64,000 nucleotides of DNA, taken from assembly GCA_031261345.1 (NCBI GenBank), contig JAISKC010000086.1:1-64000 (forward strand). Direction: 5' to 3'. Below, piece by piece: positions 1 to 64,000 of this stretch. Under the pieces are notes generated by a model. The model was given only the letters and a program-made list of their open reading frames with translations. It was not told where the DNA came from and searched no databases. Made by a program: the position numbers and the translations under genes. This stretch comes from Eubacteriales Family XIII. Incertae Sedis bacterium (GTDB lineage Bacteria > Bacillota > Clostridia > Peptostreptococcales > Anaerovoracaceae). Positions within the stretch are counted from its first letter, which is position 1. Each line of letters starts with the position of its first letter.

Positions 1-75
1 AAAAGTAAGACAGCGGACCTGTCCCCTATCGTTCTTCGTATTGGAGGTATATAATAAAGTAAATATATACGTTAC
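1..75 (+). repeat. Leader repeat, copy 1, upstream of the YhcG-like gene
   Basis: About 70 bp here are nearly the same as 4862-4935, which precedes the HEPN gene. The block starts with a 22-nt palindrome-forming word (9-30), then a conserved stretch, then a -10-like TATAAT at 50-55. A good -35 box is not seen at standard spacing. The same 22-nt word recurs at 4870-4891, inverted at 4827-4848, and in shortened form at 1105-1123. Two unrelated accessory genes therefore share one upstream module. Confidence 0.75.
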
Positions 76-95
76 GAACAATATGGAGAATATAT

Positions 96-1106
96 ATGGC
101 AGGAAATCCGATAATCAACAATCATAATGAGGACTTTGCAGAGATTCTTACAATAATTGACAATGCTCATGAAAAGGCTTATGCCACGGTAAATAGAGAG
201 CTAATTAATATGTATTGGGATATAGGCGAATATGTATCGAACAAGGTGGAAAATGCGAGGTGGGGTAAATCGGTCGTCAGTGATTTTGCTAATTTCGTTC
301 AGCACCGATATCTTGGAATCAAAGGTTTTTCCCAACAGAATATTTGGAGAATGAAGCAGTTTTTTGAGACGTATAAGGACAACGAAAAACTCTCAGCACT
401 GCTGAGAGAAATCAGTTGGACTAATAATTTGACGATAATGTCGCGTGCGAAAACGGACGAGGCTCGTGAGTTTTATTTGCGTTTGTCCCAGAAAAACAAA
501 TACTCATCCCGAGAATTGGAACGTCAAATTGACAGTATGATTTTTGAGCGCACGATGATATCTGATGAGAAGAACAAAACATTCATTGATAAGGCATCCG
601 GACTCGTCGCATTGCGAGATAGTTATGTGCTGGAATTTCTCGATATTCCTGAATCACATAGAGAGAAGGAATTGCGTAGTGCTATCGTAGCCAATATACG
701 CGATTTCATTTTGGAGTTTGGTAAAGATTTTACATTTGTTGGCGAAGAATATCGTGTTCAAGTTGGTAACAAGGATTTCCATATCGACCTTCTCTTGTAT
801 AATCGTGAACTCTCGTGCCTTGTTGCAATTGAATTAAAAGTAACGGATTTTAAACCCGAGCATATGGGGCAGTTGGAATTCTACCTTGAGGCACTTGACC
901 GAGATGTCAAAAAACCAAATGAAAACCCGAGCGTTGGTCTGATTCTGTGCGCAGGTAGAGATGAGATGGTTGTCGAATATGCACTGAGTCGTAGCATGTC
1001 TCCAGCGCTGGTAGCCGACTATCAGCTTCACCTCCCCAACAAAGCTGTATTGGAAAGAAAATTGCGGGAATTAGCTGAGATATCGGATTTTGATGAGACA
1101 ATATAG
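96..1106 (+). CDS. YhcG/DUF1016 family PDDEXK nuclease-like protein
   Basis: This 336-residue protein matches the YhcG/DUF1016 architecture. An N-terminal helical DUF1016 domain (about residues 12-165, with the hallmark MYWDIGEYV and WGKSVVSDFA) is followed by a PDDEXK nuclease-fold domain (about 180-320). The nuclease core is visible as HIDLLLYN...VAIELKV, i.e. an acidic residue followed by E-x-K on the next strand. YhcG proteins are widespread accessory nuclease-like proteins; their substrates are poorly known and some sit near restriction or defence genes. The ATG at 96 follows a purine-rich GGAG at 84-87. The stop codon at 1104-1106 lies at the edge of a partial copy of the repeat also found at 9-30, so the gene is bracketed by direct repeats. 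That suggests it moved as a cassette, which is inference. Confidence 0.85.
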   Translation: MAGNPIINNHNEDFAEILTIIDNAHEKAYATVNRELINMYWDIGEYVSNKVENARWGKSVVSDFANFVQHRYLGIKGFSQQNIWRMKQFFETYKDNEKLSALLREISWTNNLTIMSRAKTDEAREFYLRLSQKNKYSSRELERQIDSMIFERTMISDEKNKTFIDKASGLVALRDSYVLEFLDIPESHREKELRSAIVANIRDFILEFGKDFTFVGEEYRVQVGNKDFHIDLLLYNRELSCLVAIELKVTDFKPEHMGQLEFYLEALDRDVKKPNENPSVGLILCAGRDEMVVEYALSRSMSPALVADYQLHLPNKAVLERKLRELAEISDFDETI

Positions 1107-1123
1107 CGGACCTGTCCCCTATC
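1105..1123 (+). repeat. Partial copy (19 nt) of the 22-nt repeat
   Basis: The 19 nt match the last 19 nt of the word at 9-30 and begin inside the stop codon of the YhcG-like gene. With the copy at 9-30 it forms direct repeats flanking that gene. Confidence 0.7.
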
Positions 1124-1125
1124 TT

Positions 1126-1467
1126 TCAGCCGTCTATCTCATCGAGGTGTTCCGCCATCACCCTTACCAGAGAAATGAAAAGTTTTTGTTTGTCCGCCTC
1201 CTGCTTTTTCACGGCGGAGGCGATGTTCGGAAGTATGCTCTCGTCCGGAGATATTGCGTCCAAAACCAATGCGTCAAGGCTGACATTCAATTCACTGGAA
1301 ATCTTGCATGCCAATTCAAGCGAAAGATTGCGGGTGCCACGCTCTATGTGCCCCAAGTATGATGTAGAAATATTGCATTTCTCCGCCATCTGCTCCTGCG
1401 TCAAACTGCTATTTTTGCGTAATCTTTGCACCGTCTGGCCGATAGCTTTGTAGTCAATATATTGCAT
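1126..1467 (-). CDS. XRE/Cro-CI family transcriptional regulator
   Basis: A 113-residue protein. A helix-turn-helix of the HTH_3 type (about residues 9-65, LTQEQMAEKCNISTSYLGHIERG) is followed by a short acidic tail. It is divergent from the secreted Gly-rich protein at 1603, and the intergenic region carries an inverted repeat (1544-1551 and 1569-1576) over that gene's promoter. It probably regulates that gene and perhaps itself, which is inference from position. Confidence 0.85.
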   Translation of the reverse strand: MQYIDYKAIGQTVQRLRKNSSLTQEQMAEKCNISTSYLGHIERGTRNLSLELACKISSELNVSLDALVLDAISPDESILPNIASAVKKQEADKQKLFISLVRVMAEHLDEIDG

Positions 1468-1531
1468 TTGTTTTCTCCGTCAAATTCCCAGCAAGCTAGT
1501 AATACTGTATTAATTATATCAATCCAAGCAA

Positions 1532-1576
1532 TTGACATGCGTGCTACTAATAGTGTAGAATTATGACCATTAGTAG
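1532..1576 (+). promoter_or_regulatory. Promoter and candidate XRE operator for the secreted Gly-rich gene
   Basis: A perfect -35 TTGACA (1532-1537) is 18 bp from a -10-like TAGAAT (1556-1561). CTACTAAT (1544-1551) lies in the spacer and its inverted partner ATTAGTAG (1569-1576) lies just downstream of the -10. A related word, AGTAATACTGTA, occurs about 45 bp upstream. This suits repression by the divergent XRE protein. Confidence 0.6.
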
Positions 1577-1602
1577 TATTTCAAAATATGGGGTAGGGAA
1601 AA

Positions 1603-3891
1603 ATGAAAAGAATATTGAGTATAGTGTTGTCGTTGACTCTCATAGTTGGCTTATTTGGTATGCCGATGGCTGTTCACGCGGCTAGTTCGGGCGGTATTTC
1701 AGTCACATTGACAGCAACTGGCGGTGAACCGGAATTGGGCACGAGTGATAGTACGGGTGATTATTGGTACAATGACCACGCTTTTTATGTTAATTCAGAT
1801 ACACCACTGACGATTTCCGGCAATACTACAACGGTTAGAATTATTGTTGGCAGTGGTTTTACGGCGGATATTACGTTGGATGGTGCGAGTATAACAAATG
1901 TTGATTCGCCTGCAATTCAGCTGAACAGCGGTGCAATTGCAAATTTGCATCTCAAAGGAACAAACACATTACAATCAAATAAGTCAGCGGGGATTCAGAC
2001 CACGGATGCGGAGATTACGATTGATGGTACAGGTCAGCTTTCAGTAACAGGTGGTGATTTCTCTGCAGGAATTGGTGGAAGTCCCAGTGTTGATGGTACT
2101 AACGGGCAAAATAGTGGTCGCGGTATTAGTGGCGGTATCGGAGGTGATGGAGGCAATGGTGGCGTTGTTATCATCAACAGTGGCGAAATAACTGCTACTG
2201 GCGGTACCGATAGTGTAGGTATTGGCGGTAGCAATGGAGGCAATGGTGGTAATAGTGGTAACAGCACAAATAGTGGCGTTAGCGGTACAAGTGGAGGGGA
2301 TGCTGGCAATGGTGGTAACGGAAGTATTGTGTCAATCAATGGTGGTGCGATAGTTGTTATAGGTGGTATTGGCGGAGGTACTGGTGGCAATGGTGGCAAT
2401 GGTGGTAATGGTGGTGGCACCAGTGGCGGTTTGGGTTATAGCGGTGGTTATGGTGGCAAAGGAGGCGACAGTGGCAACGGTGGAACTATTACCATTAATG
2501 GGGGTACGGTTACAGTAGTCGACGGGATTGGTGGTGGCAGTATTGGACTTGGAGGTCTAGGAGGTCTAGGTAGTGGGGGATCGTCACGTGCACGTAGTGG
2601 TGCCGACGGTAGTTTGAGCGGAAGTGGTGAGATTTCAATCTTTGGCGGTTCAGTCACTGTTCTTGGAGAAATTGGTGTTGGCTCTGACGGATTTAACCTG
2701 AATAACAAATTTTCAATTGATGGTAATGCAGTTGTCCGAGTACAGAGCTTCAGTGTTGACTTGTTTCAGACGCTACCTCAAGGTGTGGTGTTTGTAAATG
2801 GTGAAGGTTCCGTATATGGAAATGTAACATTACCGTGTGATTTGACTGTTGGAGATGCGGAAACGTTGGCAATACCAAATAACAGATCTCTCACGATACC
2901 GAATGGCACAACATTGACCAACAACGGCTCAATTTCAATAATCGGTACTACTACAAATGATGGGGTGCTTACAAATAATGGTACTATAAAAAATGGCGGG
3001 ACGCTCACAAATAACGCTTCCGGCATTATCAACAATGCAGGTTCGATAGACAGCACCGAAGGAACTATTGATAACAAGGGGACTTTGACAGGAACTACCG
3101 TTGTCGGATTTGTAAGCAAAGTCACCATTGCGAATGCCACGACTATACACAAATATAAGGCGGTAGGTGCGAATACAATGTTGCATACGGTTAATGTAGA
3201 ACCCGAGAATGCAAAGAATAAAACGGTTACGTGGTCGTCTGCTGACAAAAGCATAGCCACTGTTGATGCAACTTCGGGTTTGGTTACATTCAAGGGCAAA
3301 GAAGGCACTGTGCGGATTACAGCTACAGCGAACGACGGGTCAAAGATCTCTCATTACAAGGATATCAAGGTGGTGAAGAATGTAACGAAAATTCGCACAC
3401 CACTGAGCACTGTCAACATAACAAAAGGCAAGACCTTGACGTTGCCCGTTGCACTTGACGATGGGAGCAAGACTATCACGGGGGCAAAGACCACATTCAC
3501 ATCATCGAACAAGAAAATTGTGACAGTGGATTCAAAGGGGAAAATAAAGGGTATCAAAGCGGGAAAAGCAAAAATAAATATCACCACGGCAAATGGTAAG
3601 AAACTTGCAGTGAATATAGTTGTAGGAAAGAAGGCAGTAAAGCTGGCGAAATTCACCTTGTCGGGAACACCGAAAAATAACGTGCTTGCAAAGGGCAAGA
3701 CTGCTCAACTGAAAATTAATCTTGCACAGAAAGGTGCTTCCGACCTAAAAGTTTCATACACTTCATCAAAGAAGACCGTGTTGACTGTAGACAATGCAGG
3801 GAAAATCACGTCAGTCGGTAAGGGAAAGGCAACCATCACAGTAAAGGTCGGCACAAAGAGCATAAAGACCAAATCTATCACTGTGAAGTGA
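1603..3891 (+). CDS. Secreted glycine-rich protein with C-terminal Big2-like domains
   Basis: A 762-residue exported protein. Residues 1-26 form a signal peptide (KR, hydrophobic core, cleavage near VHA-AS). A beta-rich region resembling polymorphic carbohydrate-binding repeats follows (ATITLDG, GTGQLSVTGG). Residues about 155-350 are a Gly/Asn/Ser-rich low-complexity tract of GGNGG units. A short TxxGTLTNNGTI repeat region (about 420-500) comes next, then two or three bacterial Ig-like Big2 repeats (about 505-762; VTWSSADKSIATVD, FTSSNKKIVTVDSKGKIKGIKAGKA). Big2 domains are typical of clostridial surface and adhesin proteins. No LPXTG motif or membrane anchor is seen at the C terminus, so it is probably released or bound non-covalently. 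The lysine-rich C-terminal third contrasts with the acidic, Gly-rich middle. The open antisense proline-rich frames are artefacts of the GGT/GGC repeats. Confidence 0.85.
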   Translation: MKRILSIVLSLTLIVGLFGMPMAVHAASSGGISVTLTATGGEPELGTSDSTGDYWYNDHAFYVNSDTPLTISGNTTTVRIIVGSGFTADITLDGASITNVDSPAIQLNSGAIANLHLKGTNTLQSNKSAGIQTTDAEITIDGTGQLSVTGGDFSAGIGGSPSVDGTNGQNSGRGISGGIGGDGGNGGVVIINSGEITATGGTDSVGIGGSNGGNGGNSGNSTNSGVSGTSGGDAGNGGNGSIVSINGGAIVVIGGIGGGTGGNGGNGGNGGGTSGGLGYSGGYGGKGGDSGNGGTITINGGTVTVVDGIGGGSIGLGGLGGLGSGGSSRARSGADGSLSGSGEISIFGGSVTVLGEIGVGSDGFNLNNKFSIDGNAVVRVQSFSVDLFQTLPQGVVFVNGEGSVYGNVTLPCDLTVGDAETLAIPNNRSLTIPNGTTLTNNGSISIIGTTTNDGVLTNNGTIKNGGTLTNNASGIINNAGSIDSTEGTIDNKGTLTGTTVVGFVSKVTIANATTIHKYKAVGANTMLHTVNVEPENAKNKTVTWSSADKSIATVDATSGLVTFKGKEGTVRITATANDGSKISHYKDIKVVKNVTKIRTPLSTVNITKGKTLTLPVALDDGSKTITGAKTTFTSSNKKIVTVDSKGKIKGIKAGKAKINITTANGKKLAVNIVVGKKAVKLAKFTLSGTPKNNVLAKGKTAQLKINLAQKGASDLKVSYTSSKKTVLTVDNAGKITSVGKGKATITVKVGTKSIKTKSITVK

Positions 3892-3916
3892 TAGGTGAAA
3901 ATGGGAGCATAGAATA

Positions 3917-4777
3917 ATGGGGAGTAAAAATGGGAAAAAAGAAAGTAATCGATTCAATCGCATTTCTGATGTTGAAAAGTTGAAATCGTACCTTAAGTCA
4001 GCGGACCGAATCAAGAAAAATGAGAAGTATATTCACTTGTATACGAACATTGAACGAGTAACAGAAATGTTCAGTAGTGGAAAAATTTGGCTCGCGAATG
4101 CAACTGATATGAACGATGAAATAGAATACAAAGCTTTTCCAGAAGCGGAATGGGAAGGTTTGTTTTTTAAGTGTTTTATGGCTGAGGAGTCAGAAAGTAT
4201 TGCAATGTGGAGTATGTACGCAATCCCTCCCGAAGCAGGGGTGAAAATATCGATTCGGGTGAAAGAATTCAAAAAATGGATAAGAGCTTTGAAAAAAGGA
4301 GAATATAGTATTGAAGCGAATAGAAATGATGAATGGAAAAGCATCGACTACGAGAATGTCGAAATTGGGCATTTGGCAGTGGCATATTGTGATAACTTAA
4401 ATATTGTTGATCAAAAGGGAACAACCATACGTTGGAGCACGGTGAAAAACACGAATTTTAGTAGGGTGAATGTCAGAGATAGTCTGATTGGTTGTATAAA
4501 AGATGATGCTTGGGCTTATGAAAAAGAATTGCGTCTGATATTAAGGATAACAAGCGAAGAAAAGTATCAATCATTTAGAGTAGGTATTTCTGAGGAGTTA
4601 ATGAAATCGGCAATAGTTACATCTGGACCATGCTATAGTGACAGAGTAGCTATGGAAAATTTTAGAAATGCAAATAGAGAAGTAGAAATAACCAAGAGTA
4701 AATATATAGAAAACGCAAAAAAAATATTCATTTGCGAACGCTGTCAATATTCATTCAATTATAATGGTTATGATTGA
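3917..4777 (+). CDS. DUF2971-family protein
   Basis: A 286-residue protein with the DUF2971 pattern: an early KYIHLYTNIERVTEMFSSGKIWLANATDMNDEIE (start-of-family pattern K-Y..N....L..G.I.....FNDP-like), a central AMWSMYA corresponding to the family's MWSHYA, and a late WAYEKELRLIL corresponding to WSYEKEWR. The biochemical role of DUF2971 is not established; members are frequent in accessory and defence-rich regions. The C terminus holds a CxxC (CERC) close to the end. The start codon lies 26 nt after the stop of the secreted protein, so co-transcription is possible. A long perfect inverted repeat (4827-4891) follows the gene and may act as its terminator. Confidence 0.7.
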   Translation: MGSKNGKKESNRFNRISDVEKLKSYLKSADRIKKNEKYIHLYTNIERVTEMFSSGKIWLANATDMNDEIEYKAFPEAEWEGLFFKCFMAEESESIAMWSMYAIPPEAGVKISIRVKEFKKWIRALKKGEYSIEANRNDEWKSIDYENVEIGHLAVAYCDNLNIVDQKGTTIRWSTVKNTNFSRVNVRDSLIGCIKDDAWAYEKELRLILRITSEEKYQSFRVGISEELMKSAIVTSGPCYSDRVAMENFRNANREVEITKSKYIENAKKIFICERCQYSFNYNGYD

Positions 4778-4826
4778 TGAAGGCACGAGCTTTACCATTG
4801 CCTAGTTTATAATTATTTAAAGACAA

Positions 4827-4891
4827 GATAGGGGACAGGTCCGCTGTCCTGTTTTCTGGAAAAAAGTAAGACAGCGGACCTGTCCCCTATC
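4827..4891. repeat. Perfect 22-bp inverted repeat (two copies of the repeat word)
   Basis: Positions 4827-4848 are the exact reverse complement of 4870-4891, separated by 21 nt, and could form a very stable hairpin in RNA or single-stranded DNA. The right arm is the start of the leader module shared with positions 1-75. It could be a REP/MITE-like element or a bidirectional terminator between the DUF2971 and HEPN genes. Confidence 0.85.
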
Positions 4892-4935
4892 GTTCTTCGC
4901 ATTTGAGGTATATAATATAGTAAATGTATATGTTG
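4862..4935 (+). repeat. Leader repeat, copy 2, upstream of the HEPN gene
   Basis: Nearly identical to 1-75 over about 70 bp, including the -10-like TATAAT at 4911-4916. It precedes the HEPN-MNT pair just as copy 1 precedes the YhcG-like gene. Confidence 0.75.
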
Positions 4936-4963
4936 CGGAAAAGTGAAACAACAGGACAATGAT

Positions 4964-5350
4964 ATGGATAATGAAAAAAGGCAATACTGGCTCGAAATAG
5001 CGGACTACGATTTTGAAACAGCAAAAGCTATGTTGATTACACATAGATATTTGTATGTTGGGTTTATGTGTCATCAGGCAATAGAGAAGGCTTTTAAATC
5101 AGAAATCGCAAAGGGTGGTGAGATGCCCCCAAAAGTGCATAATTTGAATAGATTGGCGGAAGAAGGTCATCTGACTTCGGCTCTTTCAGATGAACAAGAG
5201 GCATTGATTGATATACTGCTTCCATTAAATATTGAGGCACGTTATCCATCATACAAGGATCGCCTTGCGGAAACGCTCGATGAGGAAACTTGTAGGAATA
5301 TTCTCGAACGAACAGAGGAGTTACTGACGTGGATAAAAAACAGGCCATAG
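4964..5350 (+). CDS. HEPN domain protein (HEPN-MNT pair)
   Basis: A helical HEPN-domain protein of about 128 residues (YWLEIADYDFETAKAML, YVGFMCHQAIEKAFKSEIA, PPKVHNLNRLAEE). In this family the HEPN protein is the candidate RNase toxin or partner of a minimal nucleotidyltransferase. It overlaps the MNT gene by 22 nt, so the two are translationally coupled. An in-frame GTG at 4943 adds seven residues (MKQQDND). The ATG at 4964 is preferred because the family normally begins just before the WxxxAxxD motif, but neither start has a strong ribosome binding site. The R-x4-6-H motif of DUF86-type HEPN toxins is not obvious here, so this is the other HEPN subfamily. Confidence 0.8.
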   Translation: MDNEKRQYWLEIADYDFETAKAMLITHRYLYVGFMCHQAIEKAFKSEIAKGGEMPPKVHNLNRLAEEGHLTSALSDEQEALIDILLPLNIEARYPSYKDRLAETLDEETCRNILERTEELLTWIKNRP

Positions 5351-5637
5351 CTATTGCTCAGCAGTATGCTGAGGAGGTGAAAAAGGAAGTCTCGCCAGAA
5401 CAGATTGTCATGTATGGTTCATATTCTGCCGATACTGCTAAGGATGATAGTGATATTGATGTCGCCGTTATTTTTAATGGTTTTGAAGGTGATTTCCTTC
5501 ATATTTCTTCTTTGCTCTGGAAGCTCACGAGACGCGTCAGTTCCTATATCGAACCTATTCTTGTTGATATGACAGAAGATAGGAGTGGTTTCGCTGCCGA
5601 AATAATGCGAACCGGTGAAGTGCTGTATCGCAGGTAG
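5329..5637 (+). CDS. Minimal nucleotidyltransferase (MNT) domain protein
   Basis: A 102-residue pol-beta-type nucleotidyltransferase. The signature GSYSADTAKDDSDIDVAVI (about residues 30-48) gives the GS motif and the metal-binding D-x-D, and a third acidic position sits in PILVDM. It starts at a GTG inside the HEPN gene, a typical coupled arrangement. By analogy with MntA-HepT it may inactivate the HEPN partner by nucleotidylation; that activity is inferred from the family. Confidence 0.85.
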   Translation: MDKKQAIAIAQQYAEEVKKEVSPEQIVMYGSYSADTAKDDSDIDVAVIFNGFEGDFLHISSLLWKLTRRVSSYIEPILVDMTEDRSGFAAEIMRTGEVLYRR

Positions 5638-5654
5638 AATCACGGCATTAATTC

Positions 5655-5663
5655 TGATATAAT
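5655..5663 (+). promoter_or_regulatory. Extended -10 promoter for metG
   Basis: TGATATAAT (TG-n-TATAAT) about 100 nt before the metG start. No convincing -35 lies 17 bp upstream, as expected for an extended -10 promoter. No T-box specifier or antiterminator features were recognised in the short leader. Confidence 0.5.
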
Positions 5664-5765
5664 AATTGGATATATGTATACGTACCGGTAGGTATTGGGT
5701 TGGCTGGCTTTATCGTTGGCCTTGTCTTACTATTACTGGCCATGTTTGTTTGGAGGCAGAATCAT

Positions 5766-7382
5766 ATGTCAAATTCAAAAGTTACTGAAAGACCTATCTA
5801 TTACATTTCGACCCCAATTTATTATCCGAGTGACAATCTTCACATCGGGCACACTTACTGCACGGTGATGGCGGACGCTATGGCGAGGTTTAAGCGGCTG
5901 GCGGAATACGATGTCATGTTTCTGACCGGAACCGATGAGCATGGGCAGAAGATTCAGCTGATTGCCGACGAGGCGGGCGTGTCTCCGCAGGAGTATGTCG
6001 ATAATGTCGTTGACGGTATAAAGGAACTCTGGAAGACTATGGAGATTTCCTACGATGATTTCATCAGGACTACTGAGCCGCGGCACGAGAAGCGCGTTCA
6101 GGCGATTTTCAATAAGATAAATGAGAAGGGCGACATCTACAAGGGGAAATACGAGGGTTGGTATTGCACGCCTTGTGAGTCGTATTGGACGGACAAACAG
6201 CTCGTTGACGGCAAGTGCCCCGACTGCGGTAGGCCGGTGAAGTGGGCGTCAGAGGATGCGTATTTCTTCAAACTTTCCAAGTATGAGGATAGACTTTTGG
6301 AGTTGTTTGAGACAAATCCGTCGTTCCTCGAGCCGGAAACTCGTAGAAATGAGATGGTTCAGTTTGTGAAGCAGGGGCTCGAAGATCTTTGCATTTCGCG
6401 CTCGACTTTCGACTGGGGCGTCAAGGTGCCAATAGACGAGAGTCAGGTCATCTACGTTTGGCTCGATGCTCTGACAAACTACGTTACGGCGCTCGGTTAT
6501 CCCGAAGTCGGCGATGGGATTTCGCAAGAAAAGTACGACAAGTATTGGCCTGCGGACGTCCATCTTGTCGGTAAGGAAATCGTTCGTTTCCACACTATCA
6601 TCTGGCCGGCGATGTTGATGTCTCTGGACATTCCTCTTCCGAAGCAGGTGCTCGGCCACGGCTGGCTTCTTCTCGACGGCGGGAAAATGAGTAAGTCTAA
6701 GGGCAATATCGTGGATCCGGTGAAGCTGATTGAGCGTTACGGTGTCGATGCACTCAAGTATTTTCTGCTTCGCGAGTATTCGTTTGGGCAGGACGGGCTC
6801 TACACGAATGAGACTATGATAAATAGGATTAATTCAGACCTTGCGAACGATCTCGGCAATCTATTGTCTCGGACGATTGGCATGGCGGACAAATATTTCG
6901 GCGGCCACATTGAGCCTGACAAATCGGCTGATGGCGGGGCGACGGAGAAATTCGGAAAGGATCTTGCCGATCTTGCGACGAGCGTTGCTGCAAAGGTCGA
7001 GGGGCATATGGACAAGTTCGCCTTCAATCGGGCGCTCGAAGAGATCTGGGTGCTCGTTTCTAGGAGTAATAAATACATCGATGAGACCGAGCCTTGGGTG
7101 CTCGCTAAGGACGAGAGTAGGGCTGAGGAGCTCAAGACTGTACTGTACAATTTGGCGGAGGCGCTGCGGATTATCTCGCTTTTGATTCAGCCGTATATGC
7201 ATCATTCGAGCGATGAGATACGGAAGCAGCTCGGTATTGGTGGCGAGGAAATCAAGTGGAGCGATGCGAGTGTTTGGGGCAAAAATGCCTCATACTATGT
7301 AACTAAGGGTGCGAACCTCTTCCCTCGAATTGACGTCGCGAAGGAGCTCGAGGAGCTTGAGGCTCTGAGTGCGCCTAAATAA
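5766..7382 (+). CDS. metG: Methionyl-tRNA synthetase
   Basis: Cytoplasmic class I aminoacyl-tRNA synthetase charging tRNA-Met with methionine. The HIGH motif is at residues 26-29 (HIGH), the zinc-knuckle region carries CTPC and CPDC pairs (about 136-160), KMSKS is at 307-311, and the anticodon-binding helical domain follows. It is the short form, without a C-terminal EMAP/tRNA-binding domain (538 aa from this start). The start at 5766 is chosen for the GGAGG at 5752-5756. The frame stays open upstream to a TTG at 5700, which would add 22 residues containing a hydrophobic stretch (GLVLLLLAMFVW); see findings. It leads the metG-tatD-tilS-ftsH group. Confidence 0.97.
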   Translation: MSNSKVTERPIYYISTPIYYPSDNLHIGHTYCTVMADAMARFKRLAEYDVMFLTGTDEHGQKIQLIADEAGVSPQEYVDNVVDGIKELWKTMEISYDDFIRTTEPRHEKRVQAIFNKINEKGDIYKGKYEGWYCTPCESYWTDKQLVDGKCPDCGRPVKWASEDAYFFKLSKYEDRLLELFETNPSFLEPETRRNEMVQFVKQGLEDLCISRSTFDWGVKVPIDESQVIYVWLDALTNYVTALGYPEVGDGISQEKYDKYWPADVHLVGKEIVRFHTIIWPAMLMSLDIPLPKQVLGHGWLLLDGGKMSKSKGNIVDPVKLIERYGVDALKYFLLREYSFGQDGLYTNETMINRINSDLANDLGNLLSRTIGMADKYFGGHIEPDKSADGGATEKFGKDLADLATSVAAKVEGHMDKFAFNRALEEIWVLVSRSNKYIDETEPWVLAKDESRAEELKTVLYNLAEALRIISLLIQPYMHHSSDEIRKQLGIGGEEIKWSDASVWGKNASYYVTKGANLFPRIDVAKELEELEALSAPK

Positions 7383-7402
7383 TAGGATGCAAAAGGTCAA
7401 GG

Positions 7403-7431
7403 CTGGATTCTGCGACTTCGCGCAGAATGAC
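7403..7431 (+). repeat. Palindromic element (GGATTGC family), intergenic
   Basis: ATTCTGCG-ACTT-CGCGCAGAAT is a stem-loop flanked by CTGG and GAC, matching the pattern of the other elements in the window. It lies between metG and tatD and may also work as a weak terminator. Confidence 0.7.
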
Positions 7432-7464
7432 AAACTAAGAAATGCGATTTTAGAATGGTAAGCG

Positions 7465-8292
7465 ATGGCTAAGATACTTTTTGATACACATGCGCATATC
7501 AACTCCGACGACATTACACCTTTGGAGAAGGCCGACTGGATAGAGCGGATTGGGGCTTCGGAGGTCGCCTATGTCGTTGATGTTGCCTTTGATATGGCGA
7601 GCTCCCGCGTTGCAATCGAGGACGCCGAGAAAAATTCTTGGTGCTATGCGGCCGTGGGCGTTCACCCTCACGATTCATCGGAGTTGACGGCTGTGGGGCT
7701 TTCCGAGCTTCGCGAGATGTCAAAACACCCGAAGGTCGTTGCCATCGGCGAGATCGGGCTTGATTACTATAGGAATCTTTCGCCTGTTCCTGTCCAGCGG
7801 GACGCGTTCAGAAAGCAGATACGGCTCGCGCTTGAGCTCGGTATGCCGATCACCATTCACGACAGGGATAGCAAGGGCGAGGCGGTCGCCATACTCGAGG
7901 AGGAGGGTGCTTTTTCCGATGAGAGAAAATCGCAGTTTCCCGCGAATCCAGTAACGGGAATTCGGGACGCCCGCGTGCTTCTTCACTGCTTTTCCGGTTC
8001 GGGGGAACAGGCTGTAGAGCTTGCGAAAAAGGGGGCGACTATTTCTGTCGCTGGACCCGTTACGTTTAAAAATTCGAAGAAGACTCGATCGGTGGCTACG
8101 AAGGTGCCGCTCGAGCATTTGGTAATTGAGACGGATTCGCCTTATCTGACGCCGGAGCCTCATCGCGGAACGCAGAATTTGCCCGTCTATGTTGAGTTTG
8201 TGGCAAGGAAGATTGCGGAGCTTCGGGAAATCAGCTATGAAGAGGTGGCGGCGGTTACGCTTGCCAATGCTAAAAGGTTTTATGGGATCTAG
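7465..8292 (+). CDS. tatD: TatD family metal-dependent hydrolase (DNase)
   Basis: A TIM-barrel metal-dependent hydrolase of the TatD/YcfH family, implicated in DNA 3'-end processing and quality control. Visible metal ligands are DTHAHIN (HxH) at about residue 7, GEIGLDYY (E) at about 95, HDRD at about 132, HCFSGS at about 172 and ETDSPYLTP near 222. The family is usually about 255-260 aa. Here about 18 extra residues (roughly 155-170) precede the HCFSGS block, and the DNA coding for them (about 7930-7970) resembles a degenerate, inverted palindromic element. Cotranscribed with metG and tilS. Confidence 0.95.
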   Translation: MAKILFDTHAHINSDDITPLEKADWIERIGASEVAYVVDVAFDMASSRVAIEDAEKNSWCYAAVGVHPHDSSELTAVGLSELREMSKHPKVVAIGEIGLDYYRNLSPVPVQRDAFRKQIRLALELGMPITIHDRDSKGEAVAILEEEGAFSDERKSQFPANPVTGIRDARVLLHCFSGSGEQAVELAKKGATISVAGPVTFKNSKKTRSVATKVPLEHLVIETDSPYLTPEPHRGTQNLPVYVEFVARKIAELREISYEEVAAVTLANAKRFYGI

Positions 8293-8295
8293 AAG

Positions 8296-8328
8296 GACTG
8301 GATTGCGGGTCAGGCCCGCAATGACAGG
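8296..8328 (+). repeat. Palindromic element (GGATTGC family), intergenic
   Basis: GGATTGCGGG-TCAGG-CCCGCAATGAC forms a 9-bp stem immediately after the tatD stop codon, before tilS. Confidence 0.85.
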
Positions 8329-8360
8329 GTTGGATTTGCACATTATGACAGGAAACTTTT

Positions 8361-9923
8361 ATGGAATTGCGCAATTATGTTAAAGATTTGATCGGGGAGT
8401 ATTCGCTTATTCCTGAGAATTCTGTTGTGGTTTTGGGACTTTCGGGCGGGCCGGATTCGGTCTGTCTTTTTTATTTGTTGAATTCGCTTAAGGGGGAGCT
8501 CGGGTTTGAGCTTGTCTGTGCCCATGTGAATCATGGGCTTCGGGGTGAGGAATCCGATTCGGACGAGGGCTACGTCAGGGAGCTTTGCAAGGAAAATGGG
8601 GTTCCGCTTGAGGTGGTTGTGCTTGGCGCGGGGGAACTTGAGGACAAGAAGGGTTTGACGGTTGAAGAGGCGGCGCGGATTGTTCGGTATGATTTTTTTG
8701 AGGATGTTTGTGCGAAATATGGGCGGGTGGCTGTTATTGCTGTGGCTCACAATAGTGATGACAATGCTGAGACCGTCATGATGCGCATACTTAGGGGCAC
8801 GGGGGTTGATGGACTTTCGGGGATACCTCTTAGAAGAGTGAGCGAGCGGGGGACCGACATCGTCCGCCCATTGCTCAGGACGGATAGGACTTCGATTGAG
8901 CAATATCTCTCTAATTTGGGGATAACTGCAAAGATTGATTCTACGAATCTTGAGAAGGATTATGGACGAAACAAGATACGGTTGGCGGTATTGCCAATGC
9001 TTGACAGAGAATTTTCCTATCAGCCTGGCACGGCTAAGAAGCAGCTCGGGAGACTCTCTGCGAATGCGGCCACGGATAAGGACTATTTTGATGTGTTGAC
9101 CGATGGGCTGATTGCGGAGCATTTCACGCTTGATAATAGATTGCCACGCTTCGCTCGCAATGACGGGGATAGGGACTGCACAAACGAAGCGTCCCTTTGT
9201 GTAAAGGTGAAGGTTGATTTTTTGGTTTCGCTTCATCCTGCTGTTCGGCATCGGCTCATTGTGAAGGCTTTCTCGCTTGTTGGACTGAAACAGGATATTG
9301 AGGCTGTGCATATCCGTGCGATTGAGCGGCTGCTTGAGGATTCGGGGACGGGAAAGTCTGTCAATCTGCCTCATGGGTTTGGTTTTGCTATCAGTTATGA
9401 TGATGCGGTTTTTTTGGTGCCGGAGGGTGGATTGCGGGTCGGTGCCCGCAATGACAGTACTGATGGTGCACGGGGCGGGGGGGATTTTGAGGTTTCTCTT
9501 TATGAGATTGCTTCGCTTTGTGATGGGGAGAGTGTGGAGTATTTGGGGTTTTCGTTTTCTATGGTTGGAACTCAGGGAAGACCACCCCGTCGGCCTTTGG
9601 CCGACACCCCTCCAAAGAAGGGGAATAAGGACGGGAATACGGAGGGGGATTTGCTGCTGGATTTTGATTTGCTTAAAGCTAAGGCCGATTTTCTTTTGAT
9701 TCGGTCTCGACGTGATGGAGATAGGATTGCACCTACCGGCATGTCCGGCACCAAGAAAATACAGGATTTGTTTGTCGATTTGAAGGTTGATAGACACGAA
9801 AGGGATACTATATTATTACTTGCTACACCTACCGAGGTGCTCTGGGTGCCGGAAAAACGAAAGTCCCGTAGCTTTGCCCCCACGCAGGAAACGACCTCAT
9901 TACTGGCTGTTTCCCTTGTCTGA
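8361..9923 (+). CDS. tilS: tRNA(Ile)-lysidine synthetase, with in-frame palindromic insertions
   Basis: Converts C34 of the tRNA-Ile CAU anticodon to lysidine using ATP and lysine, an essential reaction. The PP-loop SGGPDS is at residues 28-33, with CAHVNHGLRGEESDSDE and VAHNSDDNAETVMMRILRG of the N-terminal ATPase domain. The TilS substrate-binding and C-terminal domains follow (SRRDGDRIAPTGMSGTKKIQDLFVDLKV near 450-475). At 520 aa it is longer than the usual 430-470. The surplus matches inserted repeats at 9138-9168, about 9170-9200, 9428-9456 and 9581-9627, which encode Arg/Gly/Pro-rich stretches unrelated to the family. All keep the frame. The large antisense frame over this gene is an artefact. 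In Bacillota tilS is normally followed by hpt then ftsH; hpt is absent here. Confidence 0.95.
   Translation: MELRNYVKDLIGEYSLIPENSVVVLGLSGGPDSVCLFYLLNSLKGELGFELVCAHVNHGLRGEESDSDEGYVRELCKENGVPLEVVVLGAGELEDKKGLTVEEAARIVRYDFFEDVCAKYGRVAVIAVAHNSDDNAETVMMRILRGTGVDGLSGIPLRRVSERGTDIVRPLLRTDRTSIEQYLSNLGITAKIDSTNLEKDYGRNKIRLAVLPMLDREFSYQPGTAKKQLGRLSANAATDKDYFDVLTDGLIAEHFTLDNRLPRFARNDGDRDCTNEASLCVKVKVDFLVSLHPAVRHRLIVKAFSLVGLKQDIEAVHIRAIERLLEDSGTGKSVNLPHGFGFAISYDDAVFLVPEGGLRVGARNDSTDGARGGGDFEVSLYEIASLCDGESVEYLGFSFSMVGTQGRPPRRPLADTPPKKGNKDGNTEGDLLLDFDLLKAKADFLLIRSRRDGDRIAPTGMSGTKKIQDLFVDLKVDRHERDTILLLATPTEVLWVPEKRKSRSFAPTQETTSLLAVSLV
9138..9168 (+). repeat. Palindromic element inside tilS (copy 1)
   Basis: ATTGCCACGC...GCTCGCAATGAC type element, translated in frame as LPRFARND. 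It interrupts the linker between TilS domains. A second small palindrome (CACAAA...TTTGTG, about 9178-9202) follows at once and is also translated. Confidence 0.85.
9428..9456 (+). repeat. Palindromic element inside tilS (copy 2)
   Basis: GGATTGCGGG-TCGGTG-CCCGCAATGAC, translated as GLRVGARND. The stem-loop is almost the same as the intergenic element at 8296-8328. Confidence 0.88.
9581..9627 (+). repeat. Second palindromic family inside tilS (CCCCGTCGGCC type)
   Basis: Two adjacent hairpins, GTCGGCC-TTT-GGCCGAC (9589-9605) and CCCCTCC...GAAGGGG, translated in frame as RPPRRPLADTPPKKG. The sequence differs from the GGATTGC family but it also sits in frame inside tilS. Confidence 0.8.
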
Positions 9924-10012
9924 AATCGTTCGCTGTGGTAAAATTTACGCTGTATGTACATGTATAATAGTACGTTTTCGATGCGTGATAATATAGAACG
10001 GAGATTTAGATT

Positions 10013-12076
10013 TTGAAGATGAGCAAAAAGAGGAACATTACCTACTTCGGCGTCATTGTGGTAGTCATCATTGCTGTTACGATATTCGCGAAGAGCTTCG
10101 GGGATGATGCTCCGAAGGACGTCCAATATTCGGACATTGCGAAGTATTTGAAGCAGGAAAAGGTCGTCAAATACGAGACGAACGGGACCCGCATAGAGGT
10201 TGAACTGAAGGACAAGACGAAGGCTGTCGCCTATGCGGCAAACCTCGTTGAAATCGACTATTTGGATAATGAATACGTATTCCCGCAGATGAAGGACGGG
10301 AAAATCAAGGACGTTTCGAGCCCGAAGCCAAAGGGCGGCGGCATTCTTGCCAGTCTGCTTCCGACGCTTCTCATAATGGGCGTTCTCATATTCTTCATGT
10401 ACTATATGATGAATGGTGCGGGAGCCGGTGGCGGTGGCAAGGTCATGAATTTCGGAAAGAGTAAGGCCAAGCTTCACAAGGACGACACAAAGCAGATAAA
10501 ATACGCGGATGTAGCTGGTCTTGATGAGGAGATGGAGGAGCTTAGCGAGGTCGTTGACTTCCTCAAAAATCCCAGAAAATACAATGAGCTCGGCGCGAGA
10601 ATTCCAAAGGGTATTTTGCTCGTCGGCCCCCCGGGAACAGGTAAGACATATCTGTCCAAGGCTACTGCGGGAGAGGCGGGTGTGCCGTTCTTCTCAATCA
10701 GCGGCTCGGAATTCGTCGAGATGTTTGTCGGCGTAGGTGCTTCGAGGGTCAGAGACCTGTTTGATCAGGCAAAGAAGAATTCACCCTGCATAGTTTTCAT
10801 AGATGAAATTGACGCTGTCGGTCGCAAGAGAGGCGCAGGTCTCGGCGGCGGACACGATGAAAAGGAGCAGACTCTCAATCAGCTTCTCGTAGAAATGGAC
10901 GGTTTCGGAGACAATTCCGGTATCATCATACTCGCGGCAACGAACAGGCCGGATGTACTCGATCCCGCATTACTGAGAGCCGGCAGGTTTGACCGTCAGG
11001 TCGTTATCGGAGTTCCTGACATCAAGGGCAGGGAGGCGATATTCAAGGTTCACTCCAGAAACAAGCCGATGGCCGAGGAAGTCGAGCCCAAGGTGCTCGC
11101 GAGAAGGACGCCAGGATTCACGCCGGCGGATATCGAAAACATGCTCAATGAGGCGGCGCTTCTCACGGCGAGAAGAAACGGCCGCATGATTCGCATGGAG
11201 GAAGTCGAGGAGGCCATCACGAAGGTCATCGCAGGCCCCGAGAAGAAGAGCCGCGTGATAAGCGACGCGGAGAGAAAGCTCACGGCCTATCACGAAGCTG
11301 GGCACGCAATCGTCGCGAGGTCGCTTCCGAACACGGATCCAGTGCACCAGATTACCATCATTCCGAGAGGCAGGGCCGGCGGATTCACGATGGTGCTTCC
11401 CAAAGAGGATAGATATTATGGTACAAAGACAGACATGCAGGAACAGATCATACATTTGCTCGGCGGCAGGGTTGCGGAGAAACTCACGCTGAAGGACATC
11501 AGCACGGGTGCGAGCAACGACATCATGAGGGCGACCGAAATCGCCAGAGATATGGTAACAAAGTATGGATTCAGCGAGAAACTCGGGCCCGTCAATTACA
11601 GCCAATCCGACGAAGTATTCCTCGGCAGGGATTTCACGTCCCACAAGGTTTACTCGGAGGAGGTCGCCTCGGAAATTGACGAGGAAATCAAGTCTATCAT
11701 AAACGCCGCATTCATAGAGGCTGAGGATATTCTCGAGGGGCACATCGCACAGCTACACACGATAGCGAAGGCACTTTTAGACATTGAGACCCTCGACGGC
11801 GAGCAGTTCGAAGCTCTATATTCGGGCGAAATCACGGTCGATGGCTTGGCTGAAAAAATCAAGATCGAGGACGAAGTTCGGCAGGCAAGGGATGCGAAGG
11901 AAGCCGCCGAGACGGAGGAAATGCTTGCTCAGCCCGAGGAGGAGCCTGAGGAGGAAGAGCCGGAAAGCTTGGAACTCGTAGATGAAAGCGAGGATGCAGG
12001 CGATGAGGATTCGGAAGACGATGAGACTCCGGAAGGCGATGAGGAGCAAGGGGTTAGACTGACAGAGGAAGACTAA
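10013..12076 (+). CDS. ftsH: ATP-dependent zinc metalloprotease FtsH
   Basis: Membrane-anchored AAA+ protease degrading misfolded membrane and regulatory proteins. TM1 is at about residues 9-25, the external domain at about 30-105, TM2 at about 108-132 ([19 protein letters not shown]), Walker A GPPGTGKT at 205-212, Walker [12 protein letters not shown], the second region of homology [18 protein letters not shown], and the zinc site HEAGH at 427-431. The 80-residue C-terminal tail is extremely acidic ([10 protein letters not shown] and similar). A TTG start at 10013 lies 9 nt after CGGAG; an ATG two codons on (10019) is possible. A -10-like TATAAT occurs at 9963-9968. It ends 12 nt before the carboxyltransferase gene, so co-transcription is likely. 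Confidence 0.97.
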
Positions 12077-12088
12077 AGGAGGTAAGAA

Positions 12089-13636
12089 ATGGCGACACGA
12101 AAACTTGAAGAACTCCGAAGCAGGAAGCGGAAAGTGCTCGATGCGGGCGGAGAAAAACGCATAAAGGCGCAGCACGATGCGGGCAAGTTGACTGCGAGGG
12201 AGAGGCTGGATGTTCTCTTCGACGAGGGAAGTTTTGTCGAACTCGATGTTTTTGTGCATCACAGGAGCAGCAACTTTGACATGGCTGAAAAACACGCTCC
12301 GGGCGATGGCGTCGTAACGGGATATGGCACGATTGACGGCCGTTTGGTCTATGCTTACTCGCAGGATTTCACGGTTTTGGGTGGTTCACTCGGCGAGTAT
12401 CACGCGAACAAGATAGTGAAGGTTCAGGAGATGGCGCTCAAGGTGGGTGCTCCGATTGTGGGCCTCAACGACAGCGGCGGTGCCCGTATTCAGGAGGGTG
12501 TGCCGTCTCTTTCCGGCTTCGGCAAGATATTCAAAAACAACACGATTTCTTCGGGCGTGATCCCGCAGATTTCTGTAATAATGGGTCCTTGTGCGGGTGG
12601 TGCGGTCTATTCGCCGGCCATCACGGACTTCGTTTTCATGGTGGATAAGACGAGCCAGATGTTCATCACAGGGCCACAGGTCATCAAGGCTGTAACGGGT
12701 GAGGAGATAACTGCCGAGGAACTGGGTGGGGCGAAGACTCACAACACGGTCAGCGGCGTCGCCCACTTTATGGGCAAGGATGACGAGGACACACTTGCGC
12801 AGGTCAAGGAGCTCCTGTCGTATCTGCCGGCAAACAATCTGGAAACGGCACCAAGTGTACCTACGGCGGACGATATCAACAGGCTCATTCCCGAGTTTGA
12901 CGATATCATTCCCGAAAATCCAAACAAGGCATATGACGTCATCAAGATAATTGAAAAGATTGCGGACGATGGGAGACACTTCGATGTTGCCCCTCATTAC
13001 GCAAAAAATATCATAACGACCTACATCAGACTCGGCGGAAATACGGTCGGCGTGGTGGCGAACCAGCCCAGTGTTTCGGCGGGCTCACTCGACATCAACG
13101 CGTCGGACAAGGCGGCTCGTTTCGTCAGACGTTGCGACGCATTCAACATTCCCTTGCTCGTGCTCGAGGATGTCCCGGGATTTTTGCCTGGAACCGATCA
13201 GGAATCAGGCGGTATCATCAGGCATGGGGCGAAACTTCTCTACGCCTTCTGCGAGGCGACCGTGCCAAAGGTAACTATGGTACTTCGCAAGGCTTACGGC
13301 GGAGCCTATATCGCGATGTGCAACAAGGAGCTTGGAGCCGACTTGGTCTATGCGTGGCCGTCAGCCGAGATTGCCGTCATGGGTGCGGCTGGTGCGGCGA
13401 ACATCGTATTTAAGAACGACATAAAGAATGCGGCCGATCCTATCTCTATGCGCGAGGCGAAGATAGCCGAATATGAGGACAAGTTCAACAACCCCTACGA
13501 GGCGGCGGCACTTGGCTATGTCGAGGACGTCATCGAGCCGAGGACCACTAGGCAGAGACTCATTTCGGCCTTCGATATGCTCGAGTCAAAACGTGAGTCG
13601 CTTCCGGATAAGAAGCACGGAAATATTCCACTTTAG
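12089..13636 (+). CDS. Acyl-CoA carboxylase/decarboxylase carboxyltransferase subunit (MmdA/PccB family)
   Basis: A 515-residue carboxyltransferase of the propionyl-CoA carboxylase beta / methylmalonyl-CoA decarboxylase alpha family. Visible are the N-terminal KLTARERLDVLFD motif, the first crotonase-like half with LNDSGGARIQEGV and GPCAGGAVYSPA (acyl-CoA oxyanion hole), and the second half with DVPGFLPGTDQE and the terminal AYGGAYIAM and WPSAEIAVMGA. It transfers carboxyl groups between biotin and an acyl-CoA, probably propionyl/methylmalonyl-CoA. An AGGAGG ribosome binding site precedes it. It heads a cassette with a short accessory subunit and a biotin carrier; no membrane decarboxylase beta subunit or biotin carboxylase is in the window, so direction and exact substrate are open. 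Confidence 0.9.
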   Translation: MATRKLEELRSRKRKVLDAGGEKRIKAQHDAGKLTARERLDVLFDEGSFVELDVFVHHRSSNFDMAEKHAPGDGVVTGYGTIDGRLVYAYSQDFTVLGGSLGEYHANKIVKVQEMALKVGAPIVGLNDSGGARIQEGVPSLSGFGKIFKNNTISSGVIPQISVIMGPCAGGAVYSPAITDFVFMVDKTSQMFITGPQVIKAVTGEEITAEELGGAKTHNTVSGVAHFMGKDDEDTLAQVKELLSYLPANNLETAPSVPTADDINRLIPEFDDIIPENPNKAYDVIKIIEKIADDGRHFDVAPHYAKNIITTYIRLGGNTVGVVANQPSVSAGSLDINASDKAARFVRRCDAFNIPLLVLEDVPGFLPGTDQESGGIIRHGAKLLYAFCEATVPKVTMVLRKAYGGAYIAMCNKELGADLVYAWPSAEIAVMGAAGAANIVFKNDIKNAADPISMREAKIAEYEDKFNNPYEAAALGYVEDVIEPRTTRQRLISAFDMLESKRESLPDKKHGNIPL

Positions 13637-13655
13637 GTATTCGGGAGGCTAGTTT

Positions 13656-13970
13656 ATGGGTTTTTTTAGAAGAAAGAAAGAGGGGCCGACAGCCGTCGTT
13701 TTGAAGGGCGCGGATAAGGGTCAGGTTGCCCCCGAGACTATAGCTGCTATCACGGCAGCTGTTCGTGCGAGCGAGGCACCGGACGATAGTATAGTAGCCG
13801 CAATAACGGCTGCGGTAAGAGCTTACGAAGCGGCGGATGAATTCTCGTCCGGCTTAAATATTCGGAAATTGAACAGGGCTGCCGGTATCAGACCCGCATG
13901 GGGCATCGCTGGAACGACCGATGCGATTCGTCATCGTCAGTCTGCAATGATAAGGAGGGAAAGAAAATGA
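13656..13970 (+). CDS. Short accessory subunit with OadG/MmdD-E-like C-terminal motif
   Basis: A 104-residue protein. It contains two copies of an AAITAAVRA motif (about residues 30-38 and 48-56) and ends in a basic RPAWGIAGTTDAIRHRQ stretch. This resembles the C-terminal part of delta/epsilon subunits (OadG/MmdD, MmdE) of biotin-dependent decarboxylases, where the EV-AAI-AAV helix precedes a basic tail. Unlike OadG/MmdD there is no N-terminal membrane segment. Its position between the carboxyltransferase and biotin carrier, with a 4-nt ATGA overlap to the carrier, supports a structural role in that complex. Identification rests on motif memory and context. Confidence 0.6.
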   Translation: MGFFRRKKEGPTAVVLKGADKGQVAPETIAAITAAVRASEAPDDSIVAAITAAVRAYEAADEFSSGLNIRKLNRAAGIRPAWGIAGTTDAIRHRQSAMIRRERK

Positions 13971-14368
13971 AAAAATACAATATTACTGTAAACGGTACAG
14001 CTTATGAGGTTGAGGTTGAAGAGGTTGGTGGAACGCCTGTAATCACTTCATCTGCGCCCGCGCCTGCAGTAGCACACGTGGCTCCTACCTCTGCTCCTGC
14101 CGCACCCGCGCCCGCACCGGCAACGCCTGTGGCTTCATCTACACCATCGGCCGGAGCAGTAGAGGTCGAGTCGCCCATGCCAGGCACCATTTTGAACGTC
14201 TTGGTCTCGCAGGGACAGGCGGTTTCGGACGGGGATGTACTTCTCATTCTCGAAGCTATGAAGATGGAAAACGAGATAGTCGCTCCACAGGCCGGAATCG
14301 TTGACGCAATCCTCGTAGAAAAGGGTGCCACCGTCAATCCGGGCGATGTACTCATCTCAATCAAATAG
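13967..14368 (+). CDS. Biotin carboxyl carrier protein
   Basis: A 133-residue biotin carrier. A short N-terminal segment is followed by an Ala/Pro-rich flexible linker (about residues 28-60) and a biotinyl/lipoyl domain (about 64-133). The biotinylation motif AMKM is at 97-100, with Lys99 the modified residue, inside EAMKMENEIVAPQAG. The start ATG overlaps the stop of the preceding gene (ATGA). It would shuttle carboxyl groups for the carboxyltransferase encoded upstream. Confidence 0.93.
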   Translation: MKKYNITVNGTAYEVEVEEVGGTPVITSSAPAPAVAHVAPTSAPAAPAPAPATPVASSTPSAGAVEVESPMPGTILNVLVSQGQAVSDGDVLLILEAMKMENEIVAPQAGIVDAILVEKGATVNPGDVLISIK

Positions 14369-14399
14369 TATTTAAATAGAAGGAAATATAGAAGAAGCG

Positions 14400-15248
14400 A
14401 TGGAAAACAACAAGATGCTGCTCGCCTTTGACGTCGGCAATACGAACATTGTACTCGGCGTATTCAAGGACGGGGAGCTCGTCCAGAACTGGCGAATGGA
14501 GACCGAAGGCTACCGCAGTGCTGACGAGTACGGCATGATGATAAAGCAGCTTTTCGACTATGAGGGGCTCAGGCTTGACGATGTGGGCGATATGATAATT
14601 TCCACGGTCGTGCCTTCCGTGCTCTACACTCTTCAGCACATGGCGATGAAGTATTTCAAAAAGCGTGCACTCATCATCGGCCCTGGTATCAAGACCGGAC
14701 TCAAGATAATATATGACGATCCAACGCAGGTCGGCGCGGACAGAATAGTCAATGCCGTCGCCGCTCTCACGAAGTACGAGGGCCCGCTGATAGTAATAGA
14801 TTTGGGAACGGCCACGACATTTTGCGCCGCTACATCCGACTGGCGTTACGTGGGCGGAGCGATTGCTCCGGGGCTCAAGATTTCTTCGGACGCGCTGTTT
14901 GAAAAGACGGCAAAGCTTCCGAGGATTGAGCTTGATGAGCCGGCGTCTGTCATCTGCAAGAACACAATCGAGAGCATGCAGTCCGGCATAGTTTTCGGAC
15001 ACAGAGGCATGGTCGAATTCATTACCAAGAAAATGAAGGATGAACTCGCGGAAATCGACAAGAGCGGCAAGCCCGTGAAGGTCATCGCAACGGGCGGCGT
15101 GGCAAATATGGTCGAGGAAGGTATCGACTGTATCAACGTCGTGGACAAACTGCTCACCCTCGAGGGCCTGCACATCATCTACGAGAAAAATCGCAAAAAT
15201 AACGATGCAAGAAAGCTAAAGCTAAAAGAAGAAGCATGGGATGTTTGA
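14400..15248 (+). CDS. coaX: Type III pantothenate kinase
   Basis: Catalyses the first step of coenzyme A synthesis, ATP-dependent phosphorylation of pantothenate. ASKHA-fold motifs are LLAFDVGNTNIVLGVF (phosphate 1, about residues 7-22), YDDPTQVGADRIVNA (about 104-118), IVIDLGTATTF (about 128-138) and ATGGVA near residue 233. At 282 aa it is slightly longer than the usual 255-260 owing to a lysine-rich C-terminal tail. It overlaps dusB by 8 nt. In many Bacillota coaX follows ftsH directly; here the carboxylase cassette lies between them. Confidence 0.95.
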   Translation: MENNKMLLAFDVGNTNIVLGVFKDGELVQNWRMETEGYRSADEYGMMIKQLFDYEGLRLDDVGDMIISTVVPSVLYTLQHMAMKYFKKRALIIGPGIKTGLKIIYDDPTQVGADRIVNAVAALTKYEGPLIVIDLGTATTFCAATSDWRYVGGAIAPGLKISSDALFEKTAKLPRIELDEPASVICKNTIESMQSGIVFGHRGMVEFITKKMKDELAEIDKSGKPVKVIATGGVANMVEEGIDCINVVDKLLTLEGLHIIYEKNRKNNDARKLKLKEEAWDV

Positions 15249-16188
15249 TTTAAAAAATCCATTTTTTCTCGCCCCATTGGCGGGCATTACCGATAAGACT
15301 TTCAGGGGGCTGTGCACAGAAATGGGTGCAGCCTTGGTTTATAGCGAGATGGTCAGCGCGAAGGGCCTGCATTACAGGGACAAGAACACCGCGAGGCTTC
15401 TCGAAATAGGGCCTGCCGAGACGGCCGTGGGCTTTCAACTCTTCGGCTCGGAGCCCGAAATCATGGCAGAAGCGGCGGAGATTTTGGACGAGCGGGAGAA
15501 CATTTTGATCGATGTGAATATGGGTTGCCCCGTGCCGAAGGTCGTGAATAACGGCGAGGGTTCGGCTCTGATGAAGACGCCTGCACTTGCCGGCAAGGTC
15601 ATTTCCTCTATGAAGAAGAAAACGCGCAAGCCCATCACTGCGAAGATTCGGAGCGGCTGGGACAAGGATCACGTCAATGCCGTGGTGGTCGCGAAGGTGC
15701 TCGAGGACTCGGGGCTGGACGCCATCGCGGTGCACGGCCGCACGAGGGAGCAGTTCTATCACGGGCCGGCCGACTGGGACATCATCGGCGCGGTCAAGGC
15801 GGCTGTGAAGATTCCCGTTATCGGCAACGGAGACGTGTGGACGGGTGCCGACGCGATTCGCATGATGGAATACACGGGCTGCGACGCGGTAATGATTGCA
15901 AGGGGTGCACTCGGAAACCCATGGATATTCAAGGAGGCCTGTGCACTCAGTAATGGCGGGGACTTTCAGATGCCGAGCCTTCGTGAGATTGCCGATATGT
16001 TCATTCGCCAGACAAACCTCGTCTGCGAGGACAAAGGTGAATATGTGGGTGTCCGTGAGATGAGAAAGCACGTTGGCTGGTATTTCAAGGGATTTCCCGG
16101 CGTGTCAAAGCTGAAAAACAGCGTCAACTTGCTCGAGAACGCTGCAGATGTGCTGAACCTGATAGACGAATTTGGCGGTCTATATTAA
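15241..16188 (+). CDS. dusB: tRNA-dihydrouridine synthase
   Basis: FMN-dependent TIM-barrel enzyme reducing uridines in tRNA to dihydrouridine. Signature PLAGITDKTFR sits at residues about 12-22, the catalytic cysteine lies in MGCPVPKVV (about 98-106), and the FMN-phosphate region has GNGDVW and GCDAVMIARGALGNPW near 195-225. Its 315 aa match the family. Its 3' end overlaps the convergent radical SAM gene by 9 bp. Confidence 0.95.
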   Translation: MFDLKNPFFLAPLAGITDKTFRGLCTEMGAALVYSEMVSAKGLHYRDKNTARLLEIGPAETAVGFQLFGSEPEIMAEAAEILDERENILIDVNMGCPVPKVVNNGEGSALMKTPALAGKVISSMKKKTRKPITAKIRSGWDKDHVNAVVVAKVLEDSGLDAIAVHGRTREQFYHGPADWDIIGAVKAAVKIPVIGNGDVWTGADAIRMMEYTGCDAVMIARGALGNPWIFKEACALSNGGDFQMPSLREIADMFIRQTNLVCEDKGEYVGVREMRKHVGWYFKGFPGVSKLKNSVNLLENAADVLNLIDEFGGLY

Positions 16189-17220
16189 CACTTCATACGT
16201 GCCTTCCGGAATGGAACTGTTTGATATAAATTTCAATGAGAGATTTGGGTATTTCTTGGCGAAGTAGTCTCTATTGCTACCCTTGTGTCCGGCGGCGCAG
16301 GATATATTTTTCGGGTTTGCGTATATGGTCAGTTCACCAAGACTTGATGTGCCTTCGCCTAAGACTTTCATTTTGCTGGCAATTTCAGCTTCGATTTTGT
16401 CTCTCGCAATGCTGCTCTCTATGAGCTGACGGAAAGCGGGGTGGTAGCTTCCCGATACAGCATCGCCATTGCTTGTTATTATATCGGTGCTCTTGAGTCC
16501 GACGCGCAGGATTGTGATGCCTGCATCTTCCAAAATGAGATACATCTGCTTCACGGTTTCGACCATTTCGTCCTGAGTGGGCGGCACGTAAGTTCCGTCT
16601 TGGTGCATATCGTGCAAGGTCGTATCCTTGAGAATTACTGTAGGATAGATTCTGGTTGAATCGGGCCGCAGCTCGGAAACCCTTCTTGCGGAGGCAATGT
16701 CCCGCTCCGGCGTCGAGCACGGAAGGCCCGCCATGAGCTGAAGTCCAACCTCTATGCCCGCAGTTTTGAGAAGCGCGAAAGCGGTTTCCGAGGATTTGGC
16801 GTCGTGGCCTCGATTTGAGACCGCAAGCACTTCATCGTCGAAACTTTGCACGCCGAGCTCCACTATATCTACGCCTTGTGCCAGAAGGTTTGAGACAATT
16901 TCGTCGTCTATGTAGTCCGGTCTGGTCGATAGCCTGATGTGCTTGATTCTGCCCTGCGACCTGTAGCGAATGGCCGGTTTTAGAAGTTCGTTTTGCTCTT
17001 CAATCGGAAGTCCCGTGAAACTTCCGCCAAAATACGCCACTTCGACATCCCGTATTCCGCGAGGCTCGATTGTCGATAGATTTCGCTCGATGAGCTGTTC
17101 TATTTCTGCGGTCGTTGGTGCGGAAAGTCTCGCCGTGATTTTGCGCTGATTGCAAAATACGCAGTCGTGCGGACAGCCGATGTGAGGAATGAATATTGGA
17201 ATGATCGCGTGGGTTTTCAT
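16180..17220 (-). CDS. Elp3-like radical SAM protein (TIGR01211/YhcC-type)
   Basis: A 346-residue radical SAM enzyme. The cluster-binding motif CPHDCVFC (C-x4-C-x2-C) starts near residue 17, followed by VAYFGGSFTGLP, LSTRPDYID and VELGVQSFDDEVL, which place it among Elp3/oxygen-independent coproporphyrinogen-oxidase-like radical SAM proteins. Unlike true Elp3 it lacks a GNAT domain. The function is not established; tRNA modification is often assumed. Its ATG overlaps the stop of the DJ-1 gene (ATGA), so it is the last gene of a four-gene operon starting at the GNAT gene. Confidence 0.82.
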   Translation of the reverse strand: MKTHAIIPIFIPHIGCPHDCVFCNQRKITARLSAPTTAEIEQLIERNLSTIEPRGIRDVEVAYFGGSFTGLPIEEQNELLKPAIRYRSQGRIKHIRLSTRPDYIDDEIVSNLLAQGVDIVELGVQSFDDEVLAVSNRGHDAKSSETAFALLKTAGIEVGLQLMAGLPCSTPERDIASARRVSELRPDSTRIYPTVILKDTTLHDMHQDGTYVPPTQDEMVETVKQMYLILEDAGITILRVGLKSTDIITSNGDAVSGSYHPAFRQLIESSIARDKIEAEIASKMKVLGEGTSSLGELTIYANPKNISCAAGHKGSNRDYFAKKYPNLSLKFISNSSIPEGTYEVLI

Positions 17221-17864
17221 CGTTGTGTTTCGCCGTATCCCATCGCCAAAAGAACCTGCTGTGCAGTTTCATGTGATGTGAGCATTTCGAGTAATTTTAG
17301 GGCAACTTTAGGTGCGGTCGCGGGCCCTGATGAAGTGATAATATTTTCTGTGACCAATAACTCCTCCTCGCAAGCTACAGCCCCGAGCTCCGAAATTTGC
17401 CGGAGAAACTTCCCGTTTTCATGCCTGTAAGTCGTCGCCATTTTGCCCTCAAGAATTCCGCTTTTTGCGAGAAGTAATGAGGCGGTACACACAGAGGCAA
17501 TGGGTTTTTTCTGAGTGTTGAAATCGCGAATCAGATTCAGAACGCGTTCGTCAAAACCTTCCTCGTAGTAGCCATAACGCCCAAAGCCACCCGGCAGAGC
17601 CAGTGCCTCAAAATCGGCGGAAATTACTTCGTCCACTGACACAGCACAGTTCACCTTCAGCCCTTGCTCGGTTACTGCATTTCCCGAAGTTACTGAGGCC
17701 CCGTCACCAAATGACGCACGAACGGTCTTGTCTGGGTTGAGCCCGCAAGTTACCGTCATTACTTTCTGCTTGAAAGCGACGCGAGCCCAACCGAACACGT
17801 CGGTAAACGCGGCGGCCTCGAGCAGCTCAAATCCCTTCGGTAATAGAATCAAAATCTTCTTCAC
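17217..17864 (-). CDS. DJ-1/PfpI family protein
   Basis: A flavodoxin-like DJ-1/ThiJ/PfpI protein, 215 aa from the chosen start. KKILILLPKGFELLEAAAFTDVFGWA gives the conserved Glu of the family (about residue 14), ALPGGFGRYGYYEE the GG turn, and ASVCTASLLLAKSGILEG the nucleophile elbow with the reactive cysteine. YajL/DJ-1-type proteins are chaperone- or deglycase-like; the exact activity is debated. The GTG at 17864 is preferred because family homology begins there (VKKILIL) and it lies 7 nt after the 57-aa gene stop. An in-frame upstream ATG (17909) would overlap that gene. Confidence 0.88.
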   Translation of the reverse strand: MKKILILLPKGFELLEAAAFTDVFGWARVAFKQKVMTVTCGLNPDKTVRASFGDGASVTSGNAVTEQGLKVNCAVSVDEVISADFEALALPGGFGRYGYYEEGFDERVLNLIRDFNTQKKPIASVCTASLLLAKSGILEGKMATTYRHENGKFLRQISELGAVACEEELLVTENIITSSGPATAPKVALKLLEMLTSHETAQQVLLAMGYGETQR

Positions 17865-17871
17865 TGAATTA

Positions 17872-18045
17872 TTATGAAGGAGAATCCTTCTTTTTCTCGA
17901 ACTTTGCAAGCTCCATCAGCGTTAGAGGACGACCAAGTTTTTTCGATTCATCAATTGCCGCACGGAGATCAAAGTTTGGCTTTTTTCCTGAGCTTTCAAT
18001 CGTCTCGCCATATTTTGCAATATAATCCTTAACTGCCTTATCCAT
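17872..18045 (-). CDS. Small conserved-looking protein (57 aa) between GNAT and DJ-1 genes
   Basis: A 57-residue ORF with a strong GGAGG ribosome binding site 9 nt before its ATG. Its sequence runs MDKAVKDYIAKYGE, then KKPNFDLRAAIDESKKLGRPLT, and a charged tail. The fit to its neighbours (4-nt gap from the GNAT gene, 7-nt gap to DJ-1) and a typical coding composition argue that it is real. It is probably an accessory or antitoxin-like partner of the GNAT protein; the function is unknown and this is inference. Confidence 0.75.
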   Translation of the reverse strand: MDKAVKDYIAKYGETIESSGKKPNFDLRAAIDESKKLGRPLTLMELAKFEKKKDSPS

Positions 18046-18048
18046 ACA

Positions 18049-18480
18049 TCATACCTCCAAATTTAGATACTTTCGGATCAGTTTCTTGGTGGTTTCTGTG
18101 TCAAAGTAAAGCCTACGACCACCCAAAGGTTTTGCGCCATAATGCTCAACATAATAGTCATATAATAGAGTTTTGGATTCAAAAACAACAAATCCCTCGT
18201 ACTCTGTTTTTATTGAATCCAAACCAACATATGCCAGCAATTTACCAGCAACACCTTTGCCATGAAAGTCTTCCTTTGCCTCAATAAGGTGAATATAATT
18301 AAACTTGTTCTCGTTATCACGTTCATATTCAACTAGACCGACAAATTTGCTGTTTTCTTCCAATCCTACTGTAATTGAATAGAAACTGGCCTGTTTGGAC
18401 CAGTCGAAAATGTACCCATCCAGACCTTTTAAAACAGATACATCTATAATTTCTTTGAAAATGTCAGCCAAATTCCTCAC
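18049..18480 (-). CDS. GNAT family N-acetyltransferase
   Basis: A 143-residue GNAT-fold protein. The acetyl-CoA pyrophosphate-binding motif is FHGKGVAGKLLAYV (R/Q-x-x-G-x-G/A type), followed by FVVFESKTLLYDYYVEHYGAKPLGGRRLYFDT. First gene of the operon GNAT - 57-aa protein - DJ-1 - radical SAM. The GTG at 18480 touches its own Shine-Dalgarno (GAAGGA), so the TTG at 18471 (fourth codon) may be the true start. The substrate is unknown. A bacteriostatic tRNA-acetylating toxin is possible, but the small partner lies downstream and is not a ribbon-helix-helix protein, unlike TacAT. Confidence 0.78.
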   Translation of the reverse strand: MRNLADIFKEIIDVSVLKGLDGYIFDWSKQASFYSITVGLEENSKFVGLVEYERDNENKFNYIHLIEAKEDFHGKGVAGKLLAYVGLDSIKTEYEGFVVFESKTLLYDYYVEHYGAKPLGGRRLYFDTETTKKLIRKYLNLEV

Positions 18481-18505
18481 TCCTTCTTGCTTGAACGCTA
18501 ATTGT

Positions 18506-18514
18506 ATTATACCA
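18506..18514 (-). promoter_or_regulatory. Extended -10 promoter for the GNAT operon
   Basis: On the minus strand TGGTATAAT (TG-n-TATAAT) lies about 25 nt upstream of the GNAT start. No clear -35 is visible. Confidence 0.5.
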
Positions 18515-18558
18515 TAATAGTTGGCTTATGCCGTTGATATCGGATTTGGGAGGCGAAA

Positions 18559-19026
18559 ATGACAGGATCTTTTTCAATAATACAGCAGGATATTACGACC
18601 TTAGGTGTCGACGCGATCGTCAACGCCGCAAACACCGCGCTGCTCATGGGAAGGGGCGTGTGCGGCGCGATTTTCAGAGCCGCTGGGCCACGAGAACTAC
18701 AAGCCGCCTGCGACAAACTATCGCCAATCGAGACGGGCGAGGCAGTGATCACGTCCGGATTCGGTCTACCTGCAAAATACATCATTCACACGGCAGGCCC
18801 AGTGTGGAACGGCGGTGAGCAAAACGAAGAGGCCTTACTTCGAAATTGTTATGCAAACTCGCTCAGATTGGCTGTGGAAAACGGTTGCAAAAGCATAGCC
18901 TTTCCCCTCATCTCAAGCGGCATCTACGGCTATCCCAAAGAGGATGCCATAAAGGTGGCAACCGCAGCAATAGAAGATTTCATAGCAACGGAAAAAATAG
19001 AAGTCTACCTGATCGTTTTGCCGTAA
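18559..19026 (+). CDS. Macrodomain protein (ADP-ribose/O-acetyl-ADP-ribose binding), short at C terminus
   Basis: A 155-residue macrodomain of the YmdB/MacroD type. It shows [27 protein letters not shown] (the NAAN and GGGVAGAI-equivalent ADP-ribose loop, here MGRGVCGAI), [10 protein letters not shown], and [18 protein letters not shown] (second phosphate loop). Such enzymes deacetylate O-acetyl-ADP-ribose or remove ADP-ribose from proteins. The frame ends right after VYLIVLP, about 10-15 residues short of usual family length, so the last strand/helix may be missing. The flanking XRE module runs convergent with it. Confidence 0.85.
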
Positions 19027-19030
19027 AATT

Positions 19031-19339
19031 CTACTTTAGTAGTTCCTTGAATATTTGCGGGCGTTTGTTGATAATCTCCAGCAACCTGCCCGATGAACCG
19101 CGAGGGTGATTTGTTCCCGCCTCCCAAGCCTCAATGGTTTTCTTTGACACACCAAGTGCGAAAGCGAATGCAGCCTGCGACATTCGGGCATTCTCCCTTA
19201 TTCTACGTATATCTGCCGCTGAATAATTTTTTACAGGGGAAATCTCGGCCTTTATCCGCCTAAGTTCTATCTTGCCATCTTGATCATCTATCGCTTCCTG
19301 TAAGCCTGCGATGATACTATTCGCATAATTATTTTTCAT
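19031..19339 (-). CDS. HigA/NadS-type XRE antitoxin or regulator
   Basis: A 102-residue protein. The N-terminal extension with an E-L-R-R-I-K segment and the C-terminal helix-turn-helix (NYSAADIRRIRENARMSQAAFAFALGVSKKTIEAWEAG, about 38-75) are typical of antitoxins that follow a RelE/HigB-type toxin gene. Its start overlaps a 42-aa upstream ORF (19329-19457). No full-length toxin is present, so this may be an orphan antitoxin or a regulator. Confidence 0.82.
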   Translation of the reverse strand: MKNNYANSIIAGLQEAIDDQDGKIELRRIKAEISPVKNYSAADIRRIRENARMSQAAFAFALGVSKKTIEAWEAGTNHPRGSSGRLLEIINKRPQIFKELLK

Positions 19340-19457
19340 TGCATGCTTTCCCTTCCGTCACTTCCTTTTCCAACGTAGCAATCATTTTGTGAATGATATG
19401 TTTTGATGCCTTCCATCGTTTATCGAACTCAATGGTATTAATAAAGTCTGGTATCAT
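19329..19457 (-). CDS. Small ORF (42 aa) upstream of and overlapping the HigA-like gene
   Basis: ATG at 19457 follows a strong GGGGGAGAG ribosome binding site. The product begins MIPDFINTIEFDKRWKASK and ends CNEK. It occupies the position of a RelE/HigB toxin, and the beginning (short strand then xFxxRWK) is reminiscent of such toxins, but it is far too short. It is either a truncated toxin remnant or an independent small protein. It overlaps the HigA-like start by 11 nt. Confidence 0.55.
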   Translation of the reverse strand: MIPDFINTIEFDKRWKASKHIIHKMIATLEKEVTEGKACNEK

Positions 19458-19470
19458 TTCTCTCCCCCTT

Positions 19471-19498
19471 ATTATACCCTATTCAATAGGGTAGTCAA
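19471..19498 (-). promoter_or_regulatory. Promoter with a palindromic operator filling its spacer
   Basis: On the minus strand: -35 TTGACT (19493-19498), 16-bp spacer, -10 TATAAT (19471-19476). The spacer plus one bp is the perfect palindrome ACCCTATTCAATAGGGT (19476-19492). This is a textbook arrangement for autorepression by the HigA-like protein, whose binding would occlude RNA polymerase. Confidence 0.8.
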
Positions 19499-19571
19499 GC
19501 AAAAGTGCTTATAGAGGATAGTAATACCTAAAATATACCATGTCAACTATTATTTTACAATTAATTCTATT

Positions 19572-19901
19572 TTATTCCTGCGCTTGATTTGCGTACCATT
19601 TTATGAATTCTATGATGAACTGCCTTTTTCTTTTGTCGCTACGGTGAATTAGGTCTCGGATTTCGTCCAGAGAATCGTTGCGATATTCCTTATCTATCCC
19701 CATCAAAATATAGTCAGGCGTTACATCGAGTGCCGAGCAAAGCTTCATAAGCGTTTCAATGCTACACTTTGCCCCGCGCTCCACATTGCCCGTATAAGTC
19801 GTACTCAAATTCGCACGTTCGGCCAACTCCGCCTGGGTCAGATCCAACACGCGGCGACGCCTCGCTATCCTCTTTCCAATTTCATTATAATCAATACTCA
19901 T
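19572..19901 (-). CDS. XRE family regulator, divergent from the BREX operon
   Basis: A 109-residue protein with an N-terminal helix-turn-helix (LTQAELAERANLSTTYTGNVERG, about residues 20-45) and a short C-terminal helical region. The start at 19901 is preferred because GAGGGA lies 12 nt upstream; an in-frame ATG at 19922 would add seven residues. It is transcribed away from brxB. A 10-bp word, TAGTTGGTAT, overlaps its own start and recurs over the -35 of the BREX promoter, making it the likely BREX operon regulator (inference). Confidence 0.83.
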   Translation of the reverse strand: MSIDYNEIGKRIARRRRVLDLTQAELAERANLSTTYTGNVERGAKCSIETLMKLCSALDVTPDYILMGIDKEYRNDSLDEIRDLIHRSDKRKRQFIIEFIKWYANQAQE

Positions 19902-20017
19902 AGTTGGTATACACTCCCTCATATGAGTACTTTAGCAATGCATATTGCCCCTATACAGAATCCATATAGAGTAAAAAACACATTGTAGTTGGTATTATTT
20001 CGATAATAAAGTATAAT
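19901..20017 (+). promoter_or_regulatory. BREX promoter with repeated TAGTTGGTAT sites
   Basis: Candidate promoter for brxB: -35 TTGGTA (19989-19994), 17-bp spacer, -10 TATAAT (20012-20017). The word TAGTTGGTAT occurs at 19901-19910, at the start of the xre gene, and at 19986-19995, overlapping the -35. These two direct repeats are natural candidates for binding by the divergent XRE protein. Confidence 0.6.
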
Positions 20018-20098
20018 TTTATGTAATGTCATCATCTAGTCAGGCGTATTGAAGAAGCATCTTTGTGTGTTGAATGAGGGAGTTTAACTGAAGTAATT

Positions 20099-20704
20099 GT
20101 GGATACGGAAAAACGATTAAATCAAATGGAATCAATGATTGAGGATACCGCTTTTCGTCACAATCGTGGATTGAGCAACGAGGTTGGCTATTATATCTTT
20201 GACTATCCGCCGAAGGACGAACTCATCATTAGAGATTATATCAAACGATTGCAAGGCAAGGCAACCACCGAGGGAACACTCGGTTTCTCCCTTGAGGTCT
20301 TTGATCTTTATGATATGGTGCTTGATATTTTGGAAGAGAAGCAGTTTCTTGAGCAATGTTTTAAGTTTGAAGAAAAGCAAGGAATGGACAGAATTGTTCG
20401 GGCGGTAGGTAATATGCTAAAGCTCAGCGATAATACCGGATTGATTGTAGAGAAAATTAGAAGCAGACTTGCTGAACGTGAAGAAGATGCAACAGTCAAA
20501 TTTGAAACCGTCATCTTCATCACAGGTATTGGAAAAATATATCCGGTACTTCGCTCACATAAAGTCTTGAACAATCTTCATCAAGCGATAGATGACATCC
20601 CTGTAGTGATGTTCTATCCAGGGCGCTATGATGAGCAGAAATTGATGCTATTTGGAACCTTGCAGGATGATAACTATTATCGTGCATTTCGTCTCGTAGA
20701 TTGA
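20099..20704 (+). CDS. brxB: BREX protein BrxB (DUF1788)
   Basis: A 201-residue DUF1788 protein. The hallmark segment RGLSNEVGYYIFDYPPKDELIIRDYI (about residues 20-45) and the late FLTGIGKIYPVLRSHKVL-like region (here FITGIGKIYPVLRSH) are characteristic of BrxB. In BREX phage defence BrxB is a core accessory protein of unknown biochemistry. The start is a GTG at 20099 with only a distant GAGGG; an ATG at codon 10 is an alternative. It is the first gene of the operon. brxA (DUF1819), which normally precedes brxB, is not present. Confidence 0.93.
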   Translation: MDTEKRLNQMESMIEDTAFRHNRGLSNEVGYYIFDYPPKDELIIRDYIKRLQGKATTEGTLGFSLEVFDLYDMVLDILEEKQFLEQCFKFEEKQGMDRIVRAVGNMLKLSDNTGLIVEKIRSRLAEREEDATVKFETVIFITGIGKIYPVLRSHKVLNNLHQAIDDIPVVMFYPGRYDEQKLMLFGTLQDDNYYRAFRLVD

Positions 20705-20723
20705 TTGGGGGAATATAAACACT

Positions 20724-23700
20724 ATGCAGATAAAGGATATGTTCAAAAAGTCCATCAGTAGGGACATCAAAGGCGTTATCAAAGTTGGACAAAGCGATGA
20801 CGAGAATATTTGCCAGGAGCTTGAAGAGTATGTAGTCACAAACGAACTGAACAAACACTTCCACGATTTCTTCGATGCATACAAAGCCGGATTGATTGGT
20901 GATACCGACAAAATGGGTGTCTGGATATCGGGCTTCTTTGGAAGCGGCAAATCTCATTTTCTCAAAATCCTTTCATACTTACTGGACAATAGAGAGGTCG
21001 GTGGCAAGCGTGCCGCAGACTATTTCACAGAGGAGAATAAAATCACTGATCCGATGACACTTGCCGACATCAAGAAGGTTGCACAGCATGCAGAGGATAC
21101 CAAAGTTATGCTATTCAATATCGACTCCAAAAGCGATGTGGCAGATAAAAACTCGAAAGATGCAATCGTGCTGGTCTTCCTGAAAGTTTTCAATGAAATG
21201 TTGGGCTATTGCGGCTCAATTCCTGCGTTGGCGGAACTTGAAAGATACTTAGAAGCACAGGGGCATTACGAATCATTCAAGCAGAGATTTAAGGAAAAAT
21301 CGGGTGCTGAATGGGTGGATCAGAGACAGGACTTCGACTTCATTAGAGATGACATCGAAGAAGCTCTCACAAATATGGGTATTATGAGCAGTGATGCCAT
21401 TTCGGCTTGGTTCGAAAAGGCAACGAGCACGTACAGTATCAGCATAGAAGAATTCGCATCGATGGTGAGCAGTTATATAAAGATTAAAGGCGCGAACCAT
21501 CATGTGATATTTCTTGTTGATGAGGTTGGGCAATATATCGGCGACAATTCAGATCTTATGTTGAACCTCCAGACCGTAACTGAGGATTTGGGCACGATGT
21601 GTCAGGGCAAGGCTTGGGTCATTGTGACGAGTCAGCAGGACATTGACCATATTGTGAAAGATATGCGCGCGAGGGCGTCGAATGATTTTTCGAAGATACA
21701 GGGCCGTTTTGATACAAAGATTTCTCTCACATCCGCAAATGTTGACGAAGTAATAAGAAAACGAATTCTCGAGAAAAATGAAACAGCGGATGCCGCGCTG
21801 AAAATGCTATACGAACAAAACGAGACCATTATCAAAAATTTGATTGTCTTCAATGACAAAGCTGAGAAAAAACTATATAAGAACGGTAGTGATTTCGCCG
21901 CCGTCTATCCTTTCGTACCTTATCAGTTCAATCTGCTCGCAAGCGTGCTAACATCCATAAGGACTCACGGCGCATCAGGCAAACATCTATCGGAAGGCGA
22001 GCGATCAATGCTCGCGCTATTCAAGGAATCCGCAATGAAAATTATGGATAAGAGCGAAGGGGAGATTGTGCCGTTTTACATTTTCTATGACGCCCTTCAT
22101 AAATTCCTTGACCACAGTCATGCCGGAGTAATTCTCAAGGCGATGGTGAACGATCACATCAACCCATCTCGTGAGGATGACTGTTTCTCGGTAAATGTAT
22201 TGAAGGCCCTATTCATGATCAAGTACGTTAATGAAATAGAGGCCAATGTAGAAAATTTGACCAGCCTAATGGTGGACTCCATCGATGCAGATAGAATTGT
22301 CCTCAAAAGAAAGGTTGAGGAATCTCTTAGTGTACTGCTTTCGGAAAAATTGATTCAGAAAAACGGAAACGTGTATGTCTTCCTGACTGATGAAGAGCAG
22401 GAAATCAATCGTGAGATTGATGGACAAAACATAGAGCTTTCTGCAGTGACTGCCGAGATAGCCAGTATGTTATTTGACGACAAGGGACTGATTGGAAACT
22501 CAAAGCATCGATATTCCAAGATGAACGGTAGATATAGCTTTCCCTATAGCAAATACGTCGACGAATTTGAGAGTAAATCCGGTCAGGGTAGCGAGATTGG
22601 TCTACGTATCATTACTCCTATTTCTGACAATCTCGATGATTCCACAATCCGTATGAAGTCGGGTCAAGGCAAAGAAGTTGTGGTGCTTTTGCCTGATGAT
22701 ATGGCTTTCGTAAGCGAGCTTCGGGATTCAATGCGAATCAAGAAATACATGCAAACAGCTTCCTCTGCAGCATTGTCAAAGTTTGAGCAAATCAAGGAAG
22801 CGAAGGCTGCAGACGGTCGCAAGAGAGCTGACAACGCGCACCTGTTTCTCAAAGAAGCACTTAAGGACGCCTCTATTTATGTAAATGGCGACAAAGCAAA
22901 TATTGGAGCGAAAGAACCGTCTGCAAGAATAGGGGAAGGGCTTGAGCTGTTGATAAGCACGGTATTTCACAAGCTCCCTTATATGGACACAGCGGTGAGT
23001 GCTGCAGATATTCGTGGACTGCTTGATGGCAATTTGAACAAAACGATTTCAATGGCTGAAGTTGCTGAGCAAAACGCCAATGCACTGAGCGATATGCTGA
23101 CTTATATCACTGTTCAGTCGGTAGCACATATGCATCCTTCGCTTAAATCATTGATGGATAGATTCAGAAAAGTGCCCTACGGTTTTGAGGAAGACGATGT
23201 CCGGTGGCTTATAGCAAAATTGTTTGCGGATGCTGAAGTCTCTTTATCATTAAATGGCGAGAACATATCAACGCGCTCAAATACCGAGGATGAAATCTAT
23301 AGATACTTGACGAAGAAAGAGTTTTCAGAGAAATTGCTTGTTACACGCAGAGAACGAGTGAATGAAGCTCAAAAGAAAATAGTGAGAAGTGTGATGCAGG
23401 AGCTGTTTCATTCGTCCGGAGCAAAGGACGATGACGATTCCATCATGGAGTATTTTGAAAAGATGGGTAGCAGGCGTTTGGACAGTCTGGAACGACTTTT
23501 AGAGAAATATGAAAATGGGTCAAAGCTATATCCATATCCGAGCAAAAGCATCGTTGAAGAGGGAATAGCACTATTTCGAGGCACCCTTGGTATCGAAAGT
23601 GTAAGTGCGTTTTATGAGCAGATTGCCAAGAATGAAAATGCCTTGCGAGACTTTGCTGAGGACTATGATGCAGTCAATGCGTTTTTCTACAGCAAGGACA

Positions 23701-24491
23701 ACACCCAAGTTCAGGGAGAGCAGAAAACATTCTTTGACCTCTCTGCAAAGAATATGGAGATTTGGGAAGAAAGCAAACCCTTTGTTGTCAACAGGGAAGT
23801 GGAGGACTTGGCGAATGCAATCAAGGAAATTCTTCTCAAAAAAGTTCCGTACTCGGATATTCCGAAATTGCCTGAGCTAAGAGAAAATTTCATGTACGCC
23901 TACAGCGGAGTTTTATCTTCCATGAAACCGCCGATCAAAGAGGCTATTGAGGCGGCGCGCACGCGAGTAATAAGTGAACTAGATGAATCTGATTCCAAGG
24001 ATGAATGTGAGGAGAAATACAATAAGCAGTTTGACGATTTAAGTGAGAAGTTGGATACCTGCAACAACGTAGCAACCCTGCAAATCATAAAGGTTGAAGC
24101 GGACACCCTAAAGACAAGGCTACTATCGGACATCGCAGACCTGCAAGCCAAGTCCCAACTGCCATTGCAAGCCGATACCGCAGACCCGTCATTGCGAGCG
24201 AAGCGATACCCCAAGAGGGCACTTAGCAATCCAGAATTAGGCAGCGAATCTCAATCAGAGGACAACTCGTCATTGCGGGCTCCGACCCGCAATCCACATA
24301 CCGACACCGATGAGACACCTAAAGTCGCTCCACCCGTATCTACGCAAAAGTACATAAGCATTAGAGAAACCGTAACAGAACAGACATGGCAAATCAAAAA
24401 CGAAGAAGAATTAGACGCATATCTTTCAAGCTTGCGGGAGCGAATCAAGAAAGAATTAGTTGACGGCAAGACTTTGAACATTGAGTTTTAG
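20724..24491 (+). CDS. brxC: BREX ATPase BrxC
   Basis: A 1255-residue P-loop ATPase of the BrxC/PglY family, a core of BREX complexes. Walker A GFFGSGKSH begins at residue 70 and Walker B VIFLVDEVGQY at about 261-271. Long helical regions follow. The sequence starts with the family-typical MQIKDMFKKSISRDIKGVIKVGQ. Near the C terminus (about residues 1155-1191) the protein carries PSLRAKRYPKRALSNPE and SSLRAPTRNPH, encoded by two palindromic elements (24185-24297). These are in frame but foreign to the family, lying in a linker before the conserved C-terminal segment YISIRETVTEQTWQIKNEEELDAYL. It is separated from pglX by 8 bp. Confidence 0.95.
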   Translation: MQIKDMFKKSISRDIKGVIKVGQSDDENICQELEEYVVTNELNKHFHDFFDAYKAGLIGDTDKMGVWISGFFGSGKSHFLKILSYLLDNREVGGKRAADYFTEENKITDPMTLADIKKVAQHAEDTKVMLFNIDSKSDVADKNSKDAIVLVFLKVFNEMLGYCGSIPALAELERYLEAQGHYESFKQRFKEKSGAEWVDQRQDFDFIRDDIEEALTNMGIMSSDAISAWFEKATSTYSISIEEFASMVSSYIKIKGANHHVIFLVDEVGQYIGDNSDLMLNLQTVTEDLGTMCQGKAWVIVTSQQDIDHIVKDMRARASNDFSKIQGRFDTKISLTSANVDEVIRKRILEKNETADAALKMLYEQNETIIKNLIVFNDKAEKKLYKNGSDFAAVYPFVPYQFNLLASVLTSIRTHGASGKHLSEGERSMLALFKESAMKIMDKSEGEIVPFYIFYDALHKFLDHSHAGVILKAMVNDHINPSREDDCFSVNVLKALFMIKYVNEIEANVENLTSLMVDSIDADRIVLKRKVEESLSVLLSEKLIQKNGNVYVFLTDEEQEINREIDGQNIELSAVTAEIASMLFDDKGLIGNSKHRYSKMNGRYSFPYSKYVDEFESKSGQGSEIGLRIITPISDNLDDSTIRMKSGQGKEVVVLLPDDMAFVSELRDSMRIKKYMQTASSAALSKFEQIKEAKAADGRKRADNAHLFLKEALKDASIYVNGDKANIGAKEPSARIGEGLELLISTVFHKLPYMDTAVSAADIRGLLDGNLNKTISMAEVAEQNANALSDMLTYITVQSVAHMHPSLKSLMDRFRKVPYGFEEDDVRWLIAKLFADAEVSLSLNGENISTRSNTEDEIYRYLTKKEFSEKLLVTRRERVNEAQKKIVRSVMQELFHSSGAKDDDDSIMEYFEKMGSRRLDSLERLLEKYENGSKLYPYPSKSIVEEGIALFRGTLGIESVSAFYEQIAKNENALRDFAEDYDAVNAFFYSKDNTQVQGEQKTFFDLSAKNMEIWEESKPFVVNREVEDLANAIKEILLKKVPYSDIPKLPELRENFMYAYSGVLSSMKPPIKEAIEAARTRVISELDESDSKDECEEKYNKQFDDLSEKLDTCNNVATLQIIKVEADTLKTRLLSDIADLQAKSQLPLQADTADPSLRAKRYPKRALSNPELGSESQSEDNSSLRAPTRNPHTDTDETPKVAPPVSTQKYISIRETVTEQTWQIKNEEELDAYLSSLRERIKKELVDGKTLNIEF
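24185..24297 (-). repeat. Two palindromic elements inside brxC
   Basis: The first (24185-24233, CGTCATTGCGAGCGAAGCGA onward, ending GCAATCCAGA) and the second (24267-24297, CGTCATTGCGGG-CTCCGAC-CCGCAATCC) match the reverse complement of the GGATTGC...GCAATGAC elements seen elsewhere. Both are translated as part of BrxC. Confidence 0.85.
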
Positions 24492-24499
24492 GGGAGCAG

Positions 24500-27085
24500 A
24501 TGGACAAGACAGCGATTAAAAATTTTGCGGTATGGGCAAGGACAAAGCTAATTTCTAACGTCGAATACAAGGCGGGATTGCTCGGCATCACAAAGGGTGG
24601 AATTGCGGATGCATTGCCACAGTCAACAGGCGACGCACAGTTTTTCAATATTGGAACAAAAGACCCCTACTGCATCACAGGCAGGCAAATTTCGCAACGC
24701 AACTCATTGGTTCGTTTGATTGAGGCGAAGGCGGAACAATCTGACTTTGCCACCGCGTATGATGCTCTGGTGGAGGAAGTATCTTATACATGGTTCAATC
24801 GCTTGATAGCAATCCGCTTTATGGAAGTAAACGACTATTTGCCGTCGCATATCAGAGTGCTTTCATCAGAAGCCGGAAAAGCGGAGCCGGATTTGGTGAG
24901 CACACCATTTGATGCCGAACTGGCGTTCACCGAAGCGGAGCGAGCTCAAGTCCTAAAACTACAAGATGAAAGCAAGTCGGATGAACTATTCAGACTTCTC
25001 TTCATCAAGCAGTGCAATGCGCTGAATGCAATCCTGCCCGAACTCTTCGAAAAGACGGACGACCACACAGAACTACTCTTCTCCGCGTCCTTCACCGACC
25101 CCAACGGTGTAGTAGCCCACTTGGTAAGCGACATTGCAGAAGAAGACTTCAAAGAAGCCGTAGAAATCATCGGATGGATGTATCAGTACTACAATACTGA
25201 GCCGAAGCAGGATGTGTTTGACGGATTGAAAAAGAATATAAAGATTTCAAAAGAGAAAATACCTGCAGCAACACAATTATTTACACCTGATTGGATTGTT
25301 CGCTACATGATAGAAAACTCCTTAGGACGCCTATGGATAGAACATCTACAATCTAGCGATACGCTAACTCCCGTCATTGCGGGCTCCGACCCGCAATCCA
25401 GTCCTACAGCTATTGCAAACAATTGGAAATACTACATACAAGAAGCTGAGCAGACCCCTGAAGTCAAAGCCAAGCTAAAAGAAATCAGAGCAACATACAA
25501 ATATCTGACGCCAGAAGACATAAAATTTATAGACCCTTGCATGGGTAGTGGACACATCTTAGTATACGCATTCGACGTCCTAATGCAGATATATGAAAGC
25601 GCAGGACACGCAAGCCGTGATGCAGCAAAACTGATTTTAGAAAACAATCTATACGGTCTGGACATAGACAAGAGAGCCTATCAACTATCTTATTTCGCAC
25701 TTATGATGAAGGCGCGTCAATACAATCGCCGTATCTTGAACGGAGAGACAACTCCGCAAGTCTATCACCCAACAGGGGACAAAGACTGTGAAGAGTTTGG
25801 TTCACTAATGAAAATTGACGAGCAGTGGGATGCAGAAAAAGAAAAGCCACAAAGATCCGATGTGCAAATTTCAATAGAAGATCTGAACTACGAACAAGAC
25901 CTGCGAGTCTGGAATTTCAAGCGTCTGCTCACGAAGAAGTACGATGTGGTCTGCACAAACCCACCATATTTGGGGAGCGGTGGGATGTCTGTAAAAATGA
26001 CTTCTTTTGTGGAAACAAATTATATTGATGGTAAAGCAGATTTATTTGCAGCTTTTATTTTACGCTGCTTTGAACTGAGCCGAGCAAATGGAATTATAGG
26101 CATGATGACATCATATACTTGGATGTTTTTGTCAGGCTACCAATCTATAAGGGAGACCATCCTATATTCGTATGCACTAACATCATTGATACAGCCTGAA
26201 TACCATTCATTTTTTGAAGAAGCCTATGTCCCAATTTGTACATTTACCGCAAGAAAAGCTATTACACACGAAAGTAGTATTAATATTCGATTAGAACAAT
26301 TTAAGGGAGCAAGCATTCAATCTGAAAAGGCCCTTGAAGCGATAGCTGATATTAACTGCAAATACCGATATGTCTTTAATCCGGATGTGCTTCATGCAGT
26401 GCCTGGTTCTCCGCTTGTTTACTGGGCAAACTCAACGGTATTTGAGCATTATAAAACTTGTCCATTAATTCAATCTGTATGTCCTCCGAAACCGGGGCTA
26501 AGCACTGGGGATAATGATAGATTTCTCCGCTTTTGGCAGGAGATATCATTTACAAAAATATCATTCAAGGGCCTTTCACAAAAAAAATGGTATCCAATAA
26601 ACAAGGGCGGTGAGTTTAGACGGTGGTATGGCAACCATCAATATATTGTCAATTGGGATAACGATGGCTTTGAAATTCGCAATTTCAAAGAAAAAGGTGG
26701 GAGATTGAAATCACGACCACAAAACTTACAGTGGAACTTTAAGTCGGCTATTAGTTGGTCACTAATAACTACAGGTGCGATTAGTCTGCGATTCTATCCT
26801 GCATATTTTATGCAGAATGCGGCGGGAATTTGTTGCTATCCAACAGATGAAAATTTTGCGTATATGCTTGCTTTTTTGAATACAAAGCCTGCCCAGCTGT
26901 ATGCAAGTATACTAAGTCCCACAATGAACACTAATGCTGGAGATATCGCTCGAATTCCTGTCGTCTATAGAAGTGAGAAATGTTCAGAAATAGAACGTAT
27001 AGTCGCAGATAATATTAATTTAGCATGTGTTGACTGGGATGTCTTTGAAACCTCATGGGATTTCAAGTCCCATCCATTATTGTAG
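24500..27085 (+). CDS. pglX: BREX adenine methyltransferase PglX, N-terminal part (split gene)
   Basis: An 861-residue N6-adenine methyltransferase of BREX type 1, which marks host DNA and contributes to phage recognition. Motif I DPCMGSGH is at residues 345-352 and motif IV NPPY at 487-490. The target-recognition-like region follows (GDNDRFLRFWQEISF, KWYPINKGGEFRRWYGNHQYIVNWDNDGFEI). The frame stops directly after DWDVFETSWDFKSHPLL. In full-length PglX (about 1200 aa) this segment is followed by an EEWK...FDEL-ANEEELNRIFIDIYGL block. Exactly that block is found 1.8 kb downstream as a separate ORF (28866-29837). A palindromic element adds PVIAGSDPQSSP at about residues 290-302. Ribosome binding site GGGGAG; 8 bp after brxC. 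Confidence 0.95.
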   Translation: MDKTAIKNFAVWARTKLISNVEYKAGLLGITKGGIADALPQSTGDAQFFNIGTKDPYCITGRQISQRNSLVRLIEAKAEQSDFATAYDALVEEVSYTWFNRLIAIRFMEVNDYLPSHIRVLSSEAGKAEPDLVSTPFDAELAFTEAERAQVLKLQDESKSDELFRLLFIKQCNALNAILPELFEKTDDHTELLFSASFTDPNGVVAHLVSDIAEEDFKEAVEIIGWMYQYYNTEPKQDVFDGLKKNIKISKEKIPAATQLFTPDWIVRYMIENSLGRLWIEHLQSSDTLTPVIAGSDPQSSPTAIANNWKYYIQEAEQTPEVKAKLKEIRATYKYLTPEDIKFIDPCMGSGHILVYAFDVLMQIYESAGHASRDAAKLILENNLYGLDIDKRAYQLSYFALMMKARQYNRRILNGETTPQVYHPTGDKDCEEFGSLMKIDEQWDAEKEKPQRSDVQISIEDLNYEQDLRVWNFKRLLTKKYDVVCTNPPYLGSGGMSVKMTSFVETNYIDGKADLFAAFILRCFELSRANGIIGMMTSYTWMFLSGYQSIRETILYSYALTSLIQPEYHSFFEEAYVPICTFTARKAITHESSINIRLEQFKGASIQSEKALEAIADINCKYRYVFNPDVLHAVPGSPLVYWANSTVFEHYKTCPLIQSVCPPKPGLSTGDNDRFLRFWQEISFTKISFKGLSQKKWYPINKGGEFRRWYGNHQYIVNWDNDGFEIRNFKEKGGRLKSRPQNLQWNFKSAISWSLITTGAISLRFYPAYFMQNAAGICCYPTDENFAYMLAFLNTKPAQLYASILSPTMNTNAGDIARIPVVYRSEKCSEIERIVADNINLACVDWDVFETSWDFKSHPLL
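25371..25403 (-). repeat. Palindromic element inside pglX
   Basis: CGTCATTGCGGG-CTCCGAC-CCGCAATCCAG, the same orientation and almost the same sequence as the second brxC element, translated in frame as VIAGSDPQS between the helical N-terminal domain and methyltransferase motif I. Confidence 0.9.
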
Positions 27086-27095
27086 GTGCGGTCAT

Positions 27096-27695
27096 ATGCA
27101 AAGTGTATTTATCAGTCATAATAATAGCGACAAACCGATTGCGAGAGAAATAGCACTATTCCTTGTGGCAGAAGGTATAAACGTGTGGTTCGATGAATGG
27201 GCAGTCGAACAGGGCGATTCCATTACAGAAAAAGTATCGGAAGGACTAAAAAACTGCACTCACTTATTGCTTCTATGGTCTGAAAACGCTAAAGAATCTA
27301 ATTGGGTCAAACGAGAATTGAACGCATCCATTCCTCGCATAGTTGAGGATCAAAATATTAAACTTATTCCCGTTCTTCTTGATGAAATGGAATTGCCTTC
27401 ACTATTAGCAGATATTCGGTATATAAGATACTCGGAGGGCACGGAACAGGACCGAAATGACATTATCGAAGCTGTCACTGGAAATTCGTCGAGTAGAACA
27501 TTTATTGAGGCTGTAGTCAAGAAATACCACGAAGTCATATTTGATGATAATTCATCAGAGCCGTTTCCGCTCAAAGCATGCCCTAAATGTGGTAGTAGCA
27601 GATTAAACTTCGCATCTCACTTAGATGGCCAACGCGATGAAGTGTATTACCATGCCAGTTGCAAAGATTGCGGCTGGAGCGATTGGACGCAGTAA
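27096..27695 (+). CDS. TIR domain protein with C-terminal zinc ribbon, inserted between pglX halves
   Basis: A 199-residue protein. The TIR domain (about residues 1-125) begins SVFISHNNSDKPIAREIALFL and has INVWFDEWAVEQGDSI (BB-loop region) and NWVKRELNASI, which contains the W-x3-E with the candidate catalytic glutamate of NADase TIRs. The C-terminal 30 residues form a zinc ribbon (CPKCGSS...CKDCGWSDW). TIR proteins in defence islands often deplete NAD to abort infection. The ATG at 27096 is 10 bp after the pglX stop; a longer in-frame extension upstream would overlap pglX and is not supported by homology. Confidence 0.88.
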   Translation: MQSVFISHNNSDKPIAREIALFLVAEGINVWFDEWAVEQGDSITEKVSEGLKNCTHLLLLWSENAKESNWVKRELNASIPRIVEDQNIKLIPVLLDEMELPSLLADIRYIRYSEGTEQDRNDIIEAVTGNSSSRTFIEAVVKKYHEVIFDDNSSEPFPLKACPKCGSSRLNFASHLDGQRDEVYYHASCKDCGWSDWTQ

Positions 27696-27754
27696 AAATA
27701 TATTAAGAATTAGTATTGTTATCTATGAGTGTTCCGTAAAAGAAAGGTCCATAA

Positions 27755-28684
27755 ATGATTTTTAAACCAAGAATTTTTATTAGTTCAACATTTACTGAAA
27801 ATGCAAAGACTCGAGATGATTTAAGAGCCTTCTTCACAGGGATAGGTGCAGAGCCATTGTTGTATGAACGAAATTTGACGCCATCAACGAGTCCGTCGGT
27901 GTATCGGCAGGATGTCGCGCACGCAGATTTCGTTATTGTTATCATCAGAGATGAGTACGGTACGCCAACTGATACAGGGATGTCTGGCTTGCATGAGGAG
28001 ATGAAGATTGCTCTCGACAAAGAAATACCGCTTCATGTTTATATTAAAAACGATTCAAAAATTTTCAAGTCTCCCAAGGATTGCTTTGAGCAGGATGAAT
28101 TTGGTAAGTTAATTAGAGCAAATCGAATTTCCTATTATCAATATAATAATGATAACGATTTGTTTTTGCGCATTAAGGAAACAACATTTGAAATTTTCCA
28201 TGAAATCTTTATGCGACAACTATCGTCTCAAGCGCTTGAAAAGAAATTGGCAAAAATTGAGTATGACTACAAGCAAGCCATAGGCGTCATCAAGATAATA
28301 GAAGCCTTCTATGATTATTTTAAAATGGTTGATCCTATAAGCACAACTTTATTCGCTGAAATGGAATGTTTGTTTGATTGGGTTGATGACAATAAATTCA
28401 TCTTCATTAATATTGAGCTTGAAAATCTCATAGGTGAACTTTCATCAATATTAAGAAAATTTATCAGTCATCATGTAAATGATTATGTAGCGGTTTCAAA
28501 AGCTCAAAGAACAATTGAAATCCCATTACTGGGGAAACTATCGTTCTCAACCTGTGAAAAGTGTCCGACTGCGGACGCCAATCAACATAAATATGAGAAG
28601 TGGTTAGAGAATTTCACACAAGTATTTGAAAAATTCAAAACTTGTACTAGTGAGTTGAGGTATGAAGCAGATGTGTTTTTATAA
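27755..28684 (+). CDS. DUF4062 domain protein, inserted between pglX halves
   Basis: A 309-residue protein. The N-terminal DUF4062 domain (about residues 3-90) carries the family start RIFISSTFTENAKTRDDLRAFF, then ADFVIVIIRDEYGTPTDTGMSGLHEEMKIAL, a TIR-like Rossmann fold with a conserved Glu. The remainder (about 130-309) is helical without recognised motifs. DUF4062 occurs in many antiphage effectors as a sensor or TIR-like module. It is followed at once by a strong hairpin terminator, suggesting that the TIR and DUF4062 genes form a self-contained unit inserted in pglX. Confidence 0.83.
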   Translation: MIFKPRIFISSTFTENAKTRDDLRAFFTGIGAEPLLYERNLTPSTSPSVYRQDVAHADFVIVIIRDEYGTPTDTGMSGLHEEMKIALDKEIPLHVYIKNDSKIFKSPKDCFEQDEFGKLIRANRISYYQYNNDNDLFLRIKETTFEIFHEIFMRQLSSQALEKKLAKIEYDYKQAIGVIKIIEAFYDYFKMVDPISTTLFAEMECLFDWVDDNKFIFINIELENLIGELSSILRKFISHHVNDYVAVSKAQRTIEIPLLGKLSFSTCEKCPTADANQHKYEKWLENFTQVFEKFKTCTSELRYEADVFL

Positions 28685-28688
28685 AACA

Positions 28689-28729
28689 GAACCGCCTCAT
28701 TGCTGAGACGGTTCTAAACTAAGTTTTTA
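28689..28729 (+). terminator. Rho-independent terminator after the DUF4062 gene
   Basis: A hairpin with arms GAACCGCCTCA (28689-28699) and CTGAGACGGTTC (about 28703-28714) around a TTG loop is followed by a T-rich AAGTTTTTA. It lies inside the BREX operon, before the pglX C-terminal part, so read-through or a downstream promoter is needed for pglX-C, pglZ, brxL and telA. Confidence 0.85.
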
Positions 28730-28821
28730 GGGACAGACCGCCAGACAAAGTGCGGTAACCCTTTTATATATTCAGTATAACAAGACGGGAATATATTGCA
28801 AGAGCAAATTTTGAAAGAACA

Positions 28822-28850
28822 ATGGATTGCCGCGCTACGCTCGCAATGAT
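28822..28850 (+). repeat. Palindromic element upstream of the pglX C-terminal ORF
   Basis: GGATTGCCGCGC-TACGCTCGCAATGA type element. It ends about 16 nt before the start of the second pglX ORF and marks the right edge of the inserted segment. Confidence 0.85.
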
Positions 28851-28865
28851 AAGGAAAGGATATTT

Positions 28866-29837
28866 ATGGGTAGATTGATTTCGGATAAGTATGAAGAGTG
28901 GAAGGCGGAGGCTAATGCTCGCTTTGACGAGCTAATGGCAAACGAAGAAGAACTCAACCGCATCTTCATTGATATCTACGGACTTGCTGATGAGCTGACT
29001 CCTGATGTTGCAGCAAAAGATGTTACTGTACACCGAGTCTACGACAGCAAGGATGATGTCCCCGATGAGATGAAAGGTAGCAACTATGTGCTCACAAAAC
29101 GAGATATGATTGTCAGCCTTATTTCCTATGCGGTCGGTTGCATGTTTGGTAGATATTCTCTTGACGTGGAAGGACTTGCATACGCCGGTGGCGACTGGGA
29201 TCAAAGCAAGTATCAATCTTATATCCCAGATGCTGACAATGTTCTGCCAATCACTGATACCGAGTATCTGTCGGATGATATAGTTACACGTTTTGTAGAT
29301 TTCATTCGTATTGCTTATGGGGAGGAGACAGTTGAAGAAAATATTAGGTTCATCGCGGATTCCCTTGAAGACAAAGGCGTGACAGCACGCGAGGTCATAC
29401 GCAATTACTTCCTGAAGGAATTTTATAAGGATCACGTGAAGACATACAAGAAAAGACCTATCTATTGGCTCTTTGATAGTGGTAAGGCGAACGGTTTTAA
29501 GGCACTTATCTATTTGCACCGCTATACAGAGGACACGGTTGGCCTCTTGCGTGTGGAATATTTGCACAAGTTGCAACGAATCTATGAGGCTGAAATTGCA
29601 AGGATGCAGGATACTGCCGAACATGCAGAAAGTGCGAGAGAGATATCCGTTGCACAGAAGAGGCTTGAAAAATTGCAGAAGCAGGTGAAAGAGACGACCG
29701 AATATGATGAAAAGATCGGGCATCTTGCAAATGCTCGAATATCGCTCAACCTTGACGATGGCGTGAAGGTCAATTACGAAAAGATACAGACAGATAGGGA
29801 TGGCAAAAAATTGGCTGTTCTTTCACCAATCAAATAA
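28866..29837 (+). CDS. pglX: BREX PglX, C-terminal part (split gene)
   Basis: A 323-residue ORF with its own ribosome binding site (AAAGGA, 6-7 nt before the ATG). It encodes the C-terminal region of type 1 PglX: DKYEEWKAEANARFDELMANEEELNRIFIDIYGLADELTP, ISYAVGCMFGRYSLDVEGL, FYKDHVKTYKKRPIYWLFDSGKANGFKALIYLHRY, and a coiled-coil tail. The N-terminal methyltransferase part ends at 27085. Between them lie the TIR and DUF4062 genes, a terminator and a palindromic element. An upstream in-frame extension (from 28827) translates only the palindromic element and is not PglX-like. The two polypeptides could reassemble in trans (inference), or pglX may be inactive. Confidence 0.93.
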   Translation: MGRLISDKYEEWKAEANARFDELMANEEELNRIFIDIYGLADELTPDVAAKDVTVHRVYDSKDDVPDEMKGSNYVLTKRDMIVSLISYAVGCMFGRYSLDVEGLAYAGGDWDQSKYQSYIPDADNVLPITDTEYLSDDIVTRFVDFIRIAYGEETVEENIRFIADSLEDKGVTAREVIRNYFLKEFYKDHVKTYKKRPIYWLFDSGKANGFKALIYLHRYTEDTVGLLRVEYLHKLQRIYEAEIARMQDTAEHAESAREISVAQKRLEKLQKQVKETTEYDEKIGHLANARISLNLDDGVKVNYEKIQTDRDGKKLAVLSPIK

Positions 29838-29856
29838 GTGAAGATAAGAGGGAACG

Positions 29857-32361
29857 ATGAATCTGACGCATATTGAAGAAAAATTGAAAGAAGCCTTTTC
29901 TGGGAGCACGCGCAGCCTTATCTTCTGGTATGACGATGAGGGGCAGTTTGCTGAGGATATTGATGCGCTTTCAATTCCAAGCGTGAAGATTCATCTGCTT
30001 GAGGAACGCAATCAGTTCTATACAAAATATTTACTTGAACGTCGGGATGCAAAGTCCAACTATCTCATATATGCACCATTTCCCAAGCCCGATGTGCGGG
30101 ACAATCATCTGGAAGATACGCTTCTTTATTCAAAGCGATTTTATGCTGATAAGGTCTCACTGCTTGCTGCGGAAAAAGGGATTTCTGAGAAACTAAAACC
30201 TGTATTGCAAAAGTACAGCAAATTCTTTGAATCAAAAGAGCGCAATCAACGGTTTGACAATCTTGAGATTGAGAATGATACGCCCGAAAATATTGAAGTG
30301 GCGTTGATGAGTGTATTGACGAGGTCTACTACAGCAACATTTGACGAGGTGGCAAGAGCAGTATTGGGGGCTGATTTGGACGATGAAAATAAATATCTGT
30401 TGGAGTTTGAAAAATATGGTCTGACAGAAGCGTTTTGGAGACATTGTGACGATCAGTTTGGATATGCTGATACAAAGTCATCGATCAGTTCCTTTGCCGC
30501 AATGTTGCTACTTACTTGTGCAAGCAAGCAGCTTGGCGATGATACGCCTGAAGCATGGAAGGACCTTGTTTCCGCAAAATATGGCAATGTGATTGCCTTG
30601 ATAAGCAATCTTATGAACAGTGTTTTATATCGCGAAATGTACGATGCGCTTGCAAGTCGTGTTTCAAGTCAATACCAAGTTCCTGCTACACTTTCAGAAC
30701 TGCCGACGGAAGCCTTGCTCGGATGCTATATTTTCGGATCGGTTGACGAGATTTTGATTGGCTGGATTAATGATCACTTGCTTGCCGAGGACACAAATGC
30801 CGAGCTTGCGGGACACGATATCTCTGAAATTTGTGCAATACGTAGCAAGTTGCATTTTGGAGAGACTTTTTCAGCAGAGTATGATCTTCTCGCCTCAGCA
30901 ATCGAGGTGATTTCGGCAACAGGGTATCAATATTCAGACGAAATAGTCGAAATAGCAAACCAATATACTGAAACATATTTTAGGATTGACAGAAACTATC
31001 GCTCCTTCTACTTGGCGCTTGATCGTCTCGCCGATGCAGATGACTATGAAGAGCTTCGCCTGCTTGTTGAAAGAATATATTCCAATGAATATCTTGAAAA
31101 AATTATTCCTGCTTGGAATCGTGCCATTAGTGTGGATGGGGCTGATAGAAAAATAGGGCGTACAGAAGATTTTTTCTTCAACCATATAGCGACTACAAAG
31201 GAGAAGACCGCAGTAATTATCTCGGATGCTCTGCGCTATGAGGTAGGTAGACAACTCTTTGAAAAACTTGCGGATTATCCAAATTGCGCAGCAATGATTC
31301 ATGCCGAAGTTGGGATGCTACCATCATTCACCCCGACAGGAGTCGCAGCATTGTTGCCGCACGACAGAATTGACCTACAGGATGATGGAAGCGTTTTGCT
31401 CGATGGTGCTCAGGCGGATACGCTTGAAAAGAGAGAACAGACTTTGCAAAAGAAAATGCCTCAAAGCAGATGTGTTCGCTTTGATGACATCACAAGTAGC
31501 AAAAATGAGCAACGAGAATTATTCAATGGAATGGATGTCGTCTACATATTTCACAATCAAATTGACGCCAGAGGGGACAATGCTGCAACGGAAAATGAAG
31601 TGTTCACCGCTTGCGCAGAAGCCGTTGATGAGATATTCAGTATGATCAAAAGGCTTGCAAGCAATGTGTCCATCTCAAAATTCATCATCACTGCAGACCA
31701 CGGCTTTTTATACAAGAGGGACAAGCTTCCGGAGAGCGACAAAATAGACACGAAGAGATTTCATCCTATTATTATGAAAAGGCGCTTTATTCTGTCTGAA
31801 TCCGGAGCAAATGTCGAAGGAGTGATGGAGTTCTCTTCAAGGCAATCATCTTCTATTGGACAAGACCGTTTTCTTTCGGTGCCACTTAGCTCGCATATAT
31901 TCAAGGTTTCCGGAGGTGGGCAGAATTATGTTCATGGCGGGTCTTCGCCGCAGGAGATGCTGTTGCCCGTCATTGAGGTAAGGGTAGAAAAAGGAAAGGT
32001 TGAGACTATTCCGGTCAAAATTGCTTTGGTTAGCGTAGTGAACAAAATCACAAATCTCGTCATTTCATTTGACTTCATGCAATCGGATGCTGTGGGAGAC
32101 AGTATTGTACCTGCGGAATACAAAATATCTTTCTTAGATGGATCTGGAACAAGTATATCAAACGAGTATACCTATGTTGCGGACAGCAAGGCTAAGAACC
32201 CGCAGGACAGGATGTTCTCGCTCAGATTCACTTTCAAAAACAGAAAGTATGCCGCTGGTGAGCGATGTGAACTCGTTATCAAGGAAACAAAGAGTGGAAT
32301 GGCGATATTAAGACATGAGGTGATTATGGATCTCGCATTTTCTGACGACTTTGGTTTTTAG
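29857..32361 (+). CDS. pglZ: BREX alkaline-phosphatase-like protein PglZ (type A)
   Basis: An 834-residue PglZ, the defining BREX protein. An N-terminal regulatory region (starting LTHIEEKLKEAFSG, then LIFWYDDEGQFAEDI) precedes the alkaline phosphatase superfamily domain: TAVIISDALRYEVGRQL at about 452-468 (metal Asp), PSFTPTGVAALLPH at about 489-502 (region of the nucleophile), IDARGDNAATENEVF, and ITADHGFLYKRD at about 611-622. BREX PglZ binds BrxB/BrxX complexes; its hydrolase role remains uncertain. It overlaps no neighbour and is followed after 10 nt by brxL. Confidence 0.95.
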   Translation: MNLTHIEEKLKEAFSGSTRSLIFWYDDEGQFAEDIDALSIPSVKIHLLEERNQFYTKYLLERRDAKSNYLIYAPFPKPDVRDNHLEDTLLYSKRFYADKVSLLAAEKGISEKLKPVLQKYSKFFESKERNQRFDNLEIENDTPENIEVALMSVLTRSTTATFDEVARAVLGADLDDENKYLLEFEKYGLTEAFWRHCDDQFGYADTKSSISSFAAMLLLTCASKQLGDDTPEAWKDLVSAKYGNVIALISNLMNSVLYREMYDALASRVSSQYQVPATLSELPTEALLGCYIFGSVDEILIGWINDHLLAEDTNAELAGHDISEICAIRSKLHFGETFSAEYDLLASAIEVISATGYQYSDEIVEIANQYTETYFRIDRNYRSFYLALDRLADADDYEELRLLVERIYSNEYLEKIIPAWNRAISVDGADRKIGRTEDFFFNHIATTKEKTAVIISDALRYEVGRQLFEKLADYPNCAAMIHAEVGMLPSFTPTGVAALLPHDRIDLQDDGSVLLDGAQADTLEKREQTLQKKMPQSRCVRFDDITSSKNEQRELFNGMDVVYIFHNQIDARGDNAATENEVFTACAEAVDEIFSMIKRLASNVSISKFIITADHGFLYKRDKLPESDKIDTKRFHPIIMKRRFILSESGANVEGVMEFSSRQSSSIGQDRFLSVPLSSHIFKVSGGGQNYVHGGSSPQEMLLPVIEVRVEKGKVETIPVKIALVSVVNKITNLVISFDFMQSDAVGDSIVPAEYKISFLDGSGTSISNEYTYVADSKAKNPQDRMFSLRFTFKNRKYAAGERCELVIKETKSGMAILRHEVIMDLAFSDDFGF

Positions 32362-32371
32362 TAGGAGACAG

Positions 32372-35300
32372 ATGGATACATTAGATAAAAAATTGAATGA
32401 AGTATTTCAAGGAAAGACTGTTCGCAAGGACTTGACGGCTTTGCTCAAACGAACGGCGAATGCGCCTGCATACGTCATCGAGTTTCTGCTCGGTATGTAT
32501 GCGAACACTACGGATGATGAGGCTCTTCAGGAGGGGTTGAACAATATAAGGCGAATTCTGTCCGAAAATTACGTGCGTCCTGATGAGGGGGAAAAGATAA
32601 AGTCAAGAATTAAAGAAAACGGTGAGTATACCGTCATTGATAAAATATCTGCGAAGTTTGATGAGCGTAGAGATGTATATACCGGCACGTTTTCAAATCT
32701 ATCTACAGAGCCTTTCCTTATTCCATATGAATATATCAAGGGCTATGAGAAGATGCTTACGAGTGGTATTTGGTGCATTTCACGTATGGCATACGATCAA
32801 GGAGCGGATTCATCCTTCCGCGTCGTCAGCCTCAAACCCGTGCAGATGTCTGTCCTCGACCTCACGGATTTCACGGAGCGCAGAAAGGAATTTTCATTTA
32901 AGGAATGGAGAAATTTGCTCCTGAGGTCTGTAGGATATGAGCCTACGGCACTTACCGATATTGAGTGTCTACACTTGATTGAGCGAATGGTGCCTCTCGC
33001 AGAGCGCAATTACAATTTGTGCGAGCTTGGTCCAAAGGGCACAGGCAAGTCCCATATCTACAAGGAGATTTCTCCGTATACGATTTTGACAAGCAGTGGC
33101 AGTATCACGACTGCAAATCTCTTCGTCAATATGAAGAGCGGTCAGCTTGGTCTTGCAGGTTATTGGGATTGCGTCGCGCTCGATGAAGTGTCGGGAATGC
33201 ATCTGAAAAACAAAGAGACGGTGCAGGTCTTCAAAGACTATATGGCGTCCGGATCATACTCCGGCAAAAATAATATGGTAAATGCGGACGCCTCCCTTGT
33301 AATGATAGGGAATGCGGATTATATTTCGGAAGATTCCGGTTCCGATGCGCATCTGCTTGCGGCGTTCCCTGCATCGCTGAGGGATGATAGTGCTTTCTTT
33401 GATCGAATACACTTTTATGTGCCAGGGTGGGACGTGCCAAAGCTACGTCCGGAACTTCTGACCGAGCATTATGGACTTAATACTGATTATCTCTCTGAAT
33501 ATTGTAGAGAGCTTAGAAAGAAAGACTACGGGCATCTCTTCGATGAGAAATATGACTTGAATTCTCACTTCAATCAGCGTGATGTTATCGCTGTTCGAAA
33601 GACCTTTTCCGGACTTGCGAAATTGTTGTTCCCCGATATGGTGATGTCTGATGAGGAGATGAGGATGCTTCTGGAATATTCTATCACTGGCAGGAGGCGA
33701 GTGAAGGAACAGCTTAAGGCGATGGACGGTGCAGAATTTGCTGAAACAGACCTTGGGTATATTGATAATGAGGGTAATGAAACCATCGTAAATCTACCGG
33801 AAGTTATCACCTCATCATTTGATTTTAATGATGACGATGAGCTGGAGGGTTTGCGCGATGTAGGCGACAGCGATATCGATTTTGAAGAGGAAGAACATCA
33901 TCGATTGAAATCTGAGACCACACTACGCATAGAAAATAAGATGCGCGAAATATTTAGGAAAAAAGCAGGTGAAGAGGTTGTCGTTTTGAAGAGCCCCGAA
34001 CGTACAACATTCTTTAGAAATATGGGGCTACCATCCTATATGCGCGACTGGATTACCATGAAGTTTTCAGATGAATACGGGAAGTTCGACAAAAGTGGTG
34101 CATTTAAATATGTGCAACGATTCTTGCCTGACAGAAAAGGGTTTGAGAAAATCAAATACCAAATGAACAGCGGAAAAACCGTTCGCATTTTGGCACGTAT
34201 ACGAATCACGGTCAACATAAAGGAGGGGACGACGGAGTTTGAACTTCCCGATTTTGGCGGAAAGGTAAATGGCGCGAGCGGACTGATAAAGAGTACCGTG
34301 ATTGATAAGTGGCAGGATATTCTCCTAAAGGAAAGTGAAAACTGGGGTGTAATCGATATTCAGCGTCAAGAAGATTCTGATTCCAAAAAACCAAAAGGTA
34401 TTGTATGGCTCGTCGGGTATCAAAGGTTCAGTGTATACAATATCGATCTTGCTGAGTATCGGAAACAACGGCGTCAATTTTCCATAAGTGAGTGGATTGA
34501 TGTTCTCCTTACGGCAGTAGATTACAACCCAGATGGCTACAAGGACGAGAGGGCAAAGCTGTATTTTCTAAGGAGGTTACTACCATTTGTGCAGAGAAAT
34601 ATAAATTTGATTGAGCTTGCGCCAAAGGGCACCGGTAAGACCTATATTTATCAAACTATTTCAAAGCGTGGGTGGTTGCAAGCAGCGGGGACCGTTTCCA
34701 GAGCATCGCTTTTTTATAACAACAGGACGAGGGAGCCTGGACTTTTGATGCACTTTGATTTTGTCGTATTCGATGAAATTCAGACTATGATTTTTAACGA
34801 CCCGACAGAAATTCAATCTGCTTTGAAGCACTATATGGAGTATGGTGAGGTGAAGGGCTTTGATACGCAAATGAATTCTGATGCCGGCATAGTTCTTCTC
34901 GGTAATATTGAGGCTGCGAAGTTTAGCACCGATGTGAATATGATGATGGAGATAAATCCGATTTTCAGTGAATCAGCAACGCTTGACCGCTTTCACGGAT
35001 TCATACCTGGCTGGGAGATACCTCGTATGACGCAGGGGCTTATCGCCGATGGTTGGGCACTAAGTACAGAGTTTTTTGCCGAAGTTGCCCACGCACTTAG
35101 AGGCGAGCTGAAATACTCAGCTATTGTGGATAGCTGCCTTGAAGTCCCGCCAAAAGCGGATCAGCGCGATTTGACTGCAATAAAAAGGTTGACGGAGGCT
35201 TTCCTAAAATTACTGTTCCCACATGTCGAATCGAAAAAGGATATTTCTCCCGATGAGTTTATCACTTACTGCCTTGAGCCAGCCAAGGAAATGCGCAGAA

Positions 35301-35950
35301 CAATCAAGAAGCAACTGTGTATCATTGACCCTGATGAATTTGATACTTCCGGAAAACGTGATATTCCTGACATTCAGTATCGGTATGGCGACGCTGAGGA
35401 AGACGAAAATTTGTCTATTCAATTTGAGGCGGCTGCCTCATCTGATAGCATGTTGGATGAGACCGATGAAACCGATGGAACTGGAAAGAAAACTCCACCG
35501 ACTGACGTAAGCAATACTCGCGCGAAATTTTCTCGATATGGTTATAAGGATGCTTTTAGGGAAGATGTGGACTTCTTTATGGAATTGCTTGATAGATATC
35601 AGGAAAAACAGAAAATCGCACGCGAAATCATCGAGAAGCGTTTTCCGCCGCCCCAGATGACATACGACAAATTCATACAGGAAATGGACAGTTTCGAATC
35701 AGCTTTTATGCTACAAATCAACAAGGCGAATGACATCATAGGCATCGCTTCTGAACGCACGGAGAGAATCGACGATGAGCTCACAAATGCACGCGAATTG
35801 GCAAAATCAATAGTCGAGAAAACGGAGGGGTTGGCAATAGAGCTGTCCGTCAATTTGAATGAGGTTGGGGAAGGCTCTTCAACGGCTGAAATTGAGGCAC
35901 TTATGGAGGATATGCAGAATTTAATAGAGTCGATAAAAGAGTATAAGTAG
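32372..35950 (+). CDS. brxL: Tandem BrxL-type double AAA+ protein lacking the Lon-like protease domain
   Basis: A 1192-residue protein where standard BrxL is about 680. Module 1 (about 1-480) is a canonical BrxL start (LDKKLNEVFQGKTVRKDL, ILSENYVRPDEGEKIKSRIKENG) with Walker A GPKGTGKS 220-227, Walker B ALDE at 269-272, sensor MIGNAD, and GRRRVKEQLKAMDG. At the point where BrxL enters its Lon-like domain the sequence becomes an acidic linker, then a diverged second module (about 520-1010) with its own Walker A APKGTGKT 750-757, FDE at 800-802, LLGNIE and FDRIH-like LDRFHGFIPGWEIP. The last about 130 residues form a coiled coil (RYGYKDAFREDVDFFMELL, FIQEMDSFESAF). No Lon Ser-Lys dyad region was recognised. 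The ATG at 32372 follows AGGAGA; an upstream TTG would overlap pglZ. Confidence 0.9.
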   Translation: MDTLDKKLNEVFQGKTVRKDLTALLKRTANAPAYVIEFLLGMYANTTDDEALQEGLNNIRRILSENYVRPDEGEKIKSRIKENGEYTVIDKISAKFDERRDVYTGTFSNLSTEPFLIPYEYIKGYEKMLTSGIWCISRMAYDQGADSSFRVVSLKPVQMSVLDLTDFTERRKEFSFKEWRNLLLRSVGYEPTALTDIECLHLIERMVPLAERNYNLCELGPKGTGKSHIYKEISPYTILTSSGSITTANLFVNMKSGQLGLAGYWDCVALDEVSGMHLKNKETVQVFKDYMASGSYSGKNNMVNADASLVMIGNADYISEDSGSDAHLLAAFPASLRDDSAFFDRIHFYVPGWDVPKLRPELLTEHYGLNTDYLSEYCRELRKKDYGHLFDEKYDLNSHFNQRDVIAVRKTFSGLAKLLFPDMVMSDEEMRMLLEYSITGRRRVKEQLKAMDGAEFAETDLGYIDNEGNETIVNLPEVITSSFDFNDDDELEGLRDVGDSDIDFEEEEHHRLKSETTLRIENKMREIFRKKAGEEVVVLKSPERTTFFRNMGLPSYMRDWITMKFSDEYGKFDKSGAFKYVQRFLPDRKGFEKIKYQMNSGKTVRILARIRITVNIKEGTTEFELPDFGGKVNGASGLIKSTVIDKWQDILLKESENWGVIDIQRQEDSDSKKPKGIVWLVGYQRFSVYNIDLAEYRKQRRQFSISEWIDVLLTAVDYNPDGYKDERAKLYFLRRLLPFVQRNINLIELAPKGTGKTYIYQTISKRGWLQAAGTVSRASLFYNNRTREPGLLMHFDFVVFDEIQTMIFNDPTEIQSALKHYMEYGEVKGFDTQMNSDAGIVLLGNIEAAKFSTDVNMMMEINPIFSESATLDRFHGFIPGWEIPRMTQGLIADGWALSTEFFAEVAHALRGELKYSAIVDSCLEVPPKADQRDLTAIKRLTEAFLKLLFPHVESKKDISPDEFITYCLEPAKEMRRTIKKQLCIIDPDEFDTSGKRDIPDIQYRYGDAEEDENLSIQFEAAASSDSMLDETDETDGTGKKTPPTDVSNTRAKFSRYGYKDAFREDVDFFMELLDRYQEKQKIAREIIEKRFPPPQMTYDKFIQEMDSFESAFMLQINKANDIIGIASERTERIDDELTNARELAKSIVEKTEGLAIELSVNLNEVGEGSSTAEIEALMEDMQNLIESIKEYK

Positions 35951-35984
35951 TTAGTTTTAAGTTTTATGAGGGAGGAATAATACA

Positions 35985-37133
35985 ATGGCAGAATTTACTT
36001 TGGATACGGCAAGTTTGGCAGGTATACAGGCTGAGTTGGAAGAATCGATCGAGGAAATTGAAGAAGAATCAGCGAATCCAGAGATTCGCAAGCAGGCAGA
36101 GGTGAATGCCATTGCGATATTTGGCGAGGATTTTGAGTCGCTCAATTCGCGTCAGGAGATTTTGAAGCCGCTGGATGAATTCGGTATTGTGTCTATGCAG
36201 AGATCGGCAGCCAGGAACAAATTGCTCAGCACTCGCATTGTAGATTTGTCTAAGGGTGGGGACGATGCCGGTGATGTCGGGAACAATCTTGCTCAGTTGC
36301 GTTTGCAAATAAAGGATTTGGATCCAAGTAAGTTGGATTTCGCAAAGAAGGGGCTTCTGGGCAAAATCTTCAATCCAATGCGTAAGTATTTTCAGAAATA
36401 CCAAAAGTCCGATGCGGCAATAGCTGATATCGTGAAATCACTTGACAGCGGCAGCAAGACTCTTAAGAATGACAACACTACTCTCATTACCGAGGAGAAA
36501 ACTTTGAGCGAACTCACGAAAAAGCTATTGGCTGATGTCGAAATGGGCAGGGCAATGGATGCAGCTTTGGAGGCGCAGATCCTTAAGGCTGAGTATGAGG
36601 GAGCGGATTCAGAAAAAATCAAATTTGTCCAAGAGGAGGTTTTGTTCCCGCTTCGCCAACGCATTATGGATATGCAGCAAATGATTGTGGTTAATCAGCA
36701 GGGTATTTTTTCCATGAATGTGATTCGCAAGAACAACAAGGAGCTCATCAGGGGCGTAGAGCGAGCGAAGAATGTTACGGTGACAGCACTTAGAACGGGT
36801 GTCATCGTTGCTAGCGCACTCTACAATCAGAAGGTGCTCATAGAAAAGATTCAGACGCTCAATGAAACGACGGAAAACATTATCGAATCTACGTCTCGTA
36901 TGTTGAAGGAGCAAGGGGCTGAAATCCACCGTCAAAGTATGGAGTCAACCATTTCCGTTGATGCTCTGAAGAAGTCGTTTGCTGATGCACTCGTTGCGAT
37001 TGAAGACATAAGCACATTCAGGCAGAACGCATTGCCGCAAATGCAGCAGACAATAGAGCAATTTCGTGAGATGGCAGACGAAGGAGCCGTGGTAGTTTCA
37101 CGCCTAGAAAAGGAAGGCGAGAATATCAGCTGA
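35985..37133 (+). CDS. TelA-family (toxic anion resistance) protein at the end of the BREX operon
   Basis: A 382-residue, almost entirely helical TelA-like protein. The core shows LDPSKLDFAKKGLLGKIFNPMRKYFQKYQKSDAAIADIVKSL, then LTKKLLADVEMGRAMD, VEEVLFPLRQRIMDMQQMIVVNQQGIFSMNVIRKNNKELI and ERAKNVTVTALRTGVIVASALYNQKVL. TelA (PF05816) proteins are linked to tellurite and antibiotic tolerance and often pair with XpaC-like partners. The gene has a GAGGGAGG ribosome binding site, starts 34 nt after brxL, and no promoter is evident between them. It is therefore likely part of the BREX transcript and may work with the coiled-coil tail of the fused BrxL (inference). Confidence 0.87.
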   Translation: MAEFTLDTASLAGIQAELEESIEEIEEESANPEIRKQAEVNAIAIFGEDFESLNSRQEILKPLDEFGIVSMQRSAARNKLLSTRIVDLSKGGDDAGDVGNNLAQLRLQIKDLDPSKLDFAKKGLLGKIFNPMRKYFQKYQKSDAAIADIVKSLDSGSKTLKNDNTTLITEEKTLSELTKKLLADVEMGRAMDAALEAQILKAEYEGADSEKIKFVQEEVLFPLRQRIMDMQQMIVVNQQGIFSMNVIRKNNKELIRGVERAKNVTVTALRTGVIVASALYNQKVLIEKIQTLNETTENIIESTSRMLKEQGAEIHRQSMESTISVDALKKSFADALVAIEDISTFRQNALPQMQQTIEQFREMADEGAVVVSRLEKEGENIS

Positions 37134-37196
37134 TACACGAATGAAAAATCTTGAAAATTCTCTCTACCTATTTTTGTGAGCACATTTTCATATAAG

Positions 37197-37205
37197 TGAT
37201 ATAAT
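37197..37205 (+). promoter_or_regulatory. Extended -10 promoter for the MNT gene
   Basis: TGATATAAT, the same extended -10 as for metG, lies about 40 nt before the MNT start. It gives transcription independent of the BREX operon. Confidence 0.5.
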
Positions 37206-37244
37206 TATGATATTGCTAAAGCAATGCAGAAAGGTAAGATTAAA

Positions 37245-37646
37245 ATGATTTATTCAATTGATGAGGTAAAAGAGAGAATAAAGCCGATTGCGGAGAGATA
37301 TAACCTTCCAATAGTCTATCTTTTTGGATCATATGCAAGAGGCGAGGAGAAGGATGGAAGCGATCTTGATTTTTTGATTAGAAGGACCGGATCGGATATT
37401 TCCTCCGCTCTCCAAATTGGAGGTCTTTACGCTGACCTTGATGAGACTTTTGATACAAGCATAGATTTAGTTACAGAGGAGACCTTTTCTCAGCCCGATA
37501 CGATACGAAGACATTCTGACTTTATTTACAATATTGAAAGGGATAGGGTGATTGTATATGAGGGATTGGTTTGCTCACGGTTATCAAGTGATGGATATAA
37601 AAACAATCTGGGAGACTGCATCGGCAGATGTTCCGATATTGCATAA
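37245..37646 (+). CDS. Minimal nucleotidyltransferase (MNT), C terminus altered
   Basis: A pol-beta-type nucleotidyltransferase with LFGSYARGEEKDGSDLDFLI (GS-x10-D-x-D, about residues 28-47) and IDLVTEE as third acidic site. The normal family C terminus is reached at RRHSDFIYNIERDRVIVYEG. The remaining about 27 residues (LVCSRLSSDGYKNNLGD onward) read a HEPN remnant out of frame. The ATG at 37245 is preferred over the ORF start at 37224. Confidence 0.83.
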   Translation: MIYSIDEVKERIKPIAERYNLPIVYLFGSYARGEEKDGSDLDFLIRRTGSDISSALQIGGLYADLDETFDTSIDLVTEETFSQPDTIRRHSDFIYNIERDRVIVYEGLVCSRLSSDGYKNNLGDCIGRCSDIA

Positions 37647-37680
37647 ATTCTGTGAAAGAATGTTAGATAGCAAAGATTGA
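37558..37680 (+). pseudogene. Remnant of a DUF86 HEPN toxin gene
   Basis: A 40-codon frame starting MRDWFAHGYQVMDIKTIWETA and running through ADVPILHKFCERML. This is the last quarter of a DUF86/HepT-type HEPN protein, with R-x4-H of the active site (RDWFAH). The first about 75 residues are gone, and it overlaps the 3' end of the MNT gene in another frame. A deletion has evidently removed most of the toxin and fused the MNT gene to what is left. Confidence 0.82.
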
Positions 37681-37695
37681 ATTTTGGAGGTGACT

Positions 37696-38133
37696 ATGTT
37701 TGAGAATATGGCGGTTGTTTGGATTGTTGTTGCCGTTTTGTTTGCTGTGATTGAAGGCTTCACGATGGGATTTGTGACGGTTTGGTTTTCGGTTGGCGGC
37801 ATCGCGGCGGCTATTTCTGCACTCTTTGGGGCGAGCCTTTCCATTCAGATTGTCATCTTTTTTGCGGTTAGCATCATTCTTTTGATATTCACCAGACCGA
37901 TTTTGGTGAAGCACCTGAAACTTGGCAAGGAGAAGACGAATGTCGATGCTATAGCCGGAAAAATCGGGGTAGTAATGGAGGAAATCAAGCCTTACGAGAC
38001 GGGTCTTGTGAAGGTGAACGGTGTGCCTTGGACGGCTGAGGCGAAGGAGCAGGAAGAAACGATTGCGGCGAACAGCCGCGTGAAGATACTCTCGGTTGAG
38101 GGCGTTCGGCTTATCGTTGAAAAGGCAGAGTAG
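37696..38133 (+). CDS. NfeD family membrane protein (short form)
   Basis: A 145-residue NfeD-like protein. Three N-terminal TM helices (about 6-30, 35-50, 55-75) are followed by an OB-fold soluble domain (about 90-145, KIGVVMEEIKPYETGLVKVNGVPWTAEA). NfeD proteins act with SPFH/stomatin proteins in membrane microdomains, and the SPFH gene follows after 15 nt. The ATG at 37696 is supported by GGAGG at 37686-37690, which lies inside a longer TTG-started frame. Confidence 0.92.
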   Translation: MFENMAVVWIVVAVLFAVIEGFTMGFVTVWFSVGGIAAAISALFGASLSIQIVIFFAVSIILLIFTRPILVKHLKLGKEKTNVDAIAGKIGVVMEEIKPYETGLVKVNGVPWTAEAKEQEETIAANSRVKILSVEGVRLIVEKAE

Positions 38134-38148
38134 AAAGGAAATATCATC

Positions 38149-39108
38149 ATGTCAATACCAACATTCATTACCGTTATCATTTTATTAATCATCTTGGTGC
38201 TCATTCTTTTGAGAAATGTCAGGGTGGTGCCGCAGGCCAAGGCTTACGTCATCGAGCGGCTCGGCGCCTACAGCGGCACGTGGCAGACGGGGTTGCATTT
38301 CAAGATTCCACTCATCGACAAGATTTCTTCGAAGGTTTCTCTGAAGGAAAATGTCCTTGACTTCCCGCCCCAGCCGGTCATCACAAAGGACAATGTTACG
38401 ATGGAAATCGACACCGTTATCTATTACCAAGTTACTGACCCGAAGCTCTACACATACGGCGTTGAGTATCCGCTCGCAGCTATCGAGAACCTGACGGCGA
38501 CGACGTTGAGAAATATCATCGGCGACCTCGAGCTCGACGAATCTTTGACGAGCAGGGAACATATCAACGCGAGAATGAGAGAGGTTTTGGACGAGGCGAC
38601 CGACCCGTGGGGCATCAAAATCAACAGGGTCGAGGTCAAGAACATTACTCCCCCATCGGACATCCAGACCGCGATGGAAAAACAGATGAGGGCGGAGCGC
38701 GAAAGGAGAGAATCCATACTTCGCGCCGAGGGTGAAAAGCGATCGGCAATCCTCATCGCAGAGGGAAACAAGCAGGCGAAAATCCTCGAGGCGGAAGCCA
38801 ACAAGGAGCAGCAGATACTCGAAGCCACCGGCGAATCCGAGGCTATTTTGCTCGTTCAGAAGGCGACGGCGGACGGTATCAAAATGCTCGTCGAATCGCA
38901 GCCGAATGAGCCGGTCGTTGCCATCAAGAGTCTTGAGGCGTTCGGCAAGGCGGCAAACGGTAGGGCGACAAAGATCATCATTCCTTCAAATATTCAGGGG
39001 CTCGCGGGGCTTGCGACTTCGCTGACGGAACTCATCAAGGACGATGTTTCTACCGGCGTGACCAAGAAGAAGGCTCTGCCGAACCAGACACCGACTACAA
39101 AGGGATAG
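38149..39108 (+). CDS. SPFH/stomatin-like membrane protein (QmcA/HflK-C-type)
   Basis: A 319-residue protein. One N-terminal TM helix (about 4-22) is followed by the SPFH domain (about 25-215, VPQAKAYVIERLGAYSGTWQTGLHFKIPLID, GVEYPLAAIENLTATTLRNIIG, WGIKINRVEVKNITPPSDIQ), a charged coiled coil (RAERERRESILRAEGEKR) and a C-terminal domain. It scaffolds membrane microdomains together with the NfeD protein. A Pro/Thr-rich tail ends the protein. Confidence 0.93.
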   Translation: MSIPTFITVIILLIILVLILLRNVRVVPQAKAYVIERLGAYSGTWQTGLHFKIPLIDKISSKVSLKENVLDFPPQPVITKDNVTMEIDTVIYYQVTDPKLYTYGVEYPLAAIENLTATTLRNIIGDLELDESLTSREHINARMREVLDEATDPWGIKINRVEVKNITPPSDIQTAMEKQMRAERERRESILRAEGEKRSAILIAEGNKQAKILEAEANKEQQILEATGESEAILLVQKATADGIKMLVESQPNEPVVAIKSLEAFGKAANGRATKIIIPSNIQGLAGLATSLTELIKDDVSTGVTKKKALPNQTPTTKG

Positions 39109-39120
39109 GGAAGGCATTCG

Positions 39121-39498
39121 ATGCGGTGTCCCAGTTGTGGAAATTATATGAGCGACCACAATCGTTTCTGTGCTTACTGCGGGAACGACCGGTTTTCTCG
39201 CGCTACTAATAGGGGCAAGGTCAATATCCCCATCGCGCGGGTTTCGCAGGAGCAGGTGCACAGCGGACATTCTGGGGCAAAAAGTCAGGGCAATAGTCGA
39301 TTGGGTATCAGGAACTTGGGTAGTGCAAGCAGTTACAACCGTTACAATGATGGGAATAACAGCACGAATCCATTTTTCGCAAAAAAGCCGCGCCGCAAAG
39401 TGAACAAGAAGGTGATTATCTCTATTGTGATAATCGCTCTTGTGGTTTTGGTCAATGTGATTGAGGTGGTTGCGGATTGGATATATTGGAATTTTTAG
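39121..39498 (+). CDS. Zinc-ribbon protein with C-terminal membrane anchor
   Basis: A 125-residue protein. The N-terminal zinc ribbon has two CxxC pairs (CPSCG and CAYCG), followed by a low-complexity basic Ser/Asn/Gly linker and a C-terminal TM helix (about 98-118, VIISIVIIALVVLVNVIEVV). Resembles zinc_ribbon_2 single-pass proteins common in Clostridia. Function unknown; the short distance to the SPFH gene (12 nt) suggests one transcript. Confidence 0.75.
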   Translation: MRCPSCGNYMSDHNRFCAYCGNDRFSRATNRGKVNIPIARVSQEQVHSGHSGAKSQGNSRLGIRNLGSASSYNRYNDGNNSTNPFFAKKPRRKVNKKVIISIVIIALVVLVNVIEVVADWIYWNF

Positions 39499-39510
39499 AA
39501 AGAGAGCATA

Positions 39511-41070
39511 TTGAAAGTGGCAGATGATACGATAAAGATAAAAATTGCGGGTGGCGATAGGGTAATTGAGGCAAGTCAGGGGGCGAATCTCCTGACTTGT
39601 CTTCAGGAGAACGGCATTCCTGTTGCGGCGGATTGCGGTGGCCGCGGTCAGTGCGGGAAGTGTTTGGTGCGGGTGGCGCCGATTGCTGACGAGGGAGTAA
39701 TTGCAGGGATTCCTCTCCGCCTCGCTTGCACCTATAGGGTAACTAAGGACATTTGCGTGCTTGTTCCGGAGCCTCGTGAGGACGATATTGTTGTAACGGG
39801 GTTCAGTCTGAAGGACATCGCTTCTTATTTGGGGAGTAAGGATAGTAATAAGGATGGGAATTTGGGGGTTGCTGTTGATGTCGGGACTACTACCATTTTT
39901 GTCAAATTAATCGATTTGACTGATGGCCGAGAGCTTGCCTCCAAGGGATTTTCGAATCCTCAGAGGGCCTTTGGTGCTGACGTAATTTCTCGCATAGAGA
40001 AGTCCAAAGATGATGCCGGTGAGTTGTCCAAAATCATCACGGAAAAGATTGATTCTGAGATTGCCGATCTCTTGGCTGAAACCGTTACGTCCAAAACGTC
40101 TGTGAAGAGGATTGTCATTTCAGGTAACACCGCTATGACGTATATTCTTCTGGGGCTCAGGTGTGCATCGCTTGCCGACGCACCTTTTGTACCCGAATAT
40201 GAAATCGGGGATAAGTATAATTATGCAGAGATATTCAAGACTGACACGCTTGATTGTGAGTGCATCGTTGTTCCGTTTGCGTCGTCTTTCATCGGCGGAG
40301 ATGTGCTCTCTGGATTGGTTTATATTGATGAAGTGGTCTGTCCTGTAGGGGAATTTATGCTGATGGATTTGGGGACTAATGGGGAGATTGTTTATTCTGC
40401 CGAAGGGAAAACTATGATGACGAGTGCTGCTGCGGGGCCCGCTCTTGAGGGGGGATATATCAGCTGTGGTATGAGTGCGGTGCCGGGGGCTATTTATTCT
40501 GTGGCGAGAGCGAAAGTGGATTGCCGCGCTTCGCTCGCAATGACGACGGAAGAAAGGTTTGCTGTTGAGGTGATTGGGAGTGTCAAGGCGGAAGGGCTTT
40601 GTGGTTCCGGTATTATAGACCTTATGGCTTGTCTGCTTAGAGGCGGGAGCCTGACAAAAGGTGGTTCCTTTGCTAGTTCAGTCAGCAGTAATGGCGTCAG
40701 CGTGAGTGAAGATATTAGGTTGCTTCAGGAGGATGTGAGAGAATTTCAACTTGCAAAATCGGCAATCAGATCCGGTGCTGAAATTCTCATCAGGGAAAAT
40801 GACGGCAAGCTGCCCGAGAGACTCTATATTTCCGGTGGCTTTGGACTCAATTTGAATATTGATAATGCGCAGACCGTCGGTCTTCTACCGGAGGTCTCGA
40901 AAGAGAATATAGTATTCATCGGAAACAGCTCGATTGAGGGGGCGGCTCTCATTTGCCAGAAGCCTGAACTTTTAGAGAGAGTCAAAGAGATTGCGAAGGA
41001 CGGTATTAGTCTAAACCTCGCCGAGCAGGAGGATTTCGAAGATAAATTTGTAGAAAATATTACGTTTTGA
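39511..41070 (+). CDS. RACo-like 2Fe-2S/ASKHA protein (DUF4445)
   Basis: A 519-residue protein. The N-terminal plant-type 2Fe-2S domain (about residues 8-90) shows ADCGGRGQCGKCLVRV...LACTY, with the four cysteines of C-x5-C-x2-C...C. A long linker leads to an actin/Hsp70-like domain of the RACo/DUF4445 type (VAVDVGTTTIFVKLIDL, FGADVISRIEK, LMDLGTNGEIVY, ISGGFGLN). RACo proteins reactivate corrinoid proteins by ATP-dependent reduction; no methyltransferase or corrinoid gene is adjacent, so the partner is unknown. A palindromic element (40517-40545) is translated in frame as DCRASLAMT. The start is a TTG after AGAAAGAGAG. Confidence 0.87.
   Translation: MKVADDTIKIKIAGGDRVIEASQGANLLTCLQENGIPVAADCGGRGQCGKCLVRVAPIADEGVIAGIPLRLACTYRVTKDICVLVPEPREDDIVVTGFSLKDIASYLGSKDSNKDGNLGVAVDVGTTTIFVKLIDLTDGRELASKGFSNPQRAFGADVISRIEKSKDDAGELSKIITEKIDSEIADLLAETVTSKTSVKRIVISGNTAMTYILLGLRCASLADAPFVPEYEIGDKYNYAEIFKTDTLDCECIVVPFASSFIGGDVLSGLVYIDEVVCPVGEFMLMDLGTNGEIVYSAEGKTMMTSAAAGPALEGGYISCGMSAVPGAIYSVARAKVDCRASLAMTTEERFAVEVIGSVKAEGLCGSGIIDLMACLLRGGSLTKGGSFASSVSSNGVSVSEDIRLLQEDVREFQLAKSAIRSGAEILIRENDGKLPERLYISGGFGLNLNIDNAQTVGLLPEVSKENIVFIGNSSIEGAALICQKPELLERVKEIAKDGISLNLAEQEDFEDKFVENITF
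40517..40545 (+). repeat. Palindromic element inside the RACo-like gene
   Basis: GGATTGCCGCGC-TTCGCTCGCAATGACG, differing from the intergenic element before pglX-C by about one base, translated as DCRASLAMT at about residues 336-345, in a loop of the ASKHA domain. Confidence 0.88.
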
Positions 41071-41072
41071 TA

Positions 41073-41101
41073 TTGCATATATATGCATGCTAATGTATAA
41101 T
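41073..41101 (+). promoter_or_regulatory. Promoter for carAB
   Basis: -35 TTGCAT (41073-41078), 17-bp spacer, -10 TATAAT (41096-41101). The palindrome TGCATATATATGCA (41074-41087) overlaps the -35. No PyrR-type attenuator was recognised in the 50-nt leader. Confidence 0.6.
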
Positions 41102-41153
41102 TATGCAAGTTGTAAATTATGACGGTGATGGGAAGATGAAAGGCTGATTTTTT

Positions 41154-42230
41154 ATGGATGGACTACTTTATTTGGAAGATGGAACAGTTTTTAGGGGGAA
41201 AGGCTTCGGCTACCAGACTACCAATGTCGGGGAACTCGTTTTCAATACATCTATGACTGGCTATCAGGGGATTCTCACCGACCCATCTTACAAGGGGCAA
41301 ATTATCAATATGACATATCCGCTCATAGGCAACTACGGCGTCAGCGAGATAGATTATCAGTCGAAGAAAATTCACGCATTTGGTTTTTCGGTCAGAGACA
41401 TTTCTTTCAGACCTTCGAACAGGCACAGCGAAATGAGCATCTCCGAATGGCTCGAATTCCAGAAGATTCCTGGTATATACAATGTAGACACTCGCCTCAT
41501 TACTAAGGCGGTCAGAAATGAGGGAACCATCAAGTGTGTCATCAGCACGGAGGGAATCAGCAAGGCCGAGGCGGTATCGCTCATAGATAAGGAAGAGCTC
41601 AGGACCGACTATATGAGGGACGTCGGCACGGACGAGGTGCTACATTTTCAGGGGACCGGCCAAAGGGTTGCGGTAATGGATTTCGGCATCAAGAGAAACA
41701 TTTTGACTGGGCTGACGGATCGAGGCTGCGATGTCTACCTGTTCCCATATAGTGCGACGGCGGAGGAAATCATGGCGGTGAATCCCGACGGACTGTTCCT
41801 TTCAAACGGCCCCGGGGATCCCGAGGCCTGCACAAACGGCATCGAAGTTACTAAGAAGCTCTTTCCAAAATTGCCGACTTTTGGGATATGCATGGGCCAT
41901 CAGGTGCTCGCACTCGCGGCGGGAGGCAAGACATACAAGCTCAAGTTTGGGCACAGAGGGGCAAACCACGGAGTCATCGACCTCGAAACGGACAGATCGG
42001 CAATCACCTCGCAAAATCACAGCTTCGCGGTGGCGGAGGAAGGACTTTCGGACATCGGCATGAAAGTTACGCACCTGAATCTCAACGACGGGACAATCGA
42101 GGGTATCAGACACAACAGCTTGCCTGTATTTTCGGTGCAATATCATCCGGAGGGATCGCCGGGGCCCAACGACTCAAATTATCTGTTTGATCGCTTTGTA
42201 GAAATGATAGGAAATAGCAAAAATGCCTAA
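41154..42230 (+). CDS. carA: Carbamoyl-phosphate synthase small (glutaminase) subunit
   Basis: Hydrolyses glutamine and passes ammonia to CarB for carbamoyl phosphate (pyrimidine and arginine synthesis). The N-terminal CPSase_sm domain starts LYLEDGTVFRGKGFG. A class I glutamine amidotransferase domain shows LSNGPGDPEA and TFGICMGHQVL with the catalytic Cys246, and the His-Glu pair in YHPEGSPG. 358 aa, standard length. Its stop overlaps the carB start by 8 nt. Confidence 0.97.
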   Translation: MDGLLYLEDGTVFRGKGFGYQTTNVGELVFNTSMTGYQGILTDPSYKGQIINMTYPLIGNYGVSEIDYQSKKIHAFGFSVRDISFRPSNRHSEMSISEWLEFQKIPGIYNVDTRLITKAVRNEGTIKCVISTEGISKAEAVSLIDKEELRTDYMRDVGTDEVLHFQGTGQRVAVMDFGIKRNILTGLTDRGCDVYLFPYSATAEEIMAVNPDGLFLSNGPGDPEACTNGIEVTKKLFPKLPTFGICMGHQVLALAAGGKTYKLKFGHRGANHGVIDLETDRSAITSQNHSFAVAEEGLSDIGMKVTHLNLNDGTIEGIRHNSLPVFSVQYHPEGSPGPNDSNYLFDRFVEMIGNSKNA

Positions 42231-45200
42231 AAAAGACAATCTGAAAAAAGTAATTATGATCGGTTCCGGCCCCATTATCATCGGACAGGCCGCCGAATTT
42301 GACTATGCGGGCACTCAGGCCTGCAAGGCCATCAGGGAGGAAGGCATCGAGTGCATTCTCGTCAACAGCAATCCCGCGACCATCATGACGGACGCCGGCA
42401 TCGCCGACAAGGTCTACATGGAGCCGCTCACGAAGGAGGCCGTGACAGCCGTCATCGAGAGGGAAAGACCGCAGGGAATTCTCGCAGGTTTCGGCGGACA
42501 GACGGGACTCAATCTTGCGATGGCCTTGGACGACGACGGCACTCTCGCAAAATATGGCGTCGAGCTTCTCGGAATCAAGAAGAGCAGTATCACGCGCGCC
42601 GAGGACAGGGACGAGTTCAAAACCCTCATGAACGAGATTGGCGAGCCGATACCCCAGAGCATCATCGCGACTACGCTCCGTGAGTGCAAGACCTTTGTGG
42701 AAGAGGTGGGTTATCCGGTAATAATCAGGCCTGCCTACACGCTCGGCGGCACGGGAGGTGGTATCGCGACCAGTGAGGCGGAGCTGAACACTTACGTAAC
42801 GAGCGGTATTGAAAACTCTGCGATCGGGCAGATTCTTTTGGAGGAATCCGTTGCCGGTTGGAAGGAAATCGAATACGAAGTCATGCGCGACGCGAAGGAC
42901 AACTGTATCACTATATGCGGTATGGAAAACTTCGATCCGGTCGGCGTGCACACGGGCGACAGCATCGTTGTAGCTCCGATTCAGACACTCAGGGACGAAG
43001 AATATCAAATGCTCCGTGACGCTTCTTTGAAGATAATTCGAAGTCTCGACATCGAGGGTGGTTGCAACGTGCAGTTCGCCTTGGATCCCGATACGGGAAA
43101 ATACATAGTAATAGAAGTAAATCCGAGGGTGAGCCGAAGCTCGGCCTTGGCTTCAAAGGCGGCAGGCTATCCCATAGCGAAACTCGCCGCAAAGATAGCA
43201 CTCGGCTATAGTCTCGACGAACTGAAAAATTACGTAACGGAAAAAACCAGTGCTTGCTTTGAGCCGACGCTTGATTACTGCGTGGTGAAATTCCCCAAGT
43301 GGCCGTTTGACAAATTCAAGACGGCTTCGAGGAAACTCGGGACGCAGATGAAGGCCACGGGCGAGGTCATGAGCATCTCTCGAACCTTCGAGAGCGCTTT
43401 GCTCAAAGCTATCACATCGCTGGAAATCAAGCTCGACGGGCTCAGGGTGCCGGAAATAATCGCCCTTTCGGACGAGGAACTTTTCGTCAAAATAGAGGCC
43501 AGAGACGACGAGAGACTGTTTGCTCTCGCCGAGGCTCTGAGGCGTGGGGCGGCAACGGGTGCTCGCGAAGATGATACAAACAAATTCAGTATCGTGAGTC
43601 TCAACAAACTCACGAAGGTGGACAAGTGGTTTCTCGGCAAACTCTATCGCATAGTCAAGATGGAGCGGACGCTCAGCGAAAACGCTCTCACAAAAGAGAT
43701 ACTCTATGAGGCTGAGGAAATCGGCTTTGTGGACAAGGAAATTCTTGAGCTTTCGGGTGCGGATAGAAGTATTTTGACCGACATCAGGGTCTACAACGAC
43801 ATCTTCCCTGTCTACAAAATGGTTGACACCTGCGGCGGCGAGTTTGAGGCGAAGACCCCCTATTATTACTCGTGTTTCGACACGGACGACGAGAGCCGTA
43901 TTTCGGACGACGAGAAGATACTCGTCATCGGCTCGGGTCCTATTCGCATCGGTCAGGGTATCGAGTTTGATTACTGCTGCGTGCAGGGCGTTTGGGCTAT
44001 CAAGGACCTTGGCTACGAGGCTATCATCATCAACAACAATCCCGAGACGGTCAGCACGGATTTTGACACCTCGGACAAGCTATATTTCGAGGCGCTTCAT
44101 ATCGACGATGTGATGAATCTCATCAAGAAGGAGCGACCGCTCGGCGTCATCATTCAGTTTGGCGGCCAGACCTCTCTCAATCTCGCGGAGCAGCTTTCGG
44201 CGAGGGGTATCAATCTCCTCGGCACCTCGTTTTCGAGTATCGACCTTGCGGAGGACAGGCAGAAATTCAACGATCTTCTCGCGGGGCTCGGCATCGCCAC
44301 ACCTCCTGGTTACTCCGTTACTACCAAAGAGGCTGCGTTTTCTGTAGTGCAGAAACTCGGCTATCCGTTGGTCGTCAGGCCCTCCTACGTCATCGGCGGC
44401 AGGGCGATGCAGGTCGTCTATTCGGACGCGGAGCTTCAGGAATATCTTGAGGAGGCGGTGCTCGTTTCGCATGAACAACCCGTGCTCATCGACAAATATA
44501 TTTTCGGTAAGGAGATCGAAGTTGACGCGATTTCTGACGGCGAGGACATCCTCATTCCGGGGATAATGGAGCATGTCGAGCGGACGGGCGTCCATTCGGG
44601 CGACAGCATCAGCGTCTATCCACCGCACACGATTTCAAACGAGGTGGCCGATATCCTCATCGATTACACGAACAGAATCACAAGGGCGCTCGGAGTAATA
44701 GGGCTGGTGAACGTCCAATATGCTTTCGACGGCGAGAAGGTCTACGTGATTGAGGTCAATCCGCGTGCGTCGCGTACCGTGCCAATCATATCAAAGGTGA
44801 CGGGCGTGCCGATGGTGAAATTGGCGGTCGCTTCCATGCTCGGTTTCAAACTGAAGGATAGCGAATACGGTATCGGACTCTACAAAAAGATGAAGTTGAC
44901 GGCGGTCAAAGTGCCTGTTTTCTCAGGTGCGAAACTCACGGACGTTGACATCGCACTCGGCCCCGAAATGAAGTCTACGGGTGAGGTGCTCGGCATTGAT
45001 GTGGATTACAAAAGGGCCTGTTACAAGGGCTTCCTCGCCTCTGGCGTCCATATTCCCACATCGGGCGGACTCTATGTGAGTTTGCGCGACCCTGACAAGA
45101 ATGACTATTCACTCGATATAATAAAGGAGTATATAAAGGAAGACTTCAAGCTATACACGTCTCCTGGCACGACGACTTTCCTCAGAGAACATGGCGTGGA

Positions 45201-45462
45201 ATGTGAGCCTATTTCCGGCACCAAGGCGAAGGAACTAATAGCGGACGGCGTGATAAACGCCGTGCTCAATGTGCCGCGCCTCGCGAATATCGTAGGGGAA
45301 TACTCATTTGAAATCAGGCGCTATGCCATCGAGAGAAATCTGCCGGTGCTCACCTGCGTGGACACAGCGGAAGCCTTCCTCATGGCACTTCGCATCAAGA
45401 AAAACGGAGATGTCCCAACCTACAAGACCCTTGAGGAGTGGACGAACCTAATGTCAGGTTAG
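42223..45462 (+). CDS. carB: Carbamoyl-phosphate synthase large subunit
   Basis: ATP-dependent synthesis of carbamoyl phosphate from bicarbonate and ammonia. The 1079 residues hold two homologous ATP-grasp halves, each starting with a GSGP[I]xIGQ nucleotide loop (IGSGPIIIGQAAEFDYAG near residue 12; VIGSGPIRIGQGIEFDY near 568). A C-terminal MGS-like allosteric domain follows (about 940-1079). Its 3' end overlaps the convergent DUF234 ATPase gene by 4 bp. Confidence 0.98.
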   Translation: MPKKDNLKKVIMIGSGPIIIGQAAEFDYAGTQACKAIREEGIECILVNSNPATIMTDAGIADKVYMEPLTKEAVTAVIERERPQGILAGFGGQTGLNLAMALDDDGTLAKYGVELLGIKKSSITRAEDRDEFKTLMNEIGEPIPQSIIATTLRECKTFVEEVGYPVIIRPAYTLGGTGGGIATSEAELNTYVTSGIENSAIGQILLEESVAGWKEIEYEVMRDAKDNCITICGMENFDPVGVHTGDSIVVAPIQTLRDEEYQMLRDASLKIIRSLDIEGGCNVQFALDPDTGKYIVIEVNPRVSRSSALASKAAGYPIAKLAAKIALGYSLDELKNYVTEKTSACFEPTLDYCVVKFPKWPFDKFKTASRKLGTQMKATGEVMSISRTFESALLKAITSLEIKLDGLRVPEIIALSDEELFVKIEARDDERLFALAEALRRGAATGAREDDTNKFSIVSLNKLTKVDKWFLGKLYRIVKMERTLSENALTKEILYEAEEIGFVDKEILELSGADRSILTDIRVYNDIFPVYKMVDTCGGEFEAKTPYYYSCFDTDDESRISDDEKILVIGSGPIRIGQGIEFDYCCVQGVWAIKDLGYEAIIINNNPETVSTDFDTSDKLYFEALHIDDVMNLIKKERPLGVIIQFGGQTSLNLAEQLSARGINLLGTSFSSIDLAEDRQKFNDLLAGLGIATPPGYSVTTKEAAFSVVQKLGYPLVVRPSYVIGGRAMQVVYSDAELQEYLEEAVLVSHEQPVLIDKYIFGKEIEVDAISDGEDILIPGIMEHVERTGVHSGDSISVYPPHTISNEVADILIDYTNRITRALGVIGLVNVQYAFDGEKVYVIEVNPRASRTVPIISKVTGVPMVKLAVASMLGFKLKDSEYGIGLYKKMKLTAVKVPVFSGAKLTDVDIALGPEMKSTGEVLGIDVDYKRACYKGFLASGVHIPTSGGLYVSLRDPDKNDYSLDIIKEYIKEDFKLYTSPGTTTFLREHGVECEPISGTKAKELIADGVINAVLNVPRLANIVGEYSFEIRRYAIERNLPVLTCVDTAEAFLMALRIKKNGDVPTYKTLEEWTNLMSG

Positions 45463-46871
45463 AACAAGTCGTCCAATGTGATTTCTGATTGAATGTTATT
45501 GCGATAGGCGTTGTTTGTCAGCCCATAGGTCGTGATCATCGTTTGATGCAAGGCACTCTTTGTGCCAGTCTCGAGGCGAAAGGCGTTTTGTCTTCGAGTG
45601 AAGTTTTCATCATCGTTCTTGCTTATTGTATATTTCTCTACCGAGTACTTTATTTCGCAAAGATTGATAACACCGTCTTTGCGGTCAATAATCATATCAA
45701 TTTGTGCAGATGGATGCGCATCCTTGCTACGCCAAGAATAGATATTTGATGATACGCCACTGATTCCCAGTTTGAATTTTATCTGTTCCGCATGAGCGAT
45801 GCAGACACGTTCAAATGCATAGCCGCACCATGCTCGGTGTGCAGGGTCTAGTAGGTAGGTTGTCCAAAAATGCTCATCATGTCCTTTGTTATTCTCGATG
45901 TATTTTAGGTAGAACAGGCTGAAAAAATCAATCAGCCTATAATATTCCCCATTGCGCCGCTTATTGTAGTCGTTTTGACTTTCGATGAAACCACATTGTT
46001 CTAAGTCATTGAGAACCTTTGTCAAGCCTCCACCGTCAGGAATACCGCTTTGATGTGTGATTTCCTGCCTTGTCAGTCCATTGTTTTTTTCACTGAGTAG
46101 TCTGACAATCTTGATGTGATTTTCGGAATGACGGAACAGTGAGTGATAAAGTCTATTAAACTCTCCAGCAAGGGCTGCGGTTTTTGAAAAGAGTAGCATG
46201 TCAACATTTTGATTGAGGCCATACATGCTATTCATTCGGCTCATATAATATGGAATACCGCCAAAAATCATATACGACTCGGCGATTTGGTATCGGTTAA
46301 ATACTATGCCTTTACTTCGGTAATATTCTTCACATTCATGAAGTGTGAATGGCTTCAAGGCAATTTGCTCGGTGATTCTGTTGTGGAGTCCCCCGTAGTT
46401 GTCGATGAGATTGCTGATCATCCACGAGGTAGCTGAACCGCATACAATCAACAAAATATCCGGTCTTGAGGATGCAAAGCTATTCCAGAAATGCTCGAAT
46501 GCAGGAAGAAATCCTGATTTTGGTGTATCGAGCCAAGGGAGTTCATCAATAAAAACAACTTTCTTTTCCCTTGTATGTTGTGCCTTTATTAGACGCTCAA
46601 GTTGCACAAATGCCTCCAACCAATTTTTTGATGCAGAGAAATCTCCTTCAAAATGCTCTTGCAAGGCAAAATGAAAATTTTGCAATTGCGTTTGCATTTT
46701 TTCATCTGCCATCCCCGACACATAAAAGGTGAATCTATTGTTGAAAAACTCCTTGATTAGATATGTTTTCCCTATTCGCCTACGCCCATATACCGCAACA
46801 AAATCCGAATGATTTGCTTCATAGCACTTTTTTAATAATTCTTGCTCAGGTTGTCGTCCAATGATATTCAT
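45459..46871 (-). CDS. Archaeal-type ATPase with DUF234 domain
   Basis: A 470-residue STAND-like ATPase. Walker A GRRRIGKT lies at about residue 30 with the family start FVAVYGRRRIGKTYLIKEFF, Walker B-like VVFIDELPW follows, then CGSATSWM. A winged helix comes next (ENHIKIVRLLSEKNNGLTRQEITHQSG), then a C-terminal DUF234/PDDEXK-like domain (IDMIIDRKDGVINLCEIKYS). These lone ATPases are frequent accessory genes with unknown function; a defence or mobile-element role has been proposed. Two 16-bp-arm palindromes surround its promoter. Ribosome binding site AAGGAGG. Confidence 0.88.
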   Translation of the reverse strand: MNIIGRQPEQELLKKCYEANHSDFVAVYGRRRIGKTYLIKEFFNNRFTFYVSGMADEKMQTQLQNFHFALQEHFEGDFSASKNWLEAFVQLERLIKAQHTREKKVVFIDELPWLDTPKSGFLPAFEHFWNSFASSRPDILLIVCGSATSWMISNLIDNYGGLHNRITEQIALKPFTLHECEEYYRSKGIVFNRYQIAESYMIFGGIPYYMSRMNSMYGLNQNVDMLLFSKTAALAGEFNRLYHSLFRHSENHIKIVRLLSEKNNGLTRQEITHQSGIPDGGGLTKVLNDLEQCGFIESQNDYNKRRNGEYYRLIDFFSLFYLKYIENNKGHDEHFWTTYLLDPAHRAWCGYAFERVCIAHAEQIKFKLGISGVSSNIYSWRSKDAHPSAQIDMIIDRKDGVINLCEIKYSVEKYTISKNDDENFTRRQNAFRLETGTKSALHQTMITTYGLTNNAYRNNIQSEITLDDLF

Positions 46872-46884
46872 TCTGCCTCCTTGT

Positions 46885-47038
46885 ATAACTCGCTGAAATA
46901 TACAATATAGAGACTATTTCAGCGAGCTATCTATGAATATTATAACCGAATATCAAGTAATAGCAAGCGAATATTGAAATATATCTATGTTTATAGCTCG
47001 CTGAAATATGCATAAAATAGGCTATTCCAGCGAGTTAT
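46885..47038. repeat. Two copies of a CTCGCTGAAATA inverted repeat around the ATPase promoter
   Basis: Copy 1: ATAACTCGCTGAAATA (46885-46900) with the inverted partner TATTTCAGCGAGCTAT (46915-46930). Copy 2: ATAGCTCGCTGAAATA (46993-47008) with TATTCCAGCGAGTTAT (47023-47038). Copy spacing is 108 bp and the inner gaps are both 14 bp. Copy 1 falls in the leader of the ATPase mRNA, right next to its Shine-Dalgarno; copy 2 is upstream of its promoter. Confidence 0.9.
46939..46966 (-). promoter_or_regulatory. Promoter for the DUF234 ATPase
   Basis: Minus strand: -35 TTGCTA (46961-46966), 16-bp spacer, -10 TATAAT (46939-46944). It sits between the two inverted repeats. Confidence 0.6.
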
Positions 47039-47082
47039 ATATGATGAAGTTTGCCGTATTCGATAGGGTACGCAGGAATGTT

Positions 47083-47298
47083 TTATTGACTTTGTTCTTC
47101 TGGCGGAATGAACTCAAGTAAATCTTCTATTTTGCAGTTGAATAATTGGCATAGAGCATCGATTGTGTTTGTGGAAATAGACTCGCCAGATAGAATGCGA
47201 GTAACGGTAGCACTACCAATACCACCTTTTTCACGTAACGTGTAGGTGGTAGCATTTTCTTTTTTCATTAATATCATTAGTGGTTCGTATGAAATCAT
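47083..47298 (-). CDS. Small XRE (YozG-like) transcriptional regulator
   Basis: A 71-residue helix-turn-helix protein of the YozG/HTH_26 group (MISYEPLMILMKKEN, GSATVTRILSGESISTNTIDALCQLFNCKIEDLLEF). It consists almost entirely of the DNA-binding domain. Divergent from the surface protein gene at 47467, which has two TTGACATG words in its upstream region, so local regulation is plausible. Confidence 0.85.
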   Translation of the reverse strand: MISYEPLMILMKKENATTYTLREKGGIGSATVTRILSGESISTNTIDALCQLFNCKIEDLLEFIPPEEQSQ

Positions 47299-47380
47299 TT
47301 TGCCCTAGTCGCTCTCCTGTTAGTCTTTCTTATTTGTTAGACAAAAAATGCTTGCAATATATATATAGTATGTCCTATAA

Positions 47381-47414
47381 TTGACATGCAACGTTATGGC
47401 AAATATTTGACATG
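47381..47414 (+). promoter_or_regulatory. Two TTGACATG words upstream of the surface-protein gene
   Basis: TTGACATG occurs at 47381-47388 and 47407-47414, 26 bp apart. Either may be a -35, but the matching -10 boxes are poor (for example TATTTG at 47404), so an activator- or repressor-dependent promoter is possible. Confidence 0.35.
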
Positions 47415-47466
47415 AAATAAAACAAGTGAAATGTTTTAAGTTTCTAATTTTGAAGGGAGAGAAATT

Positions 47467-48771
47467 ATGAAGAGCTATAGTTCAAATTTGAGAAAAGGGC
47501 TGGTAACATTCGTGGCCATTGCTTTGGTGATGGCATCTGTTCTTACCGTGATTCCTACGGGAGTATATGCGGAGGGTGATGCAGATGTAGATACTTTGGT
47601 AGCTGTTAGTGAGGAAGATACAAGTGTTGAACCTTTTGCAGAGGAGGGAGCAACAATTTCAGGCGTTGTCACCAATCCGAGTGAAGGTTTACAAATGTTC
47701 CTCTCGCGTAAGGAAGGCGTTGGGACATCTAATATTGTAGTAAACTATAATGCTCAGACTGGTGCATTTAGTTTTCAGGATGTATCGGTGGGTACTTATG
47801 TAATAAAATTTTTCGATTCTAGTGTTCCTTCGCAGTATTATTCCGAATCGGGAGCAGGTGCTAGCTATTATGAAGCGACGCTAATTACCGTTTCTGAGTC
47901 AAAAAAGGTAATTCAATTATCGCCCATAAAAATTCTTAAAGGTGGTACACTCTCAGGTAATGTTATTGCTCCTGCTATTGCAAATGTACATGTTTCGTTT
48001 GCGGTATATCAAAATGTTGATCCGGTACAAGTACCGAACTGGAACGAACAGCCAGTGAGTGGTGGAATCGTAGAAGAGGATGGAACGTTTACAACATCAA
48101 GATTAGATAGTCATGGTCTTCTGCCTAAGAGTTACTATCGTGTATATTTTCGTGCATACACATTAGATGCTGATAATAACATGAAATATGTTGCTGCTGA
48201 ATGGTACGACGATGTTTTTGACGCAAAGGACGCAACTCCTGTGACAATAAAAGAGAAGCAGACGACAACTATAAATGCGGACCTCACAAACGCTCCGGCA
48301 GTTGAGAACCCTGAAAACCCAACTGAGCCTACTGCACCGGCGGTAGCACTTGAACCAGCACCAAAACCAGAAATCACATTCCCTGCACAGAATGGGGTAG
48401 CAAAGTATTACAAGAGTGGTGGCGTTGACTTTGTTATCCATATCGACAGGCCATTATCTTTATACGATGCTGCGAGGGGTATCACATTCAATGGGAGTGT
48501 GCTTGACGAGAAGCATTACAAGGTTGAAGAGGGTAGTACGGTTGTTACGATATTCGATTCGTATCTCAAGACACTGCCTGTCGGAAACTACAGTGTGATA
48601 GTTCCGTATACAGATGGACAAGATGTTTCATTGACGTTCGAAATTGCTAAGGGACAACCCACTACCGGAGACAGCTCGAACATGATTCCGTTTATGATTT
48701 TGATAGGTGCAGCTTTCACAGGCCTTGCAGTGACGTTGGGTCTACGAATAAGGAAGCCTGTTAAATCATAA
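47467..48771 (+). CDS. Sortase-anchored surface protein
   Basis: A 434-residue protein. Signal peptide 1-35 (AIALVMASVLTVIPTGVYA) is followed by two prealbumin-like/CnaB-type beta domains (ATISGVVTNPSEGLQMFL, GTLSGNVIAPAIANVHVSF), a Pro/Glu/Ala-rich linker (ENPENPTEPTAPAVALEPAPKPE) and a further beta domain. The C-terminal sorting signal QPTTG is at about 397-401, followed by a hydrophobic segment (MIPFMILIGAAFTGLAVTLGL) and a positively charged RIRKPVKS tail. It is probably linked to peptidoglycan by a sortase not in this window. Confidence 0.87.
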   Translation: MKSYSSNLRKGLVTFVAIALVMASVLTVIPTGVYAEGDADVDTLVAVSEEDTSVEPFAEEGATISGVVTNPSEGLQMFLSRKEGVGTSNIVVNYNAQTGAFSFQDVSVGTYVIKFFDSSVPSQYYSESGAGASYYEATLITVSESKKVIQLSPIKILKGGTLSGNVIAPAIANVHVSFAVYQNVDPVQVPNWNEQPVSGGIVEEDGTFTTSRLDSHGLLPKSYYRVYFRAYTLDADNNMKYVAAEWYDDVFDAKDATPVTIKEKQTTTINADLTNAPAVENPENPTEPTAPAVALEPAPKPEITFPAQNGVAKYYKSGGVDFVIHIDRPLSLYDAARGITFNGSVLDEKHYKVEEGSTVVTIFDSYLKTLPVGNYSVIVPYTDGQDVSLTFEIAKGQPTTGDSSNMIPFMILIGAAFTGLAVTLGLRIRKPVKS

Positions 48772-48793
48772 ATTAGTTGAGAGGGAAGAGAAA

Positions 48794-49303
48794 ATGAGTG
48801 ACATAAAAGAGACTGTATCCAAGTATTTGGGTGCTACTTGCGAGGTGAATGGCAAAGTATTCAAAATTGTTGAATTGGAATACTATCCTGCTGTCGAGCC
48901 AGAGGGAAGTGTCATTGATACGAGAGAGTCTGGTGAAAGGTTCGCGGCGAATGATATATTTGTTGCTGACTGGGGGCGAAATATTCCAAATTGTTGCTTA
49001 GTGAACATCGTTATCAATCAAAAGAATAGCGATGAATACAAAAAAATTGAGAATTTACTTATCAGGGGAATCCTAGACGGTAATGACAATTTGGTTGCAA
49101 GACAGGATGGGAAATCCGGTCCGGGTGTTACCTACAAGTACATATTTGGCGATGAAGCCGTGAGGCAGGACAATAATGGGCAGATGAAGATTCTTGAAGA
49201 GCCAAAAAGCGATTTGCAGATAAAATCCACAAAGAGAAAAAGGGATGGTGCATCGGTCACTGAACCATTTGAATATAATTATTATATAGACCTTGCTGAT
49301 TGA
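48794..49303 (+). CDS. Hypothetical protein (169 aa)
   Basis: Not recognised. A soluble-looking alpha/beta protein with no signal peptide. It begins DIKETVSKYLGATCEVNGKVFKIVELEYYP and has a cysteine pair in PNCCLV. The C-terminal third is basic (IKSTKRKRDG). It starts 20 nt after the surface protein gene with a GAGAGGGAAGAG ribosome binding site, so the two are probably cotranscribed. It ends before the O-antigen-ligase-like gene. Confidence 0.6.
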   Translation: MSDIKETVSKYLGATCEVNGKVFKIVELEYYPAVEPEGSVIDTRESGERFAANDIFVADWGRNIPNCCLVNIVINQKNSDEYKKIENLLIRGILDGNDNLVARQDGKSGPGVTYKYIFGDEAVRQDNNGQMKILEEPKSDLQIKSTKRKRDGASVTEPFEYNYYIDLAD

Positions 49304-49325
49304 GCGATGCGGAATATGACATGGT

Positions 49326-51329
49326 GTGTCCCACACATCTGAAGAAATGAAAAAAGGCTCTTCAAAGAGAAGAAAACAAAAGAATAATATTATTCATAAA
49401 AGCACGGCCTTCGAGAGATGCGCCGTGCTTTATGTTATTCTTGTGCTTGACTCACTCATTTTCTTGCCCGCAGCAAATCATGATCCATACCTTAGGTGGG
49501 TGACAATCCTTTCGGTTGTGGGCATGATTTGTCTACTCATTTGGGGTGGGCACGTCGAACACACCAAGGGCTTTTTTCCTGCGGAGATGATCCTTTGTGG
49601 TTTCATTCTTCTCGTTGTCATCAGCCTTTTCTATGCATATGCCACATCGCAGGCATATTTTGTCATTCAAAGAAGCATCGTAGCCTACGCCGTCTTTCTC
49701 GTGGTTATGGCGGCTTTTCGTGCAACTGAAGACAAAATTCACACGGCACAGAGATTTCTGGTTGCACTCGTCATACTCACTACATTTTTGTCTATTCTTA
49801 GCATAGAAGCGGCTTCAACGAGAATACTCTTAAGTCCGCTAATAGACCAGATGGCAGCTGCCGATGCCCATACTGCCGAGATATACGCCCATTGGAATGG
49901 CGTAAGGATGATGACACTCATCAATCCCAATGTGTCAGCCCCAATATTTCTAATCGGCATATTGATTTGCCACTACTTATCCGATATTACCGTCAGCGAT
50001 AAGGCGCGGAAAAGGTATTTTGCTGTGGAGGTTCTGCTTTCAATGAGCTTCATTCTTTGCGTCAGCCTTGGCTCTATCATTTGCGGAGGAGCAAGTATTA
50101 TCGTCTATATCCTCATTCAACAGAAGGGAAAGAGAAGTAAAACTCTATGCCACATATTTTTTGTCTTTGTAATGGGGCTGGTCTTTGCATGTATTGCTTT
50201 TATCGGAATGGGTGAAGGGGCTCCGCTTGGATTTGTGGCAATGGTTGCAGTTATTCTATGCATGATATTTTCATATTTTTCGTCGGAGAGAATTCAAAGG
50301 CTGATTGTAGGATTTCAAAATAAGCCAAAATTTTTCATGTTGACATTGCTCGTTGCCCTAACCCTCATCTTAATAGGCATTTGGATATTCATACCCGATC
50401 TCATCTTCGCCAGAATAAACGGTATCTTTAGTTCAGGTCACGCAAGCGAGAGGCTGGAACTATTCAAAAATGCAATCAAGATTATTGGTGAGCATCCAAT
50501 CATCGGCTCCGGCCCGGGCGCGTTTGAAACCAAACTGATGCAGGTCGAAACCTCATTCATAGAAAGCAAGTTTGTACATAATTTCTACTTGCAGGTCATG
50601 CTCGAAAATGGAGTAATAGGTTTGCTAATCGTTCTCTCCTTCGTCGCCTATCTGCTCAAAATTTTGGTGAAGGGTATTTGCAGGAGGGACGAGAAAAGTC
50701 CGCTAGCTATTTTACTAATCGCTGCATTTTCATTGATATTTACTCATAGTTTTATTGACTTTGATATGAGCTTTGAGTTTTTCATAGCCTTTGCTTTTTC
50801 GCTTTTTGCGATTGCGGTCAGCCTTTTCGATGTCAGGAAAAGTTTCGGGAAAGCGACAATCATGAAATCGGTGAGACTATTCGCTATCATACCTATATTT
50901 GTCCTCATCTTGTGTTTAGGTACGGTCATCAGCCAACACAAATTCGAAAAAATGATGATGAGAAATAACATTACATTTAATCAACTTCTAAACATTACAG
51001 AAGTCTGCGTCAGACTTGATTTTGCAAATGTACAAATGTATAAGGTAGAGTTTCTTGAGGGTTTTAATGCAAAAACCACGAATGGCGAAATGCCAAGTTC
51101 AGGGGCAATCAATGCTGCCCAAATGTATGTGGATGAACTTTTGCCGTATACGGAGATGAGTATCAACGTGTCTCGCACGCTTATCACTTACTACATCGAA
51201 GAAAAGGATTTTGACAAAGCAAAGGCAATCGCAAAGGCTATGTCGAGCATTCGCATAAAGGATCCCAACCTAAAGGAATACGCAAAAGATTTATACAAAC
51301 AAATTTGTGAAATTGAACAGGGCGCATAA
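49326..51329 (+). CDS. O-antigen ligase/polymerase-like (Wzy_C) membrane protein
   Basis: A 667-residue polytopic membrane protein with about 12-13 hydrophobic helices between residues 35 and 545. A Wzy_C/O-antigen ligase signature is seen in IIGEHPIIGSGPGAFETKLMQVE...FVHNFYLQVMLENGVIGLLIV, where the conserved H-N follows a long outer loop. The C-terminal about 110 residues are soluble and TPR-like (DFDKAKAIAKAMSSI). Such proteins join or polymerise cell-surface polysaccharides. GTG at 49326 is used; an ATG at 49347 is equally possible because no strong ribosome binding site marks either. The N-terminal stretch is Lys/Arg-rich. Confidence 0.75.
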   Translation: MSHTSEEMKKGSSKRRKQKNNIIHKSTAFERCAVLYVILVLDSLIFLPAANHDPYLRWVTILSVVGMICLLIWGGHVEHTKGFFPAEMILCGFILLVVISLFYAYATSQAYFVIQRSIVAYAVFLVVMAAFRATEDKIHTAQRFLVALVILTTFLSILSIEAASTRILLSPLIDQMAAADAHTAEIYAHWNGVRMMTLINPNVSAPIFLIGILICHYLSDITVSDKARKRYFAVEVLLSMSFILCVSLGSIICGGASIIVYILIQQKGKRSKTLCHIFFVFVMGLVFACIAFIGMGEGAPLGFVAMVAVILCMIFSYFSSERIQRLIVGFQNKPKFFMLTLLVALTLILIGIWIFIPDLIFARINGIFSSGHASERLELFKNAIKIIGEHPIIGSGPGAFETKLMQVETSFIESKFVHNFYLQVMLENGVIGLLIVLSFVAYLLKILVKGICRRDEKSPLAILLIAAFSLIFTHSFIDFDMSFEFFIAFAFSLFAIAVSLFDVRKSFGKATIMKSVRLFAIIPIFVLILCLGTVISQHKFEKMMMRNNITFNQLLNITEVCVRLDFANVQMYKVEFLEGFNAKTTNGEMPSSGAINAAQMYVDELLPYTEMSINVSRTLITYYIEEKDFDKAKAIAKAMSSIRIKDPNLKEYAKDLYKQICEIEQGA

Positions 51330-51378
51330 AATCGTTCTACGGTGACGGACTTGGAGTAGGGGCAATAATCATTATTGT

Positions 51379-51792
51379 CTAATATCTGTCTAAAAATTGC
51401 GCAGGTTTTAATGCGATTGGCTTCTTTCTTTTTTTCATGTCCACAGATAGTATGTCTTTATCTCCTGTAAGCAGCAAATGTGCACCTGAATATATTGCAT
51501 CCACTAATACTTGTCTATCATCAATATCTCGAATTTCCGGATGCTTTCTTTCATTATATTCCTGTTTTGAGGCATAGAACTTGTGTGGAAGTGTTTTAAG
51601 AAATTCATCAATATCACATTCCCGCTCTGGAAATTTTCGCTTCACAATATCATATAATTCATTTACTACATAAGACGAAATAATTAATTTATAGTAATTT
51701 GATAATCTATACTTAACTTCATTCATATTTTTGTTTGGAAACAGAAATATTGAGAATAAAACATTTGTATCAATTAATACTTTCTTCTTCAC
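51379..51792 (-). CDS. PIN domain toxin (VapC-like)
   Basis: A 137-residue PIN-fold ribonuclease. It starts VLIDTNVLFSIFLFPN (first acidic site), has VNELYDIVKRKFPE with a central Glu, and HLLLTGDKDILS with the downstream Asp residues. Its ATG overlaps the antitoxin stop by 4 nt, a classical operon in which the antitoxin precedes the toxin. It is expected to cleave RNA when free of the antitoxin. Confidence 0.85.
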   Translation of the reverse strand: MKKKVLIDTNVLFSIFLFPNKNMNEVKYRLSNYYKLIISSYVVNELYDIVKRKFPERECDIDEFLKTLPHKFYASKQEYNERKHPEIRDIDDRQVLVDAIYSGAHLLLTGDKDILSVDMKKRKKPIALKPAQFLDRY

Positions 51793-52052
51793 ACCTGCGC
51801 ACGCTTTTCGCGACGCATATCTTTAACCATATCCATTACATCATCATCGTTCTTCATTCCGGCACGTTCGGCCTCACCCTCAAACGCTTCCTGAATTTTG
51901 TTGAATGCAAGTAAAGCGGCATTCTCAAAATAAATCCGCCCCTCATCCTCCACAAATACAACCTTATCACCTGTCGATAGATTGAGTTTTCTGCGTATAT
52001 CTACAGGAACCGTCAATTGTCCTTTAGAAGTTATCTTTGCGATTTCCATCAA
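51789..52052 (-). CDS. AbrB/MazE-type antitoxin
   Basis: An 87-residue protein. The N-terminal SpoVT/AbrB swapped-hairpin domain shows AKITSKGQLTVPVDIRRKLNLSTGDKVVF, followed by an acidic C-terminal tail (AFEGEAERAGMKNDDDVMDMV) that would wrap the PIN toxin. First gene of the antitoxin-toxin pair. Confidence 0.9.
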   Translation of the reverse strand: MMEIAKITSKGQLTVPVDIRRKLNLSTGDKVVFVEDEGRIYFENAALLAFNKIQEAFEGEAERAGMKNDDDVMDMVKDMRREKRAQV

Positions 52053-52199
52053 ATCATCTCCTTGGGAAATAATATATTTTGCCTTACATTCCTTACTTAA
52101 TAGTATAGTAATTTGGAGAACATTTCAACGCTTATTTTGAAAATTCGAGCCCTTAAGGAGTGGACAGATTTTGGAAGATTTAGGGTAGGGGTAGGCGTT

Positions 52200-52535
52200 T
52201 TAAGATTTCGTCAGTTCAATCAGTTGGTTTCGAAGTTCTGGTACACTTTCTGTTACCGTCTGCCAAGTAATTCTGGGGTCAAGATCAATATAATGGTGTG
52301 CGACTTTGTCCCGAGTGCGGCGTAATAGGTTCCATTTGATATTCGGAGTCTCCGTACGAAATTCTTCTGTAAGAGCATTTGTAAGTTCGCCAATATTAAT
52401 CAGTGACATCGTTACGGCACGTTTTATGATTTCATCTGATGTGAAACTTTCTACATCAATATCCTTGATTGACACAGCTATGAAATCGGCCTCTCCAATC
52501 ATTTTTTCAAGTGTAATCTTATTTCTATGATCCAT
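52200..52535 (-). CDS. DUF86 HEPN toxin (HepT-like)
   Basis: A 111-residue HEPN protein with the RNase motif R-x4-H in RRTRDKVAHHYIDLDPRITWQTV (about residues 74-95), followed by the D-x-x-x-x-W segment typical of DUF86. It overlaps the upstream MNT gene by 11 nt. Together they form an MntA-HepT-type module with the MNT first, opposite to the pair at 4.9 kb. Confidence 0.9.
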   Translation of the reverse strand: MDHRNKITLEKMIGEADFIAVSIKDIDVESFTSDEIIKRAVTMSLINIGELTNALTEEFRTETPNIKWNLLRRTRDKVAHHYIDLDPRITWQTVTESVPELRNQLIELTKS

Positions 52536-52812
52536 ATACTTGTACCGTTTTGTCTATCAAAAGTTTGCTACCTGTCGGAAGAGGGAATGTTGCAATGTCA
52601 ATGGGCACATGAAGTTGGCTTTCAATTTCTTCTTCGAGACCAATCAAGTCATATAAAGATACATATGGATTGACAAACTCAACCAAAATGTCGAGGTCGC
52701 TATTTTCCGTTTGTCTGCCCGATGCATATGAACCGAAACAGGATGCGGATTTCACTTTATATTTTGGTGCGATATTTTGCATGGCATTTCGTATTTGATT
52801 ATATGTCAGCAT
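52525..52812 (-). CDS. Minimal nucleotidyltransferase antitoxin (MntA-like)
   Basis: A 95-residue pol-beta nucleotidyltransferase with FGSYASGRQTENSDLDILVEF (GS-x10-D-x-D). By analogy with MntA it would AMPylate and silence the HEPN partner. The start at 52812 is preferred for CGGAG 8 nt upstream; an open frame extends to 52863. Confidence 0.88.
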   Translation of the reverse strand: MLTYNQIRNAMQNIAPKYKVKSASCFGSYASGRQTENSDLDILVEFVNPYVSLYDLIGLEEEIESQLHVPIDIATFPLPTGSKLLIDKTVQVYGS

Positions 52813-53019
52813 TGTAATTCTCCGTTTCAACATCTGATAATTTGACTTGATGTCTACATTCATTATAACCCCTATTACTTATAAAATCATTTTCTTTGAC
52901 AAATTTACCGATATGAAACCTTGTGAAATTTTTATTGTGCACGTGTGCGTCTTTCATTTCTGTATGCAATAATGTTATAATATCCCTAATGATTTCTTGA
53001 AGAAAGTCAGGGAGGACAT

Positions 53020-54747
53020 ATGAAGATAAAATTTTGCGGAGCGGCGGAGTCCGTCACGGGTTCGTGCCATCTTGTAACTGCGAGTAGTGAAAATGCGGGA
53101 GATGCAAATGTGCAATTTCTTCTGGATTGTGGGCAGTTTCAGGGCTCGTCAAGACAGGAGGCTCAGAACCTTGAGCCGTTCCCGTTTGATCCGGCGAAGG
53201 TGGACTATCTGATACTGTCGCACGCACACATCGATCATTGCGGACGTATACCTCTGCTCGTCAAGAGGGGATTCACCGGCAAGATTTATTGCACGGATGC
53301 GACGGCTGATCTTCTCGGAATCATGCTGAGGGACAGTGCACACATTCACGAACAGGAAACCGAGTGGGCAAACAGGAAAGCTGCGAGGGCAGGAAGACCT
53401 TTGGTTGAGCCGCTCTACACGCAGGCTGATGCTGAAGAATCGCTCAAATTTGTGAATCCTATTTTGTATGACCAGCAAATTTCGCCTTCGGAGGGTATCA
53501 AACTTGTATTCAACGAGGCGGGGCATATACTCGGCTCGGCTATAGTCGAACTCTGGATTACTGAGAATGGTGAGGAGAAAAAGCTGGTGTTTTCGGGCGA
53601 CCTCGGAGCATCAAACCGGCCGTTACTCAGAGACCCTACAGTTATCAAAAAAGCCGATTACGTCATCATGGAAAGCACCTACGGCAACAGACTTCACAAG
53701 GAATCGGAAGCGTCCATAAAGGATTTGGCGAACATCATAGAGACCACGACGGAAAGGGGCGGCAGCGTCATCATCCCGTCATTCGCCGTCGGGCGAACGC
53801 AGGACCTCATCTACGAGCTCAACGAATATTACGAGCACGGCGAGAAGGGGACGACGCCGAACACGCAGATAAAGGTGTTCATCGACAGCCCGATGGCGAC
53901 GGCGGCGACCGAAGTGTTCAAGAATAATATCGCGAATTTCGACGAGGCGACGAAAAGCATGATTCTTGCCGGCGACGATCCACTCGATTTCGTCAACCTC
54001 AGATTCACGAAGACGACGGATGATTCGAAGGCTCTCAACGCGGACAGGACGCCGAAAGTGATCATTTCAGCGAGCGGCATGTGCGAGGCGGGACGCATCA
54101 GACATCATCTGAAGCATCATCTCTGGGACCCGAAAGCTTCCATTGTATTCGTCGGTTATCAGGCTGAGGGCACGCTCGGGCGCAAGATAATAGAGGGCGC
54201 GAAGACGGTCATGCTCTTCGGCGAAGAGATATATGTGAACGCACAAATCCACAATTTGCAGGGGTTTTCGGCTCATGCGGACAAGGATGGGCTCATCGGT
54301 TGGGCCAGAGGATTCGAAGTAAAACCCAAGGAGTATTTCCTTGTGCACGGCGAATATCAGGCGAAGAAGGACCTTGCGGGATTCATTTCTGAGGCTTGCG
54401 GGTTTGAGCCGACGGTCATCGAGCAGATAGGCGAGTTTGACCTGACGGATTTGGACTGGGTCAAGAATGAGGATGCGAAAAAGACTTCCGGCGAAGAGGC
54501 GGCGGTAACGGCCGTGAAGCCGAAGGCCTCGATAGATGAAGAGGATAAGTCGAAGCTACTTGACAAGATAAAGGGTATCAACGACAATCTTGAAAATGTG
54601 CTTTATGAGGCCAAACTCGCCGCCGCCGGTGCTGCCGACGATGGAGACGAGGAAAAGGTGGCCGCGATAAGGAACATCATTTTGAATTTGGAAAAAGACA
54701 CTATCAAACTTGCGACAGAGCTTGCGGAGACCGACAAAGAGGATTAG
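53020..54747 (+). CDS. Beta-CASP metallo-beta-lactamase RNA nuclease
   Basis: A 575-residue MBL-fold nuclease. SHAHIDHCGR (HxHxDH, about residues 68-76) provides the zinc site, GHILGSA and FSGDLG follow, then the beta-CASP domain with IPSFAVGRTQDL, VIISASGMCEAGRI and the C-terminal histidine in SAHADKDGL. The last about 110 residues are a charged extension beyond the usual RMMBL core. Enzymes of this group (KH-less CPSF73/YsH-like) process RNA; exact targets are unknown. Ribosome binding site GGGAGG. Confidence 0.92.
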   Translation: MKIKFCGAAESVTGSCHLVTASSENAGDANVQFLLDCGQFQGSSRQEAQNLEPFPFDPAKVDYLILSHAHIDHCGRIPLLVKRGFTGKIYCTDATADLLGIMLRDSAHIHEQETEWANRKAARAGRPLVEPLYTQADAEESLKFVNPILYDQQISPSEGIKLVFNEAGHILGSAIVELWITENGEEKKLVFSGDLGASNRPLLRDPTVIKKADYVIMESTYGNRLHKESEASIKDLANIIETTTERGGSVIIPSFAVGRTQDLIYELNEYYEHGEKGTTPNTQIKVFIDSPMATAATEVFKNNIANFDEATKSMILAGDDPLDFVNLRFTKTTDDSKALNADRTPKVIISASGMCEAGRIRHHLKHHLWDPKASIVFVGYQAEGTLGRKIIEGAKTVMLFGEEIYVNAQIHNLQGFSAHADKDGLIGWARGFEVKPKEYFLVHGEYQAKKDLAGFISEACGFEPTVIEQIGEFDLTDLDWVKNEDAKKTSGEEAAVTAVKPKASIDEEDKSKLLDKIKGINDNLENVLYEAKLAAAGAADDGDEEKVAAIRNIILNLEKDTIKLATELAETDKED

Positions 54748-54805
54748 GACAAGTGTGTAGAAAGAAGTGTAAAAGAAGAAGTGTAGCAATTGACTACGGA
54801 AAGGT

Positions 54806-55564
54806 ATGGAATTACAAATGAAAAATTTACTCGGTATAATTGGTGGGCTGGGCCCGATGGCAGGTGCGTATTTCCTTGAATTGCTGACGGCGGCAACGGA
54901 TGCAGACAGGGATCAGGATCACGCGGAGGCCATTCTTTACAGCCATCCGGACACGCCCGACAGAACGGAATTCATCATAGGCGAGAGCACGGACGATCCG
55001 ACGCCGTATTTGCTTTATGCTGCTCAGCAGTTGGAAAAAATGGGCGTAGCGAACATCGCTATTCCCTGCGTCGCGTCGCATTATTTCCTGGATGAAGTGG
55101 AGAAAAATCTGACTGTGCCTGTGCTTCATATGCCCGAGCTAACGACTCAGTATATCCAGAGCAAGGGTATGAAAAAGGTCGGCATCATGGCGACGACGGG
55201 AACCGTGAAGACGGGGCTTTTCCAAAATAAGCTCGACGAGGCCGGCATAGAATGGGCAATTCCTTCGGACGAGCTTCAGGACTTAGTAATGGAAATCACC
55301 TATGGGCAAATCAAGGCCGGTAAGAGGCTCAACAATGACCAATTCATCAAGATTATCAAGGCGTTTTTGGCCGATGGCTGTGAAGGTGTGATACTTGGTA
55401 GCACGGAACTTTCAGTTGCGAATAGAAGTATCAGCAACGATCCGCTCGGCAAGGGTATTCTCGACACAATTCAGGGATTGCAGATTCCTCTGATTGACTC
55501 GATGGATATACTCGCGGTTGAGTCGGCGAGGGTTTCTGGCGTGAAGGTCAGAAGAGGTATATAA
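54806..55564 (+). CDS. Aspartate/glutamate racemase family protein, atypical active site
   Basis: A 252-residue member of the Asp/Glu/hydantoin racemase superfamily, beginning LLGIIGGLGPMAGAYFLELL. The first catalytic position keeps cysteine (Cys88 in IPCVASHYF, replacing the usual CNTAH). The second, normally GCTEL, is GSTEL with Ser199. Two-base racemization is therefore not assured; single-cysteine members with Asp/Glu racemase activity are known (E. coli YgeA). ATG 54806 lies very close to its AAAGG; an in-frame ATG at 54818 is possible. Confidence 0.85.
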   Translation: MELQMKNLLGIIGGLGPMAGAYFLELLTAATDADRDQDHAEAILYSHPDTPDRTEFIIGESTDDPTPYLLYAAQQLEKMGVANIAIPCVASHYFLDEVEKNLTVPVLHMPELTTQYIQSKGMKKVGIMATTGTVKTGLFQNKLDEAGIEWAIPSDELQDLVMEITYGQIKAGKRLNNDQFIKIIKAFLADGCEGVILGSTELSVANRSISNDPLGKGILDTIQGLQIPLIDSMDILAVESARVSGVKVRRGI

Positions 55565-55585
55565 AAGCTGTCCACAAGGAGCAAT

Positions 55586-56410
55586 ATGACAATAAAGCTG
55601 ATAGCGTCGGATCTTGACGGGACTTTGCTTGCGCCCGGAATGGTTCTATCAAAGGAAAATCGAACACAGATTGAGCGTTGCCTCTCGCAGGGTATCGTTT
55701 TCGTGCCTGCTACGGGCCGTTCTCGTACTTCCGTTCCCGCAGAAATCAGGGCCATCACAGGTATAAAATATCTCATTACTTCCAACGGGGCAGCGATCGT
55801 GGACAACGTAACGGATGAAATCATCCTTTCTAGATTTTTGTCCGAGGAGGCTGTGCGGTCGATTTGGGAACTCATTTCCGACACCTCTATAATGAAGGAA
55901 GTGTTCTGGAAAGGCACGGCATATATCGCATGGGAGGCATACGACAACCCGCTTAGATTCGGGGTGCCGGAGCGGTCGCTCGCCTATGTGAGGACGACGA
56001 GGAGGCCGGTTTCTGACATTGCGGAGTTCACCGAGGCGCATATACACGAACTCGAGAACATCAATTTCAACTTTCCGTCCGAGGAGGTTCAAGCGAAAAT
56101 TCGTCGGGCACTCGTCGGTAATGAGGAAAAGTTTTCAATCACCTCGTCGCTTGCCCACAATTTCGAGATAGGGCCGAAGGATTCGGACAAGGGTGCTGCC
56201 GTGCGCTATCTCACTGAGAAATTCGGATTTTGCCGTGACGAAGTAATGTGTATAGGGGATAATGAAAATGACGCATCGATGGTCTCCTATGGGGGTGTCG
56301 GTGTGGCGATGGAGAACGGCGCGGCTGAGACGAAGGCGGTAGCGGACTACGTAGCTCCGCCGAACTACGAGGACGGAGTCGCGGTCGCTATAAAGAAGTA
56401 CATCAAGTAG
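55586..56410 (+). CDS. HAD superfamily hydrolase, Cof subfamily
   Basis: A 274-residue Cof/YbiV-type sugar-phosphate phosphatase. HAD motif I is IASDLDGTLL (nucleophile Asp, about residue 8-13), motif II is TGRSR, motif III Lys in KGAAVRYL (about 215), and motif IV is GDNENDASM (about 229). A C2 cap domain lies between. Starts 21 nt after the racemase-like gene; probably cotranscribed. Substrate unknown. Confidence 0.92.
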   Translation: MTIKLIASDLDGTLLAPGMVLSKENRTQIERCLSQGIVFVPATGRSRTSVPAEIRAITGIKYLITSNGAAIVDNVTDEIILSRFLSEEAVRSIWELISDTSIMKEVFWKGTAYIAWEAYDNPLRFGVPERSLAYVRTTRRPVSDIAEFTEAHIHELENINFNFPSEEVQAKIRRALVGNEEKFSITSSLAHNFEIGPKDSDKGAAVRYLTEKFGFCRDEVMCIGDNENDASMVSYGGVGVAMENGAAETKAVADYVAPPNYEDGVAVAIKKYIK

Positions 56411-56422
56411 GAGGAACGTGAA

Positions 56423-57295
56423 ATGAGATACGAAGGAAATATATTCAGGCCGCCAAGCGAGGCTTATAGCCTTATAGTCCAAGTGACGGTCGGCTGCACG
56501 CACAACAAGTGCACATTCTGTAGCATGTACAAGGATAAGCAGTTTCACATCAAGCAGATGGACGAGATATTCTGCGACCTTGAGGAAGCCAGAGCGGTCT
56601 ACAAGAGAGTCGAACGAATTTTCCTCGCTGACGGCGACGCGCTCGCATTTTCGCAGGATAGGCTCGTTGCCATTTTGGACAAAATCAATGAGCTCTTCCC
56701 CGAATGCCAGAGAGTTACAACCTACGGTGCGCCGAATGACGTGCTCAGAAAAGGCGTGGACAATCTAAGAGAACTTCGCCAGAAGGGTTTGCAGATAATC
56801 TACATAGGCGCAGAGTCGGGCTCCGACAAGGTGCTGAAAGACATCATCAAAGGTGCGACCCGTGCTCAGATAATTGAGGCGATAAGGCTCATTGAGGCCG
56901 CAGATATAGCCGCATCCGTTACGCTCATTTCCGGTTTGGCAGGTGCTCATGACTGGGAAGATCATGCAGTGCAGTCGGGCACGCTCATAAGCGAGGCGCA
57001 GCCGTCGTATGCGTCTCTTTTGACCCTGATGGTGGAGCCCCTTGCGCCGCTTTACAAGGACATAAAGGAAGGCCGCTTTGACTTACTTGCACCAATTGAT
57101 GTAATAAAGGAAACAAAGCTACTTATTGAAAATATCAACGTAGAGAACGAATGTATATTTAGAAGCAACCACGCGTCAAACTACCTTTCCCTTCGAGGAA
57201 CGTTGCCACAGGACAAGAAGGCGATGCTCGATCAACTGGACAGGGCATTGGCGGGGGAAAACTCGCTGAAACAGGAATCGTGGAGGCGCCTGTAA
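56423..57295 (+). CDS. Radical SAM protein (YgiQ/Elp3-like short type)
   Basis: A 290-residue radical SAM enzyme. The cluster motif GCTHNKCTFC (C-x4-C-x2-C) is at about residues 28-37, followed by IFLADGDALAF, IYIGAESGSDKVL and a TIM-barrel end. The N-terminal YEGNIFRPPSEAYSLIVQVT is typical of this group in Clostridia. Reaction unknown. Preceded by GGAGG and cotranscribed with the HAD gene (12 nt apart). Confidence 0.88.
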   Translation: MRYEGNIFRPPSEAYSLIVQVTVGCTHNKCTFCSMYKDKQFHIKQMDEIFCDLEEARAVYKRVERIFLADGDALAFSQDRLVAILDKINELFPECQRVTTYGAPNDVLRKGVDNLRELRQKGLQIIYIGAESGSDKVLKDIIKGATRAQIIEAIRLIEAADIAASVTLISGLAGAHDWEDHAVQSGTLISEAQPSYASLLTLMVEPLAPLYKDIKEGRFDLLAPIDVIKETKLLIENINVENECIFRSNHASNYLSLRGTLPQDKKAMLDQLDRALAGENSLKQESWRRL

Positions 57296-57439
57296 ATGCT
57301 ACTGTGTCATCTCCTCCAAATAATACCATCACTGTTATCAAAATTACACTTATGCAAAGATTCATACTGAATATTATTGCACATATGCGGAAATTCGAAA
57401 AAACAGCAGATGAAAAATATAGCAGTCTTTAAATTTGCT

Positions 57440-58081
57440 TCAAAGTCCTTTTTTAAGACAAATATCTTCAATGGTACAGTTCGCGCAGTCGGGTTTCCGC
57501 GCATGGCAGATTCTTCTGCCGTGCCAAATCAGGCAATGGTGGGACTTCGCCAATGTGCCTTTTGGTAGCTTCTTTGTCAGGGCAACCTCCACCTTGTCAG
57601 GCGTAGGTTCGCTGACCAATCCAATGCGATTCGAAACCCTGAAAACGTGAGTGTCCACAGCTATGCGATCCTCGCCGAACCACACAGCGAGAACAACATT
57701 CGCCGTCTTTCGCCCGACACCAGGAAGCGATGTCAGTAAAGAGAAATCCGCAGGAACCTCGCCGCCGAATTCATAGGCAATCTTCTGAGCAAGACCAACA
57801 ATATTCTTTGACTTTGTCTTGTACATTCCGATAGTCCTGATGACCTCGGCAACCTCATCCGGATTTGCAGAAGCAAGCGCTTCCGGCGTAGGCCACCTGC
57901 GAAACAGCTCCGGCGTTACTTTATTGACACTTACATCTGTAGTCTGCGCCGACAAGGCAACAGCCACAATCAACTCAAAAACGCTTCCATGCACAAGCGC
58001 ACACTCAGCATCAGGATAAGCCACCTCAAGCCTATCCATCACCTCAGCAATTTCATTTTTCGTAAGCAATTTCTTTGTCAT
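57440..58081 (-). CDS. nth: Endonuclease III
   Basis: DNA glycosylase/AP lyase for oxidised pyrimidines in base excision repair. The helix-hairpin-helix LPGVGRKTANVVL carries the catalytic Lys (about residue 119) and VDTHVFRV the catalytic Asp (about 137). The 4Fe-4S loop CHARKPDCANCTIEDIC gives C-x6-C-x2-C-x5-C. 213 aa. Its ATG follows the DUF4143 ATPase stop by 11 bp, so it may be expressed from that gene's transcript. Confidence 0.97.
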   Translation of the reverse strand: MTKKLLTKNEIAEVMDRLEVAYPDAECALVHGSVFELIVAVALSAQTTDVSVNKVTPELFRRWPTPEALASANPDEVAEVIRTIGMYKTKSKNIVGLAQKIAYEFGGEVPADFSLLTSLPGVGRKTANVVLAVWFGEDRIAVDTHVFRVSNRIGLVSEPTPDKVEVALTKKLPKGTLAKSHHCLIWHGRRICHARKPDCANCTIEDICLKKGL

Positions 58082-58092
58082 AATAAATAGCC

Positions 58093-59358
58093 TTAGGCTC
58101 CCAATGTCGTCAATGGCAGTACGTTCACTCCATCAGCTCTGGTATATGCGTTGCCAATACCCGTGACTATATTCAGCGAGATAAGTGTCTTATGCTTGTC
58201 CATGGCAACATTTTCAGCAAAATCTAATAATTTTCGCGCTGGTTCATCTAAATTTTTATCGCCCAATTTTACTTCGAATGCAGCAAAGTCACCGTTTCCC
58301 TTTTCGACAATGATGTCAACCTCATTTCCGTACGAATCGCGATAATGTGAAACGCTGGCATCGTTAAGTGATGCGTATACGGACATGTCATGAAAAACAA
58401 GTGATTCAAACAGAAACCCAAAATAGTTTAAATCCTTGAAAAGTACATCACTGCTCAATCTGAGTACTGCCGCCGCCAAGGAGGGATCGACTAAATGCCT
58501 TTTGGGCGTTTTTCGCAGTTCCGCTGACGAGCGAATGTGAATATTGAAGGCGGGTTGTTCGCGCAAAATCATTACTTTTCTAAAATCATCAAGATAGCTT
58601 GATGCAGTCTGCCTTGAAACCATCAATTCGCCTTCTTTGATCAAATTTAGATCAACGTCTTCCGCCAAAGTCCTAATCTCCACCGGCGTTGCAACGTTTT
58701 TCGCAAGTGATTTAAGAACTTTGATGGCTTTCGCAGGGTCTCTCTTGACGCTAGCCACCCTAGATATATCATCTGATGTGAGCAAATCAATGTACGATTT
58801 GTTCATTTCCGTAGCATATTTTTCATCAAGGCCAATGTTCTCGGGCCAGCCACCGACAACAATTTGTTTGGCCAACTTTCGCAATGTCAAATTGCCGGAT
58901 GTTGCATTGATTTCGCCACCCTCGAGCAACTTTTGCAATCTGACCTTTTCATTTGAAAGCCCCAATTCTGAAAGAGTCATTGTGTTCATATCAATGATGA
59001 GGAATCGTCCGGCACCAGAATGTAAGTTTGCGGTATCAGCCAGAACACTTGAGCCTGCCAAAATGAACTGCCCTTTTTTTTTGCGTCGGTCAACCTCTGT
59101 CTTGACATTGTTCCAAATTGTCGCTACCTCCTGCCATTCATCAATCAGGCGCGGAGCTTCTCCAAGTAGGACTTCAGCCGGTTCAACGCTTGCCAAAAAT
59201 CGTGCTCGACCATCTTCCTGCAAATTTATTTCGCTCTTTGCAAACTTTAATGCAGTTTCGGTTTTGCCACATGCTTTCGGCCCGCGAATATATACGGCGC
59301 CCGCCGCCTTGAGTGCCAGTCCTATTTGTTCCTCTGCCAATCTCTTAAAATATTTCAT
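58093..59358 (-). CDS. AAA ATPase with DUF4143 domain
   Basis: A 421-residue ATPase of the AAA_14/DUF4143 type. Walker A GPKACGKT lies at about residue 26 in AVYIRGPKACGKTETALKFA, Walker B-like APRLIDEWQEVATIWN follows, then FILAGSSVLA and GRFLIIDMNTMTLSELGLS. The DUF4143 C-terminal domain contains a PDDEXK-like GNEVDIIVEKGNGDFAAFEVKLGD. Like the DUF234 ATPase at 45.5 kb it is an orphan ATPase with repeats just upstream. No Shine-Dalgarno is visible before the ATG. Confidence 0.9.
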   Translation of the reverse strand: MKYFKRLAEEQIGLALKAAGAVYIRGPKACGKTETALKFAKSEINLQEDGRARFLASVEPAEVLLGEAPRLIDEWQEVATIWNNVKTEVDRRKKKGQFILAGSSVLADTANLHSGAGRFLIIDMNTMTLSELGLSNEKVRLQKLLEGGEINATSGNLTLRKLAKQIVVGGWPENIGLDEKYATEMNKSYIDLLTSDDISRVASVKRDPAKAIKVLKSLAKNVATPVEIRTLAEDVDLNLIKEGELMVSRQTASSYLDDFRKVMILREQPAFNIHIRSSAELRKTPKRHLVDPSLAAAVLRLSSDVLFKDLNYFGFLFESLVFHDMSVYASLNDASVSHYRDSYGNEVDIIVEKGNGDFAAFEVKLGDKNLDEPARKLLDFAENVAMDKHKTLISLNIVTGIGNAYTRADGVNVLPLTTLGA

Positions 59359-59394
59359 ATTGCAAGTATAACATCATTATGAAAAAGTGTCTAC

Positions 59395-59486
59395 AATGTG
59401 TTAAGTAAAATATCTATAATGTGTTAAGTGAAATGCCAATAATATGTTAAATGAAAAGACCACAATGTGTTAAGTGCAACTTTTCT
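59395..59486 (+). repeat. Four 23-bp tandem units upstream of the DUF4143 ATPase
   Basis: The core AATGTGTTAAGT starts at 59395, 59418 and 59464, and AATATGTTAAAT at 59441, giving an exact 23-bp period over four units. The second halves of the units differ. The block fills the gap between the ATPase and the XRE gene, like iterons or a multi-site operator. Confidence 0.92.
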
Positions 59487-59793
59487 ATTTGGTGTTTTTA
59501 TTTTCCAAGAAACAGTCAATGACGTTGGATACGGTCGCAACCTCTTTTGAGGACAATCCCTTTACGGAAATCATTTCGACATCATCTATTCCCAAAAGAT
59601 AATCAGCAGATACACTAAAAATGCGTGCAAGCTTGATTATAACTTCGGTAGATGGAACGGCATTGCCCATTTCCCACGCGTTGACCGCCGAACGAGTAAG
59701 TTTCAATTTGTCAGCGAGCTCAGCCTGAGTAAAGCCGAATTTCTCACGCAATCTCTTCAATTTTTCAGATAATGATAATAGTTCAGTAAGCAA
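59485..59793 (-). CDS. XRE family regulator
   Basis: A 102-residue protein with a helix-turn-helix (FTQAELADKLKLTRSAVNAWEMGNAVPS, about 20-47) followed by SVSADYLLGID. Initiation is at a TTG 7-8 nt after a GGAGG. It precedes the ATPase gene in the same direction, with the four 23-bp repeats between them, so it may bind those repeats. It is divergent from the lipoprotein gene. Confidence 0.85.
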   Translation of the reverse strand: MLTELLSLSEKLKRLREKFGFTQAELADKLKLTRSAVNAWEMGNAVPSTEVIIKLARIFSVSADYLLGIDDVEMISVKGLSSKEVATVSNVIDCFLENKNTK

Positions 59794-59879
59794 AACCCTG
59801 CCTCCTCTGTCTGTGTACTTAGTCTATCCCTACAAGGTTAAATAAAATTATCATAAAGAAGATAAATAGATATTTCAAT

Positions 59880-59908
59880 TTGACAAACGCCTGTGAAAGG
59901 AATAATAT
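59880..59908 (+). promoter_or_regulatory. Promoter for the lipoprotein gene
   Basis: -35 TTGACA (59880-59885), 17-bp spacer, -10 TAATAT (59903-59908), ending about 40 nt before the lipoprotein start. Confidence 0.65.
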
Positions 59909-59949
59909 TGTCTTGTGAATTGAGTAATTGAATTTTGGGAGGTATTGCT

Positions 59950-60447
59950 ATGAAGAAATGTTTAGTACTTTTAGTTATTGTGACTGTAATGATTTCAATG
60001 GTGGCTTGCACAACTACACCGCCAGTATCTCAAGAACCGGTAGAAACCGAAATGGAGCAGCCCGTTGAAGGCTCAGAGGAAATTGAGGATACCGGAAAAA
60101 TCGAAATACCACCCTTTAATGAGTCTGACTATACTCCAATGGACTATGAATCGCTGAATCGTAATCCAGATGAAAATGAAGGGAAACTCGTGATGTTCAC
60201 AGGAACAGTTCTGCAGGATTCTCTCACAAATGATGATGGTAGCATTTCGTCACTTATTTTTATTGATGAGTATACAGATCAGTTAGTAGAAACAACATGG
60301 TTCCCTGAAACTTTTGGAAGGTTGTTAGCGGATGACGTGGTAACGGTTTACGGTATATCAGTTGGAATTTTCGAATATACATCTGCAGAGGGCTCTATCA
60401 ATTCTGTGCCATGGATACTTGTATACAAGATTGTACTTCAGGAATAA
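59950..60447 (+). CDS. Lipoprotein with OB-fold-like domain
   Basis: A 165-residue exported lipoprotein. The lipobox SMVAC has Cys20 as the lipidated residue, preceded by KKCLVLLVIVTVMI. An acidic, Pro/Glu-rich linker (to about residue 60) leads to a compact beta-rich domain (GKLVMFTGTVLQDSLTNDDGS...VTVYGISVG) resembling DUF4352/OB-type domains. The ATG at 59950 follows GGGAGG. Function unknown; it is followed by the zinc-ribbon membrane protein, probably cotranscribed. Confidence 0.83.
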   Translation: MKKCLVLLVIVTVMISMVACTTTPPVSQEPVETEMEQPVEGSEEIEDTGKIEIPPFNESDYTPMDYESLNRNPDENEGKLVMFTGTVLQDSLTNDDGSISSLIFIDEYTDQLVETTWFPETFGRLLADDVVTVYGISVGIFEYTSAEGSINSVPWILVYKIVLQE

Positions 60448-60481
60448 TTATTGTCTTGCAAATTTTAGAGGAGAGAGCTAT

Positions 60482-61009
60482 ATGTATTGTTCAAATTGTG
60501 GTAATCAAATATATGAAAATGATAAGTTCTGTAGAAAGTGTGGTAAGCCTGTTGCCAATAATAATAACAGTGAAGATGACACCGCTAAGTACATTAGCAA
60601 TAAGGAAAACATTGTTCCAATAGGAAATGGTATGGCTTGGATATTAGCTTTTTTCCCAGCAATATACGTTGCTGCATATTTCATCGCCTATACAATCATC
60701 GATGCAATGACTCCTTATTATGTAGTCGGAGATGTATTAGGTGTTGTATTGATGATAATTATTTTAATTGTGTCTTGCGTATTGGCCAACTCTGATAAAA
60801 AGAAAGTATTTCCCCAAAATGCAGGTGATGATGGCTATCTATCAACAGGAGAGCTTGTTATAACGATGTTATTGTTATGGGTAATAATGGTTCCGATATA
60901 TTTATACAAAAGAACAAAAATAACAGGTCAAACAAAATCTTACTTCGTGGTTGCAATTATTGTATATGCTCTCTTGGTAATTTACGAGTTGATGCAATTT
61001 ACTTTATAG
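60482..61009 (+). CDS. Zinc-ribbon multi-pass membrane protein
   Basis: A 175-residue protein. The N-terminal zinc ribbon (CSNCGNQIYENDKFCRKCGKPV) is followed by about four TM helices between residues 45 and 173. ATG 60482 is preceded by GAGGAGAG; an overlapping frame that starts in the lipoprotein gene is not used. Function unknown. Confidence 0.82.
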   Translation: MYCSNCGNQIYENDKFCRKCGKPVANNNNSEDDTAKYISNKENIVPIGNGMAWILAFFPAIYVAAYFIAYTIIDAMTPYYVVGDVLGVVLMIIILIVSCVLANSDKKKVFPQNAGDDGYLSTGELVITMLLLWVIMVPIYLYKRTKITGQTKSYFVVAIIVYALLVIYELMQFTL

Positions 61010-61087
61010 TAATTGAATAAAATAAACAATTTTTCAGTCATAATAAAATTATTATATCATTGAAGATATGATATATAATTTACTATT

Positions 61088-61120
61088 GCAAAGTCCGAAG
61101 TAATGGACTTTGCTTTTCTT
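61088..61120 (+). terminator. Rho-independent terminator
   Basis: GCAAAGTCC (61088-61096) pairs with GGACTTTGC (61105-61113) and is followed by TTTTCTTGTTT. It closes the lipoprotein/zinc-ribbon transcript. A weaker TGCTG/CAGCA hairpin with a T tract follows at 61142-61169, and a perfect 8-bp hairpin GGAGGAGA/TCTCCTCC at 61175-61198 lies ahead of the exonuclease gene. Confidence 0.88.
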
Positions 61121-61255
61121 GTTTCTATAGTATTATAACAGTGCTGAGATACAAACAGCATTTTTCTTTTCAATGGAGGAGACTGCCATATCTCCTCCAC
61201 CATTTCGATAGTGTACTTATGTGTAAAAATATTTGTAAGTGAGGGGGAACATAAA

Positions 61256-61771
61256 ATGATAGGTGATTTTGTAGTAATCGATACTGAGACGACGGGCTTT
61301 GCGCCTACTACTTGCGATGTAATAGAATTTGGATTTCTTATCGTGGAGGATTGGAGTGTGAAAGCCAAGGGGAGTATTTTTATAGATCATGGAGTTCGTA
61401 TTCCGTATAGAATCACTCAGATAACAGGCATCACGGAAAAAGAGATTATTCGAAGTGGCAAGGACCCTCTGACCGCCATTGATTATATAAAAAATAGCAT
61501 TATCAAGAACAAATTAATAGTCGGGCACAACATCAGCTTTGACATGGGTTTCTTGAATGCCATGTTCGGCAAATATGGCGGTGAAAGTTTAACAAATAGA
61601 ACTGAATGCACGCTGAAAATAGCGAGAAGAAAAATACCAAAGTCGCGTATCATGGATCACAAACTTACGACAATAGCAGACTATTTCGGAATAGAAACGC
61701 CCAATGCACATAGGGCACTGGGCGATTGCCTGACAACGTTTGAGGTATACAAACGATTACTTGAGATATAA
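61256..61771 (+). CDS. DEDDh-family 3'-5' exonuclease (DnaQ-like)
   Basis: A 171-residue exonuclease domain. Exo I is DTETTGF (about residues 9-15), Exo II is GHNISFDMGFLN (about 99-110), and Exo III is HRALGDC (H-x4-D, about 154-160), which makes it DEDDh. It resembles PolC/DnaQ proofreading domains but stands alone. Start 61256 follows GAGGGGG. The upstream hairpin at 61175-61198 lies about 60 nt before the start. It precedes the Sel1 gene by 29 nt. Confidence 0.92.
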   Translation: MIGDFVVIDTETTGFAPTTCDVIEFGFLIVEDWSVKAKGSIFIDHGVRIPYRITQITGITEKEIIRSGKDPLTAIDYIKNSIIKNKLIVGHNISFDMGFLNAMFGKYGGESLTNRTECTLKIARRKIPKSRIMDHKLTTIADYFGIETPNAHRALGDCLTTFEVYKRLLEI

Positions 61772-61800
61772 TTAAATATGTTTGATTGGGGGAACTGAAA

Positions 61801-62616
61801 ATGGACAAATATCAATATAAATTACTTATGGAACTCGCGGCATATGGGGATACGCAAGCAATGGCAGAACTGACGGAATTTTTGTGTATGCAGAAGGATT
61901 CTGATTTGTTTCCGGAACAAAAGGCTATGGTGTTCGACTATCTTTTGAAACTCGCCGATGATGAGAACCCTCGTGCAATGCTGCAGCTTGGAGTCATTTT
62001 CTACAATGGCACTATGGGACAAGAGCAGAATTACACAGAAGCACGAAAGTGGTATGAAAGGGCGGCCAATGGCGGAGACGATTGGGCGCAATGCAATCTT
62101 GGCTATTTTTATTATTATGGGCGAGAAGTTGAGGTGGATTATGAAATTGCCTACGACTATTTCACCAAGTCTGCATATCAGAACAATCCAAACGCACTCT
62201 ACAAACTAGGTGATTTGCATTATCATGGTAAATATGTGAAACAGGATTTTGATGCGGCATTTTACTGGTACGAACGGGCAAGGTCTTTCGCTATCGATTA
62301 TAATGGGCAAGGTGGCAGTAATGTAAGCGAGGTCTTCCCGAATATATGTCACAGGCTCGGCTTGTGCTACCTAAATGGCAGGGGAATAGAAGTGGATTTG
62401 CTGCAAGCCCTGAACCTCTTCCAAATTGCTGAACGCAATTTCTATTTTTGGACCATGCGTGAGCATCCTTTTGCCGCCGCAACACTGAGGGAAACGCAAA
62501 GGCAACTGCGAATTGTCAGAAGAAAACTAAACACCACAATCCCCAGAGACAAGCTTGCATATAGAAATGACAAAATTATTCCGTTATTTATAGATGAAAG
62601 TTCGCATCTTATTTAA
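61801..62616 (+). CDS. Sel1-repeat protein
   Basis: A 271-residue helical repeat protein with four or five Sel1-like repeats (AMLQLGVIFYNGTMGQEQNYTEARKWYERAA; AQCNLGYFYYYGREVEVDYEIAYDYFTKSA; ALYKLGDLHYHGKYVKQDFDAAFYWYERA; ICHRLGLCYLNGRGIEVDLLQALNLF). Such repeats mediate protein-protein contacts. No signal peptide. A TGGGGGAA ribosome binding site precedes the ATG at 61801. Confidence 0.9.
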   Translation: MDKYQYKLLMELAAYGDTQAMAELTEFLCMQKDSDLFPEQKAMVFDYLLKLADDENPRAMLQLGVIFYNGTMGQEQNYTEARKWYERAANGGDDWAQCNLGYFYYYGREVEVDYEIAYDYFTKSAYQNNPNALYKLGDLHYHGKYVKQDFDAAFYWYERARSFAIDYNGQGGSNVSEVFPNICHRLGLCYLNGRGIEVDLLQALNLFQIAERNFYFWTMREHPFAAATLRETQRQLRIVRRKLNTTIPRDKLAYRNDKIIPLFIDESSHLI

Positions 62617-62842
62617 TATCAGTGAGTAAGTCGATGAATGGAATTTCCAGTGCGTTTGCAATATCAAATATTACCTCAAGCGAAAAGGATTTGTCACAGT
62701 TTGCCGCCTCTATTTTGGTAAGATAGCTGATGCTTATAGAGGCCTTTTCTGCTAATGCTTCTTGAGTAAGCCCCTTTACTTTTCTGTATTCTTTTATTCT
62801 CTGCCCAATTGCCGTGTAGTAGGCGGAGTATTTTGCACTCAT
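62609..62842 (-). CDS. XRE family regulator
   Basis: A 77-residue protein, essentially a helix-turn-helix (YYTAIGQRIKEYRKVKGLTQEALAEKASISISYLTKIEAANCDKSFSLEVI). The ATG at 62842 follows GAGGTG. Its stop overlaps the end of the convergent Sel1 gene by 8 nt. Divergent from the TPR gene. The word ATAGTGAAA occurs at its own start and again in the palindrome at 62890-62906, pointing to autoregulation and control of the TPR gene. Confidence 0.85.
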   Translation of the reverse strand: MSAKYSAYYTAIGQRIKEYRKVKGLTQEALAEKASISISYLTKIEAANCDKSFSLEVIFDIANALEIPFIDLLTDIK

Positions 62843-62889
62843 AGTGAAACACCTCAAAGAAAGTCTATAGGATTTGCTTAGCTATTAAT

Positions 62890-62919
62890 TTTCACTTATA
62901 GTGAAAGATATGCTATAAT
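62890..62919 (+). promoter_or_regulatory. Promoter with palindromic operator for the TPR gene
   Basis: -35 TTCACT (62891-62896), 17-bp spacer, extended -10 TGCTATAAT (62911-62919). The palindrome TTTCACT-TAT-AGTGAAA (62890-62906) covers the -35 and most of the spacer. A half-site, ATAGTGAAAC, lies at 62841-62850 over the start of the divergent XRE gene. Confidence 0.75.
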
Positions 62920-62963
62920 TCATTACAAATAATTAAATGTTTTTGATATGGGGGCGTAATTAA

Positions 62964-64000
62964 ATGATCAATAAAAATGATTCAATGAGTATTAGTGATT
63001 CAGAGCTTCATATCAAACTTGATGAGTTGATTGACAAAGCAATTTTTGCGAAATCCAGTCAGAATGTTGACACGCATGAAGACTTGCCAATTGTAATTCA
63101 GGGCTTAGAGGCATTGCTTCCGAAGATAAATCCAGATGACAAGAATGCATATTTTGTTAAAGCTTTCATTTCTTTTGCAAACGATAAATATAATGACTAT
63201 TTGATTTTTATTGATACCTATATAGAGAAATATATTGCGGAAGTTGGCTTGATAGATTACGAGACAGCACAAGTCAACTTCATGAATATATTTTATAATA
63301 TGTACAATGATGATGCAGTTCTGACGTTTAAAAGCTTTTTGAAAAAGTTTCATATGCTTTTAAGGAAGCATTGTGCAGATTCTGCTTTTGAATATTATGT
63401 AAAAAGTCTTTTATCTGTAACATCGAACAACAATATTAAAGTGAAATACCTCAATGAAGTTTTGGATAAGGATGATACTTGGGCCGTCGCGTATACGGAA
63501 CTTGGAAATATTTATTTTGATAGTAAAGAGTGGTTACTGGCGACGCAGAATTATGAAAAGGCCATGATTTCAAGTGATTTGCAAAAAACAGATGGGAGTT
63601 ATTCCTTCATGGCTTATGCATATTCAAAGCTGAAGGAATTTAGCAAGGAAGAAGATGCGCTACGTAAGTGCCTCGCTATAACACCTTCCTACCCTTATGG
63701 AAATAATAATTTAGGCTATTGTCTTTATAGGCAGAAAAAATATCAGGAATCTATTTTGTTCTTCGACAAGAGCATAGAACTTGGAATTGATAAATATTAT
63801 CCTTACAGAAATAAGTTTGAAGCACTATTGAAATTGGAAAATATCCAAGAGGCCGTCGAACTTGTCAAGATTGCACCAGAATATTTCAATACAAAGTATT
63901 ACAAGGACAAAATTAGTAAAATTGTAGGAGGTACGAGGGATATGGCAGATATTTTCGAGAAGTTACAAGAAACCACAGAATCCAATTATGCTGGCGAGAT
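62964..64000 (+). CDS. TPR-repeat protein, 3' end beyond the window
   Basis: An open frame of 345 codons running off the window end. It starts MINKNDSMSISDSELHIKLD after a GGGGGCG ribosome binding site. The N-terminal about 160 residues are helical without recognised motifs. From about residue 165 TPR-like repeats appear (AVAYTELGNIYFDSKEWLLATQNYEKAM; SYSFMAYAYSKLKEFSKEEDALRKCLAI; GNNNLGYCLYRQKKYQESILFFDKSIEL). The downstream domain, which may decide the function, is not visible. It is controlled by the promoter/operator next to the divergent XRE gene. Confidence 0.8.
   Translation, partial: MINKNDSMSISDSELHIKLDELIDKAIFAKSSQNVDTHEDLPIVIQGLEALLPKINPDDKNAYFVKAFISFANDKYNDYLIFIDTYIEKYIAEVGLIDYETAQVNFMNIFYNMYNDDAVLTFKSFLKKFHMLLRKHCADSAFEYYVKSLLSVTSNNNIKVKYLNEVLDKDDTWAVAYTELGNIYFDSKEWLLATQNYEKAMISSDLQKTDGSYSFMAYAYSKLKEFSKEEDALRKCLAITPSYPYGNNNLGYCLYRQKKYQESILFFDKSIELGIDKYYPYRNKFEALLKLENIQEAVELVKIAPEYFNTKYYKDKISKIVGGTRDMADIFEKLQETTESNYAGE

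Follow-up and report, generated by a model that had tools for sequence, protein, structure and literature searches.

In the solved structure of BrxL, the N-terminal and AAA+ domains make the ring and contact DNA, and the Lon-like domains link two rings tail to tail (PMC10164562). Restriction was abolished only by loss of BrxL ATPase activity, and mutants of the tail-to-tail interface remained able to restrict phage (PMC10164562). The genes of Type-1 BREX, a phage-defense system, are brxA, brxB, brxC, pglX, pglZ and brxL. The window analyzed here, a stretch of 64,000 nucleotides, contained five of these six, arranged as an operon in which brxB, brxC, a pglX split into two parts and a Type-1A pglZ were followed by a brxL gene encoding two BrxL units in tandem (Table 1). 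The frame of this last gene began with an ATG at 32372 and remained open, with no frameshift, up to a stop codon ending at 35950; a ribosome-binding site (AGGAG) preceded it, directly 3' of the pglZ stop.

Table 1. Features of the BREX operon and of the brxL fusion gene (positions are those of the window; residues are those of P0001).
Feature	Position	Strand	Remarks
brxB	20099..20704	+	
brxC (Type-1)	20724..24491	+	
pglX, N-terminal part	24500..27085	+	methyltransferase
TIR-domain gene	27027..27695	+	between the pglX parts
DUF4062 gene	27755..28684	+	between the pglX parts
pglX, C-terminal part	28827..29837	+	
pglZ (BREX-1 type A)	29857..32361	+	
brxL1-brxL4 fusion gene (P0001)	32372..35950	+	single uninterrupted frame, 1192 aa
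Unit 1, N-terminal domain	32399..32794	+	BrxL_N, residues 10-141; Type-1 lineage; Pfam, tree
Unit 1, AAA+ ATPase	32816..33751	+	residues 149-460; Type-1 lineage; Pfam
Unit 1, Walker A	33029..33052	+	GPKGTGKS, residues 220-227
Acidic linker	33803..33922	+	residues 478-517 (40 residues; 15 D/E, 3 K/R); at the expected start of the Lon-like domain
Unit 2, N-terminal domain	33923..34408	+	residues 518-679; Type-4 lineage; Pfam, tree, structural alignment
Unit 2, AAA+ ATPase	34409..35347	+	Type-4 lineage; sequence match, tree, structural alignment
Unit 2, Walker A	34619..34642	+	APKGTGKT, residues 750-757
Helical tail	35537..35947	+	residues 1056-1192 (~140 aa); three predicted long helices, not Lon-like
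telA	35985..37133	+	PF05816, 382 aa; 34 bp 3' of the fusion gene

Both BrxL domains were matched twice in the fusion protein by Pfam, BrxL_ATPase (PF13337) with 747.7 bits and BrxL_N (PF20442) with 203 bits, which puts the tandem BrxL assignment far beyond chance as judged from sequence profiles. TIGR02688 also gave two matches, and the solved BrxL (8EMC/8EMH) was matched across its residues 9-477. The two BrxL AAA+ modules in tandem described by the initial annotation were thus confirmed, together with the details it gave: the two Walker A motifs, 530 residues apart, the BrxL-like segments KEWRNLLLRS and SEWIDVLLTAVDY, and the DE-box, GN-sensor and PGW motifs after each Walker A. In units 1 and 2, respectively, the DE box was at residues 271-272 and 801-802, the sensor-1 Asn at 314 and 845, and DRxH...PGW at 344-353 and 872-881. 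Both units kept Walker A and B, the sensor-1 Asn, the Arg of DRxH and the Arg of QRD.

The origin of the tandem arrangement differed from the internal duplication that had been proposed. The two units were only 32% identical in the ATPase region, and in a 74-protein tree unit 1 fell within the Lon-bearing (Type-1) clade with a support of 100, and unit 2 was nested deep in the Type-4 clade (support of 100; 99 with the BrxL of locus L051). Because the units belonged to different BREX types and were so dissimilar in their ATPases, duplication was rejected and P0001 is, on its sequence, a fusion of two families across BREX types, Type-1 BrxL with Type-4 BrxL. We are close to certain of this two-type origin, of the domain make-up and of the intact ATPase motifs.

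Unit 2 had the composition that defines Type-4 BrxL, namely an N-terminal domain and AAA+ module placed in the Type-4 clade and no C-terminal domain of its own, and it stood outside a Type-4 BREX locus (PAPS reductase, Type-4 BrxC, PglZ), the host operon being Type-1. The search for unfused homologs suggested by the initial annotation was successful: among the 80 top-ranking loci out of 573 matched in genomes, six BrxL proteins were 54-64% identical to unit 2, the nearest Type-4 protein at 64%. The PglZ encoded upstream of four of the six (L051-L054) was tested and was Type-4, and cysteine desulfurases were found 3' of several of them. Identity was 39-45% with short Lon-less BrxL, ~45% with other Type-4 BrxL, and ~30% with Type-1 BrxL. 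A very divergent short BrxL (L041:3838-5256, minus strand), ~40% identical to Type-4 BrxL, formed a long basal branch of the Type-4 group in the tree. The AlphaFold2 model of unit 2 with the tail aligned to residues 4-474 of the solved BrxL (Z 41.5 over 463 residues, rmsd 3.7), and the next-best structural matches were MCM proteins with Z ~17. This ruled out an unrelated ATPase and agreed with the assignment of the second module to BrxL in the initial annotation.

Unit 2 also kept 72 of the 76 positions invariant among other Type-4 BrxL and was joined to unit 1 by a flexible acidic linker, as would be expected if the two units formed separate rings with separate partners, like beads on a string, unit 1 partnered by the Type-1 BREX complex, unit 2 serving as an added, broader-acting module. 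No Type-4 partner gene was present among the annotated genes of the operon, however, and no other BrxL was found in the genome, pointing to the absence of a second system that unit 2 would serve; we regard such an arrangement as distinctly unlikely.

The C-terminal Lon-like domain was absent from P0001, as the initial annotation had claimed. TIGR02653 (675 positions) matched two stretches of the protein, and its match to unit 1 stopped at position 481, leaving the Lon part unmatched. Type-1 similarity of unit 1 extended to about residue 477, so that unit 1 does end at the point where the Lon-like domain of canonical BrxL starts. A probe made from the Lon-like domain of a related Type-1 BrxL found no match in the fusion protein (best E 0.55), neither this probe nor Pfam detected a Lon domain, and the Lon-like domain of the solved BrxL (498-679) lay outside the alignment with the model of unit 2 and the tail. 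A hidden or degenerate Lon-like domain was rejected on the same absence of sequence match and on the tail, which was predicted to be all-helical without strands. Of the features that define a Type-1 BrxL, the fusion protein had the N-terminal domain followed by AAA+ and lacked the C-terminal Lon-like or HKD nuclease domain. Canonical BrxL is itself devoid of the Lon Ser-Lys dyad (PMC10164562, PMC12839542); the dyad therefore cannot discriminate, and the Lon-like fold, which is missing here, is the right test.

Unit 1 shared 58% identity with its closest relatives, two BrxL from its own family, and ~51% with the 680-aa Lon-bearing BrxL that is the common Type-1 form in the class; in structural alignment, its identity to the solved BrxL chain was 49-50%. 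The units were folded separately, as a joint full-protein alignment with both types had placed Type-1 rows on unit 2; the model of unit 1 had low confidence in the ATPase core (225-277), yet it matched BrxL. Of the 89 positions that did not vary among the other Type-1 BrxL compared, unit 1 kept 74, and most of its 15 departures were unique to it among these relatives, including R298G in a loop that reads FARG in relatives. The only departure in a catalytic motif was the conservative R222K of the P-loop, where Type-4 BrxL also has Lys. This pattern would fit either a specialized subunit or a partial relaxation of constraint. A specialized subunit would be expected if the two units alternated in a single six-membered ring of three chains, like MCM2-7, with the fusion fixing the order of the subunits. 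The 40-residue linker is long enough to span to a neighboring subunit, and the Arg of DRxH, presumed by analogy with MCM to be an arginine finger acting on the active site of the neighbor, was intact in both units. Nevertheless, the units are 32% identical and come from systems that each form their own ring, so that a mixed interface would be new, and we consider the alternating ring unlikely.

The rest of the operon showed both losses and signs of maintenance. A search of the assembly, which is 94.6% complete, did not find brxA; the same search was positive in five of five relatives tested. The place where brxA would be expected (18500-20100) was occupied by minus-strand ORFs of the XRE helix-turn-helix type and a macro-domain gene. 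The missing brxA, the split pglX and the departures of unit 1 at several positions invariant in others would favor decay, or a fusion by accident at a damaged BREX locus, in which unit 1, or P0001 as a whole, no longer functions. Against such decay, the gene was free of stops and frameshifts, all catalytic motifs were kept, and ribosome-binding sites preceded both brxL and telA. Moreover, pglX was split at the same residue (...FETSWDFKSHPL) in another genome (G1137, locus L147), with other genes between the parts, which argues for a maintained arrangement; pglX was intact in G1059 and G022. The split of PglX thus seems to recur, with cargo genes that can be exchanged, and decay of the locus appears to us quite improbable. 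Short dispersed repeats of 27-40 bp also recurred in the window (8294-8328, 9416-9457, 24268-24308, 25370-25405, 28823-28849, and 40517-40545), some of them in-frame within brxC and pglX, and one where the C-terminal part of pglX starts.

Beyond unit 2, the protein continued through a second acidic, low-confidence linker (~1006-1055) into the helical tail, whose helices were predicted with modest confidence. Neither this extra tail nor the adjoining telA had been mentioned in the initial annotation. The telA product matched PF05816 with 232 bits over profile positions 18-325 of 332, its gene had a strong ribosome-binding site, and it was the only TelA found in the genome. A small nucleotidyltransferase (MNT-like) gene followed at 37224-37646. 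In most telA loci read for comparison, XpaC genes preceded telA, and an XpaC-like nature of the tail was suspected from telA and from the related locus L148 described below. No Pfam family matched the tail, including XpaC (PF10112), and hhalign gave a probability of 5% against XpaC. Used as a query against 391 genomes, the tail gave short, weak matches only.

Among the 115 BrxL-bearing genomes checked, telA adjoined brxL in two, the fusion genome and G1059, which belong to the same family, and both of these BrxL lacked the Lon-like domain. In G1059 (L148:2274-5869, minus strand; also L155), an unfused counterpart, an 822-aa Type-1 BrxL that is Lon-less and ends in an XpaC-like segment, was directly followed by telA, then by rhomboid and DNA/RNA endonuclease genes. 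The XpaC match of this C-terminus was weak in Pfam (E 5.5e-4) and clearer in profile comparison (E 6e-6, probability 85%). The Type-1 BREX genes of G1059 were 45-59% identical to those of the fusion operon. The BrxL core of L148, at 44% identity to unit 1, belonged to another Type-1 sublineage and was not its closest BrxL; the BrxL of G948 and G1137, which keep the Lon-like domain, were closer, and the operon is therefore mosaic. The association with telA may have more than one origin, or may have spread by recombination. Another BrxL, from G1062 (L149:3858-6194, minus strand), had an N-terminal extension of ~100 aa and kept the Lon-like domain, and was separated from pglZ by a gene of 383 aa.

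The tandem arrangement was seen in one genome only among those searched. A second tandem BrxL was found neither in five overlapping draws (order, class, phylum, family, relatives; 1,482 genomes in total), nor in the plasmids, phages or viral contigs searched, nor in the best 80 of 573 loci matched in a species-wide genome scan, a sampling that may miss rare relatives; a first scan of genome contigs with unit 2 and the tail gave no match. We found no publication on a tandem BrxL or on a link between BrxL and TelA, and the BrxL-telA link is absent from the main text of a recent survey (PMC12839542). A fusion seen once in a draft genome of 91 contigs might be an assembly artifact joining two unrelated contigs. 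Yet the join was in frame and at domain borders, composition was shared on both sides, the linker was in neither parent, and the join was followed by the tail and telA, neither of which accompanied the Type-4 BrxL genes examined, making an artifact highly improbable. The GC ratio of all segments of the fusion was 0.42-0.46, compared to ~0.53 in ftsH and carB, and this uniformly low value indicates that the segments moved as one island.

Our preferred reading of P0001, a covalent heteromeric two-tier BrxL, has in our judgment about an even chance of being right as a whole, mechanism included. In it, a Type-1 BrxL core that has lost its Lon-like domain is connected by the acidic linker of 40 residues with a complete Type-4 BrxL, followed by the tail. 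Like BrxL, the fusion protein would assemble on double-stranded DNA, where six chains would stack as two AAA+ tiers, one made of six copies of unit 1 and the other of six copies of unit 2. The second tier, covalently attached, would replace the tail-to-tail Lon-like contact and supply the double ring. Both tiers would hydrolyze ATP and would encircle or travel along unmodified phage DNA, blocking its replication, and the helical tail, positioned like the XpaC-like domain of the related system, would be a docking arm for TelA. We infer the stacking, the DNA loading, the use of ATP by both tiers and the contact with TelA; that fused modules could give a fixed heteromeric ring, as the initial annotation had suggested, is likewise reasonable to infer. 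It seems somewhat unlikely that the protein would amount to an MCM2-7-like heteromeric ring machine, in which the ATPases of two BREX types are joined, the second tier replaces the Lon-like domain and the tail is coupled to TelA.

Compared to described systems, the fusion combines known parts in a new and rare way. Unit 1 resembles Type-1 BrxL such as that of Acinetobacter (PDB 8EMC/8EMH) in its N-terminal and AAA+ domains, at ~50% identity, and in the placement of its gene after pglZ, but where Type-1 BrxL has a Lon-like C-terminal domain the fusion has a second BrxL and a helical tail, and then telA. Unit 2 matches the short BrxL of Type-4 BREX over its full length at up to 64% and is likewise Lon-less; Type-4 BrxL normally has a gene of its own, placed after a Type-4 pglZ and often followed by a cysteine desulfurase, whereas unit 2 is fused within a Type-1 operon, connecting two BREX types regarded as separate. 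Like BrxL with an HKD nuclease C-terminus (PMC12839542), the fusion is a Type-1 BrxL in which the Lon-like domain has been replaced, but it carries a second AAA+ module and a helical tail instead of a nuclease. The fusion also shows the BrxL C-terminus to be a slot able to hold a whole AAA+ protein, and not just a Lon-like or nuclease domain. The BrxL of G1059, from the same host family, is also Lon-less and followed by telA, but has one AAA+ unit and a recognizable XpaC match in its tail, compared to two units and no such match here; the link with telA in two related loci provides a lead. The fusion also offers a natural test of whether two BrxL tiers are needed and whether they do different work. 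Finally, the MCM2-7 helicase, with an AAA+ fold of the same group, likewise forms rings of unlike subunits on DNA, but its subunits are separate polypeptides and its structural similarity is lower (Z ~17, against 41 for BrxL).
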